This document shows, piece by piece, positions 1 through 64,000 of a stretch of DNA of 64,000 bases. A program made the translations under genes and the position numbers. The notes beneath the pieces are model-generated. The model had not been told where the DNA came from. It ran no database searches and saw only the letters and a program-made list of their open reading frames with translations. The stretch's first letter is position 1, and each line of letters begins with the position of its first letter. The stretch comes from Sphingomonas sp. C3-2 (lineage in GTDB: Bacteria; Pseudomonadota; Alphaproteobacteria; Sphingomonadales; Sphingomonadaceae), in the NCBI RefSeq assembly GCF_033025475.1, contig NZ_CP130322.1, positions 744,001 through 808,000 of the forward strand, given 5' to 3'.

Positions 1-183
1 CAGCATCCCCAATTATGATTATTCAAATTTTTATAAATTTCCGAAATTTTCTGATGAACGTATTATTAAATCTATCTTTTCATATCATTTGTAATGATCA
101 GAAACTTCTATTTGTTTGTGAGTTACAAATATTGATCGCATGATCGATGATGAGACCCAATTTGCCGCGGAGGACAAACGCAC

Positions 184-1713
184 ATGGCGAGCGATTTCCA
201 GCTTAATGACGACGAACGAGCGCGCCTTGAGGAGATTGCAAAATCGCCGCATTCTCCGCCGTCACTCGCGCAGCGATCGAAGATCATCTTGGCCTCGGCG
301 CTTTCCAATGCGTCCGCCATAGACATTGCCCAACAGCACGGCGTGTCACCGGCAACCGTCCGCCGGTGGCGGCGGCAATTTTCAATTCTCGGATCGGAGG
401 GCCTGGCCGATGCGCAACGATCCGGCGCGCGCCGCCAGATCAGCGATGCCATGCGGGCGAGAATAGCCGAGCTCCATGCCGCCGGGCGCGATACGCGTCG
501 GATCGCGCGGAACATCGGAGTTAGCCAAAGCTCTGTCTCCCGTATCCTCCGACAGATGAAACCCGCCGTCGGTGCGAATACAGAGGCTCCCGCGCCGGAC
601 ATCAGCGCACTAATACGGGAATTATTCGAGAGCCTTGCCGACACCACGCCGTTGGCCAGATTCCTCAAATCTCTCCAAAATAAAACAAATTCATTTTATT
701 GCGGACTACTTGTTTTTTCCAATAAAAGCATGAAACCCAGCTTCATACTAGCCGATGGTCAACCATTGGAAGGTGAATTGCCGTATATTGAAAAATATTA
801 TAAGAAAGAATTACTATTATCACTTCCAGAAGGAAAAGTCATTACTTCAAGTGACTTATTTTCATACGATGAATTTCATGGAAGTGAATTATATCAAGAA
901 TATTTAAAGGAATATGGCGTTGGCCATATTCTCGGCATGGATATCGGTACAGTTCGCGGCGTTGCCGGAAATTTCCGGCTCGCGCGACTGGAAAGCGACG
1001 AAGACTTCGGGGCACGCGAACGCGCGTTGTGCGAGGCGCTGATTCCCTATTTGAGGGCCGCGCTGAACATCCTCGTCATGCGTCTCGACATGGAGGCGGA
1101 AAAGGAAGCCCTGTCGGCCACCGTGTCCGGGATGTCCGTGGGCAGTATTCTGGTCGATCCGGACGGCGTGGTCTTGGAGGCGAATCCACCTGCCTTGGCG
1201 ATATTGGATCAACACGACGGCCTGATACTAACGAACAACAGGTTGGTCCTAGATGAACCGGCCAAATCCCGGCTACTTCATGACCTGATCCGCAAAAATG
1301 CTGAAAGGAAGAATAATTTCTCGGCATCGGGGTCCGCGCGTGCCATGATGGTTGAGCGCCCGTCAGGACGAGAAAGCATCAGCCTAATCGTCCGGCCCGG
1401 TTCTGGCGCGAAGCAATTGGCGATCCGGCAGACCGCACTTATCCATCTGGTCGATCCGGCGCGGCCCCGCACTTCCGTGATCGACGCCCTGATTCATTTG
1501 TACGGACTAACCCCCGCCGAAGCAAAGGTAGCGCTGTTCCTTTCCAACGGCAATTCCATCGCCGAAACCGCGCGCGCTAGCACGACGAGCCAAAATACGA
1601 CCCGGTCCCATATCCGATCGATCTTCTCAAAAATGGGAATCAATCGTCAGTCGGAACTTATCAGAACCGTTCTGATCAGCGTTGCCATGCTTCCCATGCA
1701 GACTCAGCCCTAG
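184..1713 (+). CDS. LuxR-type regulator with transposase-like N-terminal HTH
   Basis: A predicted transcription factor of 509 residues. Residues 5 to about 85 look like the helix-turn-helix of IS630-type transposases (AQRSKIILASAL, then GVSPATVRRWRRQF), followed by a second HTH near 90-125 (IGVSQSSVSRILRQM). The middle has a PAS-like stretch (SILVDPDGVVLEANPPALAI, about 320-340), and residues 435-495 form a LuxR/GerE HTH (LTPAEAKVALFLSNG, then TTRSHIRSIFSKMGI). The chosen ATG has a GGAGG about 10 bases upstream. The segment around 660-910 is markedly AT-rich compared with both ends of the gene, suggesting assembly from different sources. The target genes are unknown. The HTH and LuxR assignments are by motif. 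Confidence 0.75.
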   Translation: MASDFQLNDDERARLEEIAKSPHSPPSLAQRSKIILASALSNASAIDIAQQHGVSPATVRRWRRQFSILGSEGLADAQRSGARRQISDAMRARIAELHAAGRDTRRIARNIGVSQSSVSRILRQMKPAVGANTEAPAPDISALIRELFESLADTTPLARFLKSLQNKTNSFYCGLLVFSNKSMKPSFILADGQPLEGELPYIEKYYKKELLLSLPEGKVITSSDLFSYDEFHGSELYQEYLKEYGVGHILGMDIGTVRGVAGNFRLARLESDEDFGARERALCEALIPYLRAALNILVMRLDMEAEKEALSATVSGMSVGSILVDPDGVVLEANPPALAILDQHDGLILTNNRLVLDEPAKSRLLHDLIRKNAERKNNFSASGSARAMMVERPSGRESISLIVRPGSGAKQLAIRQTALIHLVDPARPRTSVIDALIHLYGLTPAEAKVALFLSNGNSIAETARASTTSQNTTRSHIRSIFSKMGINRQSELIRTVLISVAMLPMQTQP

Positions 1714-1775
1714 AGGCTCACTCCTAGCCATGCCCCCTCACGCAGCCCATGACGGCGCCCGTCTCGTCGCGGTCC

Positions 1776-2366
1776 TTAGGCGGCGTGGACAAATTTGAGC
1801 CAGTATCTGGCAGTGGCAAGATGGACCATGCCGAGGAAGCTGTTGGCCAGTTGGTCGTAACGGATGGCGATCGCACAGTTGATCTTGAGGTGGCCGAACA
1901 TGCGCTCGATGTGGTTGCGCTGCTTGTAGAGCGCCCTGTCGTATTCGATCTTCACACGGCGGTTTGACCTGCCGGGGATGACGGCATCGTCCTTCCGTTT
2001 AGCGAGGTCGGTCCGGATCGCGTCGGCATCGTACCCCTTGTCCGCAAGCAAGGCATCGGGAGCGCGTTCGGGTAGGCCGATCAGGACATCATACGCCTTG
2101 CAGTCTGCCGCCTCACCGTGCGTCAGGTGGAAGGCGACTGGTCGTCCGAGGGCATCAGCCAGGCAGTGAAGCTTACTGGTGAACCCGCCCCGCGAGCGGC
2201 CAAGAGCGCGTCGATGAGTCCCCCTTTTCCGCCCGCCGCCCGGACTGTGGTGCTGTCGATGCTGTAGTGACCGCTGTCCGCCATAATCTCGGCGAGCGTC
2301 ACCGCCACGGTTTCCCAGACCCCGGCTTCGCTCCACCTCCGGAACCGGCGATAGATGGTGTTCCAA
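1776..2366 (-). CDS. IS5-type transposase, frame B (C-terminal half)
   Basis: C-terminal catalytic half of the DDE transposase. It contains THRRALGRSRGGFTSKLH, LLADKGYDADAIR (second Asp) and RNHIERMFGHLK (catalytic Glu). It is read after a -1 shift from frame A near 2220-2230, where the AAAAGGGGG run lies. This two-frame layout is usual for IS427-group elements, so it need not be a mutation. Residues upstream of the shift point in this frame are not expected to be translated. Confidence 0.8.
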   Translation of the reverse strand: MEHHLSPVPEVERSRGLGNRGGDARRDYGGQRSLQHRQHHSPGGGRKRGTHRRALGRSRGGFTSKLHCLADALGRPVAFHLTHGEAADCKAYDVLIGLPERAPDALLADKGYDADAIRTDLAKRKDDAVIPGRSNRRVKIEYDRALYKQRNHIERMFGHLKINCAIAIRYDQLANSFLGMVHLATARYWLKFVHAA

Positions 2367-2497
2367 CTACCGTATTTGGGCGGAACGTCGCGCCAAGGAG
2401 TACCGCACCGCAGCCGCCAGAGTATGCCGTTGACGATCGAGCGATTCTGCTCCGGCGGCCTGCCTCGTCCACGGTTCGCAGGCTCGATCGGCAGCAA
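2123..2497 (-). CDS. IS5-type transposase, frame A (N-terminal half)
   Basis: N-terminal part of the transposase, with the family pattern VNGILWRLRCGTPWRDVP, YGSWNTIYRRFRRW and IDSTTVRAAGG. The last contains the first catalytic Asp of the DDE triad. The family pattern continues upstream of the TTG at 2497 (GWRDAEAGWRVLKDLLP) without an ATG before an in-frame stop, so either the start is non-AUG or the 5' end is damaged. A run of A4G5 on the minus strand (2220-2230) is the likely -1 slip point into frame B. Confidence 0.75.
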   Translation of the reverse strand: MLPIEPANRGRGRPPEQNRSIVNGILWRLRCGTPWRDVPPKYGSWNTIYRRFRRWSEAGVWETVAVTLAEIMADSGHYSIDSTTVRAAGGKGGLIDALLAARGAGSPVSFTAWLMPSDDQSPST

Positions 2498-2734
2498 GTC
2501 CTTCAGAACCCGCCATCCCGCCTCTGCATCGCGCCATCCTAATGATCGGTTTCATTCTCGGCGCAGGGGTCGCGTCGCGATGGATTATGGTCCTCGATAT
2601 CAAGCGCAACATGGCAAAAGTAAAGCGCATCCGGTCAGGCCGGAAGTCGAACACCACCGCTCGCTGTTAGGTGCTGAATTAGGCGCCCCTCCAACGCCGC
2701 CGAATTTGTCCACGCGGCCTAGTCGCCAAGGCGA

Positions 2735-2998
2735 GGAACAGTACCGAAATGACAGAGAAGATTTGACCAACACCGTACTTTACGACGTCGCTGAGACCGA
2801 ACATGCGCCCGATGCGGCTGCGCTGCTTGTAAAACGCGCACTTGCAGGCGACGGCTTGATCGGCCGGAATGACATCGCCCTTCCGATCAACAAGGTCGGT
2901 ATGCGCTCAGACAAGCCTGATCAGGGCGCCATAGGCCCGGCAGCCCGCTGCTTTTCCGCCTCTCAGATGGAACGCAAGCCGAAGCCGTTAACATGCAG
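2735..2998 (-). pseudogene. Decayed IS5-type transposase remnant
   Basis: Nucleotide and protein similarity to the neighbouring IS persists in short stretches. CCGAACATGCGC plus GCTGCGCTGCTTGTA recur, and on the minus strand FHLRGGKAAGCRAYGALIRL mirrors the intact FHLTHGEAADCKAYDVLIGL. The reading frame is broken by several stops and shifts, and no clear inverted repeat remains. It is an older, related copy next to which the intact element landed. Confidence 0.7.
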
Positions 2999-3055
2999 AA
3001 TGTGAACGAATTGGGCCTCTATATCCCCGCCTCCGAGCTGAGCGGTGAACCGTGC

Positions 3056-3093
3056 TGTCCCCATGACAAAATAGCAATTTTGTCATGGGGACA
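3056..3093. other. 17-bp perfect inverted repeat hairpin
   Basis: Arms 3056-3072 and 3077-3093 are perfect complements (TGTCCCCATGACAAAAT and its reverse complement) around a 4-nt AGCA loop. It lies just downstream of the stop of the minus-strand hypothetical gene at 3127. It could act as a terminator or be a relic of a small mobile element. It lacks a T-run on either side. Confidence 0.7.
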
Positions 3094-3126
3094 TAGGCGC
3101 TAACGGCGCATGAAGAGCTATTCAGC

Positions 3127-3600
3127 TTAACCTCTCTCTACGACATCCGAAAAACCTGGCTCAATCTCGCCCTGTTTCAGCCTTTGCGAAATCGGCGTTT
3201 GTTTGCCGCACTGGTAAATGAACCCAATAAGCAAATGAGGCGGAACCTTGTGTCGGTCCGCATACAGCATTTGATAGGCAAAAAGGCTGCGCTCGCGACG
3301 ATCTGGGCCATCTCCCTGTTCTGAAAAGACTGACAGCAGCGCCCAATGGAACGGGTTCTCCTCGAAGGTTGGCCCCCTAGCTGGAGCATTACCGTCCTTT
3401 TCGACCACCTTTTTTATGATCTCAAGTTTGCCGCAGTCACGGTACGATAGGACCAACGCATATACGGCCCGCAGGAATTCTCCATTGCGACTGGTCTGTG
3501 GCGACAGTCCCCTACCTGTCGCCCCGCTGTGCCTTAGCCAATCATCGCAGATGCTTTCTATGCTCCGCATATAATCTTTTAACTGAAAACTCTTGCGCAT
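3127..3600 (-). CDS. Hypothetical protein
   Basis: Predicted 157-residue protein with no recognised family. It is rich in charged residues and has no signal peptide or membrane segment. I start it at ATG 3600 (MRKSFQLKDYMRSIESICDD) because GGGGAGTGGAG lies 8-18 bases upstream. An upstream ATG at 3666 has no ribosome site and would run into the iteron-like repeats. It is divergent from the HTH gene at 3851, with the AT-rich repeat region between them, so the two may share regulation. No function is proposed. Confidence 0.5.
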   Translation of the reverse strand: MRKSFQLKDYMRSIESICDDWLRHSGATGRGLSPQTSRNGEFLRAVYALVLSYRDCGKLEIIKKVVEKDGNAPARGPTFEENPFHWALLSVFSEQGDGPDRRERSLFAYQMLYADRHKVPPHLLIGFIYQCGKQTPISQRLKQGEIEPGFSDVVERG

Positions 3601-3673
3601 TTTCAACGCTCCACTCCCCACATCGTTATCATCCTCAATCTCAGCACAGCATTTCAAAGGCGACATTATGTCG

Positions 3674-3732
3674 CATTTAAATACGCATTACTGTCACATT
3701 TAAATACGACAATTTCGGCATATTTAAATACG
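3674..3732. repeat. Three iteron-like direct repeats
   Basis: CATTTAAATACG occurs at 3674-3685 and 3697-3708, and TATTTAAATACG at 3721-3732, spaced 23 and 24 bp (about two helical turns). Each contains the palindrome ATTTAAAT. They sit in an AT-rich intergenic region between divergent genes and ahead of a Rep-like gene, so they resemble replication iterons or a tandem operator. Confidence 0.7.
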
Positions 3733-3850
3733 ACGGAACTAGCATTACTGAACTGATATATAATCATTTTTTCCACCATGAAGGGCGAAAACAGAGAGTT
3801 GTAAATCCTGCGTTGTCAGTATTTTCTGACAAAAAAAAATGGAAATTTAT

Positions 3851-4093
3851 ATGAATAAACAAACTGCCAACGCAGCATTTCCTCTCGAGTTCGCGTCGAA
3901 AGCCTATCTCACGGAACGAGAAGTCTCCGAGCGCCTGAACGTGTCGATCAAATGGCTACAAAAAACGCGCTGGGCTGGAGGCGGAATCCCGTTCGCCAAA
4001 TTCGGATCGAATGTCCGCTACCCTGTCACGGAGGTCATGGCGTTCGAACAACGCTCGCTCCGAGCCAGCACTAGCCACACGTCGGGCCAATAA
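3851..4093 (+). CDS. Small HTH protein (excisionase/AlpA-like)
   Basis: An 80-residue protein whose core AYLTEREVSERLNVSIKWLQ, followed by KFGSNVRYPVTEVMAFE, matches the winged-HTH layout of excisionase/MerR-like DNA-binding proteins (HTH_17). Such proteins act as directionality factors or regulators on plasmids and integrative elements. The ATG at 3851 is preferred over 3839 because GGA sits seven bases upstream. It precedes the Rep-like gene by about 70 bp and lies beside the iteron-like repeats, which are a candidate binding site. Confidence 0.7.
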   Translation: MNKQTANAAFPLEFASKAYLTEREVSERLNVSIKWLQKTRWAGGGIPFAKFGSNVRYPVTEVMAFEQRSLRASTSHTSGQ

Positions 4094-4163
4094 CCTCACC
4101 CACAATAATTTTATTCGCCTCGGAGCAGATGCGCTCCGGGGCGCAATGCAGGATGATATATAT

Positions 4164-5237
4164 ATGAAAAATGCCATGAAGCAGGCAATCCAGAGCCCCT
4201 CCGAACGTGCCACCAAGCGCAAACGCTTATGTAAAGCCAATAGCATAGCGAAAAACAGTGGATCTAATGGGGTAACCATATCCACCATTGATGTAATCAG
4301 CGATTTTGATGGAAAAAAATTTTCCAAACGATGCAGTGATTACAGTGTCGAAGAGTTGAATGATATTGCTAAAAGCGACTTTGATTTTTTTGAGAAAAAG
4401 GCCAAGACCGCTTGGGAGAAATACAACCCTTCTCACAAGAAAATGAAGCCGTTCCATTTGATGTTAAGGGATAGCAATATCAGCCTGCGCTCCCGTCTGT
4501 CCAATCGAAAGGCGCTCCTCGCATCATCAGCGGCAATGATGGAAACATATCAGGAGGCAATAGCCACTGCTCCTGGAAATGTCTTTTTCCTCACTTTCAT
4601 CGTCCCGGAAGGGGTCACTGAGCAAGATAACCCGAACCCAAACATTAACGGGGTCCGGAGCAAAATATATCGGGCCATCAAAAAGCTCGGCGGTGATGCA
4701 TTCATCAGCCTACAGGTTGAGACGTTTAGCAAAAAATTCAGCGGAGAGGATTTCAGGAGAATGGACCTGCACGGACACGGTCTCCTCTTCACCGATATGT
4801 CGCTTTCAGAGCTAAAAAGGGCAATCAACGAATTGAATGCACGAAAGGCGTATCGCCACTCTCATGGCGTGCGGGCAATTGTTGCAAAAGAGATCACTCC
4901 AAACACCGCCGCATATCTCGGGAGCTACACCACTCGCCCCCCGCGCTATGTTAAAAATATTGTTCATCTCAAAAACGATCCGAAAACCTTCAAATTAAGA
5001 GGAACAACGCAAGGTTTCACGGATGAAATGTCACTGAAAATTCTATACGCCCTCCATCAAATACCCATTAAAGATAGTGTATTCTCATGCGGAAATCATG
5101 GACGGAAAATAAAAGATATCTGGAAGGAAAAATATTTAGCAAACTCAAGTTCACGTCCATTAGATCATCCATCATATGACGTAGATCTCTCCACAAGAGT
5201 TCTAAAAAGAACAATCTTAAATATTAATAATCATTGA
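4164..5237 (+). CDS. HUH-like replication protein candidate
   Basis: A 357-residue lysine-rich, AT-rich gene unlike its GC-rich surroundings. It shows a motif order reminiscent of rolling-circle Rep proteins: a hydrophobic strand (NVFFLTFIVPEG, about 135-146), a His-x-His strand (DLHGHGLLFTD, about 197-207), and downstream tyrosines (AYLGSYTTRPPRYVKN, about 250-265) that could be the catalytic Tyr. I recognise no named family, so the Rep role is inference from these motifs and from the neighbouring iteron-like repeats and recombinase. The start at 4164 has AGGA upstream; 4146 is a possible alternative. Confidence 0.45.
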   Translation: MKNAMKQAIQSPSERATKRKRLCKANSIAKNSGSNGVTISTIDVISDFDGKKFSKRCSDYSVEELNDIAKSDFDFFEKKAKTAWEKYNPSHKKMKPFHLMLRDSNISLRSRLSNRKALLASSAAMMETYQEAIATAPGNVFFLTFIVPEGVTEQDNPNPNINGVRSKIYRAIKKLGGDAFISLQVETFSKKFSGEDFRRMDLHGHGLLFTDMSLSELKRAINELNARKAYRHSHGVRAIVAKEITPNTAAYLGSYTTRPPRYVKNIVHLKNDPKTFKLRGTTQGFTDEMSLKILYALHQIPIKDSVFSCGNHGRKIKDIWKEKYLANSSSRPLDHPSYDVDLSTRVLKRTILNINNH

Positions 5238-5250
5238 TTTAATTTGACAA

Positions 5251-5287
5251 ATTGCGCTGCATGTGCCATTATAGCATGCAGCGCAAT
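5251..5287. other. 13-bp inverted repeat, recombination-site-like
   Basis: ATTGCGCTGCATG (5251-5263) and its exact reverse complement (5275-5287) flank an 11-bp spacer. The layout resembles core sites of tyrosine recombinases (inverted arms around a short spacer). It lies between the Rep-like gene and a tyrosine recombinase that starts 35 bp downstream. It could instead be a terminator hairpin or a nicking-site hairpin for the HUH-like protein. Confidence 0.6.
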
Positions 5288-5321
5288 ACTGCGCCGATCA
5301 TCAGAAAAATTTGGAATTCAT

Positions 5322-5900
5322 ATGGGGAGCCCTGCCAAGGTGCTGTCCGAAGCCGATGTCCGTCGGCTGTTGCAGCACGTCACCAATCATCGAAATGCAC
5401 AGCGCAACCACGTCATCATATTGCTGAGTTTCAAGGCGGGATTGCGGGCATGTGAAATCGCCGGACTCACCTGGCCCATGATCCTCACCGCCTCCGGCAA
5501 GCTGGCGGATCATATCGATATCGCCAGCAGCATCGCCAAAATGGGATCGGGCAGACGCATTCCGCTCCACCCCCAGCTCAAAACAGCGTTGCGGCACTTG
5601 CATCAGACCATGGCCAAGCCGCTGACCGGCCCCGTCGTCCGCTCCGAACAAGGCGGACATTTGACCGCGCGCAGCGTCGTCAATCTGTTTGCCGAAATCT
5701 ATGCCGCACTTCGGCTTGATGGATGCTCATCGCATTCGGGGCGTCGTACTTTCATCACACAAGCAGCGCGGCTTTTGGCCAAAACGGGTGGGTCACTGCG
5801 CGACATTCAGGAACTCGCCGGCCACCGCGCCATCACCACCACCGAACGCTACATCCAGGGCGACCGCGCCATCCAGCGCCGCTTGGTCAGCCTGCTCTAA
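5322..5900 (+). CDS. Short tyrosine recombinase (catalytic domain only)
   Basis: A 192-residue site-specific recombinase with the catalytic residues of the family: Arg in AGLRACEIAGL, His-x-x-Arg in SHSGRRTFIT, His in LAGHRAITT and Tyr in TERYI. It lacks the N-terminal core-binding domain found in the usual roughly 300-400-residue integrases. The ATG at 5322 (MGSPAKVLSEADVRRLL) begins right at the catalytic domain. It follows the lox-like palindrome at 5251-5287, a plausible target. The role is probably mobility or resolution of the small element. Confidence 0.8.
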   Translation: MGSPAKVLSEADVRRLLQHVTNHRNAQRNHVIILLSFKAGLRACEIAGLTWPMILTASGKLADHIDIASSIAKMGSGRRIPLHPQLKTALRHLHQTMAKPLTGPVVRSEQGGHLTARSVVNLFAEIYAALRLDGCSSHSGRRTFITQAARLLAKTGGSLRDIQELAGHRAITTTERYIQGDRAIQRRLVSLL

Positions 5901-5935
5901 TTTCACCCACATTCTATAACGAAAGGAACCACGGT

Positions 5936-6277
5936 ATGAACGACCGTGCATTGGAGACGTGCGCCCGCATCGCACAGCTCAACGACGCATTTCGCAAGAC
6001 GGGGCGCGGCGGGCGCATATTGATGACCCAGGGTATCTATGCGCTGGGCGTCCTCGCTGGCATTGAGATCCTCCTGCTCATCCGCAATTTCGACGACTTC
6101 TCCGGCGAAAATGATCCCTATTTCGAGCGTGACATGGGCGCGTTTAGCTATGCTGGTCAGCGCATGCTGTGGAAGATCGATTATTACGACAGTGACATGC
6201 GTTATGGGTCCCCCGACCCCGCCAATCCCGATGTCACCACGCGCGTGCTCACCATTTTGCTCGCGTCCGAATATTGA
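5936..6277 (+). CDS. DUF3768 family protein
   Basis: A 113-residue protein matching the DUF3768 pattern: an N-terminal helix (RALETCARIAQLNDAFRKTG), then NFDDFSGENDP, MLWKIDYYD, YGSPDPANPDVTTRVLTILL. The family is common on plasmids and islands of alphaproteobacteria and has no established function. AAGGA lies just before the ATG. The next gene starts two bases after this stop codon, so the two are probably co-transcribed. Confidence 0.85.
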   Translation: MNDRALETCARIAQLNDAFRKTGRGGRILMTQGIYALGVLAGIEILLLIRNFDDFSGENDPYFERDMGAFSYAGQRMLWKIDYYDSDMRYGSPDPANPDVTTRVLTILLASEY

Positions 6278-6279
6278 CC

Positions 6280-6894
6280 ATGGACGCCGCTCTCACACAG
6301 GCGGGGCAGCGCGTTTCGCTAGCGGCCGCTGATGCCATGGCGCCCTTAGCCCAGGGCAAGCTCGACGGGTTGTGCGGCTTGTACGCCATCATCAATGCGC
6401 TGCGTCTGACGGCGTGGCCGCATAAAGTGCTGACTTACACAGATTCAAAAGCACTGTTCAGTTTTGGAACCAAATTTCTGCACCGCCGACGCCAGCTTAA
6501 ACACGTCATTCGTGACGGCATGCCAGCTTCGCTATGGCGCGAATTGGCAGATGCGGTTGCTGCAGAGGCTGAACCGCGCGCGGGCATAGCACTGGCGGTG
6601 TTGCCCTATGATGCAGAGCCTAACAGCACCGACACGACGCAATTGTTCGATTTCATCCACTCGATGCTAATGGCCCAGCGCCCCGTGCTCATCGAGCTCG
6701 GCAACTGCTACCGCCATTATACCGTGATCGCAGGGATAAGTGCGGCGCGATTGGAGCTATTTGATAGCTGGGGTTATGCCCATATCCACCGCAACGCTTG
6801 TGGCTACGGGCCAGTGGCGCGTCAGCGGCACGCATTGGCGCACGCTATGGCCATCTACTCAGCTTACCCCACCCCGCTTCCGTCCTTTAGGTAA
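6280..6894 (+). CDS. Papain-like cysteine peptidase-fold protein (putative)
   Basis: A 204-residue protein with an arrangement expected for a papain-like fold. A Cys lies at the start of a helix (GKLDGLCGLYAIINALRL, about 25-42), a His in a strand (NCYRHYTVIAGI, about 145-156), and an Asp follows (LFDSWGY). These resemble C39/C1-type Cys-His-Asp triads, but I do not recognise a specific family, so catalytic activity is inferred. No signal peptide is seen. It is coupled to the DUF3768 gene and converges on the XRE regulator, overlapping its 3' end. Confidence 0.5.
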   Translation: MDAALTQAGQRVSLAAADAMAPLAQGKLDGLCGLYAIINALRLTAWPHKVLTYTDSKALFSFGTKFLHRRRQLKHVIRDGMPASLWRELADAVAAEAEPRAGIALAVLPYDAEPNSTDTTQLFDFIHSMLMAQRPVLIELGNCYRHYTVIAGISAARLELFDSWGYAHIHRNACGYGPVARQRHALAHAMAIYSAYPTPLPSFR

Positions 6895-7122
6895 GCCATC
6901 AACAAGCTTTACGTTTTCGTGAGAAAACAGATCAGCCAACTGCACGTGCAGTACGCTAGCAAGACGTTCAAGCACATCGACCGTGGGATTTTCTTCACCA
7001 CGTTCGACGCCACCCAAATATGATCGGTCGACGCTCGCGTCAAAAGCCAAGCGCTCCTGTGAAATGCCACGCTCAACGCGCAACCGCTTCAAGTTCAAAC
7101 CGACAAGTTTGCGTGCTCGCAT
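6859..7122 (-). CDS. XRE-family transcriptional regulator
   Basis: An 87-residue single-domain regulator with a Cro/CI-type HTH: LKRLRVERGISQERLAFDAS, RSYLGGVERGEENPT and VLERLASVLHV. It has a short C-terminal tail rich in Lys and Arg. Its 3' end overlaps the convergent peptidase-like gene by 36 bp. Single-domain XRE proteins on islands often control restriction-modification or toxin genes. The target here is not evident. Confidence 0.85.
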   Translation of the reverse strand: MRARKLVGLNLKRLRVERGISQERLAFDASVDRSYLGGVERGEENPTVDVLERLASVLHVQLADLFSHENVKLVDGLPKGRKRGGVS

Positions 7123-7230
7123 AATGAGACATGCAGACTTTTGACGGCCATTAAACCACTGCCTATATCCATCATATTAATTAGGAAATGCTGATCGGCT
7201 TTCGGCCGCTCAGCGACCATGGGGGACAAA

Positions 7231-8256
7231 ATGAATACCGACGAAAAGCGCTGCCCAAGCTGCGCTGAAACCATCAAGGCGGCCGCGTTGATCTGCCGCC
7301 ACTGCCAACATCCCTTCGATGCCACCGAAGTCGCGGCGCTTGCCGCCGAAGCGGAACAGGCACGAGCAGCGCACACTGCGTTGCTCAAGAAACGGCTGCT
7401 CATCGCCGCGGCGATTGCCGCTGTCGCCGTTCCCGGCGGGATCTATCTGGGCAAGTCGCTCTTCCCCGCCCCCACTCCGAGCATTGCGCAAGCTGGCCAG
7501 TGCGCCGCCAGCGACATTGCCGTCAGCCTCGCACCCGGCATGACCACCGGCGTGGTGGAGCTCAGCGCAGGGCACGGCAATCAAATCGTCAAAGCTGCAA
7601 TGCCCGTTCTCTGTGTCGAGACGTCCGCGCTGAACCGTATCCATGGCAATGCCACCGGCCGCTTGGAAATGGACATCTCCTTCGACCCGGCGGGAACGAT
7701 CCAAAGCTATCGCCGCTTCACCGATTTTTATAACCCACAAAAACCGGTTCCGGCGCCAGCCATGATGCGCTTTGGCACACTGCGCTGGGATCCCCAGTCG
7801 AAGCAGGACGCGTTGTCGGTAACCTGGCTGAGCAAGCAGGAACTGACCGCGCGTTACGGAATTGCAGACGCCCTCCCCGCCGCACAGCCCTTCACCGTCA
7901 CCGACATGCCCGAGCAGGGCGAAAACGATGAGCCTGGCGAAGAGCGGTCCGCGGAATATCAGCAGTGCATGGACGAGAGCGAAGGCGTGACCGTCACGAT
8001 GATGGACTGTATTGCGATCGATCTCGGCCCCAAGGACGACCTTCTCAACACGCGCTACAAAGCGGTCATCGCGGCTTTGCCCGATGCTAAGGCCGAACAA
8101 CTGCGCGCGCTCCAGCGCGATTGGATCCGGCAACGGGACCGGCTTTGCGACGAAAAGCTCGAAGAACCGGGCGGCACGCTGGGCCAGGTCATTCGCCGCG
8201 AATGCCTGCTCACCGAGACCAACAAGCGCATCGCGTTTCTGAACCGCTACCGCTGA
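7231..8256 (+). CDS. Membrane protein: zinc ribbon, TM helix, LprI-like domain
   Basis: A 341-residue three-part protein. The N-terminus has a CxxC...CxxC zinc ribbon (CPSCAETIK, then CRHCQHPF, about residues 8-31). A single membrane helix follows (LLIAAAIAAVAVPGGIYLG, about 62-80). The last 100 residues resemble LprI/DUF1311 (YQQCMDES, LQRDWIRQRDRLCDE, CLLTETNKRIAFLNRYR). LprI-type domains inhibit lysozyme in some bacteria, and the C-terminal domain would be periplasmic. GGGGGA upstream of ATG 7231 favours it over 7219. It shares the LprI domain with the gene at 9378, two genes on. Confidence 0.7.
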   Translation: MNTDEKRCPSCAETIKAAALICRHCQHPFDATEVAALAAEAEQARAAHTALLKKRLLIAAAIAAVAVPGGIYLGKSLFPAPTPSIAQAGQCAASDIAVSLAPGMTTGVVELSAGHGNQIVKAAMPVLCVETSALNRIHGNATGRLEMDISFDPAGTIQSYRRFTDFYNPQKPVPAPAMMRFGTLRWDPQSKQDALSVTWLSKQELTARYGIADALPAAQPFTVTDMPEQGENDEPGEERSAEYQQCMDESEGVTVTMMDCIAIDLGPKDDLLNTRYKAVIAALPDAKAEQLRALQRDWIRQRDRLCDEKLEEPGGTLGQVIRRECLLTETNKRIAFLNRYR

Positions 8257-8306
8257 GCGTCAGCGCCCCACTCCATCACCGGGCATTCGCCCCAATGAGG
8301 ATTTCC

Positions 8307-9353
8307 ATGAAAAAGAAATGGCTTTTGGCCGCTGGTGCGGCTTTGACGATCCCGCTTGCCTGGTATTTTGGGTCACCGCACTGGACCGTCTATCAAATGA
8401 CGCGTGCCGCCGAGGCTGGCGATACCGACCGCCTCTCGGCCTATGTCGACTATCCTGTCCTGCGTGAAAATATCAGTCGCGACTTCAAGACGCATCTGGC
8501 CCAGCGCGCCATCAACGAGGACATGTCGGGTTTTGCAGCGCTCGGTGCCACGCTCGTCATGGGGATGACCGAGGGAATCGTCGACACCCTGATTTCACCA
8601 GACACACTTCAAGCGGTCATGCGCAAGGAACCTGGCAGCGAAGCGCCGGCACCTTTCGGGCTTCAGATCGGCGATATGTCCTTGACCCGCGACAGCCTCA
8701 ATCAATTCCGCCTGCGTCAGAGCGATGGTGGAGCGCTAATCTTTTCCCGCCAAGGATTGGGTTGGCGTCTTACCGGCATCCGTCGTTCTGCCGATGGCGC
8801 CGCGCCCGGCAATGCTACGGTCAATGCGGCGCCCAGCGCCCCGCCCGCCACATCGTCCACGGACGCACAGGATCTCTCGGCCATCTTGCGCTTTGCGGAT
8901 CCCGCCAATTGTCGACCGGGCAAAGAGCTTGAGGCAGCATACGAGAAAATCCTCACGGCGGACGGAGAGGTCCACACCCAGCCGGTAACGCTCGCGGCGG
9001 GATGGACGCCCCTCCCGCTCAACACGCGCTATCCGCAGATGCCCGACGATGAGCCCGGAACCCGGCGCGTGGAAACCACATTGCATCTGCCCGCAGGAAC
9101 GATGTGGAACGGGCTTCAACTGAGCGCCTTGGCAGCCTCATATATCGGCATCCCCGATATCGATTCCTCCTATACCCGCGAGCTTCACTTCAAAGGCGAT
9201 GCCGCCACGATCCGCAGCACGCTCAACGGTCTCGGGTTCAATATCGCGCCAGGATCCGCGCCGACCCATATCGAGGATGATGTCTGCGGTGGCAGAATCC
9301 AGCTCAACGACACCGGCAATGGTGCGGTCCTTCAGTGCAGCCTTGGTTGCTGA
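8307..9353 (+). CDS. DUF2939-like membrane-anchored protein
   Basis: A 348-residue protein with an N-terminal signal anchor (KKKWLLAAGAALTIPLAWYF). A DUF2939 pattern follows (WTVYQMTRAAEAGDTDRLSA, YVDYPVLRENI, then FGLQIGDMSLTRDSLNQFRL). The second half, after a Pro/Ala/Ser linker, is a separate Cys-containing periplasmic domain that I do not recognise. AGG six to eight bases before ATG 8307 supports this start. It lies between two LprI-domain genes with short gaps, so the three form a likely envelope operon. Confidence 0.7.
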   Translation: MKKKWLLAAGAALTIPLAWYFGSPHWTVYQMTRAAEAGDTDRLSAYVDYPVLRENISRDFKTHLAQRAINEDMSGFAALGATLVMGMTEGIVDTLISPDTLQAVMRKEPGSEAPAPFGLQIGDMSLTRDSLNQFRLRQSDGGALIFSRQGLGWRLTGIRRSADGAAPGNATVNAAPSAPPATSSTDAQDLSAILRFADPANCRPGKELEAAYEKILTADGEVHTQPVTLAAGWTPLPLNTRYPQMPDDEPGTRRVETTLHLPAGTMWNGLQLSALAASYIGIPDIDSSYTRELHFKGDAATIRSTLNGLGFNIAPGSAPTHIEDDVCGGRIQLNDTGNGAVLQCSLGC

Positions 9354-9377
9354 ACTCTACCCTTGATGAGGTAAACC

Positions 9378-9791
9378 ATGATCAAGACGATGATGATCGC
9401 GCTGCTCTTGAGCGCCCCTTCGCTTACCCTGACGCACGCCGATCCCACGCCCGCAATCACTGCGCGTTATTCTCAGGCCTATGACGATTGCATCCATCAC
9501 GGCGAACGAACCGGCGAAATGGCGATGCCTGGCTATGTCTGCAACGAGCGCGAATATGCGGTGCAGGATGCCCGCCTCAACCAAGCCTATAAGATGGTGA
9601 TGACGCGGCTGACCGAACCACGCAAAGCCGAACTCCGGACGCTTCAACGTCAATGGATCGGGCAGCGGGATATGGTCTGCGCGCGGCGCGAGATCGCGGA
9701 AGGCGATGTCGAGGGCTATGTCGGCGTCAAGCTCGAGTGCCTGATGAACATGACCATCGCACGGACGATCTTTCTCGAACGGTACCGTTGA
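9378..9791 (+). CDS. LprI-like DUF1311 secreted protein
   Basis: A 137-residue protein with an N-terminal signal peptide (MIALLLSAPSLTLTHA) and a DUF1311/LprI domain: YDDCIHHGERTGEM, RLNQAYKMVMTRL, LRTLQRQWIGQRDMVC and ECLMNMTIARTIFLERYR, with paired cysteines. LprI-family proteins include lysozyme inhibitors. Here the role is only inferred. It is the last gene of the 7231-9791 cluster and is followed by a perfect palindrome at 9801-9820. Confidence 0.75.
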   Translation: MIKTMMIALLLSAPSLTLTHADPTPAITARYSQAYDDCIHHGERTGEMAMPGYVCNEREYAVQDARLNQAYKMVMTRLTEPRKAELRTLQRQWIGQRDMVCARREIAEGDVEGYVGVKLECLMNMTIARTIFLERYR

Positions 9792-9800
9792 TCAACGGAC

Positions 9801-9820
9801 GAGGGTGCGATCGCACCCTC
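9801..9820. terminator. Perfect 20-bp palindrome after LprI gene
   Basis: GAGGGTGCGATCGCACCCTC is an exact palindrome ten bases after the stop of the LprI-like gene. The hairpin is strong but has no T-run, so it may be a weak terminator or a protein-binding site. Confidence 0.45.
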
Positions 9821-9958
9821 ATCTCCTTCACACAGGTAATCAGCCTTCGCTTTCGGTGTCCATGGGACTTTCGCGACGGTCGGCTTCGGAGCCGCTTAGC
9901 ATCGATTCCGGACATTAAGCGGGAGCTAATCTACCGTAGGCAGACGCCAACAACGCAG

Positions 9959-10775
9959 TCATCTTCCACGTCCATTTCGATTATCGAAAACACCGACAAA
10001 GCCGTGTCCCGGAGCCTTCACCGAGACACGGTCTCCGATGGAAAGCAGGTTGAGCGTGTTGCTATACCAGCTACCGCCTCCCGCGCAGATGAAGCCATAG
10101 CGGCGGCCTTCATCCCAGCTGCGGGTACTGCCGTGCCCGAAACAGGCATAGAATTCGCCATTCCATGGCTCCCGCTCGCGCGTACCACGCTTGGTCTGCG
10201 TTACAACATTGACCTGCGTTTCCACCGGATCGAGCAACCATGCCCGGCTGAGCAGTTGCTGATCGCCGTGAACGAAAATCTGGAAGCAGAGGACGTTGAT
10301 CGGGATGCCGCGCTGATTGAGGTATTCGACAATGCGTTCGCTGCTGTCATCGAGGTGCGTGGCAACGATGACAATCTCGTGGTCTTGGTTCGTCGAGCGG
10401 TTGGCCGAAGTACGCCTGGAAATCAGCAGCCAAGTTACGGCTCGGCGCGAAACGGGCGTAGATCGCGGCTATCTCGTCCGCTTCCAGCCCTTCCACCCAG
10501 CAGGCATAATCAATGGCTTGCGCAACCACCTCGCGGGGCGTGCGGTCGCGCTTCAGTTCGATCAGCACGAGCGCGCCGTCCGGGGCAATGGCGAGCAGAT
10601 CGATGATCCCGCCGTTACCTGTCCGCCCCTGCCGTCCGATCAACATCCATTCGTCCGAAAGGATACGCGACGCAGCGACGATCATGTCTTCCAGCGCGCG
10701 CTCGCTGGACAAGCGCGCTTCGGCGAGCGGCTAGGGTCTGTCGCTGACCGTCCAAATGGCATTGCGGATGGGCAT
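9959..10775 (-). pseudogene. NucS/DUF91-like PD-(D/E)XK nuclease, disrupted
   Basis: The gene begins at ATG 10775 (MPIRNAIWTVSDRP) but hits an in-frame TAG after 14 codons. It resumes at SSERALEDMIV, GGIIDLLAIAPDGALVLIEL and then KRD (Asp...Glu-x-Lys nuclease core). A frameshift near 10390-10410 moves it to another frame: ERIVEYLNQRGIPINVL, LSRAWLLDPVETQVNV, EPWNGEFYACFGHGSTRSW, GGGSWYSNTLNLLS. The ATG overlaps the stop of the HEPN-like gene (TGATG), so it was the fourth gene of the restriction operon. Two independent lesions argue for a pseudogene. A sequencing error cannot be excluded for either one alone. Confidence 0.8.
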
Positions 10776-11521
10776 CAGGCTCCCTCCAGCTCGTCTTCGA
10801 TCTGGGCCAAGGCGGCAACTTCAGCATGTAGCCCTGTCATCACGTCTTGGCCGGGATGGTCTCCCAATGTTGCAACATCAAACGTTGAACAATGGCGAAG
10901 ATCGGCCATCGACATGTAAGCCTTGTGAATGAAGTTGGCGGAAAGCTCCTCGGCAAAGGTGCCATATTGAAGTTCTTCGGCCTGAGCGCTTTCAGTCAGG
11001 AAGCGCCGATAGAGTTCGGAGATGACGGGCTGCATATGGTCCTCGATGTTGCGGACCTCGCGCATCATGTCGGCAATTTCATCATCGATCGCTTGCTGGT
11101 CGTTGAAAAACACCGTGCCGGTCGGGTGAGCGATCTTATTGCGGCGCTTCACGAATTTGGCAAACTCGCCGACCTGCTCGTTATTGCAGCCGATCAGCTT
11201 CAGGAACCGGAAGATCTGCGATTCCTTCAGCTTTTCATAGAACTTGAAGGGGCTGTCGCACTCTGTGATCTTGCCCTCGTCCTCGGCACGAAAGCCAACC
11301 ATGGCCATGTGGAAAGCCTCAGGGCGGGCAAGCCTGATTTGCCAAATCGAGAAGCTGACAAAGCTCATGTAAAGCAGGTGGAATGCCAGACTGGCGAACT
11401 CGTAGCGGCCCTGCTCATAGTTGCTTTGAAATGCCGACCACAGAAATTGTAGGTAGCTCCCTTCGCCCTCAGCTGCCATCGAGTAGGGCAGGTAATCGTT
11501 GAGTTCGAGCGCCTCTTCCAT
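10775..11521 (-). CDS. HEPN-like protein of type I RM operon
   Basis: A 248-residue, mostly helical protein with RRNKIAHPTG near residue 130, an R-x4-H pattern typical of HEPN ribonuclease active sites or of HEPN-fold nucleic-acid-binding proteins. The rest has no family I can name. Its start at 11521 overlaps the hsdMS stop, and its stop overlaps the nuclease pseudogene start, so it is translationally coupled within the operon. It could be an accessory effector triggered when restriction fails, or a structural partner. Both ideas are inference. Confidence 0.55.
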   Translation of the reverse strand: MEEALELNDYLPYSMAAEGEGSYLQFLWSAFQSNYEQGRYEFASLAFHLLYMSFVSFSIWQIRLARPEAFHMAMVGFRAEDEGKITECDSPFKFYEKLKESQIFRFLKLIGCNNEQVGEFAKFVKRRNKIAHPTGTVFFNDQQAIDDEIADMMREVRNIEDHMQPVISELYRRFLTESAQAEELQYGTFAEELSANFIHKAYMSMADLRHCSTFDVATLGDHPGQDVMTGLHAEVAALAQIEDELEGA

Positions 11522-14034
11522 CAGGCAATGCCCTCCTCAGCCCCGCCCCAGACCCGGGCGATGGCGGCTTCTATCTTCTTTTCGAACCGGGCAATCAGTT
11601 CGCGGTTGGCATCGACAAGCCCCTGCTCGTCCTTAAGTTCAGCCACGATCGCTTGCTGGGTTTCGAGCGATGGAAGTGGCACTTGGTGGTCTTTAAGAAG
11701 GCTAAAATGCCTTCGGTAGCCATCCGTCGGCAGCGGGTACGCTTGAAGATAATAGGCGAGGTAGGCTGCGCTCAAATCGCCGACTGGTTTCAGTATTTTG
11801 ATGCCGTCTGCGCCCTGCACAAACGGTTGATCGACGAACTTGATGACACAAGTATGATCACCGAACACCACTAATCCATCGGCAGGTTCGATCACCGCAT
11901 CGGCACTGTCAGTCCAACCCGCAATGAACTCCTGCGACTGGTCTATGATCGGAAACTGGCCGGATTCGCGATACTCGCTGGTTTGCAGCTTCGCAGGCGG
12001 CGTGACCGTTGTTACGATTTCCTTGATAGCGCTAACTGGCCAGGCGGAATCGATGGGGATGTGGGGGCGGTAGTTTTCGAGGACGGTTCGGGCGCCGTCG
12101 ATGACCTTCTGATAGCCCTCAATCTCCGCCACAATTTCGCGCTGCATCTCAAGCGGCGGAAGGGGTATCTCGAAGCGTTCGACGAAATCCCTTGGGACAC
12201 GCTGAAGCCCGCCTGTGCCCGTCATATTGGAGATAGCTGGAGTGCGAAAACTCGGGTGCATGACGCAATGATAAACCCATTGAGCAAGAACTTGCTCGCT
12301 AGGACGAAGGACGTAAAACTCGCTGGAGCCGAAGCCGACACCATTCGTCAAACCTCGCGCAATCCCGGCTTTCCCGTTCTCAAAGCACGGCGTGACTTTC
12401 GCCAGCAATACATCGCCATTAGCAAAATAGGTGTAGCTCGCGCCCACTTCACCAAGTGGCTTCATTTCGCCGGGGACGAAGTTGATCCGGTGCTCATTAA
12501 GAACGGCCATGGGGACGAATGAGACCATTGTCTCAAGGGGAAGGCCGCCAATTTGCGATTTGCGCGGGTTGATGACGCAGACATCGCCGATCGGAACCCG
12601 TGGAACTGCAAATTCAGCCCGTGTTGCTTCCCGATACCGTTCCCCGCTCAGATTGTATTGACCGTCCTCACCGATCCGCGCCCTCTTGACTGCAAATCCC
12701 AGTGACGATTCCAGCGCCACCTCGTCCCCTCCGCGCACGGCATCCAGCCAAGAGCCCAGCCCGGCTTTTACCTGTGGCAATTGGCTACCCTTCACCGCGC
12801 GGCGCTGCGCGCCGAGGCCAAAGCCGTCATTCTCGATCTTGAAGAAGGCAATGCTGTCGCTTGCCTTGGCCACGGCGCGGTCGAGGATCAGGATCGAGGT
12901 CTTTACGCCCGAATAAGGATTGAAAACACCGGCGGGTAGCGAGATGACGGCGGCCAGATATTTTTCCACCAGCATCCTGCGCAGGTCGCAATATGCGCTC
13001 TGGTTCTGGAAGATGATGCCCTCGGGTACGACGATCGCGGCGCGGCCTTTGGGGTTCAGATGCTCAGCGATATAATCAACGAAAAGCACTTCGCTGCGCT
13101 TTGACGGCACGCCGAACCGGTTGTGCGGCTTGATCCCGCCCTTCGGCGACATGAAAGGAGGATTGGCGAGGATTACGTCAGCTGTTTCGCTCCATTTGCC
13201 TTCGCTGCTTAGCGTGTCGTATTCTTCCACCTTGGGATCGGCAAAGCCGTGGAGATAGAGGTTGACGAGTGACAGCCGCACCATGTCAGGCGATATGTCA
13301 TAGCCCTTGATGTTGCTGGCCAGCCGTTGCCGGTCTTCAGTCGTCAACAAGTCTCCGGAATAGCGTAATGGGCTGTCTAGCGTCGCTTCCGCCACGTCCA
13401 CTTCCACGCCCGTGCCATTGCCGCTCGCATCGGTCGAATTGGCTTTCAGGATATGCTTGTAGCTGGAAATCAGGAACCCAGCGGTGCCGCAGGCAGGGTC
13501 AAGGATCACCTCGTCTTTTGTCGGATCGATGATCTCCACCATGAAATCGATGATGTGGCGCGGGGTGCGGAACTGTCCCGCATCGCCCTGACTGCCCAGT
13601 ACCGACAGTAGATATTCGAACGCGTCACCCAGCCGTTCGCTGTGGTCATATGTGAAGGCGTTAATCTCGCGCAGAAAACTGCGCAGCGTTTCTGGATCGC
13701 GGTAAGGCAGATAGGCGTTGCGGAATATTGAGCGGAACAGCTCTGGGATGCCCGGATTCTCGACCATCTTGGTCAAGGCCTCGGTGTAGATATTGAGCAT
13801 TTCCTGCCCGCCGACGCCGGGCGCAACGAGCTTGGCCCAGGCATACCGCTCGAATTCCCCCGCGAAGAAAGTGCGCGCGCCGCCCATTTCCTCGGATTCG
13901 AGGTCCATGTCGTCCATGAACTTGTAGATCAGGGCGATAGTGATCTGCTCGACCTGACTCTTAGGGTCGGGCACCTTGCCGACCAGAATGTCACGGCAGG
14001 TGTTAATGCGGCGTTTGGTATCACTGTCTAGCAT
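11521..14034 (-). CDS. Fused type I RM modification-specificity subunit (HsdM-HsdS)
   Basis: An 837-residue fusion. Residues 1 to about 460 are an N6-adenine methyltransferase, with the SAM motif DPACGTAGFL (about 179-188) and catalytic NPPF (about 290). Residues about 470-830 are a specificity subunit with two target-recognition halves, each followed by a coiled-coil-like helix (PLPPLEMQREIVAEIEGYQK and PLPSLETQQAIVAELKDEQG). In most type I systems these are separate proteins. It follows hsdR by nine bases and overlaps the HEPN-like gene. It methylates host DNA at a bipartite site set by the two halves. Confidence 0.9.
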   Translation of the reverse strand: MLDSDTKRRINTCRDILVGKVPDPKSQVEQITIALIYKFMDDMDLESEEMGGARTFFAGEFERYAWAKLVAPGVGGQEMLNIYTEALTKMVENPGIPELFRSIFRNAYLPYRDPETLRSFLREINAFTYDHSERLGDAFEYLLSVLGSQGDAGQFRTPRHIIDFMVEIIDPTKDEVILDPACGTAGFLISSYKHILKANSTDASGNGTGVEVDVAEATLDSPLRYSGDLLTTEDRQRLASNIKGYDISPDMVRLSLVNLYLHGFADPKVEEYDTLSSEGKWSETADVILANPPFMSPKGGIKPHNRFGVPSKRSEVLFVDYIAEHLNPKGRAAIVVPEGIIFQNQSAYCDLRRMLVEKYLAAVISLPAGVFNPYSGVKTSILILDRAVAKASDSIAFFKIENDGFGLGAQRRAVKGSQLPQVKAGLGSWLDAVRGGDEVALESSLGFAVKRARIGEDGQYNLSGERYREATRAEFAVPRVPIGDVCVINPRKSQIGGLPLETMVSFVPMAVLNEHRINFVPGEMKPLGEVGASYTYFANGDVLLAKVTPCFENGKAGIARGLTNGVGFGSSEFYVLRPSEQVLAQWVYHCVMHPSFRTPAISNMTGTGGLQRVPRDFVERFEIPLPPLEMQREIVAEIEGYQKVIDGARTVLENYRPHIPIDSAWPVSAIKEIVTTVTPPAKLQTSEYRESGQFPIIDQSQEFIAGWTDSADAVIEPADGLVVFGDHTCVIKFVDQPFVQGADGIKILKPVGDLSAAYLAYYLQAYPLPTDGYRRHFSLLKDHQVPLPSLETQQAIVAELKDEQGLVDANRELIARFEKKIEAAIARVWGGAEEGIA

Positions 14035-14043
14035 GGGGCGCTC

Positions 14044-16683
14044 TTAGGGGAGGAAGCGGTTAAGGGACACATAGTCCTTGATATATTCCGGTATGCGCTT
14101 GCGCCATTCTGGCGGCACTTCCTTCAGGTCTTTCATTCCAAAGATCGGATTGACGTTGAGTTGGGTAAAGTGACCTTCGTCGATGGTTTTACGGACGCCC
14201 GCATCCTTGATGTAGGCATCAAAAAAATACCGCATCTGAGCGATCCGGTCGGCCTCTTCGGGCTTCTGGTCGAGCAGGAACTTCTGGAACTCGTCGTCGA
14301 TCAGCTCGTCCTTCGATTTGAAGCGCGGGATGTGGCCGAACGCCTTTTCGATGATTTCGCGCACTGTCAGGCGGCGATCCAGCCCGGCAGCACGGCGCAA
14401 CTTGTCGAGCGTGAAGAACTCGTCGGGCTTGTCGAACAGATGATCCATGACCCGGCGGACAGCAGCTTCCCAGTTTTGCTGCTCGACTATGGCGGCAAGC
14501 GCCGGATCGGCGCGGGCCATGTCCTCGAACTTCTGGAACAGCTCGCGGTCCACCCGCATGCCCTCTAGGCCGATTTGCTGCTCGTTTTGGCTGGTGATGC
14601 TATCAGGCTGGAATGTTTCGAAGCCCTTGAATGTGCGGCGTGACGATTCAACCGTTGATGTGAACGGCTGGGCACCGGGTTTGGGCAGCTTCAGCTCTTC
14701 ATTATAGTCAAACTTTTCTTCGAAGAATTCGCAGTTGGCGAAGAAGTCGAACAGCCGGAATTCGGTCTTCTCCAGCGAGGCGATTTCAGCCTTGCGGGCG
14801 GGATCGCGCATCTCCTCAGCGAAGCGATGCTTGCGGGTACCGCGACCTTTCATCTGCACGAAGTCCGAAGGGCTGAAGATCGGCCGCATCATTGCTAGGT
14901 TCAGAATGTCCGGGCAATCGTAGCCGGTAGTCATCATGCCAACGGTTACGCAAACGCGGGCCTTGCTCGTGGCATAGCTTTCATCGAAAGTACTACGTCC
15001 GCCAAGGTTGTTGTTCGCGAACTGGACCGTCATGGTCTGGGCAGTCGGGACCTCGCTGGTTACCTGCATAGCGAAGTCGGACTGGTATTTTCCCGGCCAG
15101 ATATCATCGGCCATTTCATTCAGAATTTGCGCAATCTTGGCGGCATGGTTCTGGCTGACGGCGAACACGATGGTCTTGCCGAATTCCCCGGTGACTGGGT
15201 CACGCAGTCCGTGGGTGAGAAGGGTCTCGCACAGAACGTCATTGGTCGCGTCGGCGAAGAACTTCTTCTCGAAGTCCCGACCGGCGAAAGCCTCCTTTAC
15301 CTCGTTACCGTTCTCGTCGGTCGCTTCTACGACGAAGCCTTCGTCGGACAAGAGCTGAGTGGTAATCTCGGTTCTAGCATCAACGACATAGGGGTTGATC
15401 AAGAACTTGTCGCGGACTCCATCGAGCAGCGAATAACGGAAGGTAGGCTCGCTTCCTTCGCATCCGAAAATGCGATAGGTGTCGAGCATCATGCGGCGTT
15501 CCGTATCACGCGGATCACGCGTGGCGGTGCTGCTCCGCGACTGCTTCAGATAGTCCTTTGGCGTGGCCGTGAGTCCGAGCTTGTAACCTACAAAATACTC
15601 GAAAACCGCGCGCGCGTTTCCGCCTATGGATCGATGGGCTTCGTCCGAAATCACAAAATCGAAATCTGTCGGCGCGAAAAAGCGCCGGAACTTGTCATTG
15701 AACAACAGCGATTGAACGGTTGTAACGACAATGTCCGCTTTTCGCCAATCGTCGCGCTGCTCCTTATAGATTACGCTGGTGAAATCATTCTTCAGAAGGG
15801 CCTTGAAGGCCTTGTCGGCCTGAACTTCCAGCTCGATCCGGTCGACGAGAAAGAGAACCCGCCGTGCATTGCCAGTCTTGAGAAACAGCTTGATGATCGC
15901 GGCAGAGGTCAACGTTTTGCCGGTACCGGTCGCCATCTCGAACAAGAAGCGCACGGCGCCGCTCTTGGCCGCGCGCTGCACAGCCTGAACTGCCTTCCTC
16001 TGGTACTCACGCAGAAGACGCAGCTTGGTTTTTTCGATGAATGAAGGGCGTTCAGTTTCATTTTTCCAGCCCGCTTCGTTGGCATAACCGGGCATCTGCG
16101 TCAGCGCTATGTAGTCGCGACCGACGATCTCGCTCGCTAGGCGCTCGGCATCAGGCTGGAAGGCGTGATGATCCTTTATCGCGCCTGGGCCAGGAAACTT
16201 TGTGATGACGCTCGGATTGCCCTGCTTGAGGTCCCATAGGTAGTGAATGTTGCCATTGGACAGGATCACGAAGCGTGCGTTCTGCTCGCGTGCATAACGC
16301 CTCGCTTGCTCTTTCGCTGCCAGTGGGTTTTTCCCCTCGGACTTGGCTTCGAGAACGATCAGAGGGCGACCATCAGTGTCGAGCAGGAGGAAGTCGATGA
16401 AACCGTTCTTGGTTGTCTCAAAATCCTGTCCGAGCGCATTGATCTGGACCTCTGTAATCTTGGTGTTGGGTTCCAATACGATATTTGCAGGACCCGCATC
16501 GCAGTCGAAGAAGCGCCATCCAGCCTCCTCAAGAAGCCGATTAATCTTGATCCTAGCAGTCGCCTCTTTCGCCCCCACAGATCCCTCACGCAAAATAGCC
16601 AGCCGTCTCCTACGCTGGGCTCTCTTTTGCGGCAAGCGATCAAATTCCTCTCTAAAGGCCGTTGTTTTTTCGAGACAATGCAC
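14044..16683 (-). CDS. hsdR: Type I restriction enzyme R subunit
   Basis: An 879-residue motor-nuclease. An N-terminal PD-(D/E)XK nuclease (GFIDFLLLDTD, then IVLEAKSEGK, about 95-118) is followed by a superfamily 2 helicase with Walker A (MATGTGKT, about 250), DEAH (ISDEAHRS) and C-terminal motifs (MKGRGTRKHRF), then an EcoEI-type R C-terminal domain. It translocates and cuts unmethylated foreign DNA together with the fused HsdM-HsdS. The annotated start is GTG 16683. A GTG at 16578 has a better ribosome site (AGGGA), so the protein may be 35 residues shorter. Confidence 0.9.
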   Translation of the reverse strand: MHCLEKTTAFREEFDRLPQKRAQRRRRLAILREGSVGAKEATARIKINRLLEEAGWRFFDCDAGPANIVLEPNTKITEVQINALGQDFETTKNGFIDFLLLDTDGRPLIVLEAKSEGKNPLAAKEQARRYAREQNARFVILSNGNIHYLWDLKQGNPSVITKFPGPGAIKDHHAFQPDAERLASEIVGRDYIALTQMPGYANEAGWKNETERPSFIEKTKLRLLREYQRKAVQAVQRAAKSGAVRFLFEMATGTGKTLTSAAIIKLFLKTGNARRVLFLVDRIELEVQADKAFKALLKNDFTSVIYKEQRDDWRKADIVVTTVQSLLFNDKFRRFFAPTDFDFVISDEAHRSIGGNARAVFEYFVGYKLGLTATPKDYLKQSRSSTATRDPRDTERRMMLDTYRIFGCEGSEPTFRYSLLDGVRDKFLINPYVVDARTEITTQLLSDEGFVVEATDENGNEVKEAFAGRDFEKKFFADATNDVLCETLLTHGLRDPVTGEFGKTIVFAVSQNHAAKIAQILNEMADDIWPGKYQSDFAMQVTSEVPTAQTMTVQFANNNLGGRSTFDESYATSKARVCVTVGMMTTGYDCPDILNLAMMRPIFSPSDFVQMKGRGTRKHRFAEEMRDPARKAEIASLEKTEFRLFDFFANCEFFEEKFDYNEELKLPKPGAQPFTSTVESSRRTFKGFETFQPDSITSQNEQQIGLEGMRVDRELFQKFEDMARADPALAAIVEQQNWEAAVRRVMDHLFDKPDEFFTLDKLRRAAGLDRRLTVREIIEKAFGHIPRFKSKDELIDDEFQKFLLDQKPEEADRIAQMRYFFDAYIKDAGVRKTIDEGHFTQLNVNPIFGMKDLKEVPPEWRKRIPEYIKDYVSLNRFLP

Positions 16684-17300
16684 TTCTAGTGCGCTTTATC
16701 GGGGAATGACTTTGGGTTGGTCAGGTGCGAAACCGAACGGTTGACGGCAGCATGAGAAACTCTTTGGCGAACCCATCTCTCCAAGCGTTCGCTATTGCGA
16801 TCTGCGCTACTGAAAGGGGCCGTTCCAGATTGTCCGACTTTCCTGCCAATGGGCGATCTAAACGGACGCAGAAAATATACCTGCTTTCGGGAAACCAAAA
16901 AATCGCCTTGAACTGCAAAGAGGGGGCGCCTGTGATGGGCAGTGCCTAGGACAAAGCCACCCAGTCTTGAGCATCGAGGATGATAAAGCTGACGGACAGC
17001 AGCTGGGAACGGAAAATCGGAGGCTGAGCGACTGAAATGGGTCGGCCGCTGCCGGAAACGAACGCCGCATCGTGGGACTTTGCCGGCTGGCAGGTTCGCC
17101 GCAATGTGCGCCCCTGGCTCTGCTGCGCCCACAACCAGAGACTGGCACGCCGTTCCCCCTGTAGCCCCCCTCTCGATGACTTTCCACAAAGCCACTAAGA
17201 ATGAACCCCTTGCATTCATATAACCTTCAAGAAACTTAGGTTTTTATCTCCGGTCGCGCGGATAGAAAAAGAACCAATACATAATCGAGAGGGGAGCCTA
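16684..17300. other. 617-bp intergenic region with direct repeat copy A
   Basis: No convincing gene is seen. It holds copy A of the 40-bp direct repeat (17039-17078). A looser relative of that repeat (CTGAAAGGGGCCGTTCCAG) lies near 16810. The promoter of the GH79 gene must lie near its right end, where a GAGAGGGGAG ribosome site precedes ATG 17301. Confidence 0.5.
17039..17078 (+). repeat. 40-bp direct repeat, copy A
   Basis: This 40-bp sequence begins GGGTCGGCCGCTGCCGG and ends CGCATCGTGGGAC. It recurs at 19091-19130 with one mismatch (39/40). The two copies flank the GH79-like gene. Confidence 0.85.
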
Positions 17301-18821
17301 ATGAACATGAAGTACGCTTCGGTAAGCTTGCTGGCGTTCAACCTTGCTGTTGTTGCCTCCAGCGCGTCGGCCCAAGGTCTGGGCCTTGCCGATCTCAAGA
17401 AGGTCGGCCAGGTCGACGAGCGCTACCAAGCTTATAATGTCGAGATGGTCGAGGTCACCGGCGGTCGGTTCTGGGCTCCCTATGGCGGGCCAGCCGGCGA
17501 AGTTTATCGCGAGCGCCCACCAATCGACCTCACGGATCAAAGGTTGATCCATCTCGCTCAGCATTTGGGGCCCAGCCTCATGCGCGTCAGCGGCACATGG
17601 GCGAACAACACCTATCTATTGGCGGACGGCGAAAAGCTGACCACGCCGCCCAAAGGCTATATGCAGATCCTGACGCGCGAGCAGTGGCGCAATGTCATCG
17701 CCTTTTCCAAGGCAGTCGATGCGCCGATTGTGACGAGCTTTGCGGTTGGAGCGGGCACGCGTGGCGTGGATGGCGTGTGGAAGACTGATCAGGCGCAACG
17801 GTTGGCCGACCTGACCCAGGCATTGGGCGGCACGATCTACGCCGCTGAATTCTTCAACGAACCCAATATGCCTGCCGCCACCATCGGCATGCCCAAGGGG
17901 TATGGCGCCACCAACTACGCAACGGATTTCAGGCTGTTCAAGGATTGGGCGAAAAAGACCTTGCCTGATATGAAGATTCTTGGCCCCGGAGGCGTCGGGG
18001 AAGGAGGGCTTATGCACCAGCCCCCCGTTAACGCTTTCGGCACACCTGTCCGCACCGAAGACATGATGAAAGCCAATCCGAACAGCGTCGATGCGGTGTC
18101 GTATCATTTCTATGGCACCGTTTCGCAGCGGTGCGCCGGGATGAATATCGGCACGGCCGTGAAGGAAGAGGCGCTTACGCCTGCATGGCTGGACGCAACG
18201 CTGCGCGATTACAATTTCTACAGCACGCTGCGTGACCAATATGAGCCGGGCAAGCCAATGTGGAACACCGAGACCGCACAGGCGGCGTGCGGCGGCTCTC
18301 CCTGGGCGTCGACCTTCCTCGACAGTTTCCGCTATGTGAACCAACTTGGTGCGCTGGCGCAGAAGAGCGTCCAGGTCGTTATGCACAATACGCTGGCGGC
18401 GTCGGACTATGCCCTGATTGATCAGGATACGCTAACGCCCCGCCCCAATTACTGGGCGGCGGTGCTATGGCGCAAGACCATGGCCAAGACCGTACTTGAA
18501 GCGCCGCAATCGCCCATGTCGAATTTGCGCGTTTATGCTCAGTGCCTGCCCGGCACCAAGGGCGGTGTGGGTCTGGTGGCGCTGAACACTGGTGGTGCGC
18601 CGCAATCGCTGGCGGTTGGTCGCAAGGCGCGCAGTTGGGTGATGACCGGGCAACCGCTTGATACGCGCAATGTGCTGGTCAACGGCCGGGCGCCGTCTAT
18701 CGACGGCAGGGGCATGCTGCACGGGCTTGATGGCGTGCCGGTGCGCGGCAAGCTCTCCATCCCCGGCCAGGCGATCGCCTTCGTGGCGGTACCCGACGCC
18801 GCCAATCCCGCTTGCGGTTAA
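17301..18821 (+). CDS. GH79-like secreted glycoside hydrolase (heparanase/glucuronidase type)
   Basis: A 506-residue protein with a signal peptide (SLLAFNLAVVASSASAQG) and a TIM-barrel glycosidase of clan GH-A. The acid/base Glu lies in AEFFNEPNMPAA (about residue 188) and the nucleophile Glu in PMWNTETAQAACGG (about 327), as in heparanase-like GH79 enzymes. A C-terminal beta domain follows. Predicted role: hydrolysis of glucuronic-acid-containing glycans in the periplasm or outside the cell. No transporter or sugar-pathway partner is nearby, and the gene sits alone between 40-bp direct repeats, which points to acquisition as a single cargo gene. Confidence 0.7.
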   Translation: MNMKYASVSLLAFNLAVVASSASAQGLGLADLKKVGQVDERYQAYNVEMVEVTGGRFWAPYGGPAGEVYRERPPIDLTDQRLIHLAQHLGPSLMRVSGTWANNTYLLADGEKLTTPPKGYMQILTREQWRNVIAFSKAVDAPIVTSFAVGAGTRGVDGVWKTDQAQRLADLTQALGGTIYAAEFFNEPNMPAATIGMPKGYGATNYATDFRLFKDWAKKTLPDMKILGPGGVGEGGLMHQPPVNAFGTPVRTEDMMKANPNSVDAVSYHFYGTVSQRCAGMNIGTAVKEEALTPAWLDATLRDYNFYSTLRDQYEPGKPMWNTETAQAACGGSPWASTFLDSFRYVNQLGALAQKSVQVVMHNTLAASDYALIDQDTLTPRPNYWAAVLWRKTMAKTVLEAPQSPMSNLRVYAQCLPGTKGGVGLVALNTGGAPQSLAVGRKARSWVMTGQPLDTRNVLVNGRAPSIDGRGMLHGLDGVPVRGKLSIPGQAIAFVAVPDAANPACG

Positions 18822-19351
18822 GCCTTTACCATCAACCGCATAGGAAATGCCCTTCCCTCGGCGGGACCGCAAGCGGTTTCCCGCCGGGGCGTTCCTGATA
18901 ACCAGAGGCGGGCAAGGACGGAACTACGATCGGGAAGGGTCGAGAAGCGTTGTGCCCCTAACTGTGGATGGAGGATCAGATGGGGCTGCATGGACCGCGT
19001 GACGAACCGGACGCCGTACTAAAGGGCGGTGTTAGATTAGCAGACGGTCGGCTGCTGGGGAGCGAAATTTGGGCGCGGAGCGGCCGGAAAGGGTCGGCTG
19101 CTGCCGGAAACGAACGCCGCATCGTGGGACAATGGCGACTGTCGGCTCAGCGGCGAGTACCCCAGGAAAGCCGACGCTCGCTTCGCAGCGGCGCGAATTC
19201 AGGTTGGCGGCTTGCCCTTGGACAAACCGGCCGTATATCCCCGCGGCTCAGAGCGTCTGGCTAAACCGAAACCGGTTACTGGCCAACCTGCCAAACATTC
19301 ATCGTCACAAACGCCGGACCAGAACGAACAAGAATCGACGTCACCATTGGA
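18822..19351. other. 530-bp intergenic region with hairpin and repeat copy B
   Basis: No convincing gene. A hairpin (arms CGGCGGGA at 18859-18866 and TCCCGCCG at 18879-18886) follows the GH79 gene and may end its transcript, though no T-run follows. Copy B of the 40-bp repeat lies at 19091-19130. Confidence 0.5.
19091..19130 (+). repeat. 40-bp direct repeat, copy B
   Basis: Matches 17039-17078 at 39 of 40 positions in the same orientation. The distance between copies is about 2.05 kb and spans exactly one gene. Confidence 0.85.
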
Positions 19352-20689
19352 TTAGAGCTTGTCGAAAACGGAGCCCAAACGGGGTGCAAATAACCGTTCG
19401 TAGGTCTTGAGAAGATAGTTGTCTGTCATTCCAGCAACATGATCGCAGATTACCCTTAAGTCGCCTCCCGACTGCTGGTATTTCTTCAGCGCATCGGCAG
19501 GTAGCAAGCGCTTGGGATCCGATTGCAAGGCCTCGAAGACCGCCACCACCATGCCTTGTCCCTTAAATTCAAGGTGCTGCACATTGGGGCTTTTGATGAC
19601 CTCATCGACGACCAGCTTCTGCAAGACATCCAAGAAAGCGCGTTCCGGCTGACGAACTCTGGCGCGATATTTCAGGAGCGGCTCGATGAATTCCGTTCGC
19701 TCATCATATTCCACGGCAGCGATAAAGTGGTGCACCAGCCGGCCAATATAGCGTTTGCGCTGCCCGCTCTCGCCAAATAGGCCTTGGACCATGCGCGAAA
19801 AGACGGTGTCTTCATTTTCGTCTGGATACCGTTTTTTCAGCTCTTCGAGGAGCGAAGGGCATTTGCCTTCCACGGCTGAAACGAACCGCTCCTTGGAAAT
19901 GAGATGCAGCGCAATGGCGTCTTCAAGGTCGTGGACGCCGTATGCAATGTCGTCAGCGGCATCCATGATGCTGCAATCGAGCGATTTGTGGCGTGGCTTG
20001 TTATGCTTGCTTTTGTCCCCGTCCCATGTCTGAAACTCGCGACGGTCATGGTCGGTCAGCGGCTTGAGAATCCAATCTACAATCTCTTGCTCGCTGTCGA
20101 GATAACACTTGGGGGGCTTGCTGGCATCGGTATCGATGATCCGCAGCGTGGTTGGCTTTTCGGCCAGTTTGGGAATGATATCGGGATTGCGAGCCTGAAA
20201 GAATGGCACAGGATATTTCAGAACGCCCAGCATCGCCCGGCGAGTTAGGTTTGCGCCGGCGCCCTTGGAAAAATCCTCAAGCCGGGCAAGGATACGCAAG
20301 GTTTGCCCATTGCCTTCAAAGCCCTGATCTGCGGGCATGCAGTAATTGAGCGCGACTTCGCCGCCATGCCCGAACGGCGGGTGACCGAAGTCATGAGTCA
20401 GGCCGATGGCCTGAATCAGAGCGCGGTCCGGCAGAAGGCTGCTTGCCGGATGCTGGGGGAAGGAAAAGCCCAACTGTTTGGCGATGCCGCTGGCGATCTG
20501 CGCCACTTCCAGCGAGTGAGTCAGACGGGTGCGATAGAAGTCGCTATCTCCGAGATTGAGGATCTGGGTCTTCCCCTGCAGCCGGCGGAACGAGGCCGAG
20601 TGCACAACCCGCGCATAGTCAATTTCCTCATCGCTGCGGGAATCGTCAGCCTGACGCGGAGAGGTCTCACGCCGCTCGCTCCAACTCAT
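19352..20689 (-). CDS. dgt: dGTP triphosphohydrolase (HD domain)
   Basis: A 445-residue dGTPase-family enzyme that hydrolyses dGTP (and often other dNTPs) to the deoxynucleoside and triphosphate. The HD metal site is visible: His in RTRLTHSLEVAQIA, His-Asp in GLTHDFGHPPFGHGGE, and the later Asp in AADDIAYGVHDLEDA. Start at ATG 20689, with GGAG at the right spacing. It lies 63 bp after the glycosylase gene, same strand, as the last gene of the QueC-like operon. dGTPases are known antiphage effectors through dNTP depletion. In this operon that role is an inference, and it may instead be a housekeeping-type dGTPase. Confidence 0.85.
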   Translation of the reverse strand: MSWSERRETSPRQADDSRSDEEIDYARVVHSASFRRLQGKTQILNLGDSDFYRTRLTHSLEVAQIASGIAKQLGFSFPQHPASSLLPDRALIQAIGLTHDFGHPPFGHGGEVALNYCMPADQGFEGNGQTLRILARLEDFSKGAGANLTRRAMLGVLKYPVPFFQARNPDIIPKLAEKPTTLRIIDTDASKPPKCYLDSEQEIVDWILKPLTDHDRREFQTWDGDKSKHNKPRHKSLDCSIMDAADDIAYGVHDLEDAIALHLISKERFVSAVEGKCPSLLEELKKRYPDENEDTVFSRMVQGLFGESGQRKRYIGRLVHHFIAAVEYDERTEFIEPLLKYRARVRQPERAFLDVLQKLVVDEVIKSPNVQHLEFKGQGMVVAVFEALQSDPKRLLPADALKKYQQSGGDLRVICDHVAGMTDNYLLKTYERLFAPRLGSVFDKL

Positions 20690-20752
20690 ATGGTCTCCAA
20701 CCTGCGCTGCGGCTACACCTTTGCCCACTCGGACAGTTCAGCGAACGCAATC

Positions 20753-21412
20753 TTAAAATACTAGCTCAAGTTGCGGTCGAACTGCACCAGACTCACGAGA
20801 CCAAACCCAAGCATCGAACTCTCTTCGCGAAATTGAGAGAAGGTCGGCCGCAAAGCAAAATGAGAGTTTTAGGAAATCGTAATCGCTATCTCGCAAGCCG
20901 GCTTTCGCAGCAAACGTTCTGATGTGCCTATCCACGGCGATGGAATCGATGCCAACCAGGCAGCACATATAATCAACTGTCTTTGGTCCAACACCGCTTA
21001 ACGACTGCAAATCGCTTCTGAATCGAGTTGTTCCGAGGGCCTCGCGAATATCAGCCGTCGTATCCAGTCCCTCGCGGTGCATGAATCTGACCAGCCGGTC
21101 AAATCGAGATATCTTCACGGGATGTTGCCAATCCAGGAAGTCACCGCCGCGCCCGCCCTCAACGAGAGGCAGCAGGGTGCTGATCGTGTCGACGTTCGGG
21201 AACAAGCGCAAAATGCGTTCCACGCGTGGCAGAACCACCGCACGATAATTCAACCCTGCTTGCAATATCGAATCCGCGAGGACTGCGCCTACATGCCCGT
21301 AATCGGCGCGTCGTGCGCCAGAGGCAGACGGAGCCCCTTCATTCGAAGCGAAATCAGCGACCTGCCGCGCCGCCTGCAAGATTCTTCCTCGATTGGGCTG
21401 CGCTTGAGTCAC
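20753..21412 (-). CDS. HhH-GPD DNA glycosylase, OGG/EndoIII-like
   Basis: A 219-residue protein with a helix-hairpin-helix and Gly/Pro-Asp signature: SLSGVGPKTVDYMCCLVGID, then IAVDRHIRTFAAKAG (about 140-175). Both the catalytic Lys (in GPKT) and Asp (in VDRH) of bifunctional glycosylase/lyases are present. No C-terminal iron-sulphur cysteine cluster of the EndoIII type is seen, and the DYMCCLVG context is closer to OGG1. It begins with GTG at 21412, whose first base is the last base of the QueC-like TAG stop codon. An OGG-like enzyme beside a QueC-like enzyme recalls type IV CBASS. Substrate base unknown. Confidence 0.75.
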   Translation of the reverse strand: MTQAQPNRGRILQAARQVADFASNEGAPSASGARRADYGHVGAVLADSILQAGLNYRAVVLPRVERILRLFPNVDTISTLLPLVEGGRGGDFLDWQHPVKISRFDRLVRFMHREGLDTTADIREALGTTRFRSDLQSLSGVGPKTVDYMCCLVGIDSIAVDRHIRTFAAKAGLRDSDYDFLKLSFCFAADLLSISRREFDAWVWSRESGAVRPQLELVF

Positions 21413-22035
21413 TACGATAGTCCCGTTTGGTGGAGGGCGCTTAGGCGCTCAACGCAATTAGGGCAAGCTCCGCAAGGGAGTGTGCTGGCTGCCTGGCACG
21501 AGAATGTCCGCCCGATCGGAACGCCGAGCCGTAACGCTTCTTGCGTGACGTCAGCTTTCGATGCGTAGCGGAACGGCGACGTAAAGCGCACTGGCCCGAT
21601 GTTCTCGGTCAGCCCGTCGAGCTTGTTCATGAATTCTGCCGTACAGTCTATCTCTTTAGCATGATTGCTATTTATGAAACCGGTAAACACATCGACGATG
21701 TTTAGGGTTTGAGCTCTTGCTGCTGACGCGGCATAGAACAAAAGGGTTCTATATGGAACGTAAAGATCGTCATCTTTAACGTCGTCATGCCACAGATTTG
21801 CCTCTTCAATCAGACGTGAAGTGGACCCTCGAAAAATATCGGATATGTCAATCCTTTCGGGACATCTCATATCGCGCGGAAGCACCTCGTTAACTCGGAT
21901 CCACTCCGTTTCCACGCAGTGCTGACCGTAGTCAAAAAACAAGGGATAGACAGCCTTCCCACTAGCATGCAGCGAATATGCGACAGTAGTAGAGTCCAGC
22001 CCACCCGATGCAAGGAGCATTACTTCTCTATTCAT
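21412..22035 (-). CDS. QueC-like paralogue (7-cyano-7-deazaguanine synthase family)
   Basis: A 207-residue ATP-pyrophosphatase-family enzyme with the PP-loop SGGLDSTTVAYSL at the N-terminus. The QueC zinc site is complete at the C-terminus (SCQAASTLPCGACPNCVERL: four cysteines). Housekeeping QueC turns carboxy-deazaguanine into preQ0. No other queuosine gene (queD, queE, queF, tgt) is nearby, so this is likely a specialised paralogue. QueC-like proteins occur in type IV CBASS, where they are reported (from memory, unchecked) to attach a deazaguanine to a protein N-terminus. It overlaps its upstream neighbour by four bases. Confidence 0.8.
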   Translation of the reverse strand: MNREVMLLASGGLDSTTVAYSLHASGKAVYPLFFDYGQHCVETEWIRVNEVLPRDMRCPERIDISDIFRGSTSRLIEEANLWHDDVKDDDLYVPYRTLLFYAASAARAQTLNIVDVFTGFINSNHAKEIDCTAEFMNKLDGLTENIGPVRFTSPFRYASKADVTQEALRLGVPIGRTFSCQAASTLPCGACPNCVERLSALHQTGLS

Positions 22036-23360
22036 CCAGCAGAACCCCTTTCGATCCGCCCCAGAGCTTCGAAGACCGCGTTAAGGCTAATATCGAGATC
22101 AGCTGAGTAAGAAGCGCTGCCATGGACGACCATCGTATTGCGATTTTCGTGACGAGGGTCGTATGTGATGACGGGCTTACCCATTTCCATGGCCATTCCA
22201 ATCTCCACCAACGTACCGGGGTCTCGATCGATGGGAATCGCGAAAACCGCAGCACATTCCCGGAGTAGTTCAACATCGTTGAAGAAAAAGGAGGCAAGGG
22301 ATTCGAGAGGCGCATCGGGGGCTGCCTCCCCGTTTTCCTGAACAGGTCGTCTCACTCGAAAATTGTGATATCGCAATGCCGAAAGAGCGGCATCTATGTC
22401 TCGATGGTTGGCGTACGAAAAATCCGGTGCAGCGAGGTATATCGGGAACATCGGTCGCACGTGCCATGGCAAGGTCACGCCCCCCAGCTGCCGCACATTG
22501 TCGACGGTGAGCCTGAATGCGCGCTGCACGTCGCGCCGGAAGTCGTCAGGCCAAGTTGTCTGGGAGTAAACCGTTGCAACTTGCATGCCGCGCCAAGCAG
22601 CGTCCCGCACGGTGCCGTCGAAGCAACCGAAAACGGCTGTGAACGCGTCCCCCACGCCCACAGAGTTGACCGTTACATCGAGCGTTGCGGTTATGCGCTC
22701 CACTGTGCCGTTTCGAAGGTCGAAAAGTCTGCTTCCACCTCGATTCTCTTTCAAAAGAAGATGAGCAACTCCGACCTGTCGCGCGAGTTCGAGAAGGGGG
22801 GATACGTCCTGTGACGCTAACCGCATGAATAGCTCGGATGAAGTAGAAAGGACGAGACGGCTTACACGCCCGTTTGCAAGCTCCCGTAAACTGGCCTCTC
22901 CCATGTCGTACGCCGCGTCCAAGGTGACGCACGCGTTAGGATCAGCCGCTTGCAACACCTTGCTGAGATCGTAGCGCCCCGGGAATACCACAATCCGTTC
23001 GAATTCCATCAGCGTTGCAACATCACCGATGGAAGAGATTATTCGTTCGCTACGAAGAATGTCTTCGTATCCTTGATGCCCCACTTCTTGGACGTCAGCG
23101 ATTGCAATTAGATTGGGCGCGCCGGTCACTTCGCCAAGCAGAACAAACTCTTCGCAGCCATGCTCCAAGAGATATTTTCGTGCCTGCTCCACCAAATATG
23201 CGGGGCAAAATGCACCGACCGAGTACGATTGGCCAACTGCCCAAAGACCTCGTGCTGCGTGGACAATGCCGCCTAGCCTAACTTTTGCTTCGACGTTTCG
23301 GCTGGGCATGGTGAAGTCGATCGTGACTTCACCTACGATGATGGGAGTCGACGCCGGCAT
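22032..23360 (-). CDS. PfkB-like kinase fused to nucleoside deoxyribosyltransferase
   Basis: A 442-residue two-domain protein. Residues 1 to about 300 resemble PfkB/ribokinase sugar or nucleoside kinases, with the C-terminal anion-hole motif in VNSVGVGDAFTAVFG (catalytic Asp kept). Residues about 308-440 resemble nucleoside 2-deoxyribosyltransferases: PIYLAAPDFSYANHRDI, then RDPGTLVEIGMAMEMGKPVI with the nucleophilic Glu. The fusion could phosphorylate a nucleoside and swap or release its base. It starts one base after the small protein's stop (TAAATG) and overlaps the QueC-like gene by four bases, so expression is coupled. Confidence 0.7.
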   Translation of the reverse strand: MPASTPIIVGEVTIDFTMPSRNVEAKVRLGGIVHAARGLWAVGQSYSVGAFCPAYLVEQARKYLLEHGCEEFVLLGEVTGAPNLIAIADVQEVGHQGYEDILRSERIISSIGDVATLMEFERIVVFPGRYDLSKVLQAADPNACVTLDAAYDMGEASLRELANGRVSRLVLSTSSELFMRLASQDVSPLLELARQVGVAHLLLKENRGGSRLFDLRNGTVERITATLDVTVNSVGVGDAFTAVFGCFDGTVRDAAWRGMQVATVYSQTTWPDDFRRDVQRAFRLTVDNVRQLGGVTLPWHVRPMFPIYLAAPDFSYANHRDIDAALSALRYHNFRVRRPVQENGEAAPDAPLESLASFFFNDVELLRECAAVFAIPIDRDPGTLVEIGMAMEMGKPVITYDPRHENRNTMVVHGSASYSADLDISLNAVFEALGRIERGSAG

Positions 23361-23732
23361 TTAGTTAGCCACAAAATCTGCGTGTACCTTCGGGTTTGCG
23401 CCATTTGACGAGTGGGTCACTACGCCGGTATAAGTGAAGCCATCTTCGATGCAGCCAGCAAGATAGTTAAATCGGGTAGGAATCGATCCTACGGTTTCCG
23501 TTCCTGCGACAGCTACAACTCGCCCTCTAACCTCAATTGTCAGTTTGGTGCCAACGGGAGGAACACTTCCGTGATTTGCATAGAATTGATGGCTCGCCAC
23601 ATCTTCTAGAATCGCGGCAAACGCTTGGCCGCATTTATCGGATCCGCTTGCGCCGCCTGAAGCTCCAGCACCCAAATCGGATTTAGGAGAACCGGAATAA
23701 TCACTGAAATTTCCAGATCCGCTGCTACCCAT
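23361..23732 (-). CDS. Small Gly/Ser-rich protein, first gene of QueC-like operon
   Basis: A 123-residue protein of no recognised family. The N-terminus is low-complexity and flexible (MGSSGSGNFSDYSGS, then GAGASGGASGSDKCG). Residues about 36-123 look like a compact beta-rich domain (VGTKLTIEVRGRVVAVAG, GFTYTGVVTHSSNG). The start at ATG 23732 is clear from a strong GAGGAGGGGG site. After Met removal, residue 2 is Gly. This exposed Gly/Ser-rich N-terminus ahead of a QueC paralogue makes it a candidate protein substrate for nucleobase conjugation (inference). The stop directly abuts the kinase-fusion ATG. Confidence 0.65.
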   Translation of the reverse strand: MGSSGSGNFSDYSGSPKSDLGAGASGGASGSDKCGQAFAAILEDVASHQFYANHGSVPPVGTKLTIEVRGRVVAVAGTETVGSIPTRFNYLAGCIEDGFTYTGVVTHSSNGANPKVHADFVAN

Positions 23733-24119
23733 CGCCCCCTCCTCTGTGGATTTTGTGACGCTATCCGAGGGAGTAATATAAAGGCAACAGCTAGTTAGCG
23801 GCACAGCGCTTAGTTGGCGACTGCTGACGTGACCCCGTCTAATTCCTCCAGATAGGTATCGAAAATACGGTGCATGGGATGCCCGCTGCCGGAGTGCGGA
23901 CAGTCCACACCTGGGCTTCGGGATTTGCCGTCTGAACGGCAAAGAAGGGTTGCCCCCTGCCCAGCACCATCACATCCAAAGCCACCAGCGAGCCATCCTC
24001 CCTTCCCCATGTCAAAAGTCAGAAAATGTCATGGGCGCGCTTGCACCTTCACTGGCACGTTTGGAGGAAGTTCAGCGGGCGCACGCTCGACAAAAATTTA
24101 CGGAAAGGAATGTAATCCG
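23733..24119. other. 387-bp region upstream of QueC-like operon
   Basis: It lies between the integrase stop and the operon's first gene and must contain the operon promoter, since no other gene intervenes. Short minus-strand frames exist, but none has a convincing ribosome site or recognisable family. No clear -35/-10 pair or operator can be named with confidence. Confidence 0.4.
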
Positions 24120-25289
24120 TCACATAAGATCCTCTACAATTTCTCCGATTTGATTAGCTGCTGCTAAGGCGGGATCCGCATCCACATGCGCGTAACGCAA
24201 AGTAGTTTGCGCCTGTGAATGGCCCAACAACCTCCCAATTATTGGAAGGCTTGCACCTTGCCCTACCGCTATGCTCGCCGCGGTATGCCGGAGATCGTGT
24301 AGCCTCACTCCCTCAACCCCAGCGTCTTCACAGACCCTCATCCATGGCTTACGTAAATTTACCATCGGCTTGCTCGCGACTTGACCAGGAAAAACAAAAT
24401 CAGATCCCGCAGCAATCTCTCTTTGGCGCTGGAGCAATGCCAAAGCGGCATGACTCAAATAGATCGCCTTTTCTCCAGTTTTGCTATCAGGCAAAATGAG
24501 AATCCGGCGCTCCCAATCAATCCAGGACCATTGAGCCGTTAGCAACTCGTTTAGACGTGCTCCGGTCAACAACAACAAGTGCATGACATTCGCCGACGAA
24601 GGAAGTAATTTACCTTGCGCCACAAGCTTTTTAATAGATATTCCTACCCGCTGAATTTCTTCAGCTGCTAAGTATCGAGTTCGAGGCTTTTCATCATATC
24701 GCTGTATATAGCGACAGGGGTTACTCCCCGCCTCGCGCCATTCCCAGACCTCTGCGAGCGTCATTAGACGCGAACAGAGTGCAAGAACGCGGTTTGCACG
24801 GTACGGCGCATGTTTCATGCTTTTGTGAAATTGATCAATTTCTCCGCGTGATATCCCATCGACCGTCCGCCTTCCAAATTTAGGTCCGATAAGGTCACGC
24901 CACTGACTTTGATATTCCTGTCGCGTTTGCGGCTTTCGAAGCTGAAGATACTCGCCCTCAAAGCGAATCCAGACATCATTTAGCGTTGGTGCGCTACGAC
25001 GCTTAAACTTTTCCCCTTGCGGATCCTCCCCACGCGCAACGGCTGCCAAGACCTGTTGCGCCATCCCTCGGGCCTGGTCGCAAGTAACCTGCCCATGTCC
25101 ACCCAACGAAATCCAGCGCTGTTGAGCTCCCCTTCCGCCCCCGTTCGCACGATACTTCACGACGTATTTCTTACTACCGCTAGGCAGAGCCTTAACCCCA
25201 AAGCCAGCGATCAGATCGTCCCAGAGAAATACTGGCCTAGCCCCAACACACTCCAACGTATCGACAGACCTTTTCGTTATCTTAGCCAC
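24120..25289 (-). CDS. int: Tyrosine integrase (tRNA-targeting, P4-like)
   Basis: A 389-residue integrase with an N-terminal arm-binding DUF4102-like domain (FLWDDLIAGFGVKALPSG, about 21-38), a core-binding domain and a C-terminal catalytic domain. The catalytic residues are Arg in TGARLNELLTAQW, His-x-x-Arg in LHDLRHTAASIA, His in LLGHSQAQTT and Tyr in LRYAHV. It lies about 200 bp from the tRNA-Lys fragment at 25481-25532, its likely attachment site. It drives integration and excision of the island segment to its left. Confidence 0.92.
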   Translation of the reverse strand: MAKITKRSVDTLECVGARPVFLWDDLIAGFGVKALPSGSKKYVVKYRANGGGRGAQQRWISLGGHGQVTCDQARGMAQQVLAAVARGEDPQGEKFKRRSAPTLNDVWIRFEGEYLQLRKPQTRQEYQSQWRDLIGPKFGRRTVDGISRGEIDQFHKSMKHAPYRANRVLALCSRLMTLAEVWEWREAGSNPCRYIQRYDEKPRTRYLAAEEIQRVGISIKKLVAQGKLLPSSANVMHLLLLTGARLNELLTAQWSWIDWERRILILPDSKTGEKAIYLSHAALALLQRQREIAAGSDFVFPGQVASKPMVNLRKPWMRVCEDAGVEGVRLHDLRHTAASIAVGQGASLPIIGRLLGHSQAQTTLRYAHVDADPALAAANQIGEIVEDLM

Positions 25290-25486
25290 GCACCCCTCCG
25301 CCTACAGCGAATTCTTGCTACCAAGAGCTCAGCCATCTAGCAACCACATAGCAACCACCACCAAGAGAAAAGCAGATATGAAAGTGGGAAGCCCGAGGAT
25401 GAGAGATTAAAATAAATTATTCATTTTCTGCATGTTATGCTATTTTATAGAAAGCTGTAGAAACACAGAAAAGCGAGAAAAAACTG

Positions 25487-25578
25487 ACTTTTAATCAGTA
25501 GGTCGCTGGTTCGAATCCAGCACGGCTCACCACCATTTCCAAGGGCCTCGCAGCGATGCGAGGCCCTTTGCTTTTGCA
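25487..25578 (+). repeat. Attachment site copy 1 (tRNA-Lys 3' part plus terminator)
   Basis: A 92-bp direct repeat, 90/92 identical to 28379-28470. It starts in the anticodon loop (CTTTTAATCAG), continues through the T-arm (GGTTCGAATCC) and CCA end, and includes the tRNA terminator (AAGGGCCTCGC and its complement, 25540-25567). At this copy tRNA-like sequence extends slightly further left (AACTGA at 25481-25486), so the 5' anticodon-stem arm is also present. The tRNA 5' half is absent, so this is an att scar and not a gene. Confidence 0.9.
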
Positions 25579-25786
25579 GTGCCCACCACATTCCCCTTCG
25601 CACTCACTCTTGCGGGCAGGAACGTTCGCTAGGCGCACTTCTTGGCCGCTTAGGAGCTCGATCGCGACGTCCAGAAGCTTGACACTAGCTAACAGCCATC
25701 GTCGACCGGCCTGAAGGGCGGCGCCTAGAACTTTCCTACCGTCCCGTGCACTGCAGAGAATGACGGCTACCGTCAGCAGCGTACCT

Positions 25787-26389
25787 TCATCCGCGTTCCA
25801 TCTCGTACTCGTCGAGCATGCGATAGCGGATGCGGATCTCATCCGCATCGCTTCGCAGCTTGCTGCGGTCGCTGAAGGGCGTGGCTGGGTCCTCGGCTCG
25901 CGCTTCCAAGATGCGGGCGCGCAGCAACTCGTCCGGACCACTAAGCGTGCCGACCGCTTCTAGCTCTTGTTCCGCACCATCGTAGTCACTCTGGGCGAGT
26001 TTGATTCGCGCCTCAAGGCCGGCAACTGCACCCACCGCTCCTCGCGCCTTCAGGAACTCAATGTCCTCACGTGCCACGCGAAGGTCACCCGCCTCGGCCG
26101 CTGCGACCGCGCGTAACCGTCGAATGAAGGTTTGCCCGCCCGAGCCCCGTTGCAGCACGTCGGTCAGCATTGTCTTAGCTCGACTAAAGTCTTGGTCGCG
26201 CCGCATGATCAACATGGCCTGCCTGCCGTCGGCATAAACCTCCTGGCGATTGAGCGAGCTAAGGGTGCGAATGACCCGCTCCGCCCCGCTCCAGTCGCCC
26301 TGTGCAATAAGCATACCCGCTTGCACGTCGAGCAGGACCGGATTCCTGCCGATGTATGCCTCCTGGCGCGCGAACTGCCTGAAGCTCAT
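25787..26389 (-). pseudogene. C-terminal fragment of a TPR-like protein
   Basis: A 200-residue open frame of helical repeats (GDWSGAERVIRTLSSL, QDFSRAKTMLTDVLQRG, AEAGDLRVAREDIEFLKARG, QSDYDGAEQELEAVG) typical of TPR-like domains, with no catalytic domain. The frame begins exactly at the junction with the truncated DUF2075 gene and lacks a ribosome site, so the N-terminal part of a larger protein has probably been lost. Many large defence ATPases end in such repeats, but the parent cannot be named. Confidence 0.55.
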
Positions 26390-28150
26390 GCGTTTATAGA
26401 GTTCCTAATTCCACGAATGGGCCGGCGTGCGGACCTAATCCTGTTGGTCGATGGCGTTGTCTTTGTCATTGAATACAAGCTCGGGGCGATCCAATATGAC
26501 CGTTCTAGTCTTGACCAAGTCTATGGATATGGGCTCGATCTCAAGCACTTCCACGAGCCAAGTCACAACCGGACGATTGTTCCCATATTGGTCGCCACCC
26601 ACGCGCCTGATAATTACGGGCGACCGTTTCAATGGGATGATGACAGGCTAGGACGACCATTGGGCGTGAACCCTGAAGGGCTCCTGCCGGCTATTCATCA
26701 TATGTGCCGTGTCTATGGCGGCGCCGATAATGATGCAGTGGCCTGGGAGGCCGGGCGCTATCGGCCGACGCCCACGATTGTTGAGGCGGCCCAGGCTCTC
26801 TATCGCGGTCATGCGGTTGAGGAAATTTCCCGCTCGGAGGCCGGGGCGGAAAATCTTACCCATACAGCCGACTATGTTGCCAACGCGATCGAGTTAGCCA
26901 AGCGCGACCGTCGTAAGATCATCTGCTTCGTTACAGGGGTGCCAGGCTCGGGAAAGACCCTCGCCGGCCTCAATTTAGCTACTGCGCGACAGCGCGCGCA
27001 CAGCGATGAGCACGCAGTATTCCTTTCGGGGAATGGCCCCTTGGTCGATGTATTGCGTGAGGCACTTGCATTGGATGCAGTGGCAAGAGCACGCGAGGAC
27101 GGCGTCAAAACATCCAAGACCCAGGAAGATCGTCGCGCCGCCGCATTCATCCAAAACATCCATCATTTTCGCGATGACGCGCTCGCCTCGCGCGATGCCC
27201 CGGTTGAGAAGGTTGCGGTATTTGACGAGGCCCAACGCGCTTGGGATGTCGAGCAGACGTCAAAGTTCATGCAGCAGAAAAAGGGACAAATCGGCTTTTC
27301 CATGTCAGAGCCGGAGTTCCTGCTTTCCGTAATGGACAGGCACGAGGATTGGTGCGCGATCATCTGTTTGGTTGGCGGCGGCCAAGAGATCAACACCGGG
27401 GAAGCCGGCATCGAGGAATGGCTGCGCGCGCTGGAGCGTAGCTTCCCGCATTGGCAGGTACATCTTCCCGAGAGCTTAGCTCATCCCTGCCAACTGACCG
27501 ACGAGGTATCGACGCCCGCGCTTCATCTAGCTACTTCGCTGCGATCGTTCCGTGCAGAGCGCCTGTCTGATTTCGTGGGTCATGTGATTACCGGCAATGC
27601 CTCGGCTGCGAGACAGGTCAACAAGGAGCTGACCAACTTTCCGCTCTACGTCACCCGCGACTTAGATCAGGCGCGGCGTTGGCTACGTTCCAAGCGTCGC
27701 GGCGCCGAGCGAGCCGGGTTGTTGGCCTCGTCTAATGCGGCGCGTCTCAAGCCTCATGGCGTGTTCGTGAAAGCTAAAATTGAGCCGGCTAAGTGGTTCT
27801 TGGCCCCCAGCGACGACGTGCGATCTTCCGATGCGCTAGAGGACGCGGGAACAGAGTTTGACGTCCAAGGACTGGAGTTGGATTGGACGTGCTTGTGCTG
27901 GGATGCAAATTACCGCCGCGTTGGTGATGGATGGCGGGCTTTACAGTTCAAGGGCACGCGCTGGCAGGCGGTCAATGACGAGGCGCGTAAGGCATATGTT
28001 GCAAATGCCTATCGTGTTTTGCTTACCCGTGGCCGGCAAGGGATGGTGGTGTTTGTACCCGAAGGTTCAGATGAAGATGCCACACGGATGCCAACCGTCT
28101 ATGACGACGTCTATTCCTTCCTGGTGGAATGTGGGTTTGCCCCCTTGTAA
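26390..28150 (+). pseudogene. DUF2075 / Schlafen-like helicase protein, 5'-truncated
   Basis: Homology begins abruptly at about 26400 with EFLIPRMGRRADLILLVDGV and FVIEYKLGA (nuclease-like Asp...Glu-x-Lys core). It continues with Walker A (VTGVPGSGKTLAGLN), a Walker B-like VAVFDEAQRAWD, and the DUF2075 C-terminal part (LTRGRQGMVVFVPEG). Full family members carry roughly 80-100 more residues before this point. Here the upstream frame reads antisense through the TPR fragment instead. The first in-frame ATG after the junction is 26417 (no clear ribosome site). It encodes a predicted DNA/RNA helicase with a nuclease-like domain, probably inactive as a gene. Confidence 0.65.
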
Positions 28151-28378
28151 GGGGGACGGCCCTCCGCCTCGGTGCTTGAAGGTGTTGGCGATTGTTAGCC
28201 TTTAGCGCCCCTAAGTCGCCCCACCTATTTCCCCTCGCATGCCTTCGGGGCTGGTAGGGGTGGCTACGGGGGATCGGGTTTCGCAGGGGCGCATTTTGGA
28301 CGATCACCTATTACGAAAATCCCTGTAATCGGCTAAATTCGGGCTTCTGCGGGGTTCTACGAAAAGCTGCAAACCGGG

Positions 28379-28470
28379 CTTTTAATCAGTAGGTCGCTGG
28401 TTCGAATCCAGCACGGCTCACCACCATTCCCAAGGGCTTCGCAGCGATGCGAGGCCCTTTGCTTTTGCAG
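28379..28470 (+). repeat. Attachment site copy 2 (tRNA-Lys 3' part plus terminator)
   Basis: A 92-bp repeat matching 25487-25578 with two mismatches, in the same orientation. It contains the tRNA-Lys 3' half, the CCA end and the tRNA terminator hairpin. The sequence left of it (GCAAACCGGG) is not tRNA-like. It marks the right end of the accessory DNA; dnaE2 follows within 70 bp. Confidence 0.9.
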
Positions 28471-28539
28471 CACTCATGTTCGCATGCGCTCTGGCTGAGA
28501 TCAGGCCTTAATTGACGCCCTTTCGGCGGCGGGTTCAGA

Positions 28540-31500
28540 TCAATGAAAATCGCGCGATTTTGGGATGACGCGAACATCGCGGGGGTGCTTGCGCAACTGA
28601 CGGGGCGCCTGCGGATGGCGAACTTCGTCCCCTGGCGAAGCGCAGGCTGTCTTGCTTCCGCGATCGTCGAGCATCTCCAGCATTGCGCTGCGGTCGAACA
28701 CGCGGTTGACCATGAGATGGACCACATCTTCCTTGCTGCGCTGGATTACCCCTTCGATCACCATCAGCCGTGCAGACATGACCGCACGGCGCTGACGCTC
28801 CATGTCACGTGACCAGAGCAGGGCATTGGTAATTCCGGTCTCATCCTCGATGGTGATGAACACCGCGTTGCCCTTGCCGGGACGCTGGCGGATCAGCACG
28901 ACACCGGCAACACGCAGTTTGCGACCATCCGGCGCATGATTGGCGGCGTTGCAGCTTGTCACACCTTCGCGAGTGAGGACTTCGCGCAGGAACTGCAGTG
29001 GATGCCCTTTCAGCGAAAGCCGGACGGTCTGATAGTCTGCCACAACCTCTTCAGCGCGTGTCATTGCAGGCAGGTTTGCATCCGGCTCACGTCCCAGTTC
29101 AGGGGCTTGCGCGGCGGTAAAGAGCGGGAGTTGGTCGGGAGGATTGCGACGCGCTTCCCACAAGGCCTCGCGCCGGGTGAGGCCAAGCGAACCCAATGCA
29201 TCGGCGTCGGCCAATTTGCGCAACGCTGCCGGGGGAAGCGCGGCCCGCGCCGCCAGATCCTCCAGCGACACGAAACGACCTGACTGCCGCCCGGTCTCAA
29301 TCGATACGGCCCAGTCCCGGCGAAATCCGTCGAGCCGCGAAAAGCCGAGCCGCAGCGCCAGCCCATTATTATCGTCGCGCGGTTCGAGCGTGCAGCCCCA
29401 TGCGCTAGCATTGGCATCTACGGCGCGCACATCCACGCCGTGATCGCGGGCATCACGCACCAGTTGGGCGGGGGCGTAGAAGCCCATGGGCTGGCTGTTT
29501 AACAACGCGGCGGTGAACACCGCCGGATGGTGACACTTGAGCCATGAGGACACATAGGCCAGCCAGGCGAAGGCCTGCGCATGACTTTCAGGAAAGCCAT
29601 ATTCACCAAAACCACGGATCTGTTCGAAACACCGCTCGGCGAAGTCCTTGCTATAGCCGCGCGCAGTCATGCCACCGACCATCAATTCATGGTAACGATC
29701 AACCGTGCCGCGATTGCGGAAAGTGGCCATGGCGCGCCTGAGTCCATCGGCCTGCGCGGGTGTAAATTCGGCTGCCACCATCGCCAGCTTCATGGCCTGC
29801 TCCTGAAAAAGGGGGACGCCGAGCGTCTTGCCCAACACCTCGCGCAGTTCATATGGATCGTGGGGAGGTGCCGGCTGCGGATAACGCACCGCCTCTTCCT
29901 CGTTGCGGCGACGCAGATAGGGATGGACCATCCCACCCTGGATCGGCCCCGGCCGCACGATTGCCACCTGGATCACCAGGTCATAGAGTTCGCGCGGCTT
30001 CATGCGCGGCAGCATGGCAATTTGCGCGCGGCTTTCGACCTGAAAAGTGCCGATGCTGTCTGCGCGCTGCAACATCCTGTAGGTATCTGCATCCTCGCGC
30101 GGGACAGTGGCAAGGCTGAGGTCGCCAAGATCATGTCGGCGCATGAGATCGAAGCTCTTGCGGATGCAGGTCAGCATGCCGAGCGCTAGTATATCGACCT
30201 TCATCAGGCCGAGCGCGTCAATATCGTCCTTGTCCCATTCGATGAAGGTGCGGTCTGGCATGGCCGCATTGTGGATCGGCACCAGTTCATCGAGCCGTCC
30301 CTGGGTCAGAACAAAGCCACCGACATGCTGGGAAAGATGCCGGGGAAAGCCCAGAAGCCGATCGACAAGCGTCTTGAGGCGGGAGATCTCAGGGTTGGCG
30401 CTGTCGAACCCGGCCTCGGCCATACGGCTCTCGGGCACGTCGTCACCCCAACTCCCCCAGATCGTGGAGGAAAGCCTTGCGGTCACGTCTTCCGTCAGGC
30501 CCAGCGCCTTGCCCACCTCGCGCAGCGTGCTGCGTGGACGATAATGGATGACGGTGGCCGCGATCCCGGCGTGCTCACGTCCATAACGGGCATAGACATA
30601 CTGCATGATCTCCTCGCGTCGCTCATGCTCGAAATCGACATCGATATCGGGCGGCTCGTCACGTTCTTCGGAGAGGAAGCGAGAGAATAAGAGTTTTTCG
30701 TGAACCGGATCGATTGGCGTAATGCCTAGGAAATAGCAGACCAGCGAATTGGCGGCACTGCCACGCCCCTGGCAGAGGATCGGCGGATCAAGGCTGCGCG
30801 CATAACGCACAATGTCGTGAACAGTGAGGAAATAGCAGGCATAATTGCGCTTGCGGATCAGCGCGAATTCCTGATCGAGCACGACGCGGTACGCCTTGGG
30901 CAAACCGTCCGGAAACAAGGCAAGCCCGCCCTCCTCTACCAGATGCTCCAGCCAGCCTTGCGGCTCCCATCCGGCAGGAACGGGCTCAAGCGGATATTCG
31001 TAGCGCAAGTCATCAAGAGAAAAAGAAATCCGAGCCAGAAACGCGGTGGTGGCCGCGATCGCTTCGGGGCAGGCGCGAAACAAGCGGGCCATTTCATCAG
31101 GCGACTTCAAATGTCGTTCGGCATTGGGCGCAAGGCGCTTTCCCGCCGTGTCGATGGTCACACCCTCGCGAATACAGGTGAGGATATCGTGCAGCGCGCG
31201 CCCACCGGAATCGGCATAAAGCGCATCATTGGTGGCGATCAGCGGCACGCCGAGCGAGGCCGAAACCATCCGCGCTTCTTCCAATCTGCGCGCATCCGTG
31301 CCCGCCCGCAGCATCGTCACCGCAAGCCATAGTCGATCAGGACAGGCGGCCTTCAAGGCGCCAAGGGTCCTGCGATCCGGCTGCGTGACAATCAGCGCAA
31401 TGTCTTGCGCGTGCTCCAGCAGGTCCGATAGGTAAAGCGTACAATCACCCTTGCTCGTGCGTCGGTTGCCCAGCGTCAGCAGGCGGGTCAACTGCCCCCA

Positions 31501-31818
31501 GCCATGCCGGGTCATTGGATAAGCGACGATATCTGGTGGGCTCAGCCCACTTTCGGGATCAGGTGCAAAGACCAGCCTTGCTCCCACGGCCAGCTTCAAA
31601 TCGCTCGCCGCGCCACCAATCTCACGCCAGGCCATATGCGCGCGGACCACTCCGGCCACCGTGTTGCGATCGGCAATGCCGATGCCCGCCATACCCAGTT
31701 GCTGCGCGCGCGCGACCATCTCGGCGGGATGCGATGCCCCTCGCAGGAAGCTGTAGTTGCTGGCGGCCAGCAATTCGACGAAAGGCACAGCACCCTGAAG
31801 GGAGCCCCCCGCCCTCAT
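28540..31818 (-). CDS. dnaE2: Error-prone DNA polymerase III alpha-like subunit
   Basis: A 1092-residue C-family polymerase that works with ImuB in SOS-induced translesion synthesis. An N-terminal PHP domain (FLRGASHPAEMVARAQQLGM) is followed by polymerase active-site motifs (CQGRGSAANSLVCYFLGI, EPPDIDVDFEHERREEIMQY), a helix-hairpin-helix region, and a C-terminal OB-fold (LRVAGVVLIRQRPGKGNAVF). The length suits DnaE2. The start codon overlaps the imuB stop (ATGA). Its 3' end lies only about 70 bp from the island's att site, so the insertion stopped just short of the gene. Confidence 0.95.
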   Translation of the reverse strand: MRAGGSLQGAVPFVELLAASNYSFLRGASHPAEMVARAQQLGMAGIGIADRNTVAGVVRAHMAWREIGGAASDLKLAVGARLVFAPDPESGLSPPDIVAYPMTRHGWGQLTRLLTLGNRRTSKGDCTLYLSDLLEHAQDIALIVTQPDRRTLGALKAACPDRLWLAVTMLRAGTDARRLEEARMVSASLGVPLIATNDALYADSGGRALHDILTCIREGVTIDTAGKRLAPNAERHLKSPDEMARLFRACPEAIAATTAFLARISFSLDDLRYEYPLEPVPAGWEPQGWLEHLVEEGGLALFPDGLPKAYRVVLDQEFALIRKRNYACYFLTVHDIVRYARSLDPPILCQGRGSAANSLVCYFLGITPIDPVHEKLLFSRFLSEERDEPPDIDVDFEHERREEIMQYVYARYGREHAGIAATVIHYRPRSTLREVGKALGLTEDVTARLSSTIWGSWGDDVPESRMAEAGFDSANPEISRLKTLVDRLLGFPRHLSQHVGGFVLTQGRLDELVPIHNAAMPDRTFIEWDKDDIDALGLMKVDILALGMLTCIRKSFDLMRRHDLGDLSLATVPREDADTYRMLQRADSIGTFQVESRAQIAMLPRMKPRELYDLVIQVAIVRPGPIQGGMVHPYLRRRNEEEAVRYPQPAPPHDPYELREVLGKTLGVPLFQEQAMKLAMVAAEFTPAQADGLRRAMATFRNRGTVDRYHELMVGGMTARGYSKDFAERCFEQIRGFGEYGFPESHAQAFAWLAYVSSWLKCHHPAVFTAALLNSQPMGFYAPAQLVRDARDHGVDVRAVDANASAWGCTLEPRDDNNGLALRLGFSRLDGFRRDWAVSIETGRQSGRFVSLEDLAARAALPPAALRKLADADALGSLGLTRREALWEARRNPPDQLPLFTAAQAPELGREPDANLPAMTRAEEVVADYQTVRLSLKGHPLQFLREVLTREGVTSCNAANHAPDGRKLRVAGVVLIRQRPGKGNAVFITIEDETGITNALLWSRDMERQRRAVMSARLMVIEGVIQRSKEDVVHLMVNRVFDRSAMLEMLDDRGSKTACASPGDEVRHPQAPRQLRKHPRDVRVIPKSRDFH

Positions 31819-33410
31819 GCGAAGAGGCCGTGCATGTACCAGTGCGGATCAGGCTTTTCATCGTAGAGCCCGTGGCGGAAGATCCAGTATCGCCGCCCAA
31901 GAACATCTTCCACCCGGTAATAGTCGCGGGTCAGCCCACCTTGGTCAGCACATTCCCCGCCTTTGTGACGCCACCACTCGTTCGCAATCCTTTCTGGCCC
32001 TTCGTAAAGCCGCACCTCATGCAACTTGCGCCGCCAGCGAAAGCGGTGGGGCGGCCCATCGGGCACTTCAGCCAAGACCTCCACGCGCTGGGGCGGATCG
32101 AACAGGAAGAGCGGGCGCATCGGCGGCTCGCCTTCGGGCGGACGTGGCCATGGCACTGGAACGCGCTCACTCATCGCAGGCAAGGCCAGTTGCGCCTGTT
32201 CGGGCAAGTGGCTCTCATGCGGCGCAAGGCGGCGCAGGCTGCCTGCCCCAAGCCGGGTGCTGAGCCGCTCGACCAGTTCGGTCAGCGCAGCGTCGTCCTT
32301 TTCCCCGCCGCCAAGCTCAGGCTGGCTGGCGGCCAGAGGGTCGGTCGCGGGCAGGAACAGGCTTATGCGCTCATAGCCAAAGCCAGGATCGAGCGGATCG
32401 GCCAGGCTGGCAATACGCTCATCAAACAGACGCAGAACCAATGCAGGATCGCGGCTCGGGCGCCCGGTTTCGATGTCCAGCCGATGACGCGCACCGTCAC
32501 TTCGGTAAAGGGTCAATGCAAACCGGCGACCACCCAGCGCGCGTTCTGCAAGGGCGCCTGCCGCCTCTTGCAACAAGTCCATGAAAACCGCGCTGATCGT
32601 ACTTTGCAGTGCGACGGGTTCGGCGAAACGGCGCTCGAAATGAAGCGGCTCGGGATCTCTCAGGGCATCGATGGGGGCCTGTTCCGCGCCGGTCAGGCGT
32701 TGCAGAGCGCTGACGGCGCCTGCCCCGAAACGCGCGGCAATGCTGGCCGTGGGGCGCACTACCAGATCGCCGATACATCTGAGCCCCGCCCTGTTGAGCG
32801 CAAGGATGGAATCCGGATCGAGCCCCAGCGCGATCACCGGCAGGGCGCGAACGGCCGCCCGTTCGTCGACAACAGGCAGAGTGCCGTATCGGGCCAATGC
32901 CTGCGCTGCTTCCGCCGTAGAAGCGACTGCCCAGCGCAGCGTCATGCCCATGTCCGCCGCAGCGTCCTCGACCTGAGCACATAGCCCTGCCTCACCGCCG
33001 AAAAGATGATCTCCCCCTGCAATGTCGAGCGTAATCCCATCGAACGAGGCCAGCGTAACGCGCGGCGACCAGTCAAGGCAGCGGCGCGCCATGCGTTCGA
33101 GCCAGTGGCGGTCTGCCCCTTCGTCCATTTCAGTGACGATCAGGTCAGGCTCAACGGCTCGTGCATCGGCCAGTGTCGCCCCCGGCACGATGCCCAGCGC
33201 CTGCGCCTTGGCGTCCACCGCCGCGAGCCTCAATGCCCCTCTGACCTTGGCGACCATGGCCAGCGGCAAAGGTGTATCGCAGTCTGCCTCAGGCGGCGCG
33301 GGGTTTTCTCGCCCATGCCGGCGCATCTCCCCGATCCGCCAGCGGTCGGTCGAGAGGAACGGAAACCATAGCGCGAGATACCGGCGCTTCACGGAACTTG
33401 CATCGATCAC
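31815..33410 (-). CDS. imuB: ImuB, Y-family-like mutasome protein
   Basis: A 531-residue Y-family DNA polymerase relative that lacks the catalytic acidic residues and acts as a hub linking the beta clamp, ImuA and DnaE2. The N-terminus is characteristic (VKRRYLALWFPFLSTDRWR), with TLASFDGITLDIAGGDHLFG and a helix-hairpin-helix (LNRAGLRCIGDLVVRP). It starts with GTG at 33410 preceded by GGAG, deep inside the end of imuA, an overlap of about 120 bp. Expression is expected to be SOS-controlled through the box upstream of imuA. Confidence 0.92.
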   Translation of the reverse strand: MIDASSVKRRYLALWFPFLSTDRWRIGEMRRHGRENPAPPEADCDTPLPLAMVAKVRGALRLAAVDAKAQALGIVPGATLADARAVEPDLIVTEMDEGADRHWLERMARRCLDWSPRVTLASFDGITLDIAGGDHLFGGEAGLCAQVEDAAADMGMTLRWAVASTAEAAQALARYGTLPVVDERAAVRALPVIALGLDPDSILALNRAGLRCIGDLVVRPTASIAARFGAGAVSALQRLTGAEQAPIDALRDPEPLHFERRFAEPVALQSTISAVFMDLLQEAAGALAERALGGRRFALTLYRSDGARHRLDIETGRPSRDPALVLRLFDERIASLADPLDPGFGYERISLFLPATDPLAASQPELGGGEKDDAALTELVERLSTRLGAGSLRRLAPHESHLPEQAQLALPAMSERVPVPWPRPPEGEPPMRPLFLFDPPQRVEVLAEVPDGPPHRFRWRRKLHEVRLYEGPERIANEWWRHKGGECADQGGLTRDYYRVEDVLGRRYWIFRHGLYDEKPDPHWYMHGLFA

Positions 33411-34074
33411 GGTCCCACTCCAGCCGCCAGTCGAGGCCGCAAGGGCCGGATCGCTGGCGCAACAGGGTCAAGTCGAACGTCGGTTGTCCTGGGGCATTGC
33501 CGGGCAATGCCCGCGACGGCGCGGCCGCCACCTGCCAGCGCGTACGTGCGGCACTGGGCGAAGGGACGGCATCCATGCGCAGCAACAGCAGCGGCACGCC
33601 GGATTTCTCGGCCGCCAGAACCAGTTTGCGACTAGCGGTCAGGTCAAGCGTGCGCATGGCGCCCCAGCCTTCGAGAATAACGGCCCCCAATCTGCCGCAG
33701 TGCAAGGCCTCGGCTGCGGCACGCAGCAGCGCAAGCGTGTCAGGCACCACGCCCACCAGCCCATGCTCAGGCGCACCGCCCAGTTCGGCCCAGCCGCCTG
33801 CCTGCAGGATGCCCGAGGTCTTGAGCCAGCGCCGCTCCCGCAACCAAAGGATGGCCTGTTTCGGACTGTTTGTGCTCCCACACATTCCCATGGCAACTGC
33901 CATGGCGAAGCCCGCCGCAGAACTGGCATCGTCAGGCTCCGCTGCATAGATTTCATGCACCTGCCCATAGCCCAGCCCGCCTGCCAGAGCCTCGTCCAAA
34001 GACGTGACGCCGCTCGCCCAGAAACCTGTTCCGGGCGTGTCAGGTGGCAGAGGAAAGGCAGGGGCGACTCGCAT
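33289..34074 (-). CDS. imuA: ImuA, RecA-like mutasome protein
   Basis: A 261-residue protein of the ImuA/SulA-like family with a degenerate RecA fold (GVTSLDEALAGGLGYGQVHE near the N-terminus, then FAMAVAMG in place of a proper P-loop). It helps the ImuB-DnaE2 polymerase act on damaged DNA. It is the first gene of imuA-imuB-dnaE2, and its start codon lies three bases from a perfect LexA box. The ribosome site is weak because the operator occupies that space. Confidence 0.9.
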   Translation of the reverse strand: MRVAPAFPLPPDTPGTGFWASGVTSLDEALAGGLGYGQVHEIYAAEPDDASSAAGFAMAVAMGMCGSTNSPKQAILWLRERRWLKTSGILQAGGWAELGGAPEHGLVGVVPDTLALLRAAAEALHCGRLGAVILEGWGAMRTLDLTASRKLVLAAEKSGVPLLLLRMDAVPSPSAARTRWQVAAAPSRALPGNAPGQPTFDLTLLRQRSGPCGLDWRLEWDRDRCKFREAPVSRAMVSVPLDRPLADRGDAPAWARKPRAA

Positions 34075-34076
34075 AT

Positions 34077-34091
34077 GTTCTTATTATGTTC
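34077..34091. promoter_or_regulatory. LexA (SOS) box upstream of imuA
   Basis: GTTC (34077-34080), seven bases (TTATTAT), GTTC (34088-34091): an exact match to the alphaproteobacterial LexA operator GTTC-N7-GTTC. It lies at the imuA start, so bound LexA would block transcription of the whole cassette. Confidence 0.85.
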
Positions 34092-34249
34092 CACGTGAGC
34101 GCCAATCAAGAACTACTCGGATGATGACGCATCTGAGAAACACCGTGACGATATCCAGAACCGTTCCAAGGGGTGCATCTGTTCGCTTTTATCGCTATCC
34201 CGCCCCCTGTGTCGGACTGGCAAACAAGTTTCTTCGGGGAGCCGGAATC

Positions 34250-35002
34250 ATGAATCGAACAATATTGGTCACAGGCGCCACTGCAGGCATTGGCGCTGCG
34301 ACGGCTCGCAAGTTTGTGGCGAATGGATGGAAGGCGATCATCACCGGGCGCCGCGAGGATCGGCTGCAAAATCTGGTCGCCGAACTGGGCCAGGAGCATG
34401 TGCACCCGGTCTCGTTCGATATTCGCGATGAAGCCGCGATTGCACAGACGCTTGCAAAGCTGCCCGATGGATTTCGCGATATCGACCTGCTGATCAACAA
34501 CGCCGGGCTTGCGCTCGGCACGGCCCCTGCGCAGGAAGCCCAGCTGGATCAATGGCGCCAGATGATCGATACCAACATCACCGGCCTGGTAACGATCACC
34601 CACGCGCTGCTTCCCCGGCTTATCGAGCGCAAGGGGATGATCATCAACCTCAGTTCGGTCGCCGCAACTTACCCTTATCGCGGTGGAAACGCCTATGGCG
34701 GCACAAAGGCCTTTGTGCGCCAATTCTCGCTCGGTCTTCGGTCCGATCTGCACGGCACCGGCGTGCGCGTCACCTCGATTGAACCCGGCATGGTGGAAAC
34801 CGAATTCACGCTGGTGCGCACCGGCGGTGACCAGACGGCATCGGATACGCTGTATCAGGGCGCCAATCCGATGACGGCGGAAGACATCGCCGATACGCTT
34901 TTCTGGGTGGCAAGCCAGCCCAGCCATCTCAACATCAACACGCTGGAACTGATGCCGGTGACGCAGTCCTTTGCCGGTTTTCAGGTCGCGCGCGACAACT
35001 GA
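34250..35002 (+). CDS. SDR oxidoreductase, YdfG-like
   Basis: A 250-residue classical short-chain dehydrogenase. The cofactor motif is TGATAGIGAATA; NNAGLALG and the catalytic Ser (IINLSSVAAT), Tyr-x3-Lys (YGGTKAF) are present. The sequence resembles NADP-dependent 3-hydroxy acid/serine dehydrogenases (YdfG type), including the TEFTLVR stretch after GMVE. The start at ATG 34250 has GGGGAG upstream; longer frames overlap imuA and are not supported. The exact substrate is unknown. Confidence 0.85.
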   Translation: MNRTILVTGATAGIGAATARKFVANGWKAIITGRREDRLQNLVAELGQEHVHPVSFDIRDEAAIAQTLAKLPDGFRDIDLLINNAGLALGTAPAQEAQLDQWRQMIDTNITGLVTITHALLPRLIERKGMIINLSSVAATYPYRGGNAYGGTKAFVRQFSLGLRSDLHGTGVRVTSIEPGMVETEFTLVRTGGDQTASDTLYQGANPMTAEDIADTLFWVASQPSHLNINTLELMPVTQSFAGFQVARDN

Positions 35003-35007
35003 AACGC

Positions 35008-36045
35008 TCAGTCGGGTGTGAGCCGGAGCAACTGCTTGCCCCGGTTCGCACCGCTGAACAGTCGCAAAAACGTATCGGGAATATTCTCGAACCCCTGCTG
35101 AATATCGGTGCGATACCGCAATTCTCCCGAAGCGGTCCACGACGTCAGATCCGCGCTGGCTGCGGCGATCCGATCGAGATGGTCGAGCAGGATGAAGCCG
35201 CGCATCGTTCCACGCCTGGTCACCAATTCCATCAGATTTCTTGGGCCGGGCACGGGTGCTTCCGCATTATAGCCGGACACACCCCCACACAGGACGATCC
35301 GCCCGAACCAGGCAAGATTGGCAATCGCGGCTTCGAGGATAGTCCCACCAACATTGTCGAAAAACAGATCGATACCATCGGGGCATAGCGCCTTCAGGCG
35401 CTCCTCAACATTTTCCGCCCGGTAATCAATGGCCGCATCGGCACCATACTCATCGACCAACCATCCGCATTTTTCGGTGCCGCCGGCAATCCCGATCACC
35501 CGCGCGCCAGAAAGCCGGGCAACCTGAAGCGCCACGGAACCGACAGCGCCCGCAGCCCCGGAAACCACAACCGTATCGCCAGCGCGAACCGCGCCGACAT
35601 CGCGAATCCCGACATAGGCGGTGAAACTGGCCCCGCCAAAAAGGCCGAGCGCCTGTTCGGGCGTTACACCGGTGGGCACGAGCGAAGGTGGCTCCTCGCC
35701 TGCGCGACAGGCAACCGCATAGTCCTGCCATCCATAGAGGCCGCGTACCAGCGCGCCTTCCGGATAGGCCGGATTTCGTGACGCAACCACCTGATTGATG
35801 CTGCTGCCACGCACCGGCTCTCCGATCGCGATCGGCGGCATATACCCCGGGACATCATCCATCCAGCCGCGCTGCGCGGGATCGAACCCGAGCATGACGG
35901 TTCGAAGCAGTATCTCGCCCGCATCCAGATCGACGATCGGAACCGGCTCATCACGCCGCTCGAAATCGGCCGCCGTAACCATCCCGTGCGGGCGCCGCGC
36001 AAGGCGCCACTGCCGGTTTATCAAATGATCTGTCCCCACCGTCAC
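35008..36045 (-). CDS. NADP-dependent MDR oxidoreductase (leukotriene B4 dehydrogenase-like)
   Basis: A 345-residue zinc-independent medium-chain reductase, with MLGFDPAQRGWMDD near residue 50, a Rossmann nucleotide motif SGAAGAVGSVALQVARL, and FFDNVGGTILEAAI. These are typical of the YfmJ/curcumin-reductase/leukotriene B4 12-hydroxydehydrogenase group, which reduce alpha,beta-unsaturated carbonyls. It converges on the SDR gene with a five-base gap. A GTG at 36039 is better spaced from GGAGG than the GTG at 36045, so the protein may be two residues shorter. Confidence 0.85.
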   Translation of the reverse strand: MTVGTDHLINRQWRLARRPHGMVTAADFERRDEPVPIVDLDAGEILLRTVMLGFDPAQRGWMDDVPGYMPPIAIGEPVRGSSINQVVASRNPAYPEGALVRGLYGWQDYAVACRAGEEPPSLVPTGVTPEQALGLFGGASFTAYVGIRDVGAVRAGDTVVVSGAAGAVGSVALQVARLSGARVIGIAGGTEKCGWLVDEYGADAAIDYRAENVEERLKALCPDGIDLFFDNVGGTILEAAIANLAWFGRIVLCGGVSGYNAEAPVPGPRNLMELVTRRGTMRGFILLDHLDRIAAASADLTSWTASGELRYRTDIQQGFENIPDTFLRLFSGANRGKQLLRLTPD

Positions 36046-36148
36046 CCCCTCCGTATATATTTTACGGCACAGTGCGGCATGCGCGCGACGCTGACCAGCA
36101 CTGAAACGGAGTGAGGAGAGACAGTGTGTTTATGCGCGTGGCCTGATA

Positions 36149-36547
36149 TTATTTCCCCAGCCAGAACGCCCGCGACTTCGCGGAATCCGGCATCTCGACG
36201 ACAGAGCGGATTTTGCCGTTCTCGATTTCGAAGATGAAGACGATGGCGTTCCGATAGACACGGCCGTCGAGCAGCTTGCCCGTGACATGGGTGAAAACGA
36301 CAACGCGGTCTTCCTCCGCCGTCACCGATTGATGCTCGAACTCCAGCCCGCTTTCAAAGACGTTGAGTTCTGCCAGCATCGTCTCAAGCGCCGATCGATC
36401 CCGGACGCCTGCCATCTCCCAGTCTCCCGGAACGGTCCAGGTGACGTCCGGCGTCATCAGATCGAGACTCTTTACAAGGTCACCGCTCCGCTGGCACTCG
36501 AAATAGCGCGCAACTACCTGCTTCGGCGTGTCCAACTGATCGCCCAA
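36149..36547 (-). CDS. NTF2-like protein (limonene-epoxide hydrolase/SnoaL type)
   Basis: A 132-residue single-domain protein of the NTF2-like superfamily: PKQVVARYFECQRSGD, DLMTPDVTWTVPGDWEMAGV, and a C-terminal strand IVFIFEIENGKIRSVVEM. Such proteins include small hydrolases and isomerases. No specific reaction can be assigned. It starts at TTG with a strong GGGAGG site; no ATG is in frame nearby. It lies between the oxidoreductase and glmS on the same strand. Confidence 0.75.
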   Translation of the reverse strand: MGDQLDTPKQVVARYFECQRSGDLVKSLDLMTPDVTWTVPGDWEMAGVRDRSALETMLAELNVFESGLEFEHQSVTAEEDRVVVFTHVTGKLLDGRVYRNAIVFIFEIENGKIRSVVEMPDSAKSRAFWLGK

Positions 36548-36629
36548 CGCATCCTCCCCTTATTGTTTTGATTATGCTGTCGCTGATGGCGGGCAGGCAG
36601 ACACACACTACCCACCCCCACCTCAGCGA

Positions 36630-38453
36630 TTATTCGACGGTAACAGACTTCGCCAGATTGCGCGGCTGATCGACATCGGTGCCCTTCAGGACCGCGACGT
36701 GATAAGCAAGCAACTGCACGGGCACCGCATAGACCAGCGGCGCGATCAGCGGATGGACGACAGGCATTTCGATCGTTGCCAGAACGTCATCCCCCGCCTG
36801 CGCAATACCGTCGGCATCGGAGATCAGGATCACCTTGCCGCCGCGTGCCTGCACTTCCTGCATGTTCGAGACCGTCTTTTCGAAAAGCGGGCCAGATGGT
36901 GCAAGGACGATCACGGGCACATGTTCATCGATCAAAGCGATCGGGCCGTGCTTCATTTCGCCGGCGGCATAGCCTTCGGCGTGAATATAGCTGATTTCCT
37001 TGAGCTTCAGCGCACCCTCAAGCGCCATCGGATAGTCGGGACCACGGCCGAGATAGAGCACGTCGCGCGCGGGCGCGACGAGAGGAGCGATCGCGAGAAT
37101 ATCCTCATCATATGCAAGCGCCTGGTTGAGCGCCGCTGGCGCCTCGGTCAGGTGGCTCACAATCTCGCGTTCCTCGTCCGCCGACAAACGCCCCTTGGCG
37201 CGCGCAAGATTGGCAGCCAGCGCCGCGAGCACCGCCAACTGGCAGGTAAAGGCCTTGGTCGATGCCACGCCGATCTCGGGCCCCGCATGCGTTGGCAAAA
37301 GCAGATCGGCCTCGCGCGCCATGGAACTGGTGGGCACGTTGACGACAACCGCAATCTTTTGCCCCTCAGTCCGTGCATGACGAAGCGCGGCGAGCGTATC
37401 GGCCGTTTCGCCAGACTGCGAAATAAACAGCGCAAGACCGCCTGGTTCCAGAACAGGCTGGCGATACCGAAATTCCGACGCGACATCGAGGTCGACGGGC
37501 ACGCGCGCAAACTGCTCGAACCAGTATTTGGCGACCATGCCCGCATAGAAGCTCGTGCCGCAGGCCACGATCGTGACGCGGCGGATCTCACCAAGGTCGA
37601 AATCCATGTCAGGCAAGGCGACCTGATTCTCGAGCGGGCGCAGATAGCTCTGCAGGGTCTGCGCGACGACCACCGGTTGCTCGTAGATTTCCTTCTGCAT
37701 GAAATGGCGATGATTGCCCTTGTCGATCATCGCTCCCGTCACGCCGGAATGCGTGACCGGGCGCTCGACGGGATTATTGTCGCGATCAAAGATCTGGACC
37801 TTGTCGCGCTTGACGACCGCCCAGTCCCCTTCGTCGAGATAGGCGATCTTCTGCGTCAACGGCGCCAGCGCAAGCGCGTCCGACCCCAGATAATTCTCCC
37901 CCTCGCCATAACCGACGACAAGCGGAGCCCCCAGTCGCGCCCCGATCAGCAGATCAGGATATTCCCGGAACATGATGGCGAGCGCAAAGGCACCGTGGAG
38001 ACGCGGCAAGACCGCAGCCACCGCTTGTTCGGGCGTTGCGCCGCGCTCGATTTCGCGGGCGACGAGATGACCGACCACTTCGGTGTCGGTCTGGCTGGCG
38101 AAATGGCGGCCTTCGGCGATCAGTTCGTCGCGCAGTGGCTTGAAGTTCTCGATAATGCCGTTGTGGACCAAAGTGACATCGCCCACGACATGCGGATGCG
38201 CATTATCTTCGGTCGGCGCACCATGCGTCGCCCAACGGGTATGGGCGATGCCGCTGCTTCCCGGAAGCGGATTGGCGGCCAGCTTTTCAGCCAGATTGTT
38301 CAGTTTGCCTTCTGCGCGACGCCGGTCGAGCGCGCCATTATTGATGGTGCAAACACCTGCGGAGTCATATCCGCGATATTCAAGCCGACGAAGCCCGTCC
38401 ACCAACCGACCCGCCACATCGCCCTGGCCGAGAATCCCGATAATTCCGCACAT
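36630..38453 (-). CDS. glmS: Glutamine-fructose-6-phosphate aminotransferase
   Basis: A 607-residue enzyme making glucosamine-6-phosphate from fructose-6-phosphate and glutamine, the first step to UDP-GlcNAc for peptidoglycan and lipopolysaccharide. The mature N-terminus MCGIIGILG carries the catalytic Cys of the class II amidotransferase domain. Two SIS sugar-isomerase domains follow (VACGTSFYAGMVAKYW; LGRGPDYPMALEGALKLKEI), ending in PRNLAKSVTVE. The ATG at 38453 is chosen because the Cys must be residue 2. No glmS ribozyme is seen. It lies seven bases after glmU, so the two form an operon. Confidence 0.97.
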   Translation of the reverse strand: MCGIIGILGQGDVAGRLVDGLRRLEYRGYDSAGVCTINNGALDRRRAEGKLNNLAEKLAANPLPGSSGIAHTRWATHGAPTEDNAHPHVVGDVTLVHNGIIENFKPLRDELIAEGRHFASQTDTEVVGHLVAREIERGATPEQAVAAVLPRLHGAFALAIMFREYPDLLIGARLGAPLVVGYGEGENYLGSDALALAPLTQKIAYLDEGDWAVVKRDKVQIFDRDNNPVERPVTHSGVTGAMIDKGNHRHFMQKEIYEQPVVVAQTLQSYLRPLENQVALPDMDFDLGEIRRVTIVACGTSFYAGMVAKYWFEQFARVPVDLDVASEFRYRQPVLEPGGLALFISQSGETADTLAALRHARTEGQKIAVVVNVPTSSMAREADLLLPTHAGPEIGVASTKAFTCQLAVLAALAANLARAKGRLSADEEREIVSHLTEAPAALNQALAYDEDILAIAPLVAPARDVLYLGRGPDYPMALEGALKLKEISYIHAEGYAAGEMKHGPIALIDEHVPVIVLAPSGPLFEKTVSNMQEVQARGGKVILISDADGIAQAGDDVLATIEMPVVHPLIAPLVYAVPVQLLAYHVAVLKGTDVDQPRNLAKSVTVE

Positions 38454-38460
38454 ATTACGC

Positions 38461-39813
38461 TTATCCCGCCTTCTTTGCCTGCATTGCCGCACGGAAACGT
38501 GCGGCCCAGCCGGGCTTAACATCCTGTTTGCCCCGCGCAACGCCGAGTGCATCCGCCTCGACATCGCGGATTACCACCGAACCTGCGCCGACAATGGCAC
38601 CATCGCCGATCCGAACCGGCGCAACGAGCGCGCTATTCGATCCGATAAAGGCGCCTTTGCCAATTTCGGTCCGATATTTGAAATAGCCGTCATAATTGCA
38701 AGTGATCGTACCCGCGCCAATATTCGCGCCCTCGCCAATCTCCGCATCGCCAAGATAGCTAAGGTGGTTCGCCTTGGCGCCCTTGCCCAGAACGGCCTTC
38801 TTGACCTCGACGAAATTGCCCACCTTCGCCTTTTCACGAAGTACGGCACCGGGACGCAGGCGCGCATAAGGGCCTACTTCCGAACCTTTTTCAACAACAG
38901 CGCCCTCAAGATGCGAAAAGGCGCGGATCGAAACGTGATCCGCCACATGGACACCGGGGCCGAAAACCACATTGGGCTCGATGGTAACGTCGCGGCCCAG
39001 CACCGTGTCATAGGCGAAATATACGGTGTCGGGTGCCGTCAGCGTAACACCGTCGGCCATGGCCGCGGCGCGGCGACGTTGCTGCCAGCTCGCCTCGACC
39101 GCCGCTAGCTCAGCCCGGCTGTTGACCCCTGCGACTTCCCAGGCTGCACCCTCGATAACAGCGCTCTGGCGACCATCAGTCGCCGCGAGCATGACAATAT
39201 CGGGAAGATAATATTCCCCCGCCGCATTGTCGTTGCCGACCCGCGCCAGCAGCGCAAACAAATCGCGTGCGCGAACAGCCAACAATCCCGAATTGCACAG
39301 CGTGACGGCACGCTCCTCGGCAGAGGCGTCCTTGAACTCGACCATCTTGGCAATGGTGCCGGCATCATCCGCGACAATTCGGCCATAGGCTGCGGGATCG
39401 GTCGGTCGAAACCCTAGGACGACCGCAGCCGGAGCATCCGATGCGTTCAACCGCTCGCGCATGCGCTGCATCGTATCGACCGAGACAAGCGGCACGTCCC
39501 CGTACAGGATCAGAATATCACCATCGAACTCCTGAAGCGCCTCTTCCGCCTGCTGAACGGCATGCCCGGTGCCAAGCTGCTCGGCCTGCACCGCAATACG
39601 TACGCCGCGTCCTGCAAGGGAGGCCTCGATCTGATCGCGCCCCGAGCCGACGACGACGACCTTCTCCGTCGGCGCCAGCGTATCGATGCTCGCCAACAGG
39701 TGATGCAGCATCGGACGGCCCGCAATCGGATGCAGAACCTTGTGCCGGTCCGATTTCATCCGCGTCCCCTGCCCTGCGGCAAGAACGATGGCGGCAATCG
39801 GCGGCAGCGACAT
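38461..39813 (-). CDS. glmU: Bifunctional GlcNAc-1-P uridyltransferase/acetyltransferase
   Basis: A 450-residue bifunctional enzyme giving UDP-GlcNAc. The N-terminal nucleotidyltransferase has AIVLAAGQGTRMKSDRHKVL and LYGDVPLV. The C-terminal left-handed beta-helix acetyltransferase has IGAGTITCNYDGYFKYRT and hexapeptide repeats. ATG 39813 has GAGAGG upstream; the frame further upstream overlaps the divergent gph gene. It is the first gene of the glmU-glmS operon. Confidence 0.97.
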   Translation of the reverse strand: MSLPPIAAIVLAAGQGTRMKSDRHKVLHPIAGRPMLHHLLASIDTLAPTEKVVVVGSGRDQIEASLAGRGVRIAVQAEQLGTGHAVQQAEEALQEFDGDILILYGDVPLVSVDTMQRMRERLNASDAPAAVVLGFRPTDPAAYGRIVADDAGTIAKMVEFKDASAEERAVTLCNSGLLAVRARDLFALLARVGNDNAAGEYYLPDIVMLAATDGRQSAVIEGAAWEVAGVNSRAELAAVEASWQQRRRAAAMADGVTLTAPDTVYFAYDTVLGRDVTIEPNVVFGPGVHVADHVSIRAFSHLEGAVVEKGSEVGPYARLRPGAVLREKAKVGNFVEVKKAVLGKGAKANHLSYLGDAEIGEGANIGAGTITCNYDGYFKYRTEIGKGAFIGSNSALVAPVRIGDGAIVGAGSVVIRDVEADALGVARGKQDVKPGWAARFRAAMQAKKAG

Positions 39814-39899
39814 GCATTTTCCTCTCAACAGAAAGTCAGAAGCTGCGCATTGCCATGACTTGCTTGCCAACGCCACCCTAGGCGCGGCATGAGGCGGGC

Positions 39900-40583
39900 A
39901 TGAACGATTTCCCCTTCGACATTGTCGGTTTCGATCTGGATGGCACGCTGCTCGATACCAGCGTCGACCTTGCAAATGCGGTCAACCACGCCCTTGCCCA
40001 TGCCGGGCGCGCGCCGCTGAGCGTCGAAGAGGTAAAGCCCATGATCGGGGGCGGCGCCAAGAAAATGCTCGAACGCGGCCTGGAAGCAACGGGCGGCTAT
40101 ACGGAGGAAGAGATGGAGGATCTCTACCACCGGCTCCTCACCTTTTACGAAGCCAATATCGCGGTGGGAACGGTGCCCTTTCCCGGCACGCTTGCCGCAC
40201 TGGACCAACTCGACGCCATGGGCGTGAAGCTGGCCGTCGTTACCAACAAGTTCGAACATCTTGCGCAGAAGGTGCTTGTGCAACTCGGCCTGCGCGACCG
40301 GTTCGTCGCGCTGATTGGCGGGGATACGATGGGCAAGGGCAATTCCAAGCCAAGCGCAGCGCCCATTCACGAAATGATTGCCCGCGCGGGCGGCGGACGT
40401 GCGGCCTTTGTCGGAGATTCCATTTTCGACACGCTGGCAGCGAAAAATGCCGGTATTCCTTCGGTCGCCGTCTCTTTCGGTTTCCTCATGCAGCCGATTG
40501 AAGAACTCGGCGCCGATGTCATTATTGATCATTATGACGAACTGATCCCCGCGCTTGCGAGGTTGATGCCGCAATCTGCCTGA
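39900..40583 (+). CDS. gph: Phosphoglycolate phosphatase (HAD)
   Basis: A 227-residue HAD phosphatase with the nucleophile Asp in VGFDLDGTLLDTSVD, motif II in LAVVTNKFEHLA, and motifs III/IV in KPSAAPIHEM and AFVGDSIFDTLAAKNAG. It removes 2-phosphoglycolate formed during repair of 3'-phosphoglycolate DNA ends. It is divergent from glmU with an 86-bp shared promoter region. Family-level assignment is firm; the exact substrate is inferred. Confidence 0.9.
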   Translation: MNDFPFDIVGFDLDGTLLDTSVDLANAVNHALAHAGRAPLSVEEVKPMIGGGAKKMLERGLEATGGYTEEEMEDLYHRLLTFYEANIAVGTVPFPGTLAALDQLDAMGVKLAVVTNKFEHLAQKVLVQLGLRDRFVALIGGDTMGKGNSKPSAAPIHEMIARAGGGRAAFVGDSIFDTLAAKNAGIPSVAVSFGFLMQPIEELGADVIIDHYDELIPALARLMPQSA

Positions 40584-40641
40584 AAAGCCCAACGCACGAA
40601 AATTGCGGTGACACTCTGCCAAATCCGCTAAGGGAAGCAGC

Positions 40642-41865
40642 ATGAAGCTGCTCGATTCCCCGTGGACCACCACCGCAGTCGTCATCGTCATATTGGCCGC
40701 AGGAGTCGGTTGGGGCGTGGGAGGCAACTGGGAATCAGCGCTCGTCACGCTGCTCGGCGGAATGGCCGCGATCCTGATCGCACAATATCCGTTCAAATTC
40801 GAAAATGATAACACAACGCCGATATTGAACGCCGAAGAAAGCGCGGGCCGGGCCCGCGTCAAGGTGATCGAGGCGCTGAACGACCCCGCGCTCATCATCC
40901 GCCGCGGGCGCATCATCATCGCCAACCCGGCGGCACTCGCGCTGTTCGGCAACCATATCATGGGAGAGGACGTCCGCGTCGCCATTCGTCACCCCGCCGC
41001 CGCGGAACATCTGATGGCGAGCACCCTGCCCCGCGACGATCGTGGGATCGAGTTGGTCGGCCTCGGATCGCTTGACCAGCACTGGCTGATGCGTGTGGTC
41101 GACATCGGCGATGAACGCCGGCTGGTGCACCTCATCGATCGCAGCGAAGCCTATGTCGCCGAGCGGATGCGCGTGGACTTCGTTGCCAATGCGAGCCACG
41201 AACTGCGCACGCCGCTTGCCGGCATCATCGGTTTTATCGAAACGCTGGACGAGCCGGAAGCCGGTAGCGACGCCGGAACCCGCAAGCGCTTCTTGGGCGT
41301 GATGATGAAAGAGGCCCGGCGTATGCAGACGCTGGTGGATGACCTCATTTCCCTCTCCCGCATCGAAGCGGACAAATATCGTGCGCCCGACGATGCGGTC
41401 GATCTGGTACCACTGGTTCAGGAAGTCAGCCGGGTGACGAAGGATCGCCCCGGCGCGGATCAGCGCGAAATCCTCGTCGAGATTGACGAGAAAACGCCTC
41501 CTGTGGCCGGGGACCGGGCACAGCTATCCCAGTTGCTACACAATATCGTCGGCAATGCGTTCAAATATGGTCGTCCAGGCACCCCCATCCGCATCTCTAT
41601 GGCAGGAAACGGTAATGCGATGGTGAGACTGTCGGTCGAGGACGAAGGCGAAGGCATCGCCCCACACCATATTCCGCGCCTCACAGAGCGCTTCTACCGC
41701 GTCGATTCGGGGCGAAGCCGTTCACTCGGAGGCACCGGCCTTGGCCTTTCAATTGTTAAACATATTGTCGAACGGCATCGCGGAAAACTCGATATCGCAA
41801 GCATTTCCGGTAAGGGCACAACGGTGACAGTCACGCTTCCTGCCGCTTCGGAGCGCATGTCATAA
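40642..41865 (+). CDS. phoR: Phosphate regulon sensor kinase
   Basis: A 407-residue histidine kinase with two N-terminal membrane helices, a PAS-like domain (PALIIRRGRIIIANPAALAL), a HisKA box with the phospho-accepting His (FVANASHELRTPLAGIIGF, about 190), and a HATPase domain (HNIVGNAFKYG, GTGLGLSIVKHIVERH). PhoR senses phosphate sufficiency through the Pst-PhoU complex and controls PhoB. It heads phoR-pstSCAB-phoU-phoB, so identity is supported by context. Confidence 0.93.
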   Translation: MKLLDSPWTTTAVVIVILAAGVGWGVGGNWESALVTLLGGMAAILIAQYPFKFENDNTTPILNAEESAGRARVKVIEALNDPALIIRRGRIIIANPAALALFGNHIMGEDVRVAIRHPAAAEHLMASTLPRDDRGIELVGLGSLDQHWLMRVVDIGDERRLVHLIDRSEAYVAERMRVDFVANASHELRTPLAGIIGFIETLDEPEAGSDAGTRKRFLGVMMKEARRMQTLVDDLISLSRIEADKYRAPDDAVDLVPLVQEVSRVTKDRPGADQREILVEIDEKTPPVAGDRAQLSQLLHNIVGNAFKYGRPGTPIRISMAGNGNAMVRLSVEDEGEGIAPHHIPRLTERFYRVDSGRSRSLGGTGLGLSIVKHIVERHRGKLDIASISGKGTTVTVTLPAASERMS

Positions 41866-41874
41866 AAGTGAAAT
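41857..41874 (+). promoter_or_regulatory. Possible Pho box before pstS
   Basis: ATGTCATAAAAGTGAAAT resembles two 7-mer half-sites (CTGTCAT-N4-CTGTCAT). The first half fits well (6/7), the second poorly (4/7). It overlaps the phoR stop codon and lies about 70 bp before pstS, a plausible PhoB position. Confidence 0.3.
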
Positions 41875-41946
41875 ACATCTGCAACAAAAGGCCAACCTGA
41901 CGCTGCTAGCGCGGCGCCGCGCCACAAACGTGGCAAGGAGATCAGA

Positions 41947-42993
41947 ATGTTGAAGAAGTTTGCACTCATCGCTGTTTCAACGCTCGCGCTGTCCGCTTGT
42001 GGCGATCAGGGCGCGACCGGTGCGTCCGCAGCCCGCGACCAGATCAAGGTCGTCGGATCGTCGACTGTCTATCCCTTTTCAACTGCGGTTGCCGAACAGT
42101 TCCAGCATAAGAATACCGGCTTCAAAGCACCCGTTATCGAATCGACGGGCACCGGCGCTGGCATGAAGCAGTTCTGTGCCGGGCTCGGTGCCACGCACCC
42201 CGATATTGCGAACGCATCGCGTCGCATCAAGAAAACTGAGTTCGACGATTGCCAGAAGAATGGCGTGAAGGATGTCGTCGAAGTCCAGGTGGGCATTGAT
42301 GGTCTGGCATTTGTAGAATCGGTCAAGGGACCGGCGATGAAGCTGACCCCCGAAGACATCTACAAGGCGCTCGCTGCCAATCCCTATGGCAAGCCCAACA
42401 CCACCAAGACCTGGAAAGACGTGAACGCGGCACTGCCGGCGATCCCGATCCAGGTGTACGGCCCGCCGTCGACCTCCGGCACGCGCGATGCTCTCGCCGA
42501 ACTGATCCTCGAAAAGGGTTGCGACGCAAATCCGGAAATGAAGGCGCTGAAGTCCGAAAACGCTGACAAGCACAAGGATCTGTGCACCCGCGTCCGCGAA
42601 GACGGCGCCTATGTCGACTCCGGCGAAAACGACAATCTCATCGTGCAAAAACTGGGCGCCAACCCGAACGCCATCGGCGTCCTTGGATACAGCTTCCTTG
42701 AGGAAAATCTGGCAACCGTCCGCGGTATCGAGTTGAACAATGTGAAGCCGACCTACGACACGATCGCCGACTTCTCCTACCCCGGCGCGCGGCCCCTCTA
42801 CATCTATGTGAAGGCCGGTCACTTGAACGCCATCAAGGGCCTTCGCGAATATGTCGGCGAATGGGCAAGCGCCTGGAACACTGGCGGCTATCTGGCCAAG
42901 CGCGGTCTGATCGCATCCCCCGAAGCGGTTCGCAAGGCCAATGCGGACACCGTCGCCAATATGACGCCGCTCGACGGCGCTTCGCTCAAATAA
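41947..42993 (+). CDS. pstS: Phosphate ABC transporter substrate-binding lipoprotein
   Basis: A 348-residue periplasmic phosphate-binding protein. A lipoprotein signal peptide ends in LALSAC (lipid-modified Cys). VVGSSTVYPFSTAVAEQF, ESTGTGAGMKQFC and GPPSTSGTRDALAELI match phosphate-contacting motifs of the family. It delivers phosphate to PstCAB. It begins 81 bp after phoR and leads the pst genes. Confidence 0.95.
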   Translation: MLKKFALIAVSTLALSACGDQGATGASAARDQIKVVGSSTVYPFSTAVAEQFQHKNTGFKAPVIESTGTGAGMKQFCAGLGATHPDIANASRRIKKTEFDDCQKNGVKDVVEVQVGIDGLAFVESVKGPAMKLTPEDIYKALAANPYGKPNTTKTWKDVNAALPAIPIQVYGPPSTSGTRDALAELILEKGCDANPEMKALKSENADKHKDLCTRVREDGAYVDSGENDNLIVQKLGANPNAIGVLGYSFLEENLATVRGIELNNVKPTYDTIADFSYPGARPLYIYVKAGHLNAIKGLREYVGEWASAWNTGGYLAKRGLIASPEAVRKANADTVANMTPLDGASLK

Positions 42994-43067
42994 TCAAACC
43001 GAACTTTTTGCGGGTCGGATGGATATCCAGCCGGCCCGCATAATTGCAAGAAAGGCTGAACCCCACA

Positions 43068-44447
43068 GTGTCCACGCTCGCACTCCTGTTCCTAGTGCTG
43101 GGGCTCGGCCTTATCGCCTGGGTCAGCGCCCGGATGCGCGCCGCGCGGTTTTCCGTCAGCGCTGGAAGCACGCGCCCGCATTCATTGCCGGCCTATCATG
43201 GCTGGTATGTATGCCTTTGGGCGGTCATCCCGACGCTGATCTTCCTGGTCGCGTGGTCGATTGTGTCGCCGGGGCTGGTGACCGATTCAGTCCTTTCCAC
43301 TTCGGTGGCCGCAAAGCTACCCGAGCTCGCGGTTGAGCGCGCCTCCATTCTCGCCGAAGCCCGCGGCATTGCCCAGGGCACGATCACGGCAGCGTTCAAT
43401 CCGCTGTCGACCGAACTCGCGCCCGCTTATCGCCAGGCACTGACGCTTTACGGCTCGATCGGCACCGCGATTGCGCTGATCCTGGCCTTCGCCGGCGGCG
43501 CCTATGCCTTTACCCGGGTGAAACCAGACTTCCGCGCCCGTACGCGCGTTGAGCGGCTGGTGATGGGTGCACTGCTTCTCGCCTCGCTCATCGCGATCCT
43601 GACCACGATCGGCATCGTCGCATCGCTGCTCTTCGAATCCGTCCGCTTCTTCAGCATGATTTCGCCCGTAGAGTTCCTGTTCGGTACGAAGTGGAGCCCG
43701 CAATCGGCAGTGCTCCCCGGCCAGCAAAATGCCTTCGGCGCGGTTCCGCTCTTCTGGGGCACGATCTTCATCGGCGCGATCATCGCCATGGCCGTCGCCA
43801 TTCCGCTCGGCCTGATGAGCGCGATCTATCTCACACAATATGCCAAGCCCTCCACGCGTCGCTGGATGAAGCCGATTCTCGAGATTTTGGCGGGCGTGCC
43901 GACCGTGGTTTACGGCTATTTCGCGGCCCTTACCGTGGCGCCGGCGCTCCGCGATCTGGCGGTCGCCATAGGCATCAGCAACGCATCGTCGGAATCCGCG
44001 CTTGCCGCCGGTGTCGTAATGGGCGTGATGATCATTCCTTTCGTGTCATCCATGGCAGACGATTCCATCGCAGCGGTTCCGCAGGCGATGCGCGACGGCT
44101 CACTCGCCATGGGCGCAACCTCCTCCGAAACCATCCGCAAGGTGCTGCTGCCGGCCGCCCTGCCCGGCGTCGTCGGCGGTGTGCTGCTCGCGGTAAGCCG
44201 CGCGATCGGTGAAACGATGATCGTGGTGATGGCTGCTGGCCTTGCTGCCAATCTGACCGCCAATCCGTTCAGTTCGGTCACCACCGTCACCACCCAGATC
44301 GTTCAGTTGCTGACCGGCGACCAGGAGTTCGACAGCGCCAAGACGCTCGCCGCCTTCGCGCTCGGCTTGGTCCTGTTCATGATCACCCTCCTCCTCAACA
44401 TCGTCGCCCTGCGCGTCGTGAAGAAATATCGGGAAGCTTATGACTGA
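43068..44447 (+). CDS. pstC: Phosphate ABC transporter permease PstC
   Basis: A 459-residue inner-membrane permease, longer than the usual roughly 300 residues because of an N-terminal extension with extra membrane segments (LALLFLVLGLGLIAW and later). The ABC-permease core and EAA-type loop are clear (QAMRDGSLAMGATSSETIRK), with SRAIGETMIVVMAAG. GTG 43068 is preferred; a TTG at 43044 is possible. It overlaps pstA by eight bases. It forms the channel with PstA. Confidence 0.92.
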   Translation: MSTLALLFLVLGLGLIAWVSARMRAARFSVSAGSTRPHSLPAYHGWYVCLWAVIPTLIFLVAWSIVSPGLVTDSVLSTSVAAKLPELAVERASILAEARGIAQGTITAAFNPLSTELAPAYRQALTLYGSIGTAIALILAFAGGAYAFTRVKPDFRARTRVERLVMGALLLASLIAILTTIGIVASLLFESVRFFSMISPVEFLFGTKWSPQSAVLPGQQNAFGAVPLFWGTIFIGAIIAMAVAIPLGLMSAIYLTQYAKPSTRRWMKPILEILAGVPTVVYGYFAALTVAPALRDLAVAIGISNASSESALAAGVVMGVMIIPFVSSMADDSIAAVPQAMRDGSLAMGATSSETIRKVLLPAALPGVVGGVLLAVSRAIGETMIVVMAAGLAANLTANPFSSVTTVTTQIVQLLTGDQEFDSAKTLAAFALGLVLFMITLLLNIVALRVVKKYREAYD

Positions 44448-45738
44448 CATTACGGCAAATTCCGCGCCGATGTCGGATGCGCCAAAGGCTGCACGCCAGC
44501 CGACCGACTGGAACACGCCCGCAATGCGGAAGCGGATCCAACGGCGCTATGCGGCGGAACGCCGCTTCCGGGCGCTCGGCTTCATCTCGGTCGTCATTTC
44601 GGCCGCGTTCCTTGCCTTCCTGCTGATCACGATGGTCGGCAATGGCGCACGTGGCTTCACCCAGACCGAAGTGCGCCTTCCGGTGAACTTCGCGGCGTCG
44701 ACGCTGATGATCGACCCGGCAACTCTGCGCGGAGACAAGGCCGACGAGGCACTGGCAGCTGCCGATATTCAGGGCGCCACAGATGCCGCCGCCAAGGCCG
44801 CCTTTGGCGAGAATGGCGACACATATATTTCGGAAAGCGCCTGGCTTGCCGTGCGCGATGCGATCAAGGCGGATCCCGATATCCTGTCGAAGCAGGTGGA
44901 GATCGAAGTTCCGGCATCCACGGCGGTCGACCTCGCGGCAAAGAGCAAGGGCGATGCTGTCGGTGAGGCAGCCTATGCCGCGCTGCAAGCGCAGGACCGG
45001 GTCAGCACGGGCTTCAATGCCGGTTTCCTGACTGGTGCCGATGCAACCGATCCGACCCGCGTCGGCGTCTGGGGCGCGCTCAAAGGCTCGCTTCTGACAA
45101 TGGTCGTCACGCTCCTTCTGGCCTTTCCGATCGGCGTTCTCGCGGCCGTCTACCTGGAAGAATATGCGCCGCGTAACCGCTGGACCGATCTGATCGAAGT
45201 CTCGATCAACAATCTGGCTGCGGTGCCGTCGATCATCTTCGGATTGCTTGGTCTCGCCGTGTTCCTCAATGTCATGCATCTACCACGCTCGGCCCCGCTG
45301 GTGGGTGGCCTGACGTTGGCGCTGATGACCATGCCTGTAATCGTGATCGCCGGCCGCAACGCCATCAAGGCCGTGCCGCCATCGATCCGCGACGCAGCAC
45401 TCGGCATCGGCGCTAGCCCCGTGCAGGTTGTGTTCCATCACGTTCTGCCGCTTGCCCTGCCCGGCATTCTGACGGGTACGATCATCGGCATGGCACGTGC
45501 CCTTGGTGAAACCGCGCCACTGTTGATGATCGGCATGCGCGCCTTCATCGCGACCTCGCCCGGCGGTATCACCGATCCGGCAACCGTGCTTCCGGTCCAG
45601 ATCTTCCTCTGGTCAGATGAAGTGAGCCGCGGCTTTGTCGAAAAGACCTCTGCCGCGATCATCGTTCTGCTCGTCTTCCTCCTGACGATGAACGGGATCG
45701 CAATTTATCTCCGCAACAAGTTCGAACAGCGCTGGTAA
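44440..45738 (+). CDS. pstA: Phosphate ABC transporter permease PstA
   Basis: A 432-residue membrane permease with a long cytoplasmic/periplasmic N-terminal extension (about 1-220). The conserved permease part includes [52 protein letters not shown] and [14 protein letters not shown]. It partners PstC. It overlaps pstC at the start and pstB at the stop (TAATG), showing tight translational coupling. Confidence 0.93.
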
Positions 45739-46511
45739 TGGATATGACGATGACCAACCCCAAGATGACCGCGCGCGACGTGAGCGTTTTCTATGGCGAG
45801 AAGCGCGCGATCAACAATGTCTCCATCGATGTGGAGATGGATAATGTGACCGCGTTCATCGGCCCGTCGGGCTGCGGTAAATCGACCTTTCTGCGCACGC
45901 TGAACCGGATGAATGACACCGTTTCTTCGGCACGGGTCGAAGGCAGCATCACGCTAGACGGTGAAGACATCTACGAATCCTCGATGGACGTCGTGCAACT
46001 CCGCGCCCGTGTCGGCATGGTGTTCCAGAAGCCGAACCCCTTCCCCAAGACGATCTATGAGAACGTGGCTTACGGCCCCCGCATCCACGGGCTTGCAGCC
46101 GGACGCGCGGACATGGACAACATCGTCGAGAACGCGCTTCGCAAGGCCGGCCTGTGGGATGAAGTAAAGGACCGGCTTTCGGACAGCGGCACAGCGCTTT
46201 CAGGCGGCCAGCAACAGCGCCTGTGCATCGCGCGCGCCATTGCAGTGGATCCGGAAGTGATCCTGATGGACGAGCCCTGCTCGGCACTCGACCCGATTGC
46301 GACCGCCAAGATCGAGGAACTGATCCACGAACTGCGTGGCCGCTATGCGATCGTTATCGTGACGCACAACATGCAGCAGGCTGCGCGCGTTTCGCAGCGC
46401 ACGGCCTTTTTCCACCTCGGTACGCTGGTGGAATACGGCGAAACCTCTGAAATTTTCACCAATCCGCGCGAAGAGCGCACCAAGGATTACATTACCGGCC
46501 GGTACGGCTGA
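45738..46511 (+). CDS. pstB: Phosphate ABC transporter ATP-binding protein
   Basis: A 257-residue ABC ATPase with Walker A ([20 protein letters not shown]), Q-loop ([12 protein letters not shown]), ABC signature ([16 protein letters not shown]) and Walker B ([13 protein letters not shown]). The [15 protein letters not shown] stretch is diagnostic for PstB. It powers phosphate import through PstCA and takes part in PhoR signalling. Confidence 0.97.
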
Positions 46512-46524
46512 GGAAGGCGGGGAT

Positions 46525-47229
46525 ATGGGTACGGGAAGCGAACATACCGTAAAGGCTTTCGACGAGGATATCGGCAAGCTGCGCGGGCTGATCTCTCAGA
46601 TGGGCGGCTATGCCGAGGAATCGATCAACGGCGCCATCGAAGCACTGGTGAAGCGCGACGATGAAAGCGCGCGCCGGATCGTGGCCGCCGACCGCAAGAT
46701 TGATGCGCTTGAGGTCGAGATCGAACGACTTGCCGTGCGCGTGATCGCACTGCGCGCGCCGATGGCCGATGACCTTCGCGAGATGGTCGCTGCGATCAAG
46801 ATCGCCGGCGTGATCGAGCGTATCGGCGATTATGCCAAGAACATCGCCAAGCGCGTGCCGCTGATCGAGAACCACCGATCGATCGAGCCGGTTTCGCTCA
46901 TCCCCGCAATGGCGCGGACAGCAACCGAGATGGTGCATGATGTGCTGGATGCCTTTGCTGCGCGCGACGCAAAGAAGGCCGCCGAAGTGGTCGAGCGTGA
47001 CCATATCGTCGACGACTTTTACAACAGCATCTTTCGCACGCTTGTAACATTCATGATGGAGAACCCGAAGATCATCGGGGAGGCTGCCCATTTGCTGTTC
47101 GTGGCGAAGAACCTCGAACGCATTGGCGATCACGCAACCAATGTTGCCGAAATGGTCTATTATGCGGCCACCGGCGATTATCTGGGGGACCGTGAGCGCG
47201 GCGAAGACCCCACAACTGTCACGGAGTAA
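46525..47229 (+). CDS. phoU: Phosphate signalling protein PhoU
   Basis: A 234-residue all-helical protein with two PhoU repeats: VKAFDEDIGKLRGLISQMGG near the start, then IKIAGVIERIGDYAKNIA and its counterpart FVAKNLERIGDHATNVAEMV. These carry the conserved Glu/Asp-rich metal-binding motifs. PhoU links Pst transport activity to PhoR inhibition. It is 13 bp after pstB and six before phoB. Confidence 0.96.
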   Translation: MGTGSEHTVKAFDEDIGKLRGLISQMGGYAEESINGAIEALVKRDDESARRIVAADRKIDALEVEIERLAVRVIALRAPMADDLREMVAAIKIAGVIERIGDYAKNIAKRVPLIENHRSIEPVSLIPAMARTATEMVHDVLDAFAARDAKKAAEVVERDHIVDDFYNSIFRTLVTFMMENPKIIGEAAHLLFVAKNLERIGDHATNVAEMVYYAATGDYLGDRERGEDPTTVTE

Positions 47230-47235
47230 AACGGG

Positions 47236-47931
47236 ATGCGCGCCGACATGCTTCTGGTTGAGGATGATGCGGCGCTCGCCGAACTCCTCATCTACAATTT
47301 CGAACGGGAAGATTTCACCGTTCGCCATACCCCCGATGGCGAGGAAGCTTTGCTCCTCGCCCGGGAATCGACGCCCGATATCGTACTGCTCGACTGGATG
47401 GTCGAAAGCCTGTCGGGCATTGAGGTATGCCGTCGCCTGCGCCGCGCAACCGACACAGCCAATGTACCGATCATCATGCTGACCGCGCGCGGCGAGGAAG
47501 AAGACCGCGTACGCGGGCTCGAGACCGGCGCCGATGACTATGTGACAAAGCCCTTTTCCCCGCGCGAACTCGTTGCCCGTGTCGGCGCGGTCCTGCGGCG
47601 GGTTCGCCCTGCTCTGGCGGGCGAAACGCTGAGCTATGCCGATATCGAAATGGATACGGTGGGCCATAAGGTGAAGCGCGGTGGCGAGATCGTGCCACTG
47701 GGGCCGACGGAGTTCAGGCTGCTCAAGCATTTCCTCGAACACCCCGGCTGGGTCTTCTCGCGCGAACGCCTGTTGGATAGCGTCTGGGGGCGTGACAGCG
47801 AGATCGAGCCGCGCACCGTGGACGTTCATATCCGTCGTCTGCGCAAGGCGATCAATGTGGGTGGGCGCAGCGATATCATCCGCACCGTCCGTTCGGCGGG
47901 CTATGCGCTCGACAGCGAAGGCGCAGCCTGA
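47236..47931 (+). CDS. phoB: Phosphate regulon response regulator
   Basis: A 231-residue OmpR/PhoB-type regulator. The receiver domain has acidic residues (VEDDAALAE), the phospho-acceptor Asp (DIVLLDWMV, about 54) and the Lys (YVTKPFSPREL). The C-terminal winged helix includes LGPTEFRLLKHFLEHPG and RTVDVHIRRLRKAI. It is activated by PhoR under phosphate starvation. It is the last gene of the operon and is followed by a strong terminator. Confidence 0.96.
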   Translation: MRADMLLVEDDAALAELLIYNFEREDFTVRHTPDGEEALLLARESTPDIVLLDWMVESLSGIEVCRRLRRATDTANVPIIMLTARGEEEDRVRGLETGADDYVTKPFSPRELVARVGAVLRRVRPALAGETLSYADIEMDTVGHKVKRGGEIVPLGPTEFRLLKHFLEHPGWVFSRERLLDSVWGRDSEIEPRTVDVHIRRLRKAINVGGRSDIIRTVRSAGYALDSEGAA

Positions 47932-47950
47932 ACCAATTGCCCCCGAAATA

Positions 47951-47988
47951 AAAAGACCCCGGAGCCATGGGCCCCGGGGTCTTTTTTT
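47951..47988. terminator. Bidirectional terminator between phoB and pit
   Basis: AAAAGACCCCGG (47951-47962) pairs with CCGGGGTCTTTT (47974-47985), followed by further Ts. The A-run on the left serves transcripts coming from the opposite strand, so it can end both phoB and the convergent Pit gene. Confidence 0.9.
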
Positions 47989-48007
47989 ATGTCTGACACT
48001 GCAGCGT

Positions 48008-49009
48008 TCAGAACAGCGTAGTGAGTTCCAGAAACAACCAGCCGATCAGTGCCGCCATGGGAAGCGTGACAAGCCAGGCAACAAGGATGCTGCTGGCGAC
48101 GTTCCAACGAACCGCCGACACGCGGCGCGCAGCGCCCACGCCCACGATAGCCCCCGTAATGGTGTGCGTCGTCGAAACCGGGATGCCAAGCCACGTCGCG
48201 CCGAACAGCGTGATCGCCCCACCCGTTTCCGCACAGAAGCCCTGTGCCGGGGTAAGGCGCGTGATCTTGGAACCCATGGTGTGCACGATCTTCCAACCGC
48301 CCATGAGTGTCCCGAGCCCCATCGCGGCCTGGCAGGTGATCACCACCCAGAAAGGCACATGGAATTCACCGTTGAGCATGCCCTGCGAATAGAGCAGCAC
48401 GGTGATGATCCCCATGGTCTTCTGCGCATCATTGCCGCCGTGTCCGAGCGAATAGAGTGAAGCCGACACGAACTGCAGCTTACGGAAAGACTTGTCCGCC
48501 GCCTGGGCAGAAGCGCGCTTGAACAGCCAGGACGTGATCAGCACAAGGACAAGTGCAAGAACGAGACCGATTGTCGGCGAGACAAAGATGGCAAGCGACG
48601 TCTTGATGACGCCGCTCCACACCACACCGTCAAAACCGGCCTTGGCAACACCCGCACCAAGGAGGCCGCCAATCAGCGCATGGCTGGACGAGGACGGAAT
48701 ACCGAGCGCCCAGGTGATAACGTTCCAGACGATCGCGCCCATCAAAGCGGCGAAGATCACTGCGGGGGTGACGATATCAGCGGATACGATCCCCTTCCCG
48801 ACGGTTTCGGCGACATGAAGGCCGAAAAACAGGAAGGCGATGAAGTTGAAAAAAGCGGCCCACATCACCGCATATTGCGGACGGAGCACGCGCGTCGCGA
48901 CGATGGTTGCGATCGAATTGGCCGCATCGTGCAAGCCGTTCAGAAAATCGAACAGCAGCGCAATGCCGATCAGCGCAACCAGCAGCGGAAAGGCGATTGT
49001 CGGATCCAT
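48008..49009 (-). CDS. pit: PiT-family inorganic phosphate transporter
   Basis: A 333-residue low-affinity phosphate permease with about ten membrane helices. The family signatures are FDFLNGLHDAANSIATIV near the N-terminus and GGNDAQKTMGIITVLL centrally, plus PVSTTHTITGAIVGVG. Its ATG overlaps the stop of the DUF47 gene (TGATG), a partner commonly found with Pit. It is convergent with phoB. Confidence 0.94.
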   Translation of the reverse strand: MDPTIAFPLLVALIGIALLFDFLNGLHDAANSIATIVATRVLRPQYAVMWAAFFNFIAFLFFGLHVAETVGKGIVSADIVTPAVIFAALMGAIVWNVITWALGIPSSSSHALIGGLLGAGVAKAGFDGVVWSGVIKTSLAIFVSPTIGLVLALVLVLITSWLFKRASAQAADKSFRKLQFVSASLYSLGHGGNDAQKTMGIITVLLYSQGMLNGEFHVPFWVVITCQAAMGLGTLMGGWKIVHTMGSKITRLTPAQGFCAETGGAITLFGATWLGIPVSTTHTITGAIVGVGAARRVSAVRWNVASSILVAWLVTLPMAALIGWLFLELTTLF

Positions 49010-49659
49010 CAGGCGTGATCGATCACAATGCCCTGAATCTCATTGGCGACGTCTTCGAAGCGATCGACGACCCGTTCGAGATGGCGATAGATCTCACGCC
49101 CAACGATGAAATCCATCGCATTGGCGGTGCCGTCCTTCTGCGCATGGAAGAGGGCCTTCACCCCGGCTTCGTGCACAATGTCCGATTCCGCCTCGATATG
49201 GACGATCTGTTCGGTCAGCGTGTGAAGCTGTGGGCCATTGGGACCGATCTTGCGCATCAGCGGCATGGCTTCCTGCGTAAGGCGAGCCACACGCGCGATC
49301 TGCAAGCTCATTTCGCGCATCTGCGGCTGAAATTCGGTGACTTCGAAAAGCTGGATGGCGGTTGCCGTCTTGTGCATTTCGTCAATGGCGTCATCCATCG
49401 AACCAATCAGATCGGTAATCGCACTGCGATCGAAAGGGGTGATGAACGTACGGCGCACCAAGCGCAGCGTTTCCCGGATAATATCATCGGCCGCGTGCTC
49501 GTGCGCGTGGATTTCGTCGCAATATTGACCGATTGTGTCGCCACCCTCAAGCAGCTTGACCAGCGAATCGGCGCCCTTGACCAAAGTTTCCGCATGTGCG
49601 TCGAACAGGCCGAAAAACCTGTCTTCCTTAGGCATTAGCGCCTGGAACCAGCTCAGCAT
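49009..49659 (-). CDS. DUF47 PhoU-like protein (Pit partner)
   Basis: A 216-residue helical protein of the DUF47/TIGR00153 family, related to PhoU, usually encoded next to Pit transporters and thought to modulate them. Visible features are MPKEDRFFGLFDAHAETLV, EHAADDIIRETLRLVRRTFI, SMDDAIDEMHKTA and YRHLERVVDRFEDVANEIQG. The start at ATG 49659 has AAAGG upstream. Confidence 0.92.
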   Translation of the reverse strand: MLSWFQALMPKEDRFFGLFDAHAETLVKGADSLVKLLEGGDTIGQYCDEIHAHEHAADDIIRETLRLVRRTFITPFDRSAITDLIGSMDDAIDEMHKTATAIQLFEVTEFQPQMREMSLQIARVARLTQEAMPLMRKIGPNGPQLHTLTEQIVHIEAESDIVHEAGVKALFHAQKDGTANAMDFIVGREIYRHLERVVDRFEDVANEIQGIVIDHA

Positions 49660-49832
49660 TGGATACCTTTTGTTTGTTGATTGCGTCGCGAATAGCGCCT
49701 CAATGGATGAGCGCAAGTGCGCGCATGTGGATCAATCTTCCGTGAGCGACGTTTCCTACCAGCGCTTTGGTCGCGTTTACCGCGGCAAAGCTTCGATGCG
49801 GCGACACCGGCCGCACCAATAAGGAGGTTGCG

Positions 49833-50168
49833 ATGAAAACATTCCTGATCAGCGCGGCACTGCTGCTTGGCAGCGCCGCCATGGCGCAGGAGTCTCCCCC
49901 GACTGAGCCGGCACAACCGCCTGAAGCGACCCAACCCGCGTCGCCCGACATGATGCCCCCCCCATCCCCGGATGCTATGCCGGCGCAAGATCCTATGGCA
50001 GCCCCGCCATCGCCCAACGAAAGCGCGATGCCTGCAGCGGGCGCCAAGCAATTCGGCACTCCACCGACTGTTGACCAGAAATATCCGCCGCCGCCGGCTA
50101 AGGCTGAATATCCTTGGTGCTCAAAAAGCGTGACCGACGGCTGCAAGCAGCGGCGCAATCCGAAATAA
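49833..50168 (+). CDS. Secreted Pro/Ala-rich hypothetical protein
   Basis: A 111-residue protein with a signal peptide (MKTFLISAALLLGSAAMAQ). A low-complexity stretch of Pro, Ala and Met (about 20-85) follows, ending in a short Cys-containing tail (PWCSKSVTDGCKQRRNPK). It is probably periplasmic or surface-linked and disordered. AAGGAGG precedes the ATG. It stands alone and is followed by a strong terminator at 50210. No function known. Confidence 0.75.
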   Translation: MKTFLISAALLLGSAAMAQESPPTEPAQPPEATQPASPDMMPPPSPDAMPAQDPMAAPPSPNESAMPAAGAKQFGTPPTVDQKYPPPPAKAEYPWCSKSVTDGCKQRRNPK

Positions 50169-50209
50169 GGCCTGCCGGAAGGGCAATGCACTTCCGGATG
50201 TGCTGCCGA

Positions 50210-50244
50210 CGCCCCTCCCTTCTTCCTCTCGGGAGGGGCGTTTT
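50210..50244 (+). terminator. Rho-independent terminator
   Basis: CGCCCCTCCC (50210-50219) pairs with GGGAGGGGCG (50231-50240) and is followed by TTTT. A smaller hairpin (CCGGAAG/CTTCCGG) precedes it. It ends the transcript of the secreted Pro-rich protein. Confidence 0.85.
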
Positions 50245-50325
50245 ATGCCTTCCAGACAAACACGCTTGCCTTCACGTTCGCAACGAATAGTCTCTCGCCC
50301 GCAAAAATGAGGGGGAGATGCCGCA

Positions 50326-51225
50326 ATGACCATCAACTTCAACGACCGCGTAGCGATCGTTACCGGCGCAGGCGGGGGCATTGGACGCATATATGCGCTC
50401 GAGCTCGCAAAACGCGGAGCGAAGGTTGTGGTCAACGATCTGGGCGGCGCGCGCGATGGAACGGGCCATTCCGACGCCGCGCTGCAGGTGGTGGAAGAAA
50501 TCCGCGCTAATGGCGGAACGGCCATGGCCAATGGCGGCAGCGTTACAGAATTCGCTCAGATGCAGGAAATGGTGGCCAAGGCGCGTGAAGCCTGGGGCGG
50601 CGTTCATATTCTCATGAACAATGCCGGTATTCTTCGCGACAAGAGCTTCGCCAAGATGACGCCGGAAGATTTTCGCCTGGTCGTCGACGTCCATCTCATT
50701 GGATCGGCAAACTGCGCCAAGGCGGTGTGGGACGTGATGAGGGATCAGAATTATGGTCGTATCCTCATGACGGCCTCTTCCACAGGGCTGTACGGAAATT
50801 TTGGCCAAGCCAATTATGGTGCCGCGAAGCTGGGACTTGCAGGGTTGACCAAGACGCTCCACCTCGAAGGCGCGAAGTATAATGTCAGGGTGAATACGCT
50901 GGCGCCCGTTGCAGCAACGCGAATGACCGAAGACATTTTCCCCGAGGAAGCCTTTGCCCAGTTCGGTCCCGAAAATGTGGCACCAGCAGCGCTATTTCTC
51001 GTTTCCGAGGATGCGCCCAGCAACGTGATCGTCGGCGCAGGCGGCGGGGTTTATCACGCCGCCTATATTACCATGACACCGGGAGTTGCGCTGCCGGAGC
51101 AAGAACGCACTCCCGAAGGCATTGCCGCCGCGTGGGACCGCATTATCGACCGCGAGGGTGAAATCGTGCCGCAATCGGGCATGGAGCAATCGATGGCGAT
51201 ATTGAATGCATTGAAGCGCGGCTGA
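50326..51225 (+). CDS. SDR, 3-hydroxyacyl-CoA dehydrogenase-like
   Basis: A 299-residue short-chain dehydrogenase with TGAGGGIGRIYALELAKRGA, VVNDLGGARDGTG, NNAGILRDKSFAKMT, catalytic Ser (MTASSTGLYG) and Tyr-x3-Lys (NYGAAKLG). This pattern matches the dehydrogenase domain of peroxisomal-type multifunctional enzyme 2, which oxidises (3R)-hydroxyacyl-CoA in fatty-acid or steroid breakdown. A ribosome site (GAGGGGGAG) precedes ATG 50326. It is monocistronic, so the pathway is uncertain. Confidence 0.87.
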   Translation: MTINFNDRVAIVTGAGGGIGRIYALELAKRGAKVVVNDLGGARDGTGHSDAALQVVEEIRANGGTAMANGGSVTEFAQMQEMVAKAREAWGGVHILMNNAGILRDKSFAKMTPEDFRLVVDVHLIGSANCAKAVWDVMRDQNYGRILMTASSTGLYGNFGQANYGAAKLGLAGLTKTLHLEGAKYNVRVNTLAPVAATRMTEDIFPEEAFAQFGPENVAPAALFLVSEDAPSNVIVGAGGGVYHAAYITMTPGVALPEQERTPEGIAAAWDRIIDREGEIVPQSGMEQSMAILNALKRG

Positions 51226-51233
51226 GAAACGCG

Positions 51234-51581
51234 TCAGTCGGCAACCAGTTTCAGGAGGCGTCGTTCGACGGGAGCCAAGACCGAAGGCAATTCATGGCCC
51301 CTTTTGAGCATCAGCCCGGATTCCCCGACAAGCGCCCACATGCCCTGCCGCTGCCGTAGTGCCGGACGCTTTTCGATACGGAACTCCGGGCGCTCGGATG
51401 CACGCCTAAATGCCGCAAACACAGCGACATCATGACCAAGATGGATCGCATAATCGCGCCAGTGGCCGGCTGCGACCATTCGACCATAAAGATCAAGGAT
51501 ACGCATCAGTTCGAGCCGCTCGAAGCCCACTTGCGTGGGCGCACGCCCGGATATCGGAAAGGGCGTGACGATCCCCGTCAT
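51234..51581 (-). CDS. DUF2794 family protein
   Basis: A 115-residue protein matching DUF2794, a small alphaproteobacterial family: [60 protein letters not shown]. Function unknown. Its ATG overlaps the cysE stop codon, so the two are co-translated. It converges on the SDR gene with an eight-base gap. Confidence 0.88.
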
Positions 51582-52276
51582 GCGCTGTCGCGCTGCGCTC
51601 CGTTATCCGCCTTGCCCTCTCGCTCGGCCATCAGCAGATCAAACCGCTTCTGCAGCGTTTCGAGTTCGCAGCGCATGATCTCAAGCTTTTGCGTAGCCGG
51701 ATCGAACAGATCGCTGCACGGCGTGCCATAAGGTACAAAGCCGCGCTGATATTCGGTGGCATCGACCAGCGTTTGCCGCGCTGGAATACCAACCATCACC
51801 GCCCCTTCGGGGACATCCTTGGTGACCACGGCATTGGCACCGACGCGACCGCGCGGACCAACGGTGATCGGTCCCAGCACCTGCGCGCCCGATCCGATGA
51901 TCACACCGTCCTGCAAGGTCGGGTGCCGCTTGCCCGCGACGCCATTTGCCGGATTCGTGCCCCCCAGAGTCACGCATTGGTAAATGGTCACATTGTCCCC
52001 GATTTCGGCGGTTTCACCGATCACCGTAAAGCCGTGATCGATGAAGAGGTTTTTGCCGATCCTGGCACCGGGATGAATGTCGATGCCCGTGAAAAAGCGC
52101 GACAGATGGTTCACGAAACGCGCGAGGAAAAAGAGATCGGCTTCGAACAGCCAATGGGCAATACGATGCATGCCCACCGCTAACACGCCGGGATAAAGCA
52201 GAATTTCCCATCGCGACCGCGGCGCAGGATCGCGCGCCTTGATCGAATCCAGATAGGATATGAGCTGTGCCAGCAT
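51578..52276 (-). CDS. cysE: Serine O-acetyltransferase
   Basis: A 232-residue hexapeptide-repeat acetyltransferase making O-acetylserine for cysteine synthesis. The N-terminal helices ([17 protein letters not shown]) are followed by the beta-helix with [31 protein letters not shown] and YQCVTLGG. These carry the catalytic His and Asp of the family. It is shorter at the N-terminus than enterobacterial CysE, like EpsC-type enzymes. ATG 52276 has GGGAAGG upstream. It is divergent from the TauE/SafE sulphur-linked permease, a fitting neighbour. Confidence 0.93.
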
Positions 52277-52440
52277 GTGGCATACCTTCCCTGTTCTTAA
52301 TCGCCGCAATTTAGTAGCCGACGCGACAGAATACCAGTGGCGCTGAAAGTTGACCTCCCCCTAGGTGATAGGGAAAGTGTCTTGTGCAGACAGGCACCGT
52401 CAGGCAGCAGGGCGCCCGTTGCGTATAAAGTGGGGTGGGC

Positions 52441-53208
52441 ATGATCGAGCTAATCACCGAAAATTGGAGTGCGGTGCTGCCGTTCATTGCCATCGGCTTT
52501 GCCGCACAGATGGTGGACGGCGCGCTGGGCATGGCATTTGGCGTGATCTCGAACACCCTGCTCGTCAGCTTCATGGGCGTACCGCCCGCACGCGCATCGG
52601 CTGGCGTACACCTCGTCGAGATGTTCACCACCGCCGCATCGGGCATCAGCCATGTCATCCACCGCAATATCGACTGGAAGCTGTTCGCGCGGCTCGTGAT
52701 CCCCGGCATCATCGGCGGCTGTCTGGGCGCTTATGTGCTCACCAATATCCATGCCGATGCGGCGCGCCCCTTTGTCATGGCGTACCTGACCTGTATCGGC
52801 CTCTATCTGCTTTGGCGCGCATGGGATTTGCCCCGCCCGCACAAGCGCCCTAAGGTGATTGCGCCGCTTGGACTCGTTGGCGGTTTCCTTGATGCCGCAG
52901 GCGGTGGCGGCTGGGGTCCGGTTGTCACGTCCAACCTGCTCGTCCAAGGCGCGACACCCCGCACGACGATCGGCACGGTCAATCTGTCCGAGTTTTTCCT
53001 GACCACTTCGGTGTCGCTGATCTTCATCTGGCAGCTTGGCTTTGCCGCCTTCACCACAGTGACGGTCGGCCTATTGCTGGGCGGTTTGCTGGCTGCTCCC
53101 TTCGGCGCCTATCTGACAAAGCGCGTATCCGCACGTACGCTGATGACGATGGTGGGCGTCGTGCTGACGCTGACCAGCCTCTACAGTGTGTACAAGGCGC
53201 TGAGCTGA
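52441..53208 (+). CDS. TauE/SafE-family membrane transporter
   Basis: A 255-residue integral membrane protein with about eight helices and the TauE/SafE pattern: IAIGFAAQMVDGALGMAFGV, STLLVSF-like NTLLVSFMGVPPARASA, and the repeat GLVGGFLDAAGGGGWGPVVT. The family exports sulphite or other sulphur compounds, or takes up anions. It is divergent from cysE, consistent with sulphur metabolism. The 130-bp leader has two small hairpins (52359-52373 and 52378-52392). Confidence 0.9.
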   Translation: MIELITENWSAVLPFIAIGFAAQMVDGALGMAFGVISNTLLVSFMGVPPARASAGVHLVEMFTTAASGISHVIHRNIDWKLFARLVIPGIIGGCLGAYVLTNIHADAARPFVMAYLTCIGLYLLWRAWDLPRPHKRPKVIAPLGLVGGFLDAAGGGGWGPVVTSNLLVQGATPRTTIGTVNLSEFFLTTSVSLIFIWQLGFAAFTTVTVGLLLGGLLAAPFGAYLTKRVSARTLMTMVGVVLTLTSLYSVYKALS

Positions 53209-53290
53209 GCTGAACCGAGCGGGCGCCACGGCTGGCTAGAAAAATCGATCAAAGCGATTATATTCGCATGATTGATCGAGAAGGTGACTG

Positions 53291-54202
53291 ATGTCGACAT
53301 ATCTGCCGACGCTAAAACAACTGCAATATCTGGTGGCATTGCGCGATCATGGCCATTTCGGGCGGGCCGCAGATGCTTGTTTCGTGACCCAGTCGACACT
53401 TTCGGCCGGGCTGCGCGAACTGGAATCGCTGATCGGCATTACGCTGGTGGAACGGACCCGGCGTGTCGTGCGGTTTACCCCCCTAGGTGAAAAGATCGCC
53501 GACAAGGCGGTGCGCGTATTGCAGGAAGCCGAGGAACTGTCGGGCATGGCACGCGCTGCCGGGAAGCCTTTATCGGGCGACCTGCGCATGGGCGTCATTC
53601 CGACCATTGCGCCCTTCCTGCTACCCAAGATTCTTCCACGCATTCGACAGGACTGGCCCGAACTGAAGCTCTACCTGCGCGAGGAAACCAGCCGAAGCGC
53701 GTGCGAATCGCTGCATCATGGCCAGGTAGATTGCGTGTTGCTTGCCCTTCCCTATGCCTGTGGCGATGTGGAAACCGCCGCGCTGTTCGAGGACCGGTTA
53801 TTCGTGGCCTTTCCACAGGGCGAGCGCGAACATCTCCCCGCCCTGGTCAACGCCGATGCCATCGATGAAAGCCGGCTGTTGCTGCTCGAAGACGGCCACT
53901 GCCTGAAAGATCATGCGCTGGCGGCCTGCAACCGCCCCGAACTACGCGCCGAAGCAGCGATGCTTGGAACCTCGCTGCACACGCTGGTCCAGATGGTCGA
54001 CAACGGGCTTGGCGTTACGCTGCTTCCCGAAATGGCGGTGGATGCAGGCATTCTCGACGGAACGACGATCGAGGCGCGACCACTCGACGCGGCCAACCCG
54101 TCCCGCCGGATCGCATTGGTATGGCGCAAGGGCAGCCCCCGGGAGCGCGATTTCCAGCTGTTGGCCGATGTCTTGAAAGACGCCAAGGCAACGACGGAGT
54201 AA
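53291..54202 (+). CDS. oxyR: OxyR, peroxide-sensing LysR-type regulator
   Basis: A 303-residue LysR regulator. The N-terminal HTH is LPTLKQLQYLVALRDHGHFG, then VTQSTLSAGLRELE. The effector domain holds LLLEDGHCLKDHALAAC, whose two cysteines nine residues apart match the redox-active pair of OxyR. It senses hydrogen peroxide and activates antioxidant genes. No katG or ahpC is adjacent, so its targets are elsewhere. GGTGACTG precedes the ATG. Confidence 0.93.
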   Translation: MSTYLPTLKQLQYLVALRDHGHFGRAADACFVTQSTLSAGLRELESLIGITLVERTRRVVRFTPLGEKIADKAVRVLQEAEELSGMARAAGKPLSGDLRMGVIPTIAPFLLPKILPRIRQDWPELKLYLREETSRSACESLHHGQVDCVLLALPYACGDVETAALFEDRLFVAFPQGEREHLPALVNADAIDESRLLLLEDGHCLKDHALAACNRPELRAEAAMLGTSLHTLVQMVDNGLGVTLLPEMAVDAGILDGTTIEARPLDAANPSRRIALVWRKGSPRERDFQLLADVLKDAKATTE

Positions 54203-54224
54203 TATCTCCGAAGCCGCGTCGGCC

Positions 54225-54776
54225 TCAATCCATGTGCTTGAGGCCGACGCGCAGGTAATCCCAGCCGGTGACCATCGTCAAGATCGCCGCCGCCCAAAGC
54301 GTGACCACGCCAGTGCTCATCACAAACGGCCATTCGGGCAGCGCGCCGCCCAGAATTAGGGCACCTAGCGACACCAACTGAAAGGTCGTCTTCCATTTCG
54401 CAAGGCGGCTGACCGGTACGGAGACGCTGAGCCCGGCCAGAAATTCGCGCAGGCCCGATACCATGATCTCGCGCAGCAAAATGATGAGCGCGGCAATCAT
54501 GTTCCACCCCTCGATATCGTCGATGAAGATCAGCATCACCACGACCGCCGCCACCATGATCTTGTCGGCGATGGGATCGAGGAAGACGCCGAGGCGCGAT
54601 ACCGTGCCCTTGGCGCGGGCCAGATAGCCGTCGAAATAATCGGTAATGCCCATCAGGCAATAGAGCGCAAAGGCCAGAAAATAGTCGAACGGCTTTGGGC
54701 TGGGCCAAAGCAGAAATACGAGCAAGGGTACCGCGAAGATTCGCGACAGCGTCAGAATGTTCGGAAGCGTCAGCAT
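54225..54776 (-). CDS. pgsA: CDP-diacylglycerol-glycerol-3-P 3-phosphatidyltransferase
   Basis: A 183-residue membrane enzyme making phosphatidylglycerol phosphate. The CDP-alcohol phosphotransferase motif D-G-x2-A-R-x8-G-x3-D-x3-D is complete (FDGYLARAKGTVSRLG, then VFLDPIADK). About five membrane helices. The start at MLTLPNILTLSRIFAVPLLV (54776) fits the family better than the upstream ATG at 54800. Confidence 0.94.
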   Translation of the reverse strand: MLTLPNILTLSRIFAVPLLVFLLWPSPKPFDYFLAFALYCLMGITDYFDGYLARAKGTVSRLGVFLDPIADKIMVAAVVVMLIFIDDIEGWNMIAALIILLREIMVSGLREFLAGLSVSVPVSRLAKWKTTFQLVSLGALILGGALPEWPFVMSTGVVTLWAAAILTMVTGWDYLRVGLKHMD

Positions 54777-54890
54777 GATCGTCCCCTCCATAGCGTGCAT
54801 ATTTGCAACTGTGGAGAGATTGATTGGTTTTGCGGCATCGGTCCGCTATGACCGCGCCTCCTGTGAATTACGGAGCTTCCATTCCGTCCC

Positions 54891-56216
54891 ATGCAAACCT
54901 CGCTCCGGCTCCTTGCCCGCCGTCGTTTCCTACCGCTTTTCGTTACGCAGCTGTTAGGCGCTTTCAACGACAATCTGTTCAAACAGGCGATGATCCTGTT
55001 CGTTACCTTTCAGGTCTATTCGGACCCGATGCAGGAAACGGCGTTCAACGCGGTGGCGACAGGGATTTTCATCCTGCCCTTTTTCCTGCTTTCGGCGCTG
55101 TCAGGGCAGTTGGCCGATGCGCGCGACAAGGCGATGATCATCCGCTGGGTGAAGACGGCCGAGATATTGATCATGGTAGTGGGTGGAATCGGGCTTCTCC
55201 TCCCCTCGGTTCCCTTGATGCTCGTGGCGCTGCTCGCGATGGGCGTGCACTCGACATTTTTCGGGCCGATCAAATATGCGATCCTGCCGCAGCACCTGAA
55301 ACATAATGAGGTTCTAGGCGGCACCGGACTGGTCGAAGCCGGTACCTATATCGCGATCCTTGCCGGCACGATCACGGCAGGCGCGCTTGGATATCTTTCG
55401 GCCCATACCGCCAATGCCAGCGGCGGGCTGATCAATGATACGGCCAAGCTTGCGACCGCCCTCGTGCTACTCGTTGCGATCTTGGGCTGGGTTGCCGGAC
55501 GACAGGTTCCGGCCGCGCCCCCGATCGGTGAACCGGACCCGATCGATTTCAACGTGCTGCGATCCTCGTGGAAGCTCGTGTCCAGCACGATGCACATTCC
55601 ACGCCTGTTCCTGGCGATCTGCTCGATCAGCTTTTTCTGGACGATCGGATCGGTACTGTTCATCGAATTCCCGCCAATCGTGAAAAATGTACTGACCGCG
55701 GACGAAGGCGTGACCAGCCTTCTCCTCTCGATCTTCTCGGTGGGCGTCGCCATCGGATCGATCGCGATCAACCGCTTGCTGAAGGGTGAGGTATCCGCCC
55801 GTTACGCGCCGGCATCCGTGGTCGCGATGGGTGGTTTCATCGTCGCTTTCTTCTTCGTCCTGCGCGGTTGGACGGGGATGCCCGAAGGCCAGCTTTACGA
55901 TTTCTGGACCTTTTTGAACCTGCCGAATGCCCCAATGCTGCTGGGATCGCTTTTGATGGTGGCGGTCACCGGCGGCATGTTCGTGGTGCCGCTCTATGCG
56001 TTTCTGACGACCACCGTCGCGCAAAGCGAAACCGCGCGGACCGTCGCCGCGAACAACATCGTCAATTCGGGTGCGATGGTGATCGGCGCGGTGCTGGCGA
56101 TGGCGCTTTCAGCCATCGGCGTCAGCGCGGTCGATCAATTGCTGATGGTTGCGGGCATGTGCCTGATTTCAGCCTGGCTTGCGCTCAGGTTGATCCGGGC
56201 GTGCCGCCACGGTTAA
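54891..56216 (+). CDS. MFS transporter, LplT-like lysophospholipid carrier
   Basis: A 441-residue major-facilitator protein with twelve predicted helices. RRFLPLFVTQLLGAFNDNLF at the N-terminus and MGVHSTFFGPIKYAILPQHL are hallmarks of LplT-type lysophospholipid flippases. In many bacteria LplT is joined to an acyltransferase (Aas); none is fused or adjacent here. It is divergent from pgsA, so both neighbours concern phospholipids. Family assignment is firm, substrate inferred. Confidence 0.87.
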   Translation: MQTSLRLLARRRFLPLFVTQLLGAFNDNLFKQAMILFVTFQVYSDPMQETAFNAVATGIFILPFFLLSALSGQLADARDKAMIIRWVKTAEILIMVVGGIGLLLPSVPLMLVALLAMGVHSTFFGPIKYAILPQHLKHNEVLGGTGLVEAGTYIAILAGTITAGALGYLSAHTANASGGLINDTAKLATALVLLVAILGWVAGRQVPAAPPIGEPDPIDFNVLRSSWKLVSSTMHIPRLFLAICSISFFWTIGSVLFIEFPPIVKNVLTADEGVTSLLLSIFSVGVAIGSIAINRLLKGEVSARYAPASVVAMGGFIVAFFFVLRGWTGMPEGQLYDFWTFLNLPNAPMLLGSLLMVAVTGGMFVVPLYAFLTTTVAQSETARTVAANNIVNSGAMVIGAVLAMALSAIGVSAVDQLLMVAGMCLISAWLALRLIRACRHG

Positions 56217-56582
56217 AGGATGAAACCGTAAAAGGCTGTGAATGCGACGCAAAAGGTAATGCCTGCGTCGCGCCAGTCCGCCGCGACAAGGGCATAGCGT
56301 GAGGCCGCAAAACGGGAGATCGGTCGCGTCCTTGGCGCCACCGGCAAACGATCAAGCTTGTTATCGCCCCTTGCATCACATGGGTTTTCCACAGGCAAAG
56401 CCTCCGCTAACTGGTCGGCAACACAATCAAATGCAGGGCTGGCGGAATCGGCCTGCGCGTGTATCGTGCCGCCCAAAAGCCGGGCTGGCGGACACGCGTC
56501 CGTTCCGACAGGCATTGGCTACCTATCAGGGAGTGAAACCTGATCCGGGCGATCGGGTTCCTCGGGGGAATTAGAAAAGCGG
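56217..56582. other. 366-bp intergenic region
   Basis: No gene with a credible ribosome site or family signature is seen. Open frames on both strands here have random-looking composition. It must contain the promoter of the nucleoside permease. No clear hairpin or operator was found. Confidence 0.4.
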
Positions 56583-57815
56583 ATGACAAAATTTCTTATC
56601 GGAATTGCCGGCATTGCCGTGATTCTGGCCATTGCTGTCGCGCTATCGAGCAATCGCCGCAACATCCGCCTTCGCGTGGTTGGGGCCGCTTTCGGCTTGC
56701 AGGTCGCGATTGCCGTGCTCGTTCTGTACGTTCCGGCGGGGCGCCAGGCGATCAACGCAATGTCGCAGGGTGTTTCGAACCTTCTGGGCTATGCCAATGA
56801 AGGCACGAATTTCCTGTTCGGCAAGTTTGCCACCGACGAGCTGGGTCAGAATTTCGCGGTGCAGGCACTGCCCGTGATCATCTTCTTCGCGGCGCTGGTA
56901 TCGATCCTCTATTATCTGGGGATCATGCAGCGGCTGGTTCAGTGGATCGGCGGCGCGATCGAGAAGGTGATCGGCGTATCCAAGGTGGAATCGCTGTGCG
57001 CCGCGGCGAACATCTTCGTCGGGCAGAGCGAATCGCCGCTCGTGATCCGCCCCTATCTGGCCAGCCTTACCCCGGCGCAACTCTTCACGGTGATGACATC
57101 GGGTATGGCGGGTGTCGCGGGCACCATATTGGCCGCCTATGCCGCGATGGGAATCCGGATCGACTATCTGCTGGCCGCGAGTTTCATGGCAGCACCAGGC
57201 GGCATCCTGATGGCAAAGATCATCATGCCCGATGATCCGCGCGACGGCCCGATCGATCCAGTCGTCGTTGTCGATGACAGCCACGGCGAGGAAAAGCCCG
57301 CCAATATCATCATGGCAGCGTCGCAGGGCGCACAGACCGGCGTTCGGCTGGCGGTGGCGGTCGGCGCGATGGTGCTTGCCTTTGTTGCGCTGGTGGCGCT
57401 TGCCAACGGCCTGCTCAACGGGGTTGGCGGCTGGTTCGGGCTGACCGACCTCAGCTTCCAGAAGATCCTCGGCTATGTCTTCGCGCCGGTGATGTACCTG
57501 CTCAACGTGCCATGGGACGAAGCGCTGCGCGCGGGTGGCATGTTCGGCGAAAAGGTCGTTCTCAACGAGTTCGTCGCCTATATCAGCCTGGGCGCGCAAC
57601 AGGGCGCATTGTCGCCGCACACGGTGGCCATTGTCACCTTTGCGTTGTGCGGCTTCGCCAATTTCAGCTCGATCGCCATCCAGATGGCCGTAACGGGCAG
57701 CCTTGCGCCCAATCAGCGATCGACAATCGCGCGACTGGGGGTCAAGGCGCTGATCGCCGGTTCGCTCGCCAACCTGATGAGCGCGGCACTGGCGGGCATG
57801 TTGCTCGCCCCCTGA
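56583..57815 (+). CDS. CNT-family nucleoside permease
   Basis: A 410-residue concentrative nucleoside transporter. The features are RRNIRLRVVGAAFGLQVAIA, QALPVIIFFAALVSILYYLG, the nucleoside-binding core NIFVGQSESPLVIRPYL, GGILMAKIIMPDDP, and a C-terminal half with LNEFVAYISLGAQ and FALCGFANFSSIAIQMA. It takes up nucleosides with a cation gradient. The length matches NupC-type proteins. Monocistronic. Confidence 0.93.
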   Translation: MTKFLIGIAGIAVILAIAVALSSNRRNIRLRVVGAAFGLQVAIAVLVLYVPAGRQAINAMSQGVSNLLGYANEGTNFLFGKFATDELGQNFAVQALPVIIFFAALVSILYYLGIMQRLVQWIGGAIEKVIGVSKVESLCAAANIFVGQSESPLVIRPYLASLTPAQLFTVMTSGMAGVAGTILAAYAAMGIRIDYLLAASFMAAPGGILMAKIIMPDDPRDGPIDPVVVVDDSHGEEKPANIIMAASQGAQTGVRLAVAVGAMVLAFVALVALANGLLNGVGGWFGLTDLSFQKILGYVFAPVMYLLNVPWDEALRAGGMFGEKVVLNEFVAYISLGAQQGALSPHTVAIVTFALCGFANFSSIAIQMAVTGSLAPNQRSTIARLGVKALIAGSLANLMSAALAGMLLAP

Positions 57816-57829
57816 GCCCACCCGACGGC

Positions 57830-58351
57830 CTAAATGCCGAAGTGCAGCGCCATCACGTCGCGATAATAGAAGAAGGCAGCGCCCAGCGCCGCAAGCGACA
57901 ATATCACGCCCGTGGCCGTCAGCAGGCGGCCACGGCGCGGCGGGGGAGCCACTGCCTCCTCGTCCTCCAGATCATCGCCAGCATCCGCCTCATCGCGATC
58001 CGCAGACAGGCCGACCACGCCCGGCCCGGACACGCCGGACATCAACGCCAGCTTTTCGCTGTCGAGCGCCTGCTTCTGGCGCGCAACCATGTCGGAAATG
58101 GGCGCAAGTTCCGGCATGTCCTCTGCTGCACCGCCAATCGCCTCAATGAAATGTTCGAGTTCGCGGTCCATTTCACCAAGCCGATCGAGCGATTCCAGTG
58201 CTGGACGCTGTTCCTTTCGCATCACCGCCAATTGAAAGCGGGTCGACTGCATCGACACGGCGCGCATCAGTTGCATGCCGGCGACAAGTTCTTCCCGGGA
58301 AATCGGATCGTGAGGGTGCATTCCCCCAACGGAATAGGAATAGCTGCGCAT
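57830..58351 (-). CDS. Tail-anchored hypothetical protein
   Basis: A 173-residue protein. A helical N-terminal domain (SREELVAGMQLMRAVSMQST, LDRLGEMDRELEHFIEAIGG) is followed by an acidic linker (RDEADAGDDLEDEEAVAPPP) and a single C-terminal membrane helix (GVILSLAALGAAFFYY). It would face the cytoplasm, anchored by its tail. No known family. ATG 58351 with GGGCGGGG upstream is chosen over longer frames. It converges on the nucleoside permease. Confidence 0.65.
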   Translation of the reverse strand: MRSYSYSVGGMHPHDPISREELVAGMQLMRAVSMQSTRFQLAVMRKEQRPALESLDRLGEMDRELEHFIEAIGGAAEDMPELAPISDMVARQKQALDSEKLALMSGVSGPGVVGLSADRDEADAGDDLEDEEAVAPPPRRGRLLTATGVILSLAALGAAFFYYRDVMALHFGI

Positions 58352-58650
58352 AGCCCCGCCCTTGTCCACATGCGCACCGGCCAAGGATTCCGGCAGCGCA
58401 GGCCAATGGCTAAACCCAAGTGGGAAACAAGCGGAAGCGCTGCCGGGGCATTTAGCGCCGAAATGTGCCCATGGATCGGCACATGCCCCGATTCCGGACG
58501 ATTCACCCTCAGAGAGCCGCGACACACAGGAGAACGCGCCCATTAGCTTGCTTTAAAATAAAATAGACCTAATCACTAAACCATCGAAATAATTTTTTCG
58601 AAGAGCAAATATCCAACGCGCTCTACAGAATTTTATCACAGGAGATTTAA

Positions 58651-58842
58651 TTGAAGGTCGGCGATCAGATTCTTTTTCTTGAAGTCGATGAAAACGAAAA
58701 CATCACGCGGCACGAAGCGCATATTTCCAGCATGATCGATTTCAAGGTCACGGTAGCGCACAAGAGCCGCAACATCACGCTGCACCGGCGTCGGCTTGTT
58801 CCGATCAGCAGAGATCGTTTTGCACTGATCCAGCCGGCCTGA
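58651..58842 (+). CDS. Small basic hypothetical protein
   Basis: A 63-residue protein (KVGDQILFLEVDENENITRH at the start, HKSRNITLHRRRLVPISRDR near the end). It is beta-rich with a basic C-terminus that may bind nucleic acid. It starts at TTG with a good AGGAG site nine bases upstream, and is preceded by an unusually AT-rich leader (58550-58640) that suits a strong promoter. No family recognised. Confidence 0.55.
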   Translation: MKVGDQILFLEVDENENITRHEAHISSMIDFKVTVAHKSRNITLHRRRLVPISRDRFALIQPA

Positions 58843-59224
58843 GGGCGTCCCGCGCCCCTCCCCCAAATTTCGTTTTGAAATCTCAGCGCCTCCTCTCTGC
58901 GCCGACGCCTGACAGCGGCCGGGACGATCGGGCTGCGTCCAACGTCAACACTGGGGCGCTGGATCGAACATCACACCAGTGAAGCCCGATAATGTCAGGA
59001 TGGCTCTCGCCGGCAGATTGTTGCCGGCGAGAATCGCGGAACCGAATCAGTGAACGCGACAGCAAGGCTGATTCGCGAATCACCGGTTGCCGCGATTCGG
59101 CAAATTCATGGTATCGCACCTCAGGAACGGCTCCGACGCACGAAAAAGGCGCCGGACCTTTCGGCCCCGCGCCTATCAAATATAGTTTGCTCTGAAATCT
59201 ATTCAGCGCCTAGCGCTTGAGGGT
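58843..59224. other. 382-bp intergenic region with palindromes
   Basis: No gene is seen. It holds an 11-bp-arm hairpin (59005-59015 and 59022-59032, arms TCTCGCCGGCA and complement) and a GATTCGCGAATC palindrome near 59070. The region separates the small basic protein from tRNA-Ala. Confidence 0.5.
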
Positions 59225-59300
<76 letters not shown>

Positions 59301-59381
59301 GTTTCCAACCTCGCCGCTCTGGGTTAGCGGCGTCGTGGGGCTGCCTTTACGGAGGCAGCTCCCACTTGGCAAGCACTGATT

Positions 59382-59708
59382 TTAATTATTTGAATCGTCG
59401 CTGTCGTCAGAGGTGTCGACGCCCAGATCGTCGTCGCCACCGAGGTCGACGTCGTCGTCCGGAGAATCGGCGTCTTCGGAATCGACGTCGATGTCCAGAT
59501 CGTCATCGCCAAGGTCGGAATCGACCTTGCCCTCGCCGTCCTTCTTGGGCGCTTCATAGGGAAGCGGCTGCTTCGACTTCAGTACGGGCTCAGGATACCA
59601 GGCATTACCGCATTCGATGCAGTTGACGGGTTCATCCTTCGCAAGATCGTAAAACCGGGCCCCGCACTTCGGACAGGTCCGCTTGGTGCCCCATTCAGGC
59701 TTCACCAT
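59382..59708 (-). CDS. TIGR02300 (FYDLN acid) family zinc-ribbon protein
   Basis: A 108-residue protein. It begins with a zinc-ribbon (WGTKRTCPKCGARFYDLAKD, then CIECGNAWYPEP), the FYDLN-type motif of TIGR02300, followed by an extremely Asp-rich tail. Function unknown; it is conserved in alphaproteobacteria, often beside aroA as here. The start at ATG 59708 is divergent from aroA. Confidence 0.9.
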   Translation of the reverse strand: MVKPEWGTKRTCPKCGARFYDLAKDEPVNCIECGNAWYPEPVLKSKQPLPYEAPKKDGEGKVDSDLGDDDLDIDVDSEDADSPDDDVDLGGDDDLGVDTSDDSDDSNN

Positions 59709-59850
59709 GTGCCGCCTCGCCTCCAATTCAAGTGAAAACAGCGAGCCAACGCACCTTGCGGCGGCTCGCAAACTGGAGCGGCGCCTTGCCATAGCCGGGG
59801 GCCGCTGTCAAAAGCCTGCGTTCCTGCAAGCCGGAATACAAGCTTTCTTC

Positions 59851-61188
59851 ATGATTTCGAACACGCCTTTGCCCGCATCCTTCTCCGCACCGGTCCCGCT
59901 GAAGGGCACCATCAAGGTGCCTGGTGACAAATCGATCTCGCACCGCGCACTGATGCTATCCGCGCTGGCGGTCGGCCGCAGCACCGTGCGCGGCCTTCTG
60001 GAAGGCGAGGATGTACTGGCCACCGCCGCCGCAATGCGCGCCATGGGGGTTACGATCGATCGATCGGACGATGGCGTATGGACGATCGACGGCGTGGGCG
60101 TCGGAAGCCTGCTGCAGCCCCAATCTGCCATTGAGATGGGCAATAGCGGCACCTCTACCCGGCTGTTGATGGGGCTGATCGCAAGCCACCCGATCACCGC
60201 CACCTTTACGGGTGATGCTTCGCTTTCGAGCCGCCCGATGAAGCGCGTGATGGAGCCGCTGTCGCGCATGGGCGCGGAATTCACCGCCACCAGCGGCGAT
60301 CGGCTGCCGATGATGGTGCGCGGCATCTGCCCTGCGGTTCCGATCGAATATCGCCTGCCGGTCGCCTCTGCGCAGGTGAAATCGGCGGTGCTGCTGGCGG
60401 GCCTCAATACGCCGGGCATTACCCGCGTCATCGAACCGGTGCCGACCCGCGATCACAGCGAACGCATGTTGGCAGGCTTCGGCGCGGAGCTGACCGTCGA
60501 TGTGGAAGCGGATGGCACGCGGATCATCTCGCTGACCGGCGAAGCCACCCTGCGCGCGCAGGATATTGTCGTTCCCGGAGACCCCTCCTCCGCCGCCTTC
60601 CCCGTGGTGGCGGCGCTTCTCGTTCCCGGATCGGACGTGATCGTCGAGAATGTCGGCATCAACGCAACGCGCGCGGGCCTGTTCGACATACTCCGCGCAA
60701 TGGGCGGGCATGTTGAGTATCTGAACGAACGCGAAGTAGGCGGCGAACCCGTGGCGGACATCCATGTCCGCCATTCGGTGCTGAAGGGGATCGCCGTTCC
60801 GGCCGATATCGCGCCGTCGATGATCGACGAATTCCCGGTCCTGTTCGTGGCCGCCGCGCTGGCCGAGGGACGGACGGTGACGACCGGGCTGGAGGAACTG
60901 CGCGTCAAGGAATCGGATCGTATCGCGCTGATGGCCGAAGGCCTTGCCGCGATCGGTGCGCGCGTGACCGAAACCGAAGACGGCATGATCATCGACGGTA
61001 CCGGCGGCGCGCTGCTCGCCGGCGGCGCCAGTGTTGCCACCAAGCTGGATCACCGCATCGCGATGAGCTTTGCGATCGCGGGCCTGATGACGAAGGCGCC
61101 GGTCACGATCGACGACATGACCCCGGTTGCCACGAGCTTTCCGCAGTTCACCGAACTGATGACTGCGCTTGGAGCGGTGCGCGCATGA
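59851..61188 (+). CDS. aroA: 3-phosphoshikimate 1-carboxyvinyltransferase (EPSP synthase)
   Basis: A 445-residue shikimate-pathway enzyme joining shikimate-3-phosphate and PEP. Motifs are VPGDKSISHRALMLSALAVG, MGNSGTSTRLLMGLIA, LPVASAQVKSAVLLAGL, EELRVKESDRIALMAEGL and DHRIAMSFAIAGL. The NSGTSTR context (Ala in place of Gly is not visible here) does not by itself allow a call of class I or II. The ATG at 59851 fits the family N-terminus. Its stop overlaps the cmk start (ATGA). Confidence 0.95.
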   Translation: MISNTPLPASFSAPVPLKGTIKVPGDKSISHRALMLSALAVGRSTVRGLLEGEDVLATAAAMRAMGVTIDRSDDGVWTIDGVGVGSLLQPQSAIEMGNSGTSTRLLMGLIASHPITATFTGDASLSSRPMKRVMEPLSRMGAEFTATSGDRLPMMVRGICPAVPIEYRLPVASAQVKSAVLLAGLNTPGITRVIEPVPTRDHSERMLAGFGAELTVDVEADGTRIISLTGEATLRAQDIVVPGDPSSAAFPVVAALLVPGSDVIVENVGINATRAGLFDILRAMGGHVEYLNEREVGGEPVADIHVRHSVLKGIAVPADIAPSMIDEFPVLFVAAALAEGRTVTTGLEELRVKESDRIALMAEGLAAIGARVTETEDGMIIDGTGGALLAGGASVATKLDHRIAMSFAIAGLMTKAPVTIDDMTPVATSFPQFTELMTALGAVRA

Positions 61189-61820
61189 TCATCGCCGTCG
61201 ACGGCCCGGCGGCATCGGGCAAAGGAACAATCGCCCGCGCGCTTGCCGCGCATTATGGCCTGCCCCATCTCGACACGGGCCTGTTGTACCGCGCGGTCGC
61301 CTGGCGCGTACTGCAGGACGGCGGCGATCCGGAGAGCGAAAGCGACGCGCTGGCCGCCTGCTCGTTCGAGGACGCCGTCCTGTCGAATCCCGCGCTGAAG
61401 GGCGAGGAAACCGGGCGCGTGGCCTCGATCGTCTCGGCCCATCCGCTGGTGCGCGCGGCGCTGATCAAGCGGCAGAAGAGCTTTGCCCAGCAGCCCGGCG
61501 GTGCCGTGCTCGACGGCCGCGACATTGGCACGGTCATCGCGCCCGAGGCCGATGCCAAGCTGTTCGTCACCGCAACGCCCCAGACGCGTGCGCGGCGCCG
61601 GCATGACGAGATGCAAAAAGCGGGCAGCGACGGGAGCTATGACAAGGTGCTGTCCGACATCCGCGCACGCGACCGGCGCGACATGGCTCGGGAGAGCGCA
61701 CCGCTGGCGCAAGCTGCCGATGCGCACTTGCTCGATACCACCTATCTCTCTATAGACGCCGCCGTCCAGCGGGCGATTGCGCTTGTTGATGAACGGACCG
61801 GCGCAAAGCCCCAAGGCTGA
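61185..61820 (+). CDS. cmk: Cytidylate kinase
   Basis: A 211-residue NMP kinase phosphorylating CMP and dCMP. P-loop AVDGPAASGKGTIARALAAH at the N-terminus, HLDTGLLYRAVAWRVL, LDGRDIGTVIAPEADAKLFV and RDRRDMARESAPLAQAADAH match the family. It overlaps aroA by four bases and precedes rpsA, the frequent aroA-cmk-rpsA order. Confidence 0.95.
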   Translation: MIIAVDGPAASGKGTIARALAAHYGLPHLDTGLLYRAVAWRVLQDGGDPESESDALAACSFEDAVLSNPALKGEETGRVASIVSAHPLVRAALIKRQKSFAQQPGGAVLDGRDIGTVIAPEADAKLFVTATPQTRARRRHDEMQKAGSDGSYDKVLSDIRARDRRDMARESAPLAQAADAHLLDTTYLSIDAAVQRAIALVDERTGAKPQG

Positions 61821-62026
61821 GGCCGGACGGGCAGTTTTGATGGTGCGCAGGGGCCTTGGCTAAGGGCCAGGGCTTTTGGCGCGCCCTTTTTTGCTATCCG
61901 CAACGTTCGTCATCTTGTCTCAACCGCACGCGGGATGCCGCAGAGGCATACGGCCGCTGTGGCAGTTCTGGTCAAGACCGCCGGAGACAACCGGCTGGCC
62001 GGAAAAAGAGACAGGAAACTATTTTT

Positions 62027-63736
62027 ATGGCTTCTATGAATCCCTCGCGCGACGAATTCGCCGCGCTTCTCAATGAAACGCTCGGTGGCGAAAACGAAGG
62101 CTTTGAAGGCCGCGTCGTCAAGGGCACCGTCACCGCAATCGAAAACGATCTGGCTGTCATCGACGTAGGCCTGAAGTCGGAAGGCCGCGTGCCGCTGCGC
62201 GAATTCGCTGCGCCGGGCCAGAAGGCCGACCTCAAGGTTGGCGACGAAGTCGAAGTCTATGTCGACCGCGTCGAAAACGCCAATGGCGAAGCCATGCTGT
62301 CGCGCGACCGCGCGCGCCGCGAAGCCGCCTGGGACAAGCTCGAAGCTGAATTCAGCGAAAACACCCGCGTCGAAGGCGTCATCTTCGGCCGCGTCAAGGG
62401 CGGCTTCACGGTCGACCTCAACGGCGCCGTCGCCTTCCTTCCCGGTTCGCAGGTCGACATCCGCCCCGTGCGCGACGTCACCCCGCTCATGGATATTCCG
62501 CAGCCGTTCCAGATCCTCAAGATGGACCGTCGTCGTGGCAACATCGTTGTGTCGCGTCGCGCGATCCTCGAAGAAACCCGCGCCGAACAGCGTTCGGGCC
62601 TGATCCAGACGCTGGCCGAAGGCCAGGTGATCGAAGGCGTCGTCAAGAACATCACCGATTACGGTGCGTTCGTTGACCTTGGCGGCATCGACGGCCTGCT
62701 GCACGTCACCGACCTGAGCTACAAGCGCATCAACCACCCGTCGGAAATGATCAACATCGGCGACACCGTCCGCGTGCAGATCATCCGCATCAACCGCGAA
62801 ACGCAGCGCATCTCGCTCGGCATGAAGCAGCTTGAGAGCGATCCGTGGGAAGGCGCAGCCGCCAAGTACCCGGTTGGCGCGAAGCTGACCGGCCGCGTGA
62901 CGAACATCACCGAATATGGTGCGTTCGTTGAACTCGAACCCGGCATCGAAGGCCTGGTCCACGTTTCGGAAATGAGCTGGACCAAGAAGAACGTCCACCC
63001 CGGCAAGATCGTTTCGACGAGCCAGGAAGTCGACGTCATCATCCTCGAAGTCGACGAAGACAAGCGTCGTATCTCGCTGGGCCTCAAGCAGGCGATCAAC
63101 AACCCCTGGGAAGCGTTCGCCGCAGCGCACCCGATCGGCAGCGAAGTCGAAGGCGAAGTCAAGAACGCCACCGAATTCGGCCTGTTCATCGGCCTGGACG
63201 GCGACGTGGACGGCATGGTCCACATGTCGGACATCGCATGGGGCATCTCGGGCGAAGACGCACTGGCTCTGCACCGCAAGGGCGAAGTCGTGAAGGCAAT
63301 CGTTCTCGACATCGACGTCGAGAAGGAGCGCATCTCGCTCGGCATGAAGCAGCTTGAAAAGGGTGCACCGGCAATCGGCGGCGCAGTCACCTCGGGTCTG
63401 GCGAAGAACAGCGTTGTCACCGTCACCGTTCTCGAAGTTCGCGATGGCGGCCTCGAAGTGCAGGCTGGCGACGATGGCGCAACCGGCTTCATCAAGCGCA
63501 CCGACCTCGGCCGCGACCGCGACGAACAGCGTCCGGAACGCTACCAGGTTGGCCAGAAGTTCGACGCGATGGTCACCGGTTTCGACCGTTCGAAGAAGCC
63601 GACCTTCTCGGTCAAGGCAATGCAGATTGCCGAAGAGAAGCAGGCAGTTGCACAGTATGGCTCGTCCGACTCGGGCGCGTCGCTGGGCGACATCCTCGGC
63701 GAAGCGCTGAAGGCGCGCACCGAAGACAAGAAGTAA
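62027..63736 (+). CDS. rpsA: 30S ribosomal protein S1
   Basis: A 569-residue mRNA-binding ribosomal protein with tandem S1 OB-fold domains. Repeats are visible as VKNITDYGAFVDLGGIDGLL, VTNITEYGAFVELEPGIEGL, VKNATEFGLFIGLDGDVDGM and the ends ISLGMKQLESDPWE, ISLGLKQAINNPWE, ISLGMKQLEKGAP. Codon use is strongly biased, as expected of a highly expressed gene. ATG 62027 has AGGAAA upstream. The 206-bp leader may host autogenous control by S1. Confidence 0.96.
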   Translation: MASMNPSRDEFAALLNETLGGENEGFEGRVVKGTVTAIENDLAVIDVGLKSEGRVPLREFAAPGQKADLKVGDEVEVYVDRVENANGEAMLSRDRARREAAWDKLEAEFSENTRVEGVIFGRVKGGFTVDLNGAVAFLPGSQVDIRPVRDVTPLMDIPQPFQILKMDRRRGNIVVSRRAILEETRAEQRSGLIQTLAEGQVIEGVVKNITDYGAFVDLGGIDGLLHVTDLSYKRINHPSEMINIGDTVRVQIIRINRETQRISLGMKQLESDPWEGAAAKYPVGAKLTGRVTNITEYGAFVELEPGIEGLVHVSEMSWTKKNVHPGKIVSTSQEVDVIILEVDEDKRRISLGLKQAINNPWEAFAAAHPIGSEVEGEVKNATEFGLFIGLDGDVDGMVHMSDIAWGISGEDALALHRKGEVVKAIVLDIDVEKERISLGMKQLEKGAPAIGGAVTSGLAKNSVVTVTVLEVRDGGLEVQAGDDGATGFIKRTDLGRDRDEQRPERYQVGQKFDAMVTGFDRSKKPTFSVKAMQIAEEKQAVAQYGSSDSGASLGDILGEALKARTEDKK

Positions 63737-63758
63737 TCGATAAATTTTCCAGTAAGGT

Positions 63759-63794
63759 GCCGCCGTCGCTTCATGCGACGGCGGCATTTTTTTT
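63759..63794 (+). terminator. Rho-independent terminator of rpsA
   Basis: GCCGCCGTCGC (63759-63769) pairs with GCGACGGCGGC (63775-63785) around TTCAT, followed by A and eight Ts. It lies 22 bp after the rpsA stop. Confidence 0.93.
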
Positions 63795-64000
63795 CGTCTT
63801 TCCAATGGCCTGCACAAATTGACGTTTTCAGGCCCCGAAATGCCCGTGCTTTCTGGCCGAAGCGCATTCGGGCAAGGGCTTGCAAATGCACCGCAAAACG
63901 TCACATTTGGGACGCCGATCGAATGGTGTGGGGCCATTTTCCGGCGCTTAAGCGTTACAACAGCCCAACCCGGCGTATCGAGGCCTGTGGCCTCGACACC

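Follow-up and report, generated by a model that had tools for sequence, protein, structure and literature searches.

QueC-like and OGG-like proteins accompany CD-NTases in type IV CBASS, and dGTPases can block phages. Conjugation of a nucleobase to a protein has been reported in one defense system and is suspected in a second. In type IV CBASS and Qat, QueC relatives pair with proteins whose N-termini read MGGS or MGTS (PMC13279940); a PfkB-NDT fusion adjoins the QueC proteins of cluster 4 (PMC13329287). Here, we consider an operon from a 64,000-nt stretch of the Sphingomonas sp. C3-2 genome (NZ_CP130322.1, positions 744,001 to 808,000; hereafter, the window), of which no description was found in the literature searched. 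With moderate confidence, we propose that it represents a four-gene, horizontally mobile, and probably anti-phage system built on N-terminal conjugation of a protein.

The operon is similar to type IV CBASS (Cap9 QueC, Cap10 TGT, an OGG-like protein, and a CD-NTase) in that a QueC-like ligase and an OGG-like glycosylase (a type IV CBASS component according to the note and the PADLOC name) are encoded beside a partner that starts with Met-Gly. In contrast to type IV CBASS, no CD-NTase match was found among the five operon proteins or the window neighbors examined, PfkB/NDT replaces the TGT-like protein, for which the operon gave no match, and the candidate acceptor is a 123–amino acid HIRAN-like protein. 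With QatABCD, the operon shares a QueC relative and a partner that starts with MG(T)S and has a disordered tail (QatB; PMC13279940). However, it contains no genes for the QatA ATPase or the QatD nuclease, and its 207–amino acid QueC is devoid of the N- and C-terminal extensions of QatC; QatB is described as α-helical, whereas the small protein of the operon is mostly β in its AlphaFold model.

The earlier note on this DNA had described five minus-strand genes as a candidate deazaguanine-based defense operon. All five genes are present (Table 1), and the three junctions it listed match the sequence: an ATG directly follows the stop codon at the first (TAAATG; CTAACTAAATGCC), an ATGA overlap is found at the second (GGATGAAT), and a single G is common to TAG and GTG at the third (CGTAGTGAC). 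The observations of the note thus hold, as do those parts of its interpretation that concern the QueC arrangement, the gene order, and the glycosylase; a fixed place for the dGTPase does not, and the deazaguanine basis is not shown. The conserved unit consists of the first four genes (20753 to 23732, minus strand), with the dGTPase gene next to it.

Table 1. Genes of the operon and of its surroundings in the window.
Feature	Position	Strand	Description
Small protein P0001	23361..23732	-	123 amino acids; tail with residues 1-30 mostly disordered and a HIRAN-like folded domain from ~residue 31; proposed acceptor
PfkB (ribokinase-fold)/nucleoside 2-deoxyribosyltransferase (NDT) fusion P0002	22032..23360	-	442 amino acids
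QueC-like ATP-dependent ligase P0003	21412..22035	-	207 amino acids; SGGLDS loop and Cys4 zinc site intact; EIDC in place of YPDC
OGG-like HhH glycosylase P0004	20753..21412	-	219 amino acids; GVGPK...VDRH
Anti-phage-type dGTPase P0005	19352..20728	-	ORF with ATG at 20689 as the likely start; recurrent neighbor, not core
Tyrosine integrase	24120..25289	-	PF00589, 9.3e-22; upstream of the operon
Type I restriction (HsdR-like) subunit	14044..16683	-	Operon's neighborhood
Type I methylase and specificity domains (HsdM-HsdS-like)	11524..14034	-	Operon's neighborhood

P0003 matches the QueC family PF06508 with E = 2e-29 (103 bits at a Pfam cutoff of 22) and carries both marks of the superfamily, the SGGxDS loop and the Cys4 zinc site, the latter as CQ(x)6CGACPNC. 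It scores 89 bits against TIGR00364, below 150, and 10.8 bits against the QatC model (cutoff of 280). When a family profile of the operon QueC proteins was compared to the PDB, the type IV CBASS protein Cap9 (9nto) was the best match (5e-16), about equal to E. coli QueC (3.5e-15). The ATP loop and zinc site are intact, as is the YxDC Asp, while the canonical VPxRN has become VPYRT, and the Tyr of YPDC that stacks on the base, present in type IV CBASS, is replaced by Glu (Glu128 in P0003) in all 46 aligned sequences. In a tree containing 8 canonical rows, from which L207 to L210, L214, and L218 were left out and which was built without a Cap9 or QatC row, the operon QueC proteins form their own clade (100/99), apart from housekeeping QueC. 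The tree and the EIDC/VPYRT motifs rule out a housekeeping QueC identity for P0003, in line with the note; a separate canonical QueC is encoded elsewhere in the host genome.

The tree also separates the operon from QueC cluster 4, whose rows form a clade of their own (100/100). The zinc motif of cluster 4 is CH(x)5CxxCxGCxK (CHx5C; PMC13329287) versus CQx6C in the operon, and its small protein starts with MSG. The cluster 4–type loci L006 and L120 to L122 resemble the operon in also encoding an OGG and a small Gly/Ser-tailed protein; the operon small-protein profile gave no match in L120 to L122 at an E value of 0.01.

The small protein, whose role as the likely acceptor was overlooked in the note, begins with MGSSGSGNFSDYSG... 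A script anchored only on the DY motif of the tail was applied to 54 loci, which include two duplicates and thus represent 52 distinct genome copies. A start codon followed by Gly was located exactly 10 residues ahead of DY in 51 of them. In the sole miss, L044, the script anchored on a chance upstream DY; the tail of this protein is MGSTGSGSFSDY. L013, which starts with GTG, is among the copies scored as Met-Gly; its following residues deviate. An alternative in-frame start before a stop is absent in 23 of the 51 Met-Gly copies. Conservation starts at residue 1: the top-residue fraction is 0.42 to 1.0 in residues 1 to 15 (0.94 to 0.98 in residues 1 to 3 and 1.0 at D11 and Y12) compared to 0.14 to 0.36 upstream. 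In the other operon proteins of the same loci, Gly2 is found in 2 of 55 PfkB, 0 of 51 QueC, and 0 of 51 OGG sequences. In the AlphaFold model, 22 of the first 30 residues lie in stretches with pLDDT below 50, and the remainder has values of ~87 to 96 by block.

The likeness of the folded part to HIRAN is modest and structural only. Foldseek matched it to 4s0n and 4xzg with a probability of 1.00 and a TM score of 0.51 (best E value of 8e-3, none below 1e-3); Pfam HIRAN had no match in 53 members of the small-protein family, and hhalign comparison by sequence yielded a P value of 0.012 and a Prob of 1.7. The NPYD-type loop of HIRAN contacts the DNA 3′ end. It corresponds to a gap in the small protein when the latter is aligned with 8 bacterial HIRANs, chosen out of 31 loci with a search pattern that itself includes the motif. 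PADLOC of 2023 left the small protein and PfkB/NDT unmatched, and there was no match to the small protein in 50,697 deposited phage records. With the small protein as the likely acceptor, the operon is best read as a protein modification system.

For the remaining core enzymes, the NDT part of P0002 matches PF05014 with E = 1.2e-13; the PfkB part is weak by sequence (E = 0.07), and the AlphaFold model, with a mean pLDDT of 92.8, has a ribokinase-type fold. The OGG assignment of P0004 is weak (0.0058 for PADLOC OGG; only HhH motifs below the cutoff in Pfam). The best PDB match of the OGG family profile is 8-oxoguanine glycosylase (5.7e-4), and 41 aligned proteins share the GVGPK Lys and the VDRH Asp without exception.

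Of 57 genome loci identified with the PfkB/NDT gene, in a survey that left out L013, duplicates, and all viral loci, 52 have all four genes in the same order and on one strand, more than chance would give. In the five exceptions, the locus ends at a contig edge (L049 and L053), contains the first two genes only (L014), or has a partial PfkB/NDT match (L062 and L063). By title, carriers belong to Alpha-, Beta-, and Gammaproteobacteria, one Deltaproteobacterium, and Bacteroidota. The gene order is therefore not unique to this strain, and relatives from Alphaproteobacteria to Bacteroidota rule out a strain-specific oddity. A search of 397 genomes from the host's family yielded one full-length PfkB/NDT match, that of the window's genome, and distant partial matches in three others. 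At the DNA level, the Proteus version of the operon had no match in E. coli. PfkB/NDT is present in nine IMG/VR contigs. In two viral contigs, L066 and L071, a tape-measure gene follows the operon at ~2 kb, and in L066 a portal gene also precedes it. Overall, the distribution of the operon is sporadic, and it is horizontally mobile.

In the window, type I restriction-modification genes and the integrase lie beside the operon, which bears out the note's view of a distinct QueC arrangement in such surroundings. To describe the neighborhoods of relatives, 263 flank proteins from 49 of the 57 loci were searched with PADLOC (L014, L017, L049, L053, L056, L062, and L063 were left out as copies, contig ends, or partial loci, and L009 for no such reason). 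Septu, Kiwa, type I restriction-modification, and dGTPase are among the matches listed for the flanks, and none of them is among those listed for 132 control proteins of carrier genomes, taken from 19 stretches at fixed, nonrandom contig positions. These matches come from tables restricted to the 25 most frequent of 297 and 308 families; the totals of defense proteins are therefore lower bounds. AriA- and mad3-type matches occurred in the control too and were excluded as evidence. The defense context is thus supported, and a defense role is suggested by this gene neighborhood.

Glu128 in place of the stacking Tyr, together with VPYRT for VPxRN, suggests that the base may not be deazaguanine. 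Using a QueE query of three rows, we surveyed queuosine genes for 44 of the 57 loci, in the genomes that carry them, and in the window's own genome. Neither canonical QueC nor QueE was found in 15 of the 44 carrier genomes, 11 of them isolates by title, and a QueD-family match was also missing in 12 of the 15; both canonical genes are present in the window's genome. Two metagenome-assembled genomes (G430 and G432) have canonical QueC without a QueE match, so the survey contains some false negatives. The deazaguanine basis put forward in the note is not shown, and the Tyr-to-Glu replacement and these carriers argue against plain deazaguanine; in the latter, the question of which base is used is directly testable.

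We suggest the following scheme. Removal of Met would leave the small protein with an exposed N-terminal Gly on its flexible tail. With ATP, the QueC-like enzyme would adenylate a carboxylated, guanine-edged base, and the activated base would be joined to this Gly as an amide. PfkB/NDT and the OGG-like glycosylase may synthesize, remove, or further modify the base or the (deoxy)nucleoside containing it. The product of conjugation would be the switch that sets the system, with an output most likely on deoxyguanosine or deoxynucleotide metabolism. NDT and PfkB-type enzymes form glycosidic and phosphate-ester bonds; for this reason, the tag may then be converted into a deoxynucleotide that stays attached to the protein and serves as a warhead or signal against phage DNA synthesis. 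This last version is advanced only tentatively: it would be a new protein modification in which the N-terminal Gly of the HIRAN-like protein receives a base that is not deazaguanine made by the host but comes from NDT/PfkB and the glycosylase of the operon itself. If conjugation takes place, the operon adds another acceptor, unrelated in structure to the earlier ones and served by different enzymes, across Proteobacteria and Bacteroidota, and nucleobase conjugation would therefore look like a general immune strategy.

The operon QueC could instead be a strict deazaguanylation enzyme of the type IV CBASS kind, linking 7-carboxy-7-deazaguanine (CDG) from the host pathway to the small protein. 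Cap9 is the closest solved homolog by profile, the Asp responsible for reading the guanine edge is conserved, both QueC and QueE are encoded in the window's genome, and in other hosts CDG may come from the medium or a phage; given the carriers that lack both canonical genes, most of them also without a QueD-family match, and the invariant Glu at the stacking position, we nevertheless consider this unlikely. The attached base could also originate from phage DNA, with the glycosylase excising an unusual base, NDT/PfkB processing it, and QueC attaching it as an alarm signal. The invariant Lys and Asp of the OGG-like enzyme fit such a sensor, which would also account for carriers without a host source of CDG, but few phages carry unusual bases, and we consider this reading very improbable.

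Two further explanations dispense with conjugation or with defense. Gly/Ser-rich tails are common as linkers, and the tail of the small protein could be a mere linker, the QueC product being a free small molecule. This is quite improbable: conservation is position specific from residue 1, which sets the tail apart from a free linker, and two known QueC systems provide a parallel with their MGGS and MGTS motifs (PMC13279940). A purine or nucleoside salvage operon with no defense function is the authors' own reading of the analogous cluster 4 QueC beside PfkB/NDT, as printed in PMC13329287, and the operon enzymes do act on bases, nucleosides, or nucleotides. We find it very doubtful here in view of the single full-length match in the host's family, the adjacent integrase and defense neighbors, its place amid phage structural genes (L066 and L071), the constant Met-Gly tailed small protein, and the OGG-like glycosylase. 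The conjugation reading in turn suggests another interpretation of PfkB/NDT-QueC neighborhoods filed as purine salvage.

The conjugation reading also suggests a reason for dGTPases gathering beside such loci: they would recur there because the proposed output acts on deoxyguanosine or deoxynucleotide metabolism, with dGTP converted to deoxyguanosine by the dGTPase and the base then released or exchanged by NDT. P0005 scores 545 bits against NF041026 (antiphage_dGTPase; curated cutoff of 400). The match begins at residue 16, just past the in-frame ATG at 20689, which is probably the true start; ~60 bases would then separate the dGTPase and glycosylase genes. As operon members, the glycosylase stands, being kept in 52 of 57 loci, while a fixed five-gene operon is ruled out, since a dGTPase lies within three genes of the operon in only 10 of 49 loci (8 if the near-copies L016, L018, and L054 are counted once). 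Unlike a fixed part of the unit, dGTPases are thus recurrent neighbors, found in several lineages, on both sides and both strands. Chance neighborhood was rejected, as dGTPases make up 10 of 263 flank proteins and 0 of 132 controls (one-sided Fisher P = 0.016).

Scanning the genome contigs once with a PfkB/NDT alignment yielded 57 loci, distributed among Alpha-, Beta- and Gammaproteobacteria, with a single locus from a Deltaproteobacterium and four (L058-L061) from Bacteroidota. The earlier note had described the small protein, PfkB/NDT, QueC-like and glycosylase genes as tightly joined, and in 52 of the 57 loci all four are indeed present, co-directional and in an unchanged order. Two of the remaining five loci lie at a contig edge, one has the first two genes only, and two are partial PfkB/NDT matches. 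Four records in a plasmid collection match most of PfkB/NDT, and all three records read (Proteus, Cupriavidus and Neotabrizicola) contain the four genes. Among 397 genomes of the host's family, a full-length match was found only in the window's genome, besides three distant partial matches. Re-reading the window sequence confirmed the tight gene junctions described previously and revealed a Shine-Dalgarno-like GAGGAGGGGG upstream of the small-gene ATG. Since the dGTPase profile match begins at residue 16, two residues past an in-frame ATG, the true start of this gene is probably 20689.

Features of the window and TIR-QueC loci elsewhere
Feature	Sequence	Positions	Strand
Type I restriction-modification	window	11524-16683	
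dGTPase ORF	window	19352-20728	minus
OGG-like HhH glycosylase	window	20753-21412	minus
QueC-like protein	window	21412-22035	minus
PfkB/nucleoside-2-deoxyribosyltransferase (NDT) fusion	window	22032-23360	minus
Small Gly/Ser-tailed protein, 123 aa	window	23361-23732	minus
Integrase	window	24120-25289	
Schlafen-type helicase (PADLOC candidate PDC-S41)	window	26132-28147	
TIR-QueC locus	L004	3703-8065	
TIR-QueC locus	L005	3661-8055	
TIR-QueC locus	L177	1010-1477	
TIR-QueC locus	L178	1008-1478	
TIR-QueC locus	L179	2093-2575	
TIR-QueC locus	L184	2087-2566	

The small protein has no match in Pfam (HIRAN included), PADLOC or NCBIfam. When its copies were anchored on the DY motif alone, a start codon followed by Gly was located exactly ten residues before DY in 51 of 52 distinct genome copies; the single miss, L044, reflects a chance DY, its actual tail being MGSTGSGSFSDY. 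An alternative count gave 51/51, but is partly circular, since the start was set by the Met-Gly pattern. Conservation starts at residue 1 and not earlier, and Gly2 is rare in the other proteins of the same loci (PfkB, 2/55; QueC, 0/51; OGG, 0/51). AlphaFold predicts the first 30 residues to be mostly disordered, with a confident domain beyond. The best Foldseek matches of the small protein in the PDB were the HLTF HIRAN domain (probability 1.00, TM 0.51, E 8e-3) and lp_0118, no match being below 1e-3. Alignment by hhalign with eight bacterial HIRAN domains, which were picked (of 31 loci) by an NPYD-containing pattern, ran collinearly, with weak similarity (P 0.012, Prob 1.7) and a gap at the NPYD loop. 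Judged by its model, the protein may be called HIRAN-like, a term that carries no claim of DNA binding.

According to PMC11996544, Cap9 of type IV CBASS attaches 7-amido-7-deazaguanine to the N terminus of the CD-NTase. PMC13279940 gives the acceptor as the Gly of an MGGS motif and describes QatB of the Qat system, whose disordered tail is long and whose MGTS start is essential. The small protein carries the same type of tail beside a QueC relative, although its fold is unrelated to those of the CBASS and Qat partners. This anatomy suggests that the operon carries out protein conjugation. A carboxylated base would be activated by QueC and joined to the small protein at Gly2; providing or reworking that base would fall to NDT/PfkB and the glycosylase. 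The output would strike deoxyguanosine or deoxynucleotide pools, with the dGTPase adding to the effect. We consider this frame the most likely one, with moderate confidence; beyond the tail and motifs, we infer the mechanism.

The NDT part of the fusion is clear by sequence (PF05014, E 1.2e-13), and the fold of the N-terminal part marks it as a ribokinase-type kinase (model mean pLDDT 92.8; matches to ketohexokinase, ribokinase and pseudouridine kinase, E 1e-13 to 1e-11). The kinase GVGD motif and NDT residues Tyr308, Asp362, Asp380 and Glu386, presumably catalytic, are invariant across 47 aligned fusions. The glycosylase shows a weak match to Ogg-type enzymes (5.7e-4); its Lys144 and Asp161 are invariant in 41 aligned sequences. 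The dGTPase exceeds the NCBIfam cut-off for anti-phage dGTPases. The QueC-like protein retains the SGGLDS ATP loop, four cysteines and the Asp responsible for reading the edge of the base; its family profile is about as close to Cap9 (5e-16) as to E. coli QueC (3.5e-15). Canonical YPDC is replaced by EIDC, and Glu128, invariant in 46 aligned sequences, occupies the site equivalent to Cap9 Y115, which stacks on the base according to PMC13279940.

Which base is used was approached through the queuosine route in 44 of the genomes that carry the 57 loci, counted irrespective of assembly completeness. Canonical QueC is present in 26 carriers, while QueE is absent from 17 and the QueD family from 12. 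QueC and QueE are concordant in 39 carriers; the discordant ones are two MAGs with QueC only and three Bacteroidota with QueE only. Because 15 carriers (11 of them isolates by title) yielded no match to either QueC or QueE, 7-carboxy-7-deazaguanine from the known pathway is an unlikely substrate in a third of the tested genomes. Together with Glu128, these carriers point to another carboxylated base, or to one supplied from outside. In the window's genome, canonical QueC adjoins QueE (G000:C1:2856574-2857862), and no QueD-family (PF01242) match was found. The Bacteroidota carriers G428 (L058), G429 (L061) and G439 (L059) have QueD-family and QueE matches, the operon copy being the only QueC found in them.

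Flanking genes were surveyed for defence functions at 49 of the 57 loci, with a maximum of three genes taken on each side (263 proteins in all; PADLOC E ≤1e-10). The 25 commonest families included dGTPase (10 proteins), Septu PtuA and PtuB (4 each), KwaB (2), and type I methylase (2 to 3) and specificity (2) subunits. The control set, 132 proteins from 19 segments at fixed positions in carrier genomes, matched none of these; the seven families seen in it were mad3, mad8, AriA, SspA, DndA, PDC-M43B and HTH_VI. The ten dGTPases represent three or more lineages and occur on both sides of the operon and on both strands, which suggests repeated recruitment beside the operon. The defence context in the window consists of the type I restriction-modification genes, the integrase and the Schlafen-type helicase. 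There, a GH79-like glycosidase gene (17301-18818, opposite strand) separates the restriction genes from the dGTPase, and on the integrase side a DnaE2-type polymerase III alpha and an ImuB-like Y-family protein (28543-33410) probably form a mutagenesis cassette. A PHROGs scan (10 of the 86 ORFs from seven viral contigs) placed a tape-measure gene ~2 kb past the operon in L066 (613-13204) and L071 (5558-13155), and a portal gene ~3.5 kb ahead of it in L066. In these (pro)phage contigs, the operon is placed as if it were phage cargo. Among 50,697 deposited phages, tblastn found no match to the small protein.

In a tree of 37 QueC sequences, which has no Cap9 or QatC row, operon-type QueC formed one clade (100/99, 19 rows), apart from the canonical clade (95/88, 8 rows), in line with the earlier reading of this gene as a QueC paralogue. 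TIR-type (98/98, 6 rows) and cluster-4 QueC (100/100, 4 rows) formed further clades. Neither the operon nor its small protein was described in anything that our literature search found; the nearest account found, PMC13329287, interprets cluster 4, a QueC group beside PfkB/NDT, as purine salvage. The window's QueC differs from that group in clade and zinc motif.

Two sister arrangements were observed. A ThsB-like TIR protein (PF08937) starting MGGGSSGS or MGGGG adjoins QueC at six loci, which looks like a QueC system with the TIR protein as tagged partner; L004 and L005 additionally encode an OGG-type glycosylase, a PfkB kinase and a protein in which TIR is fused to TGT. Cluster-4 type loci (L006:6255-9835 and L120-L122) combine OGG, a small Gly/Ser-tailed protein with an MSG start, PfkB/NDT and QueC, the small protein going unmentioned in the accessible account of that cluster (PMC13329287). 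A nitroreductase-like gene of L120 and L122 has no Pfam match; L006 contains a nitroreductase (PF00881), and L120 a divergent HTH_3 gene.
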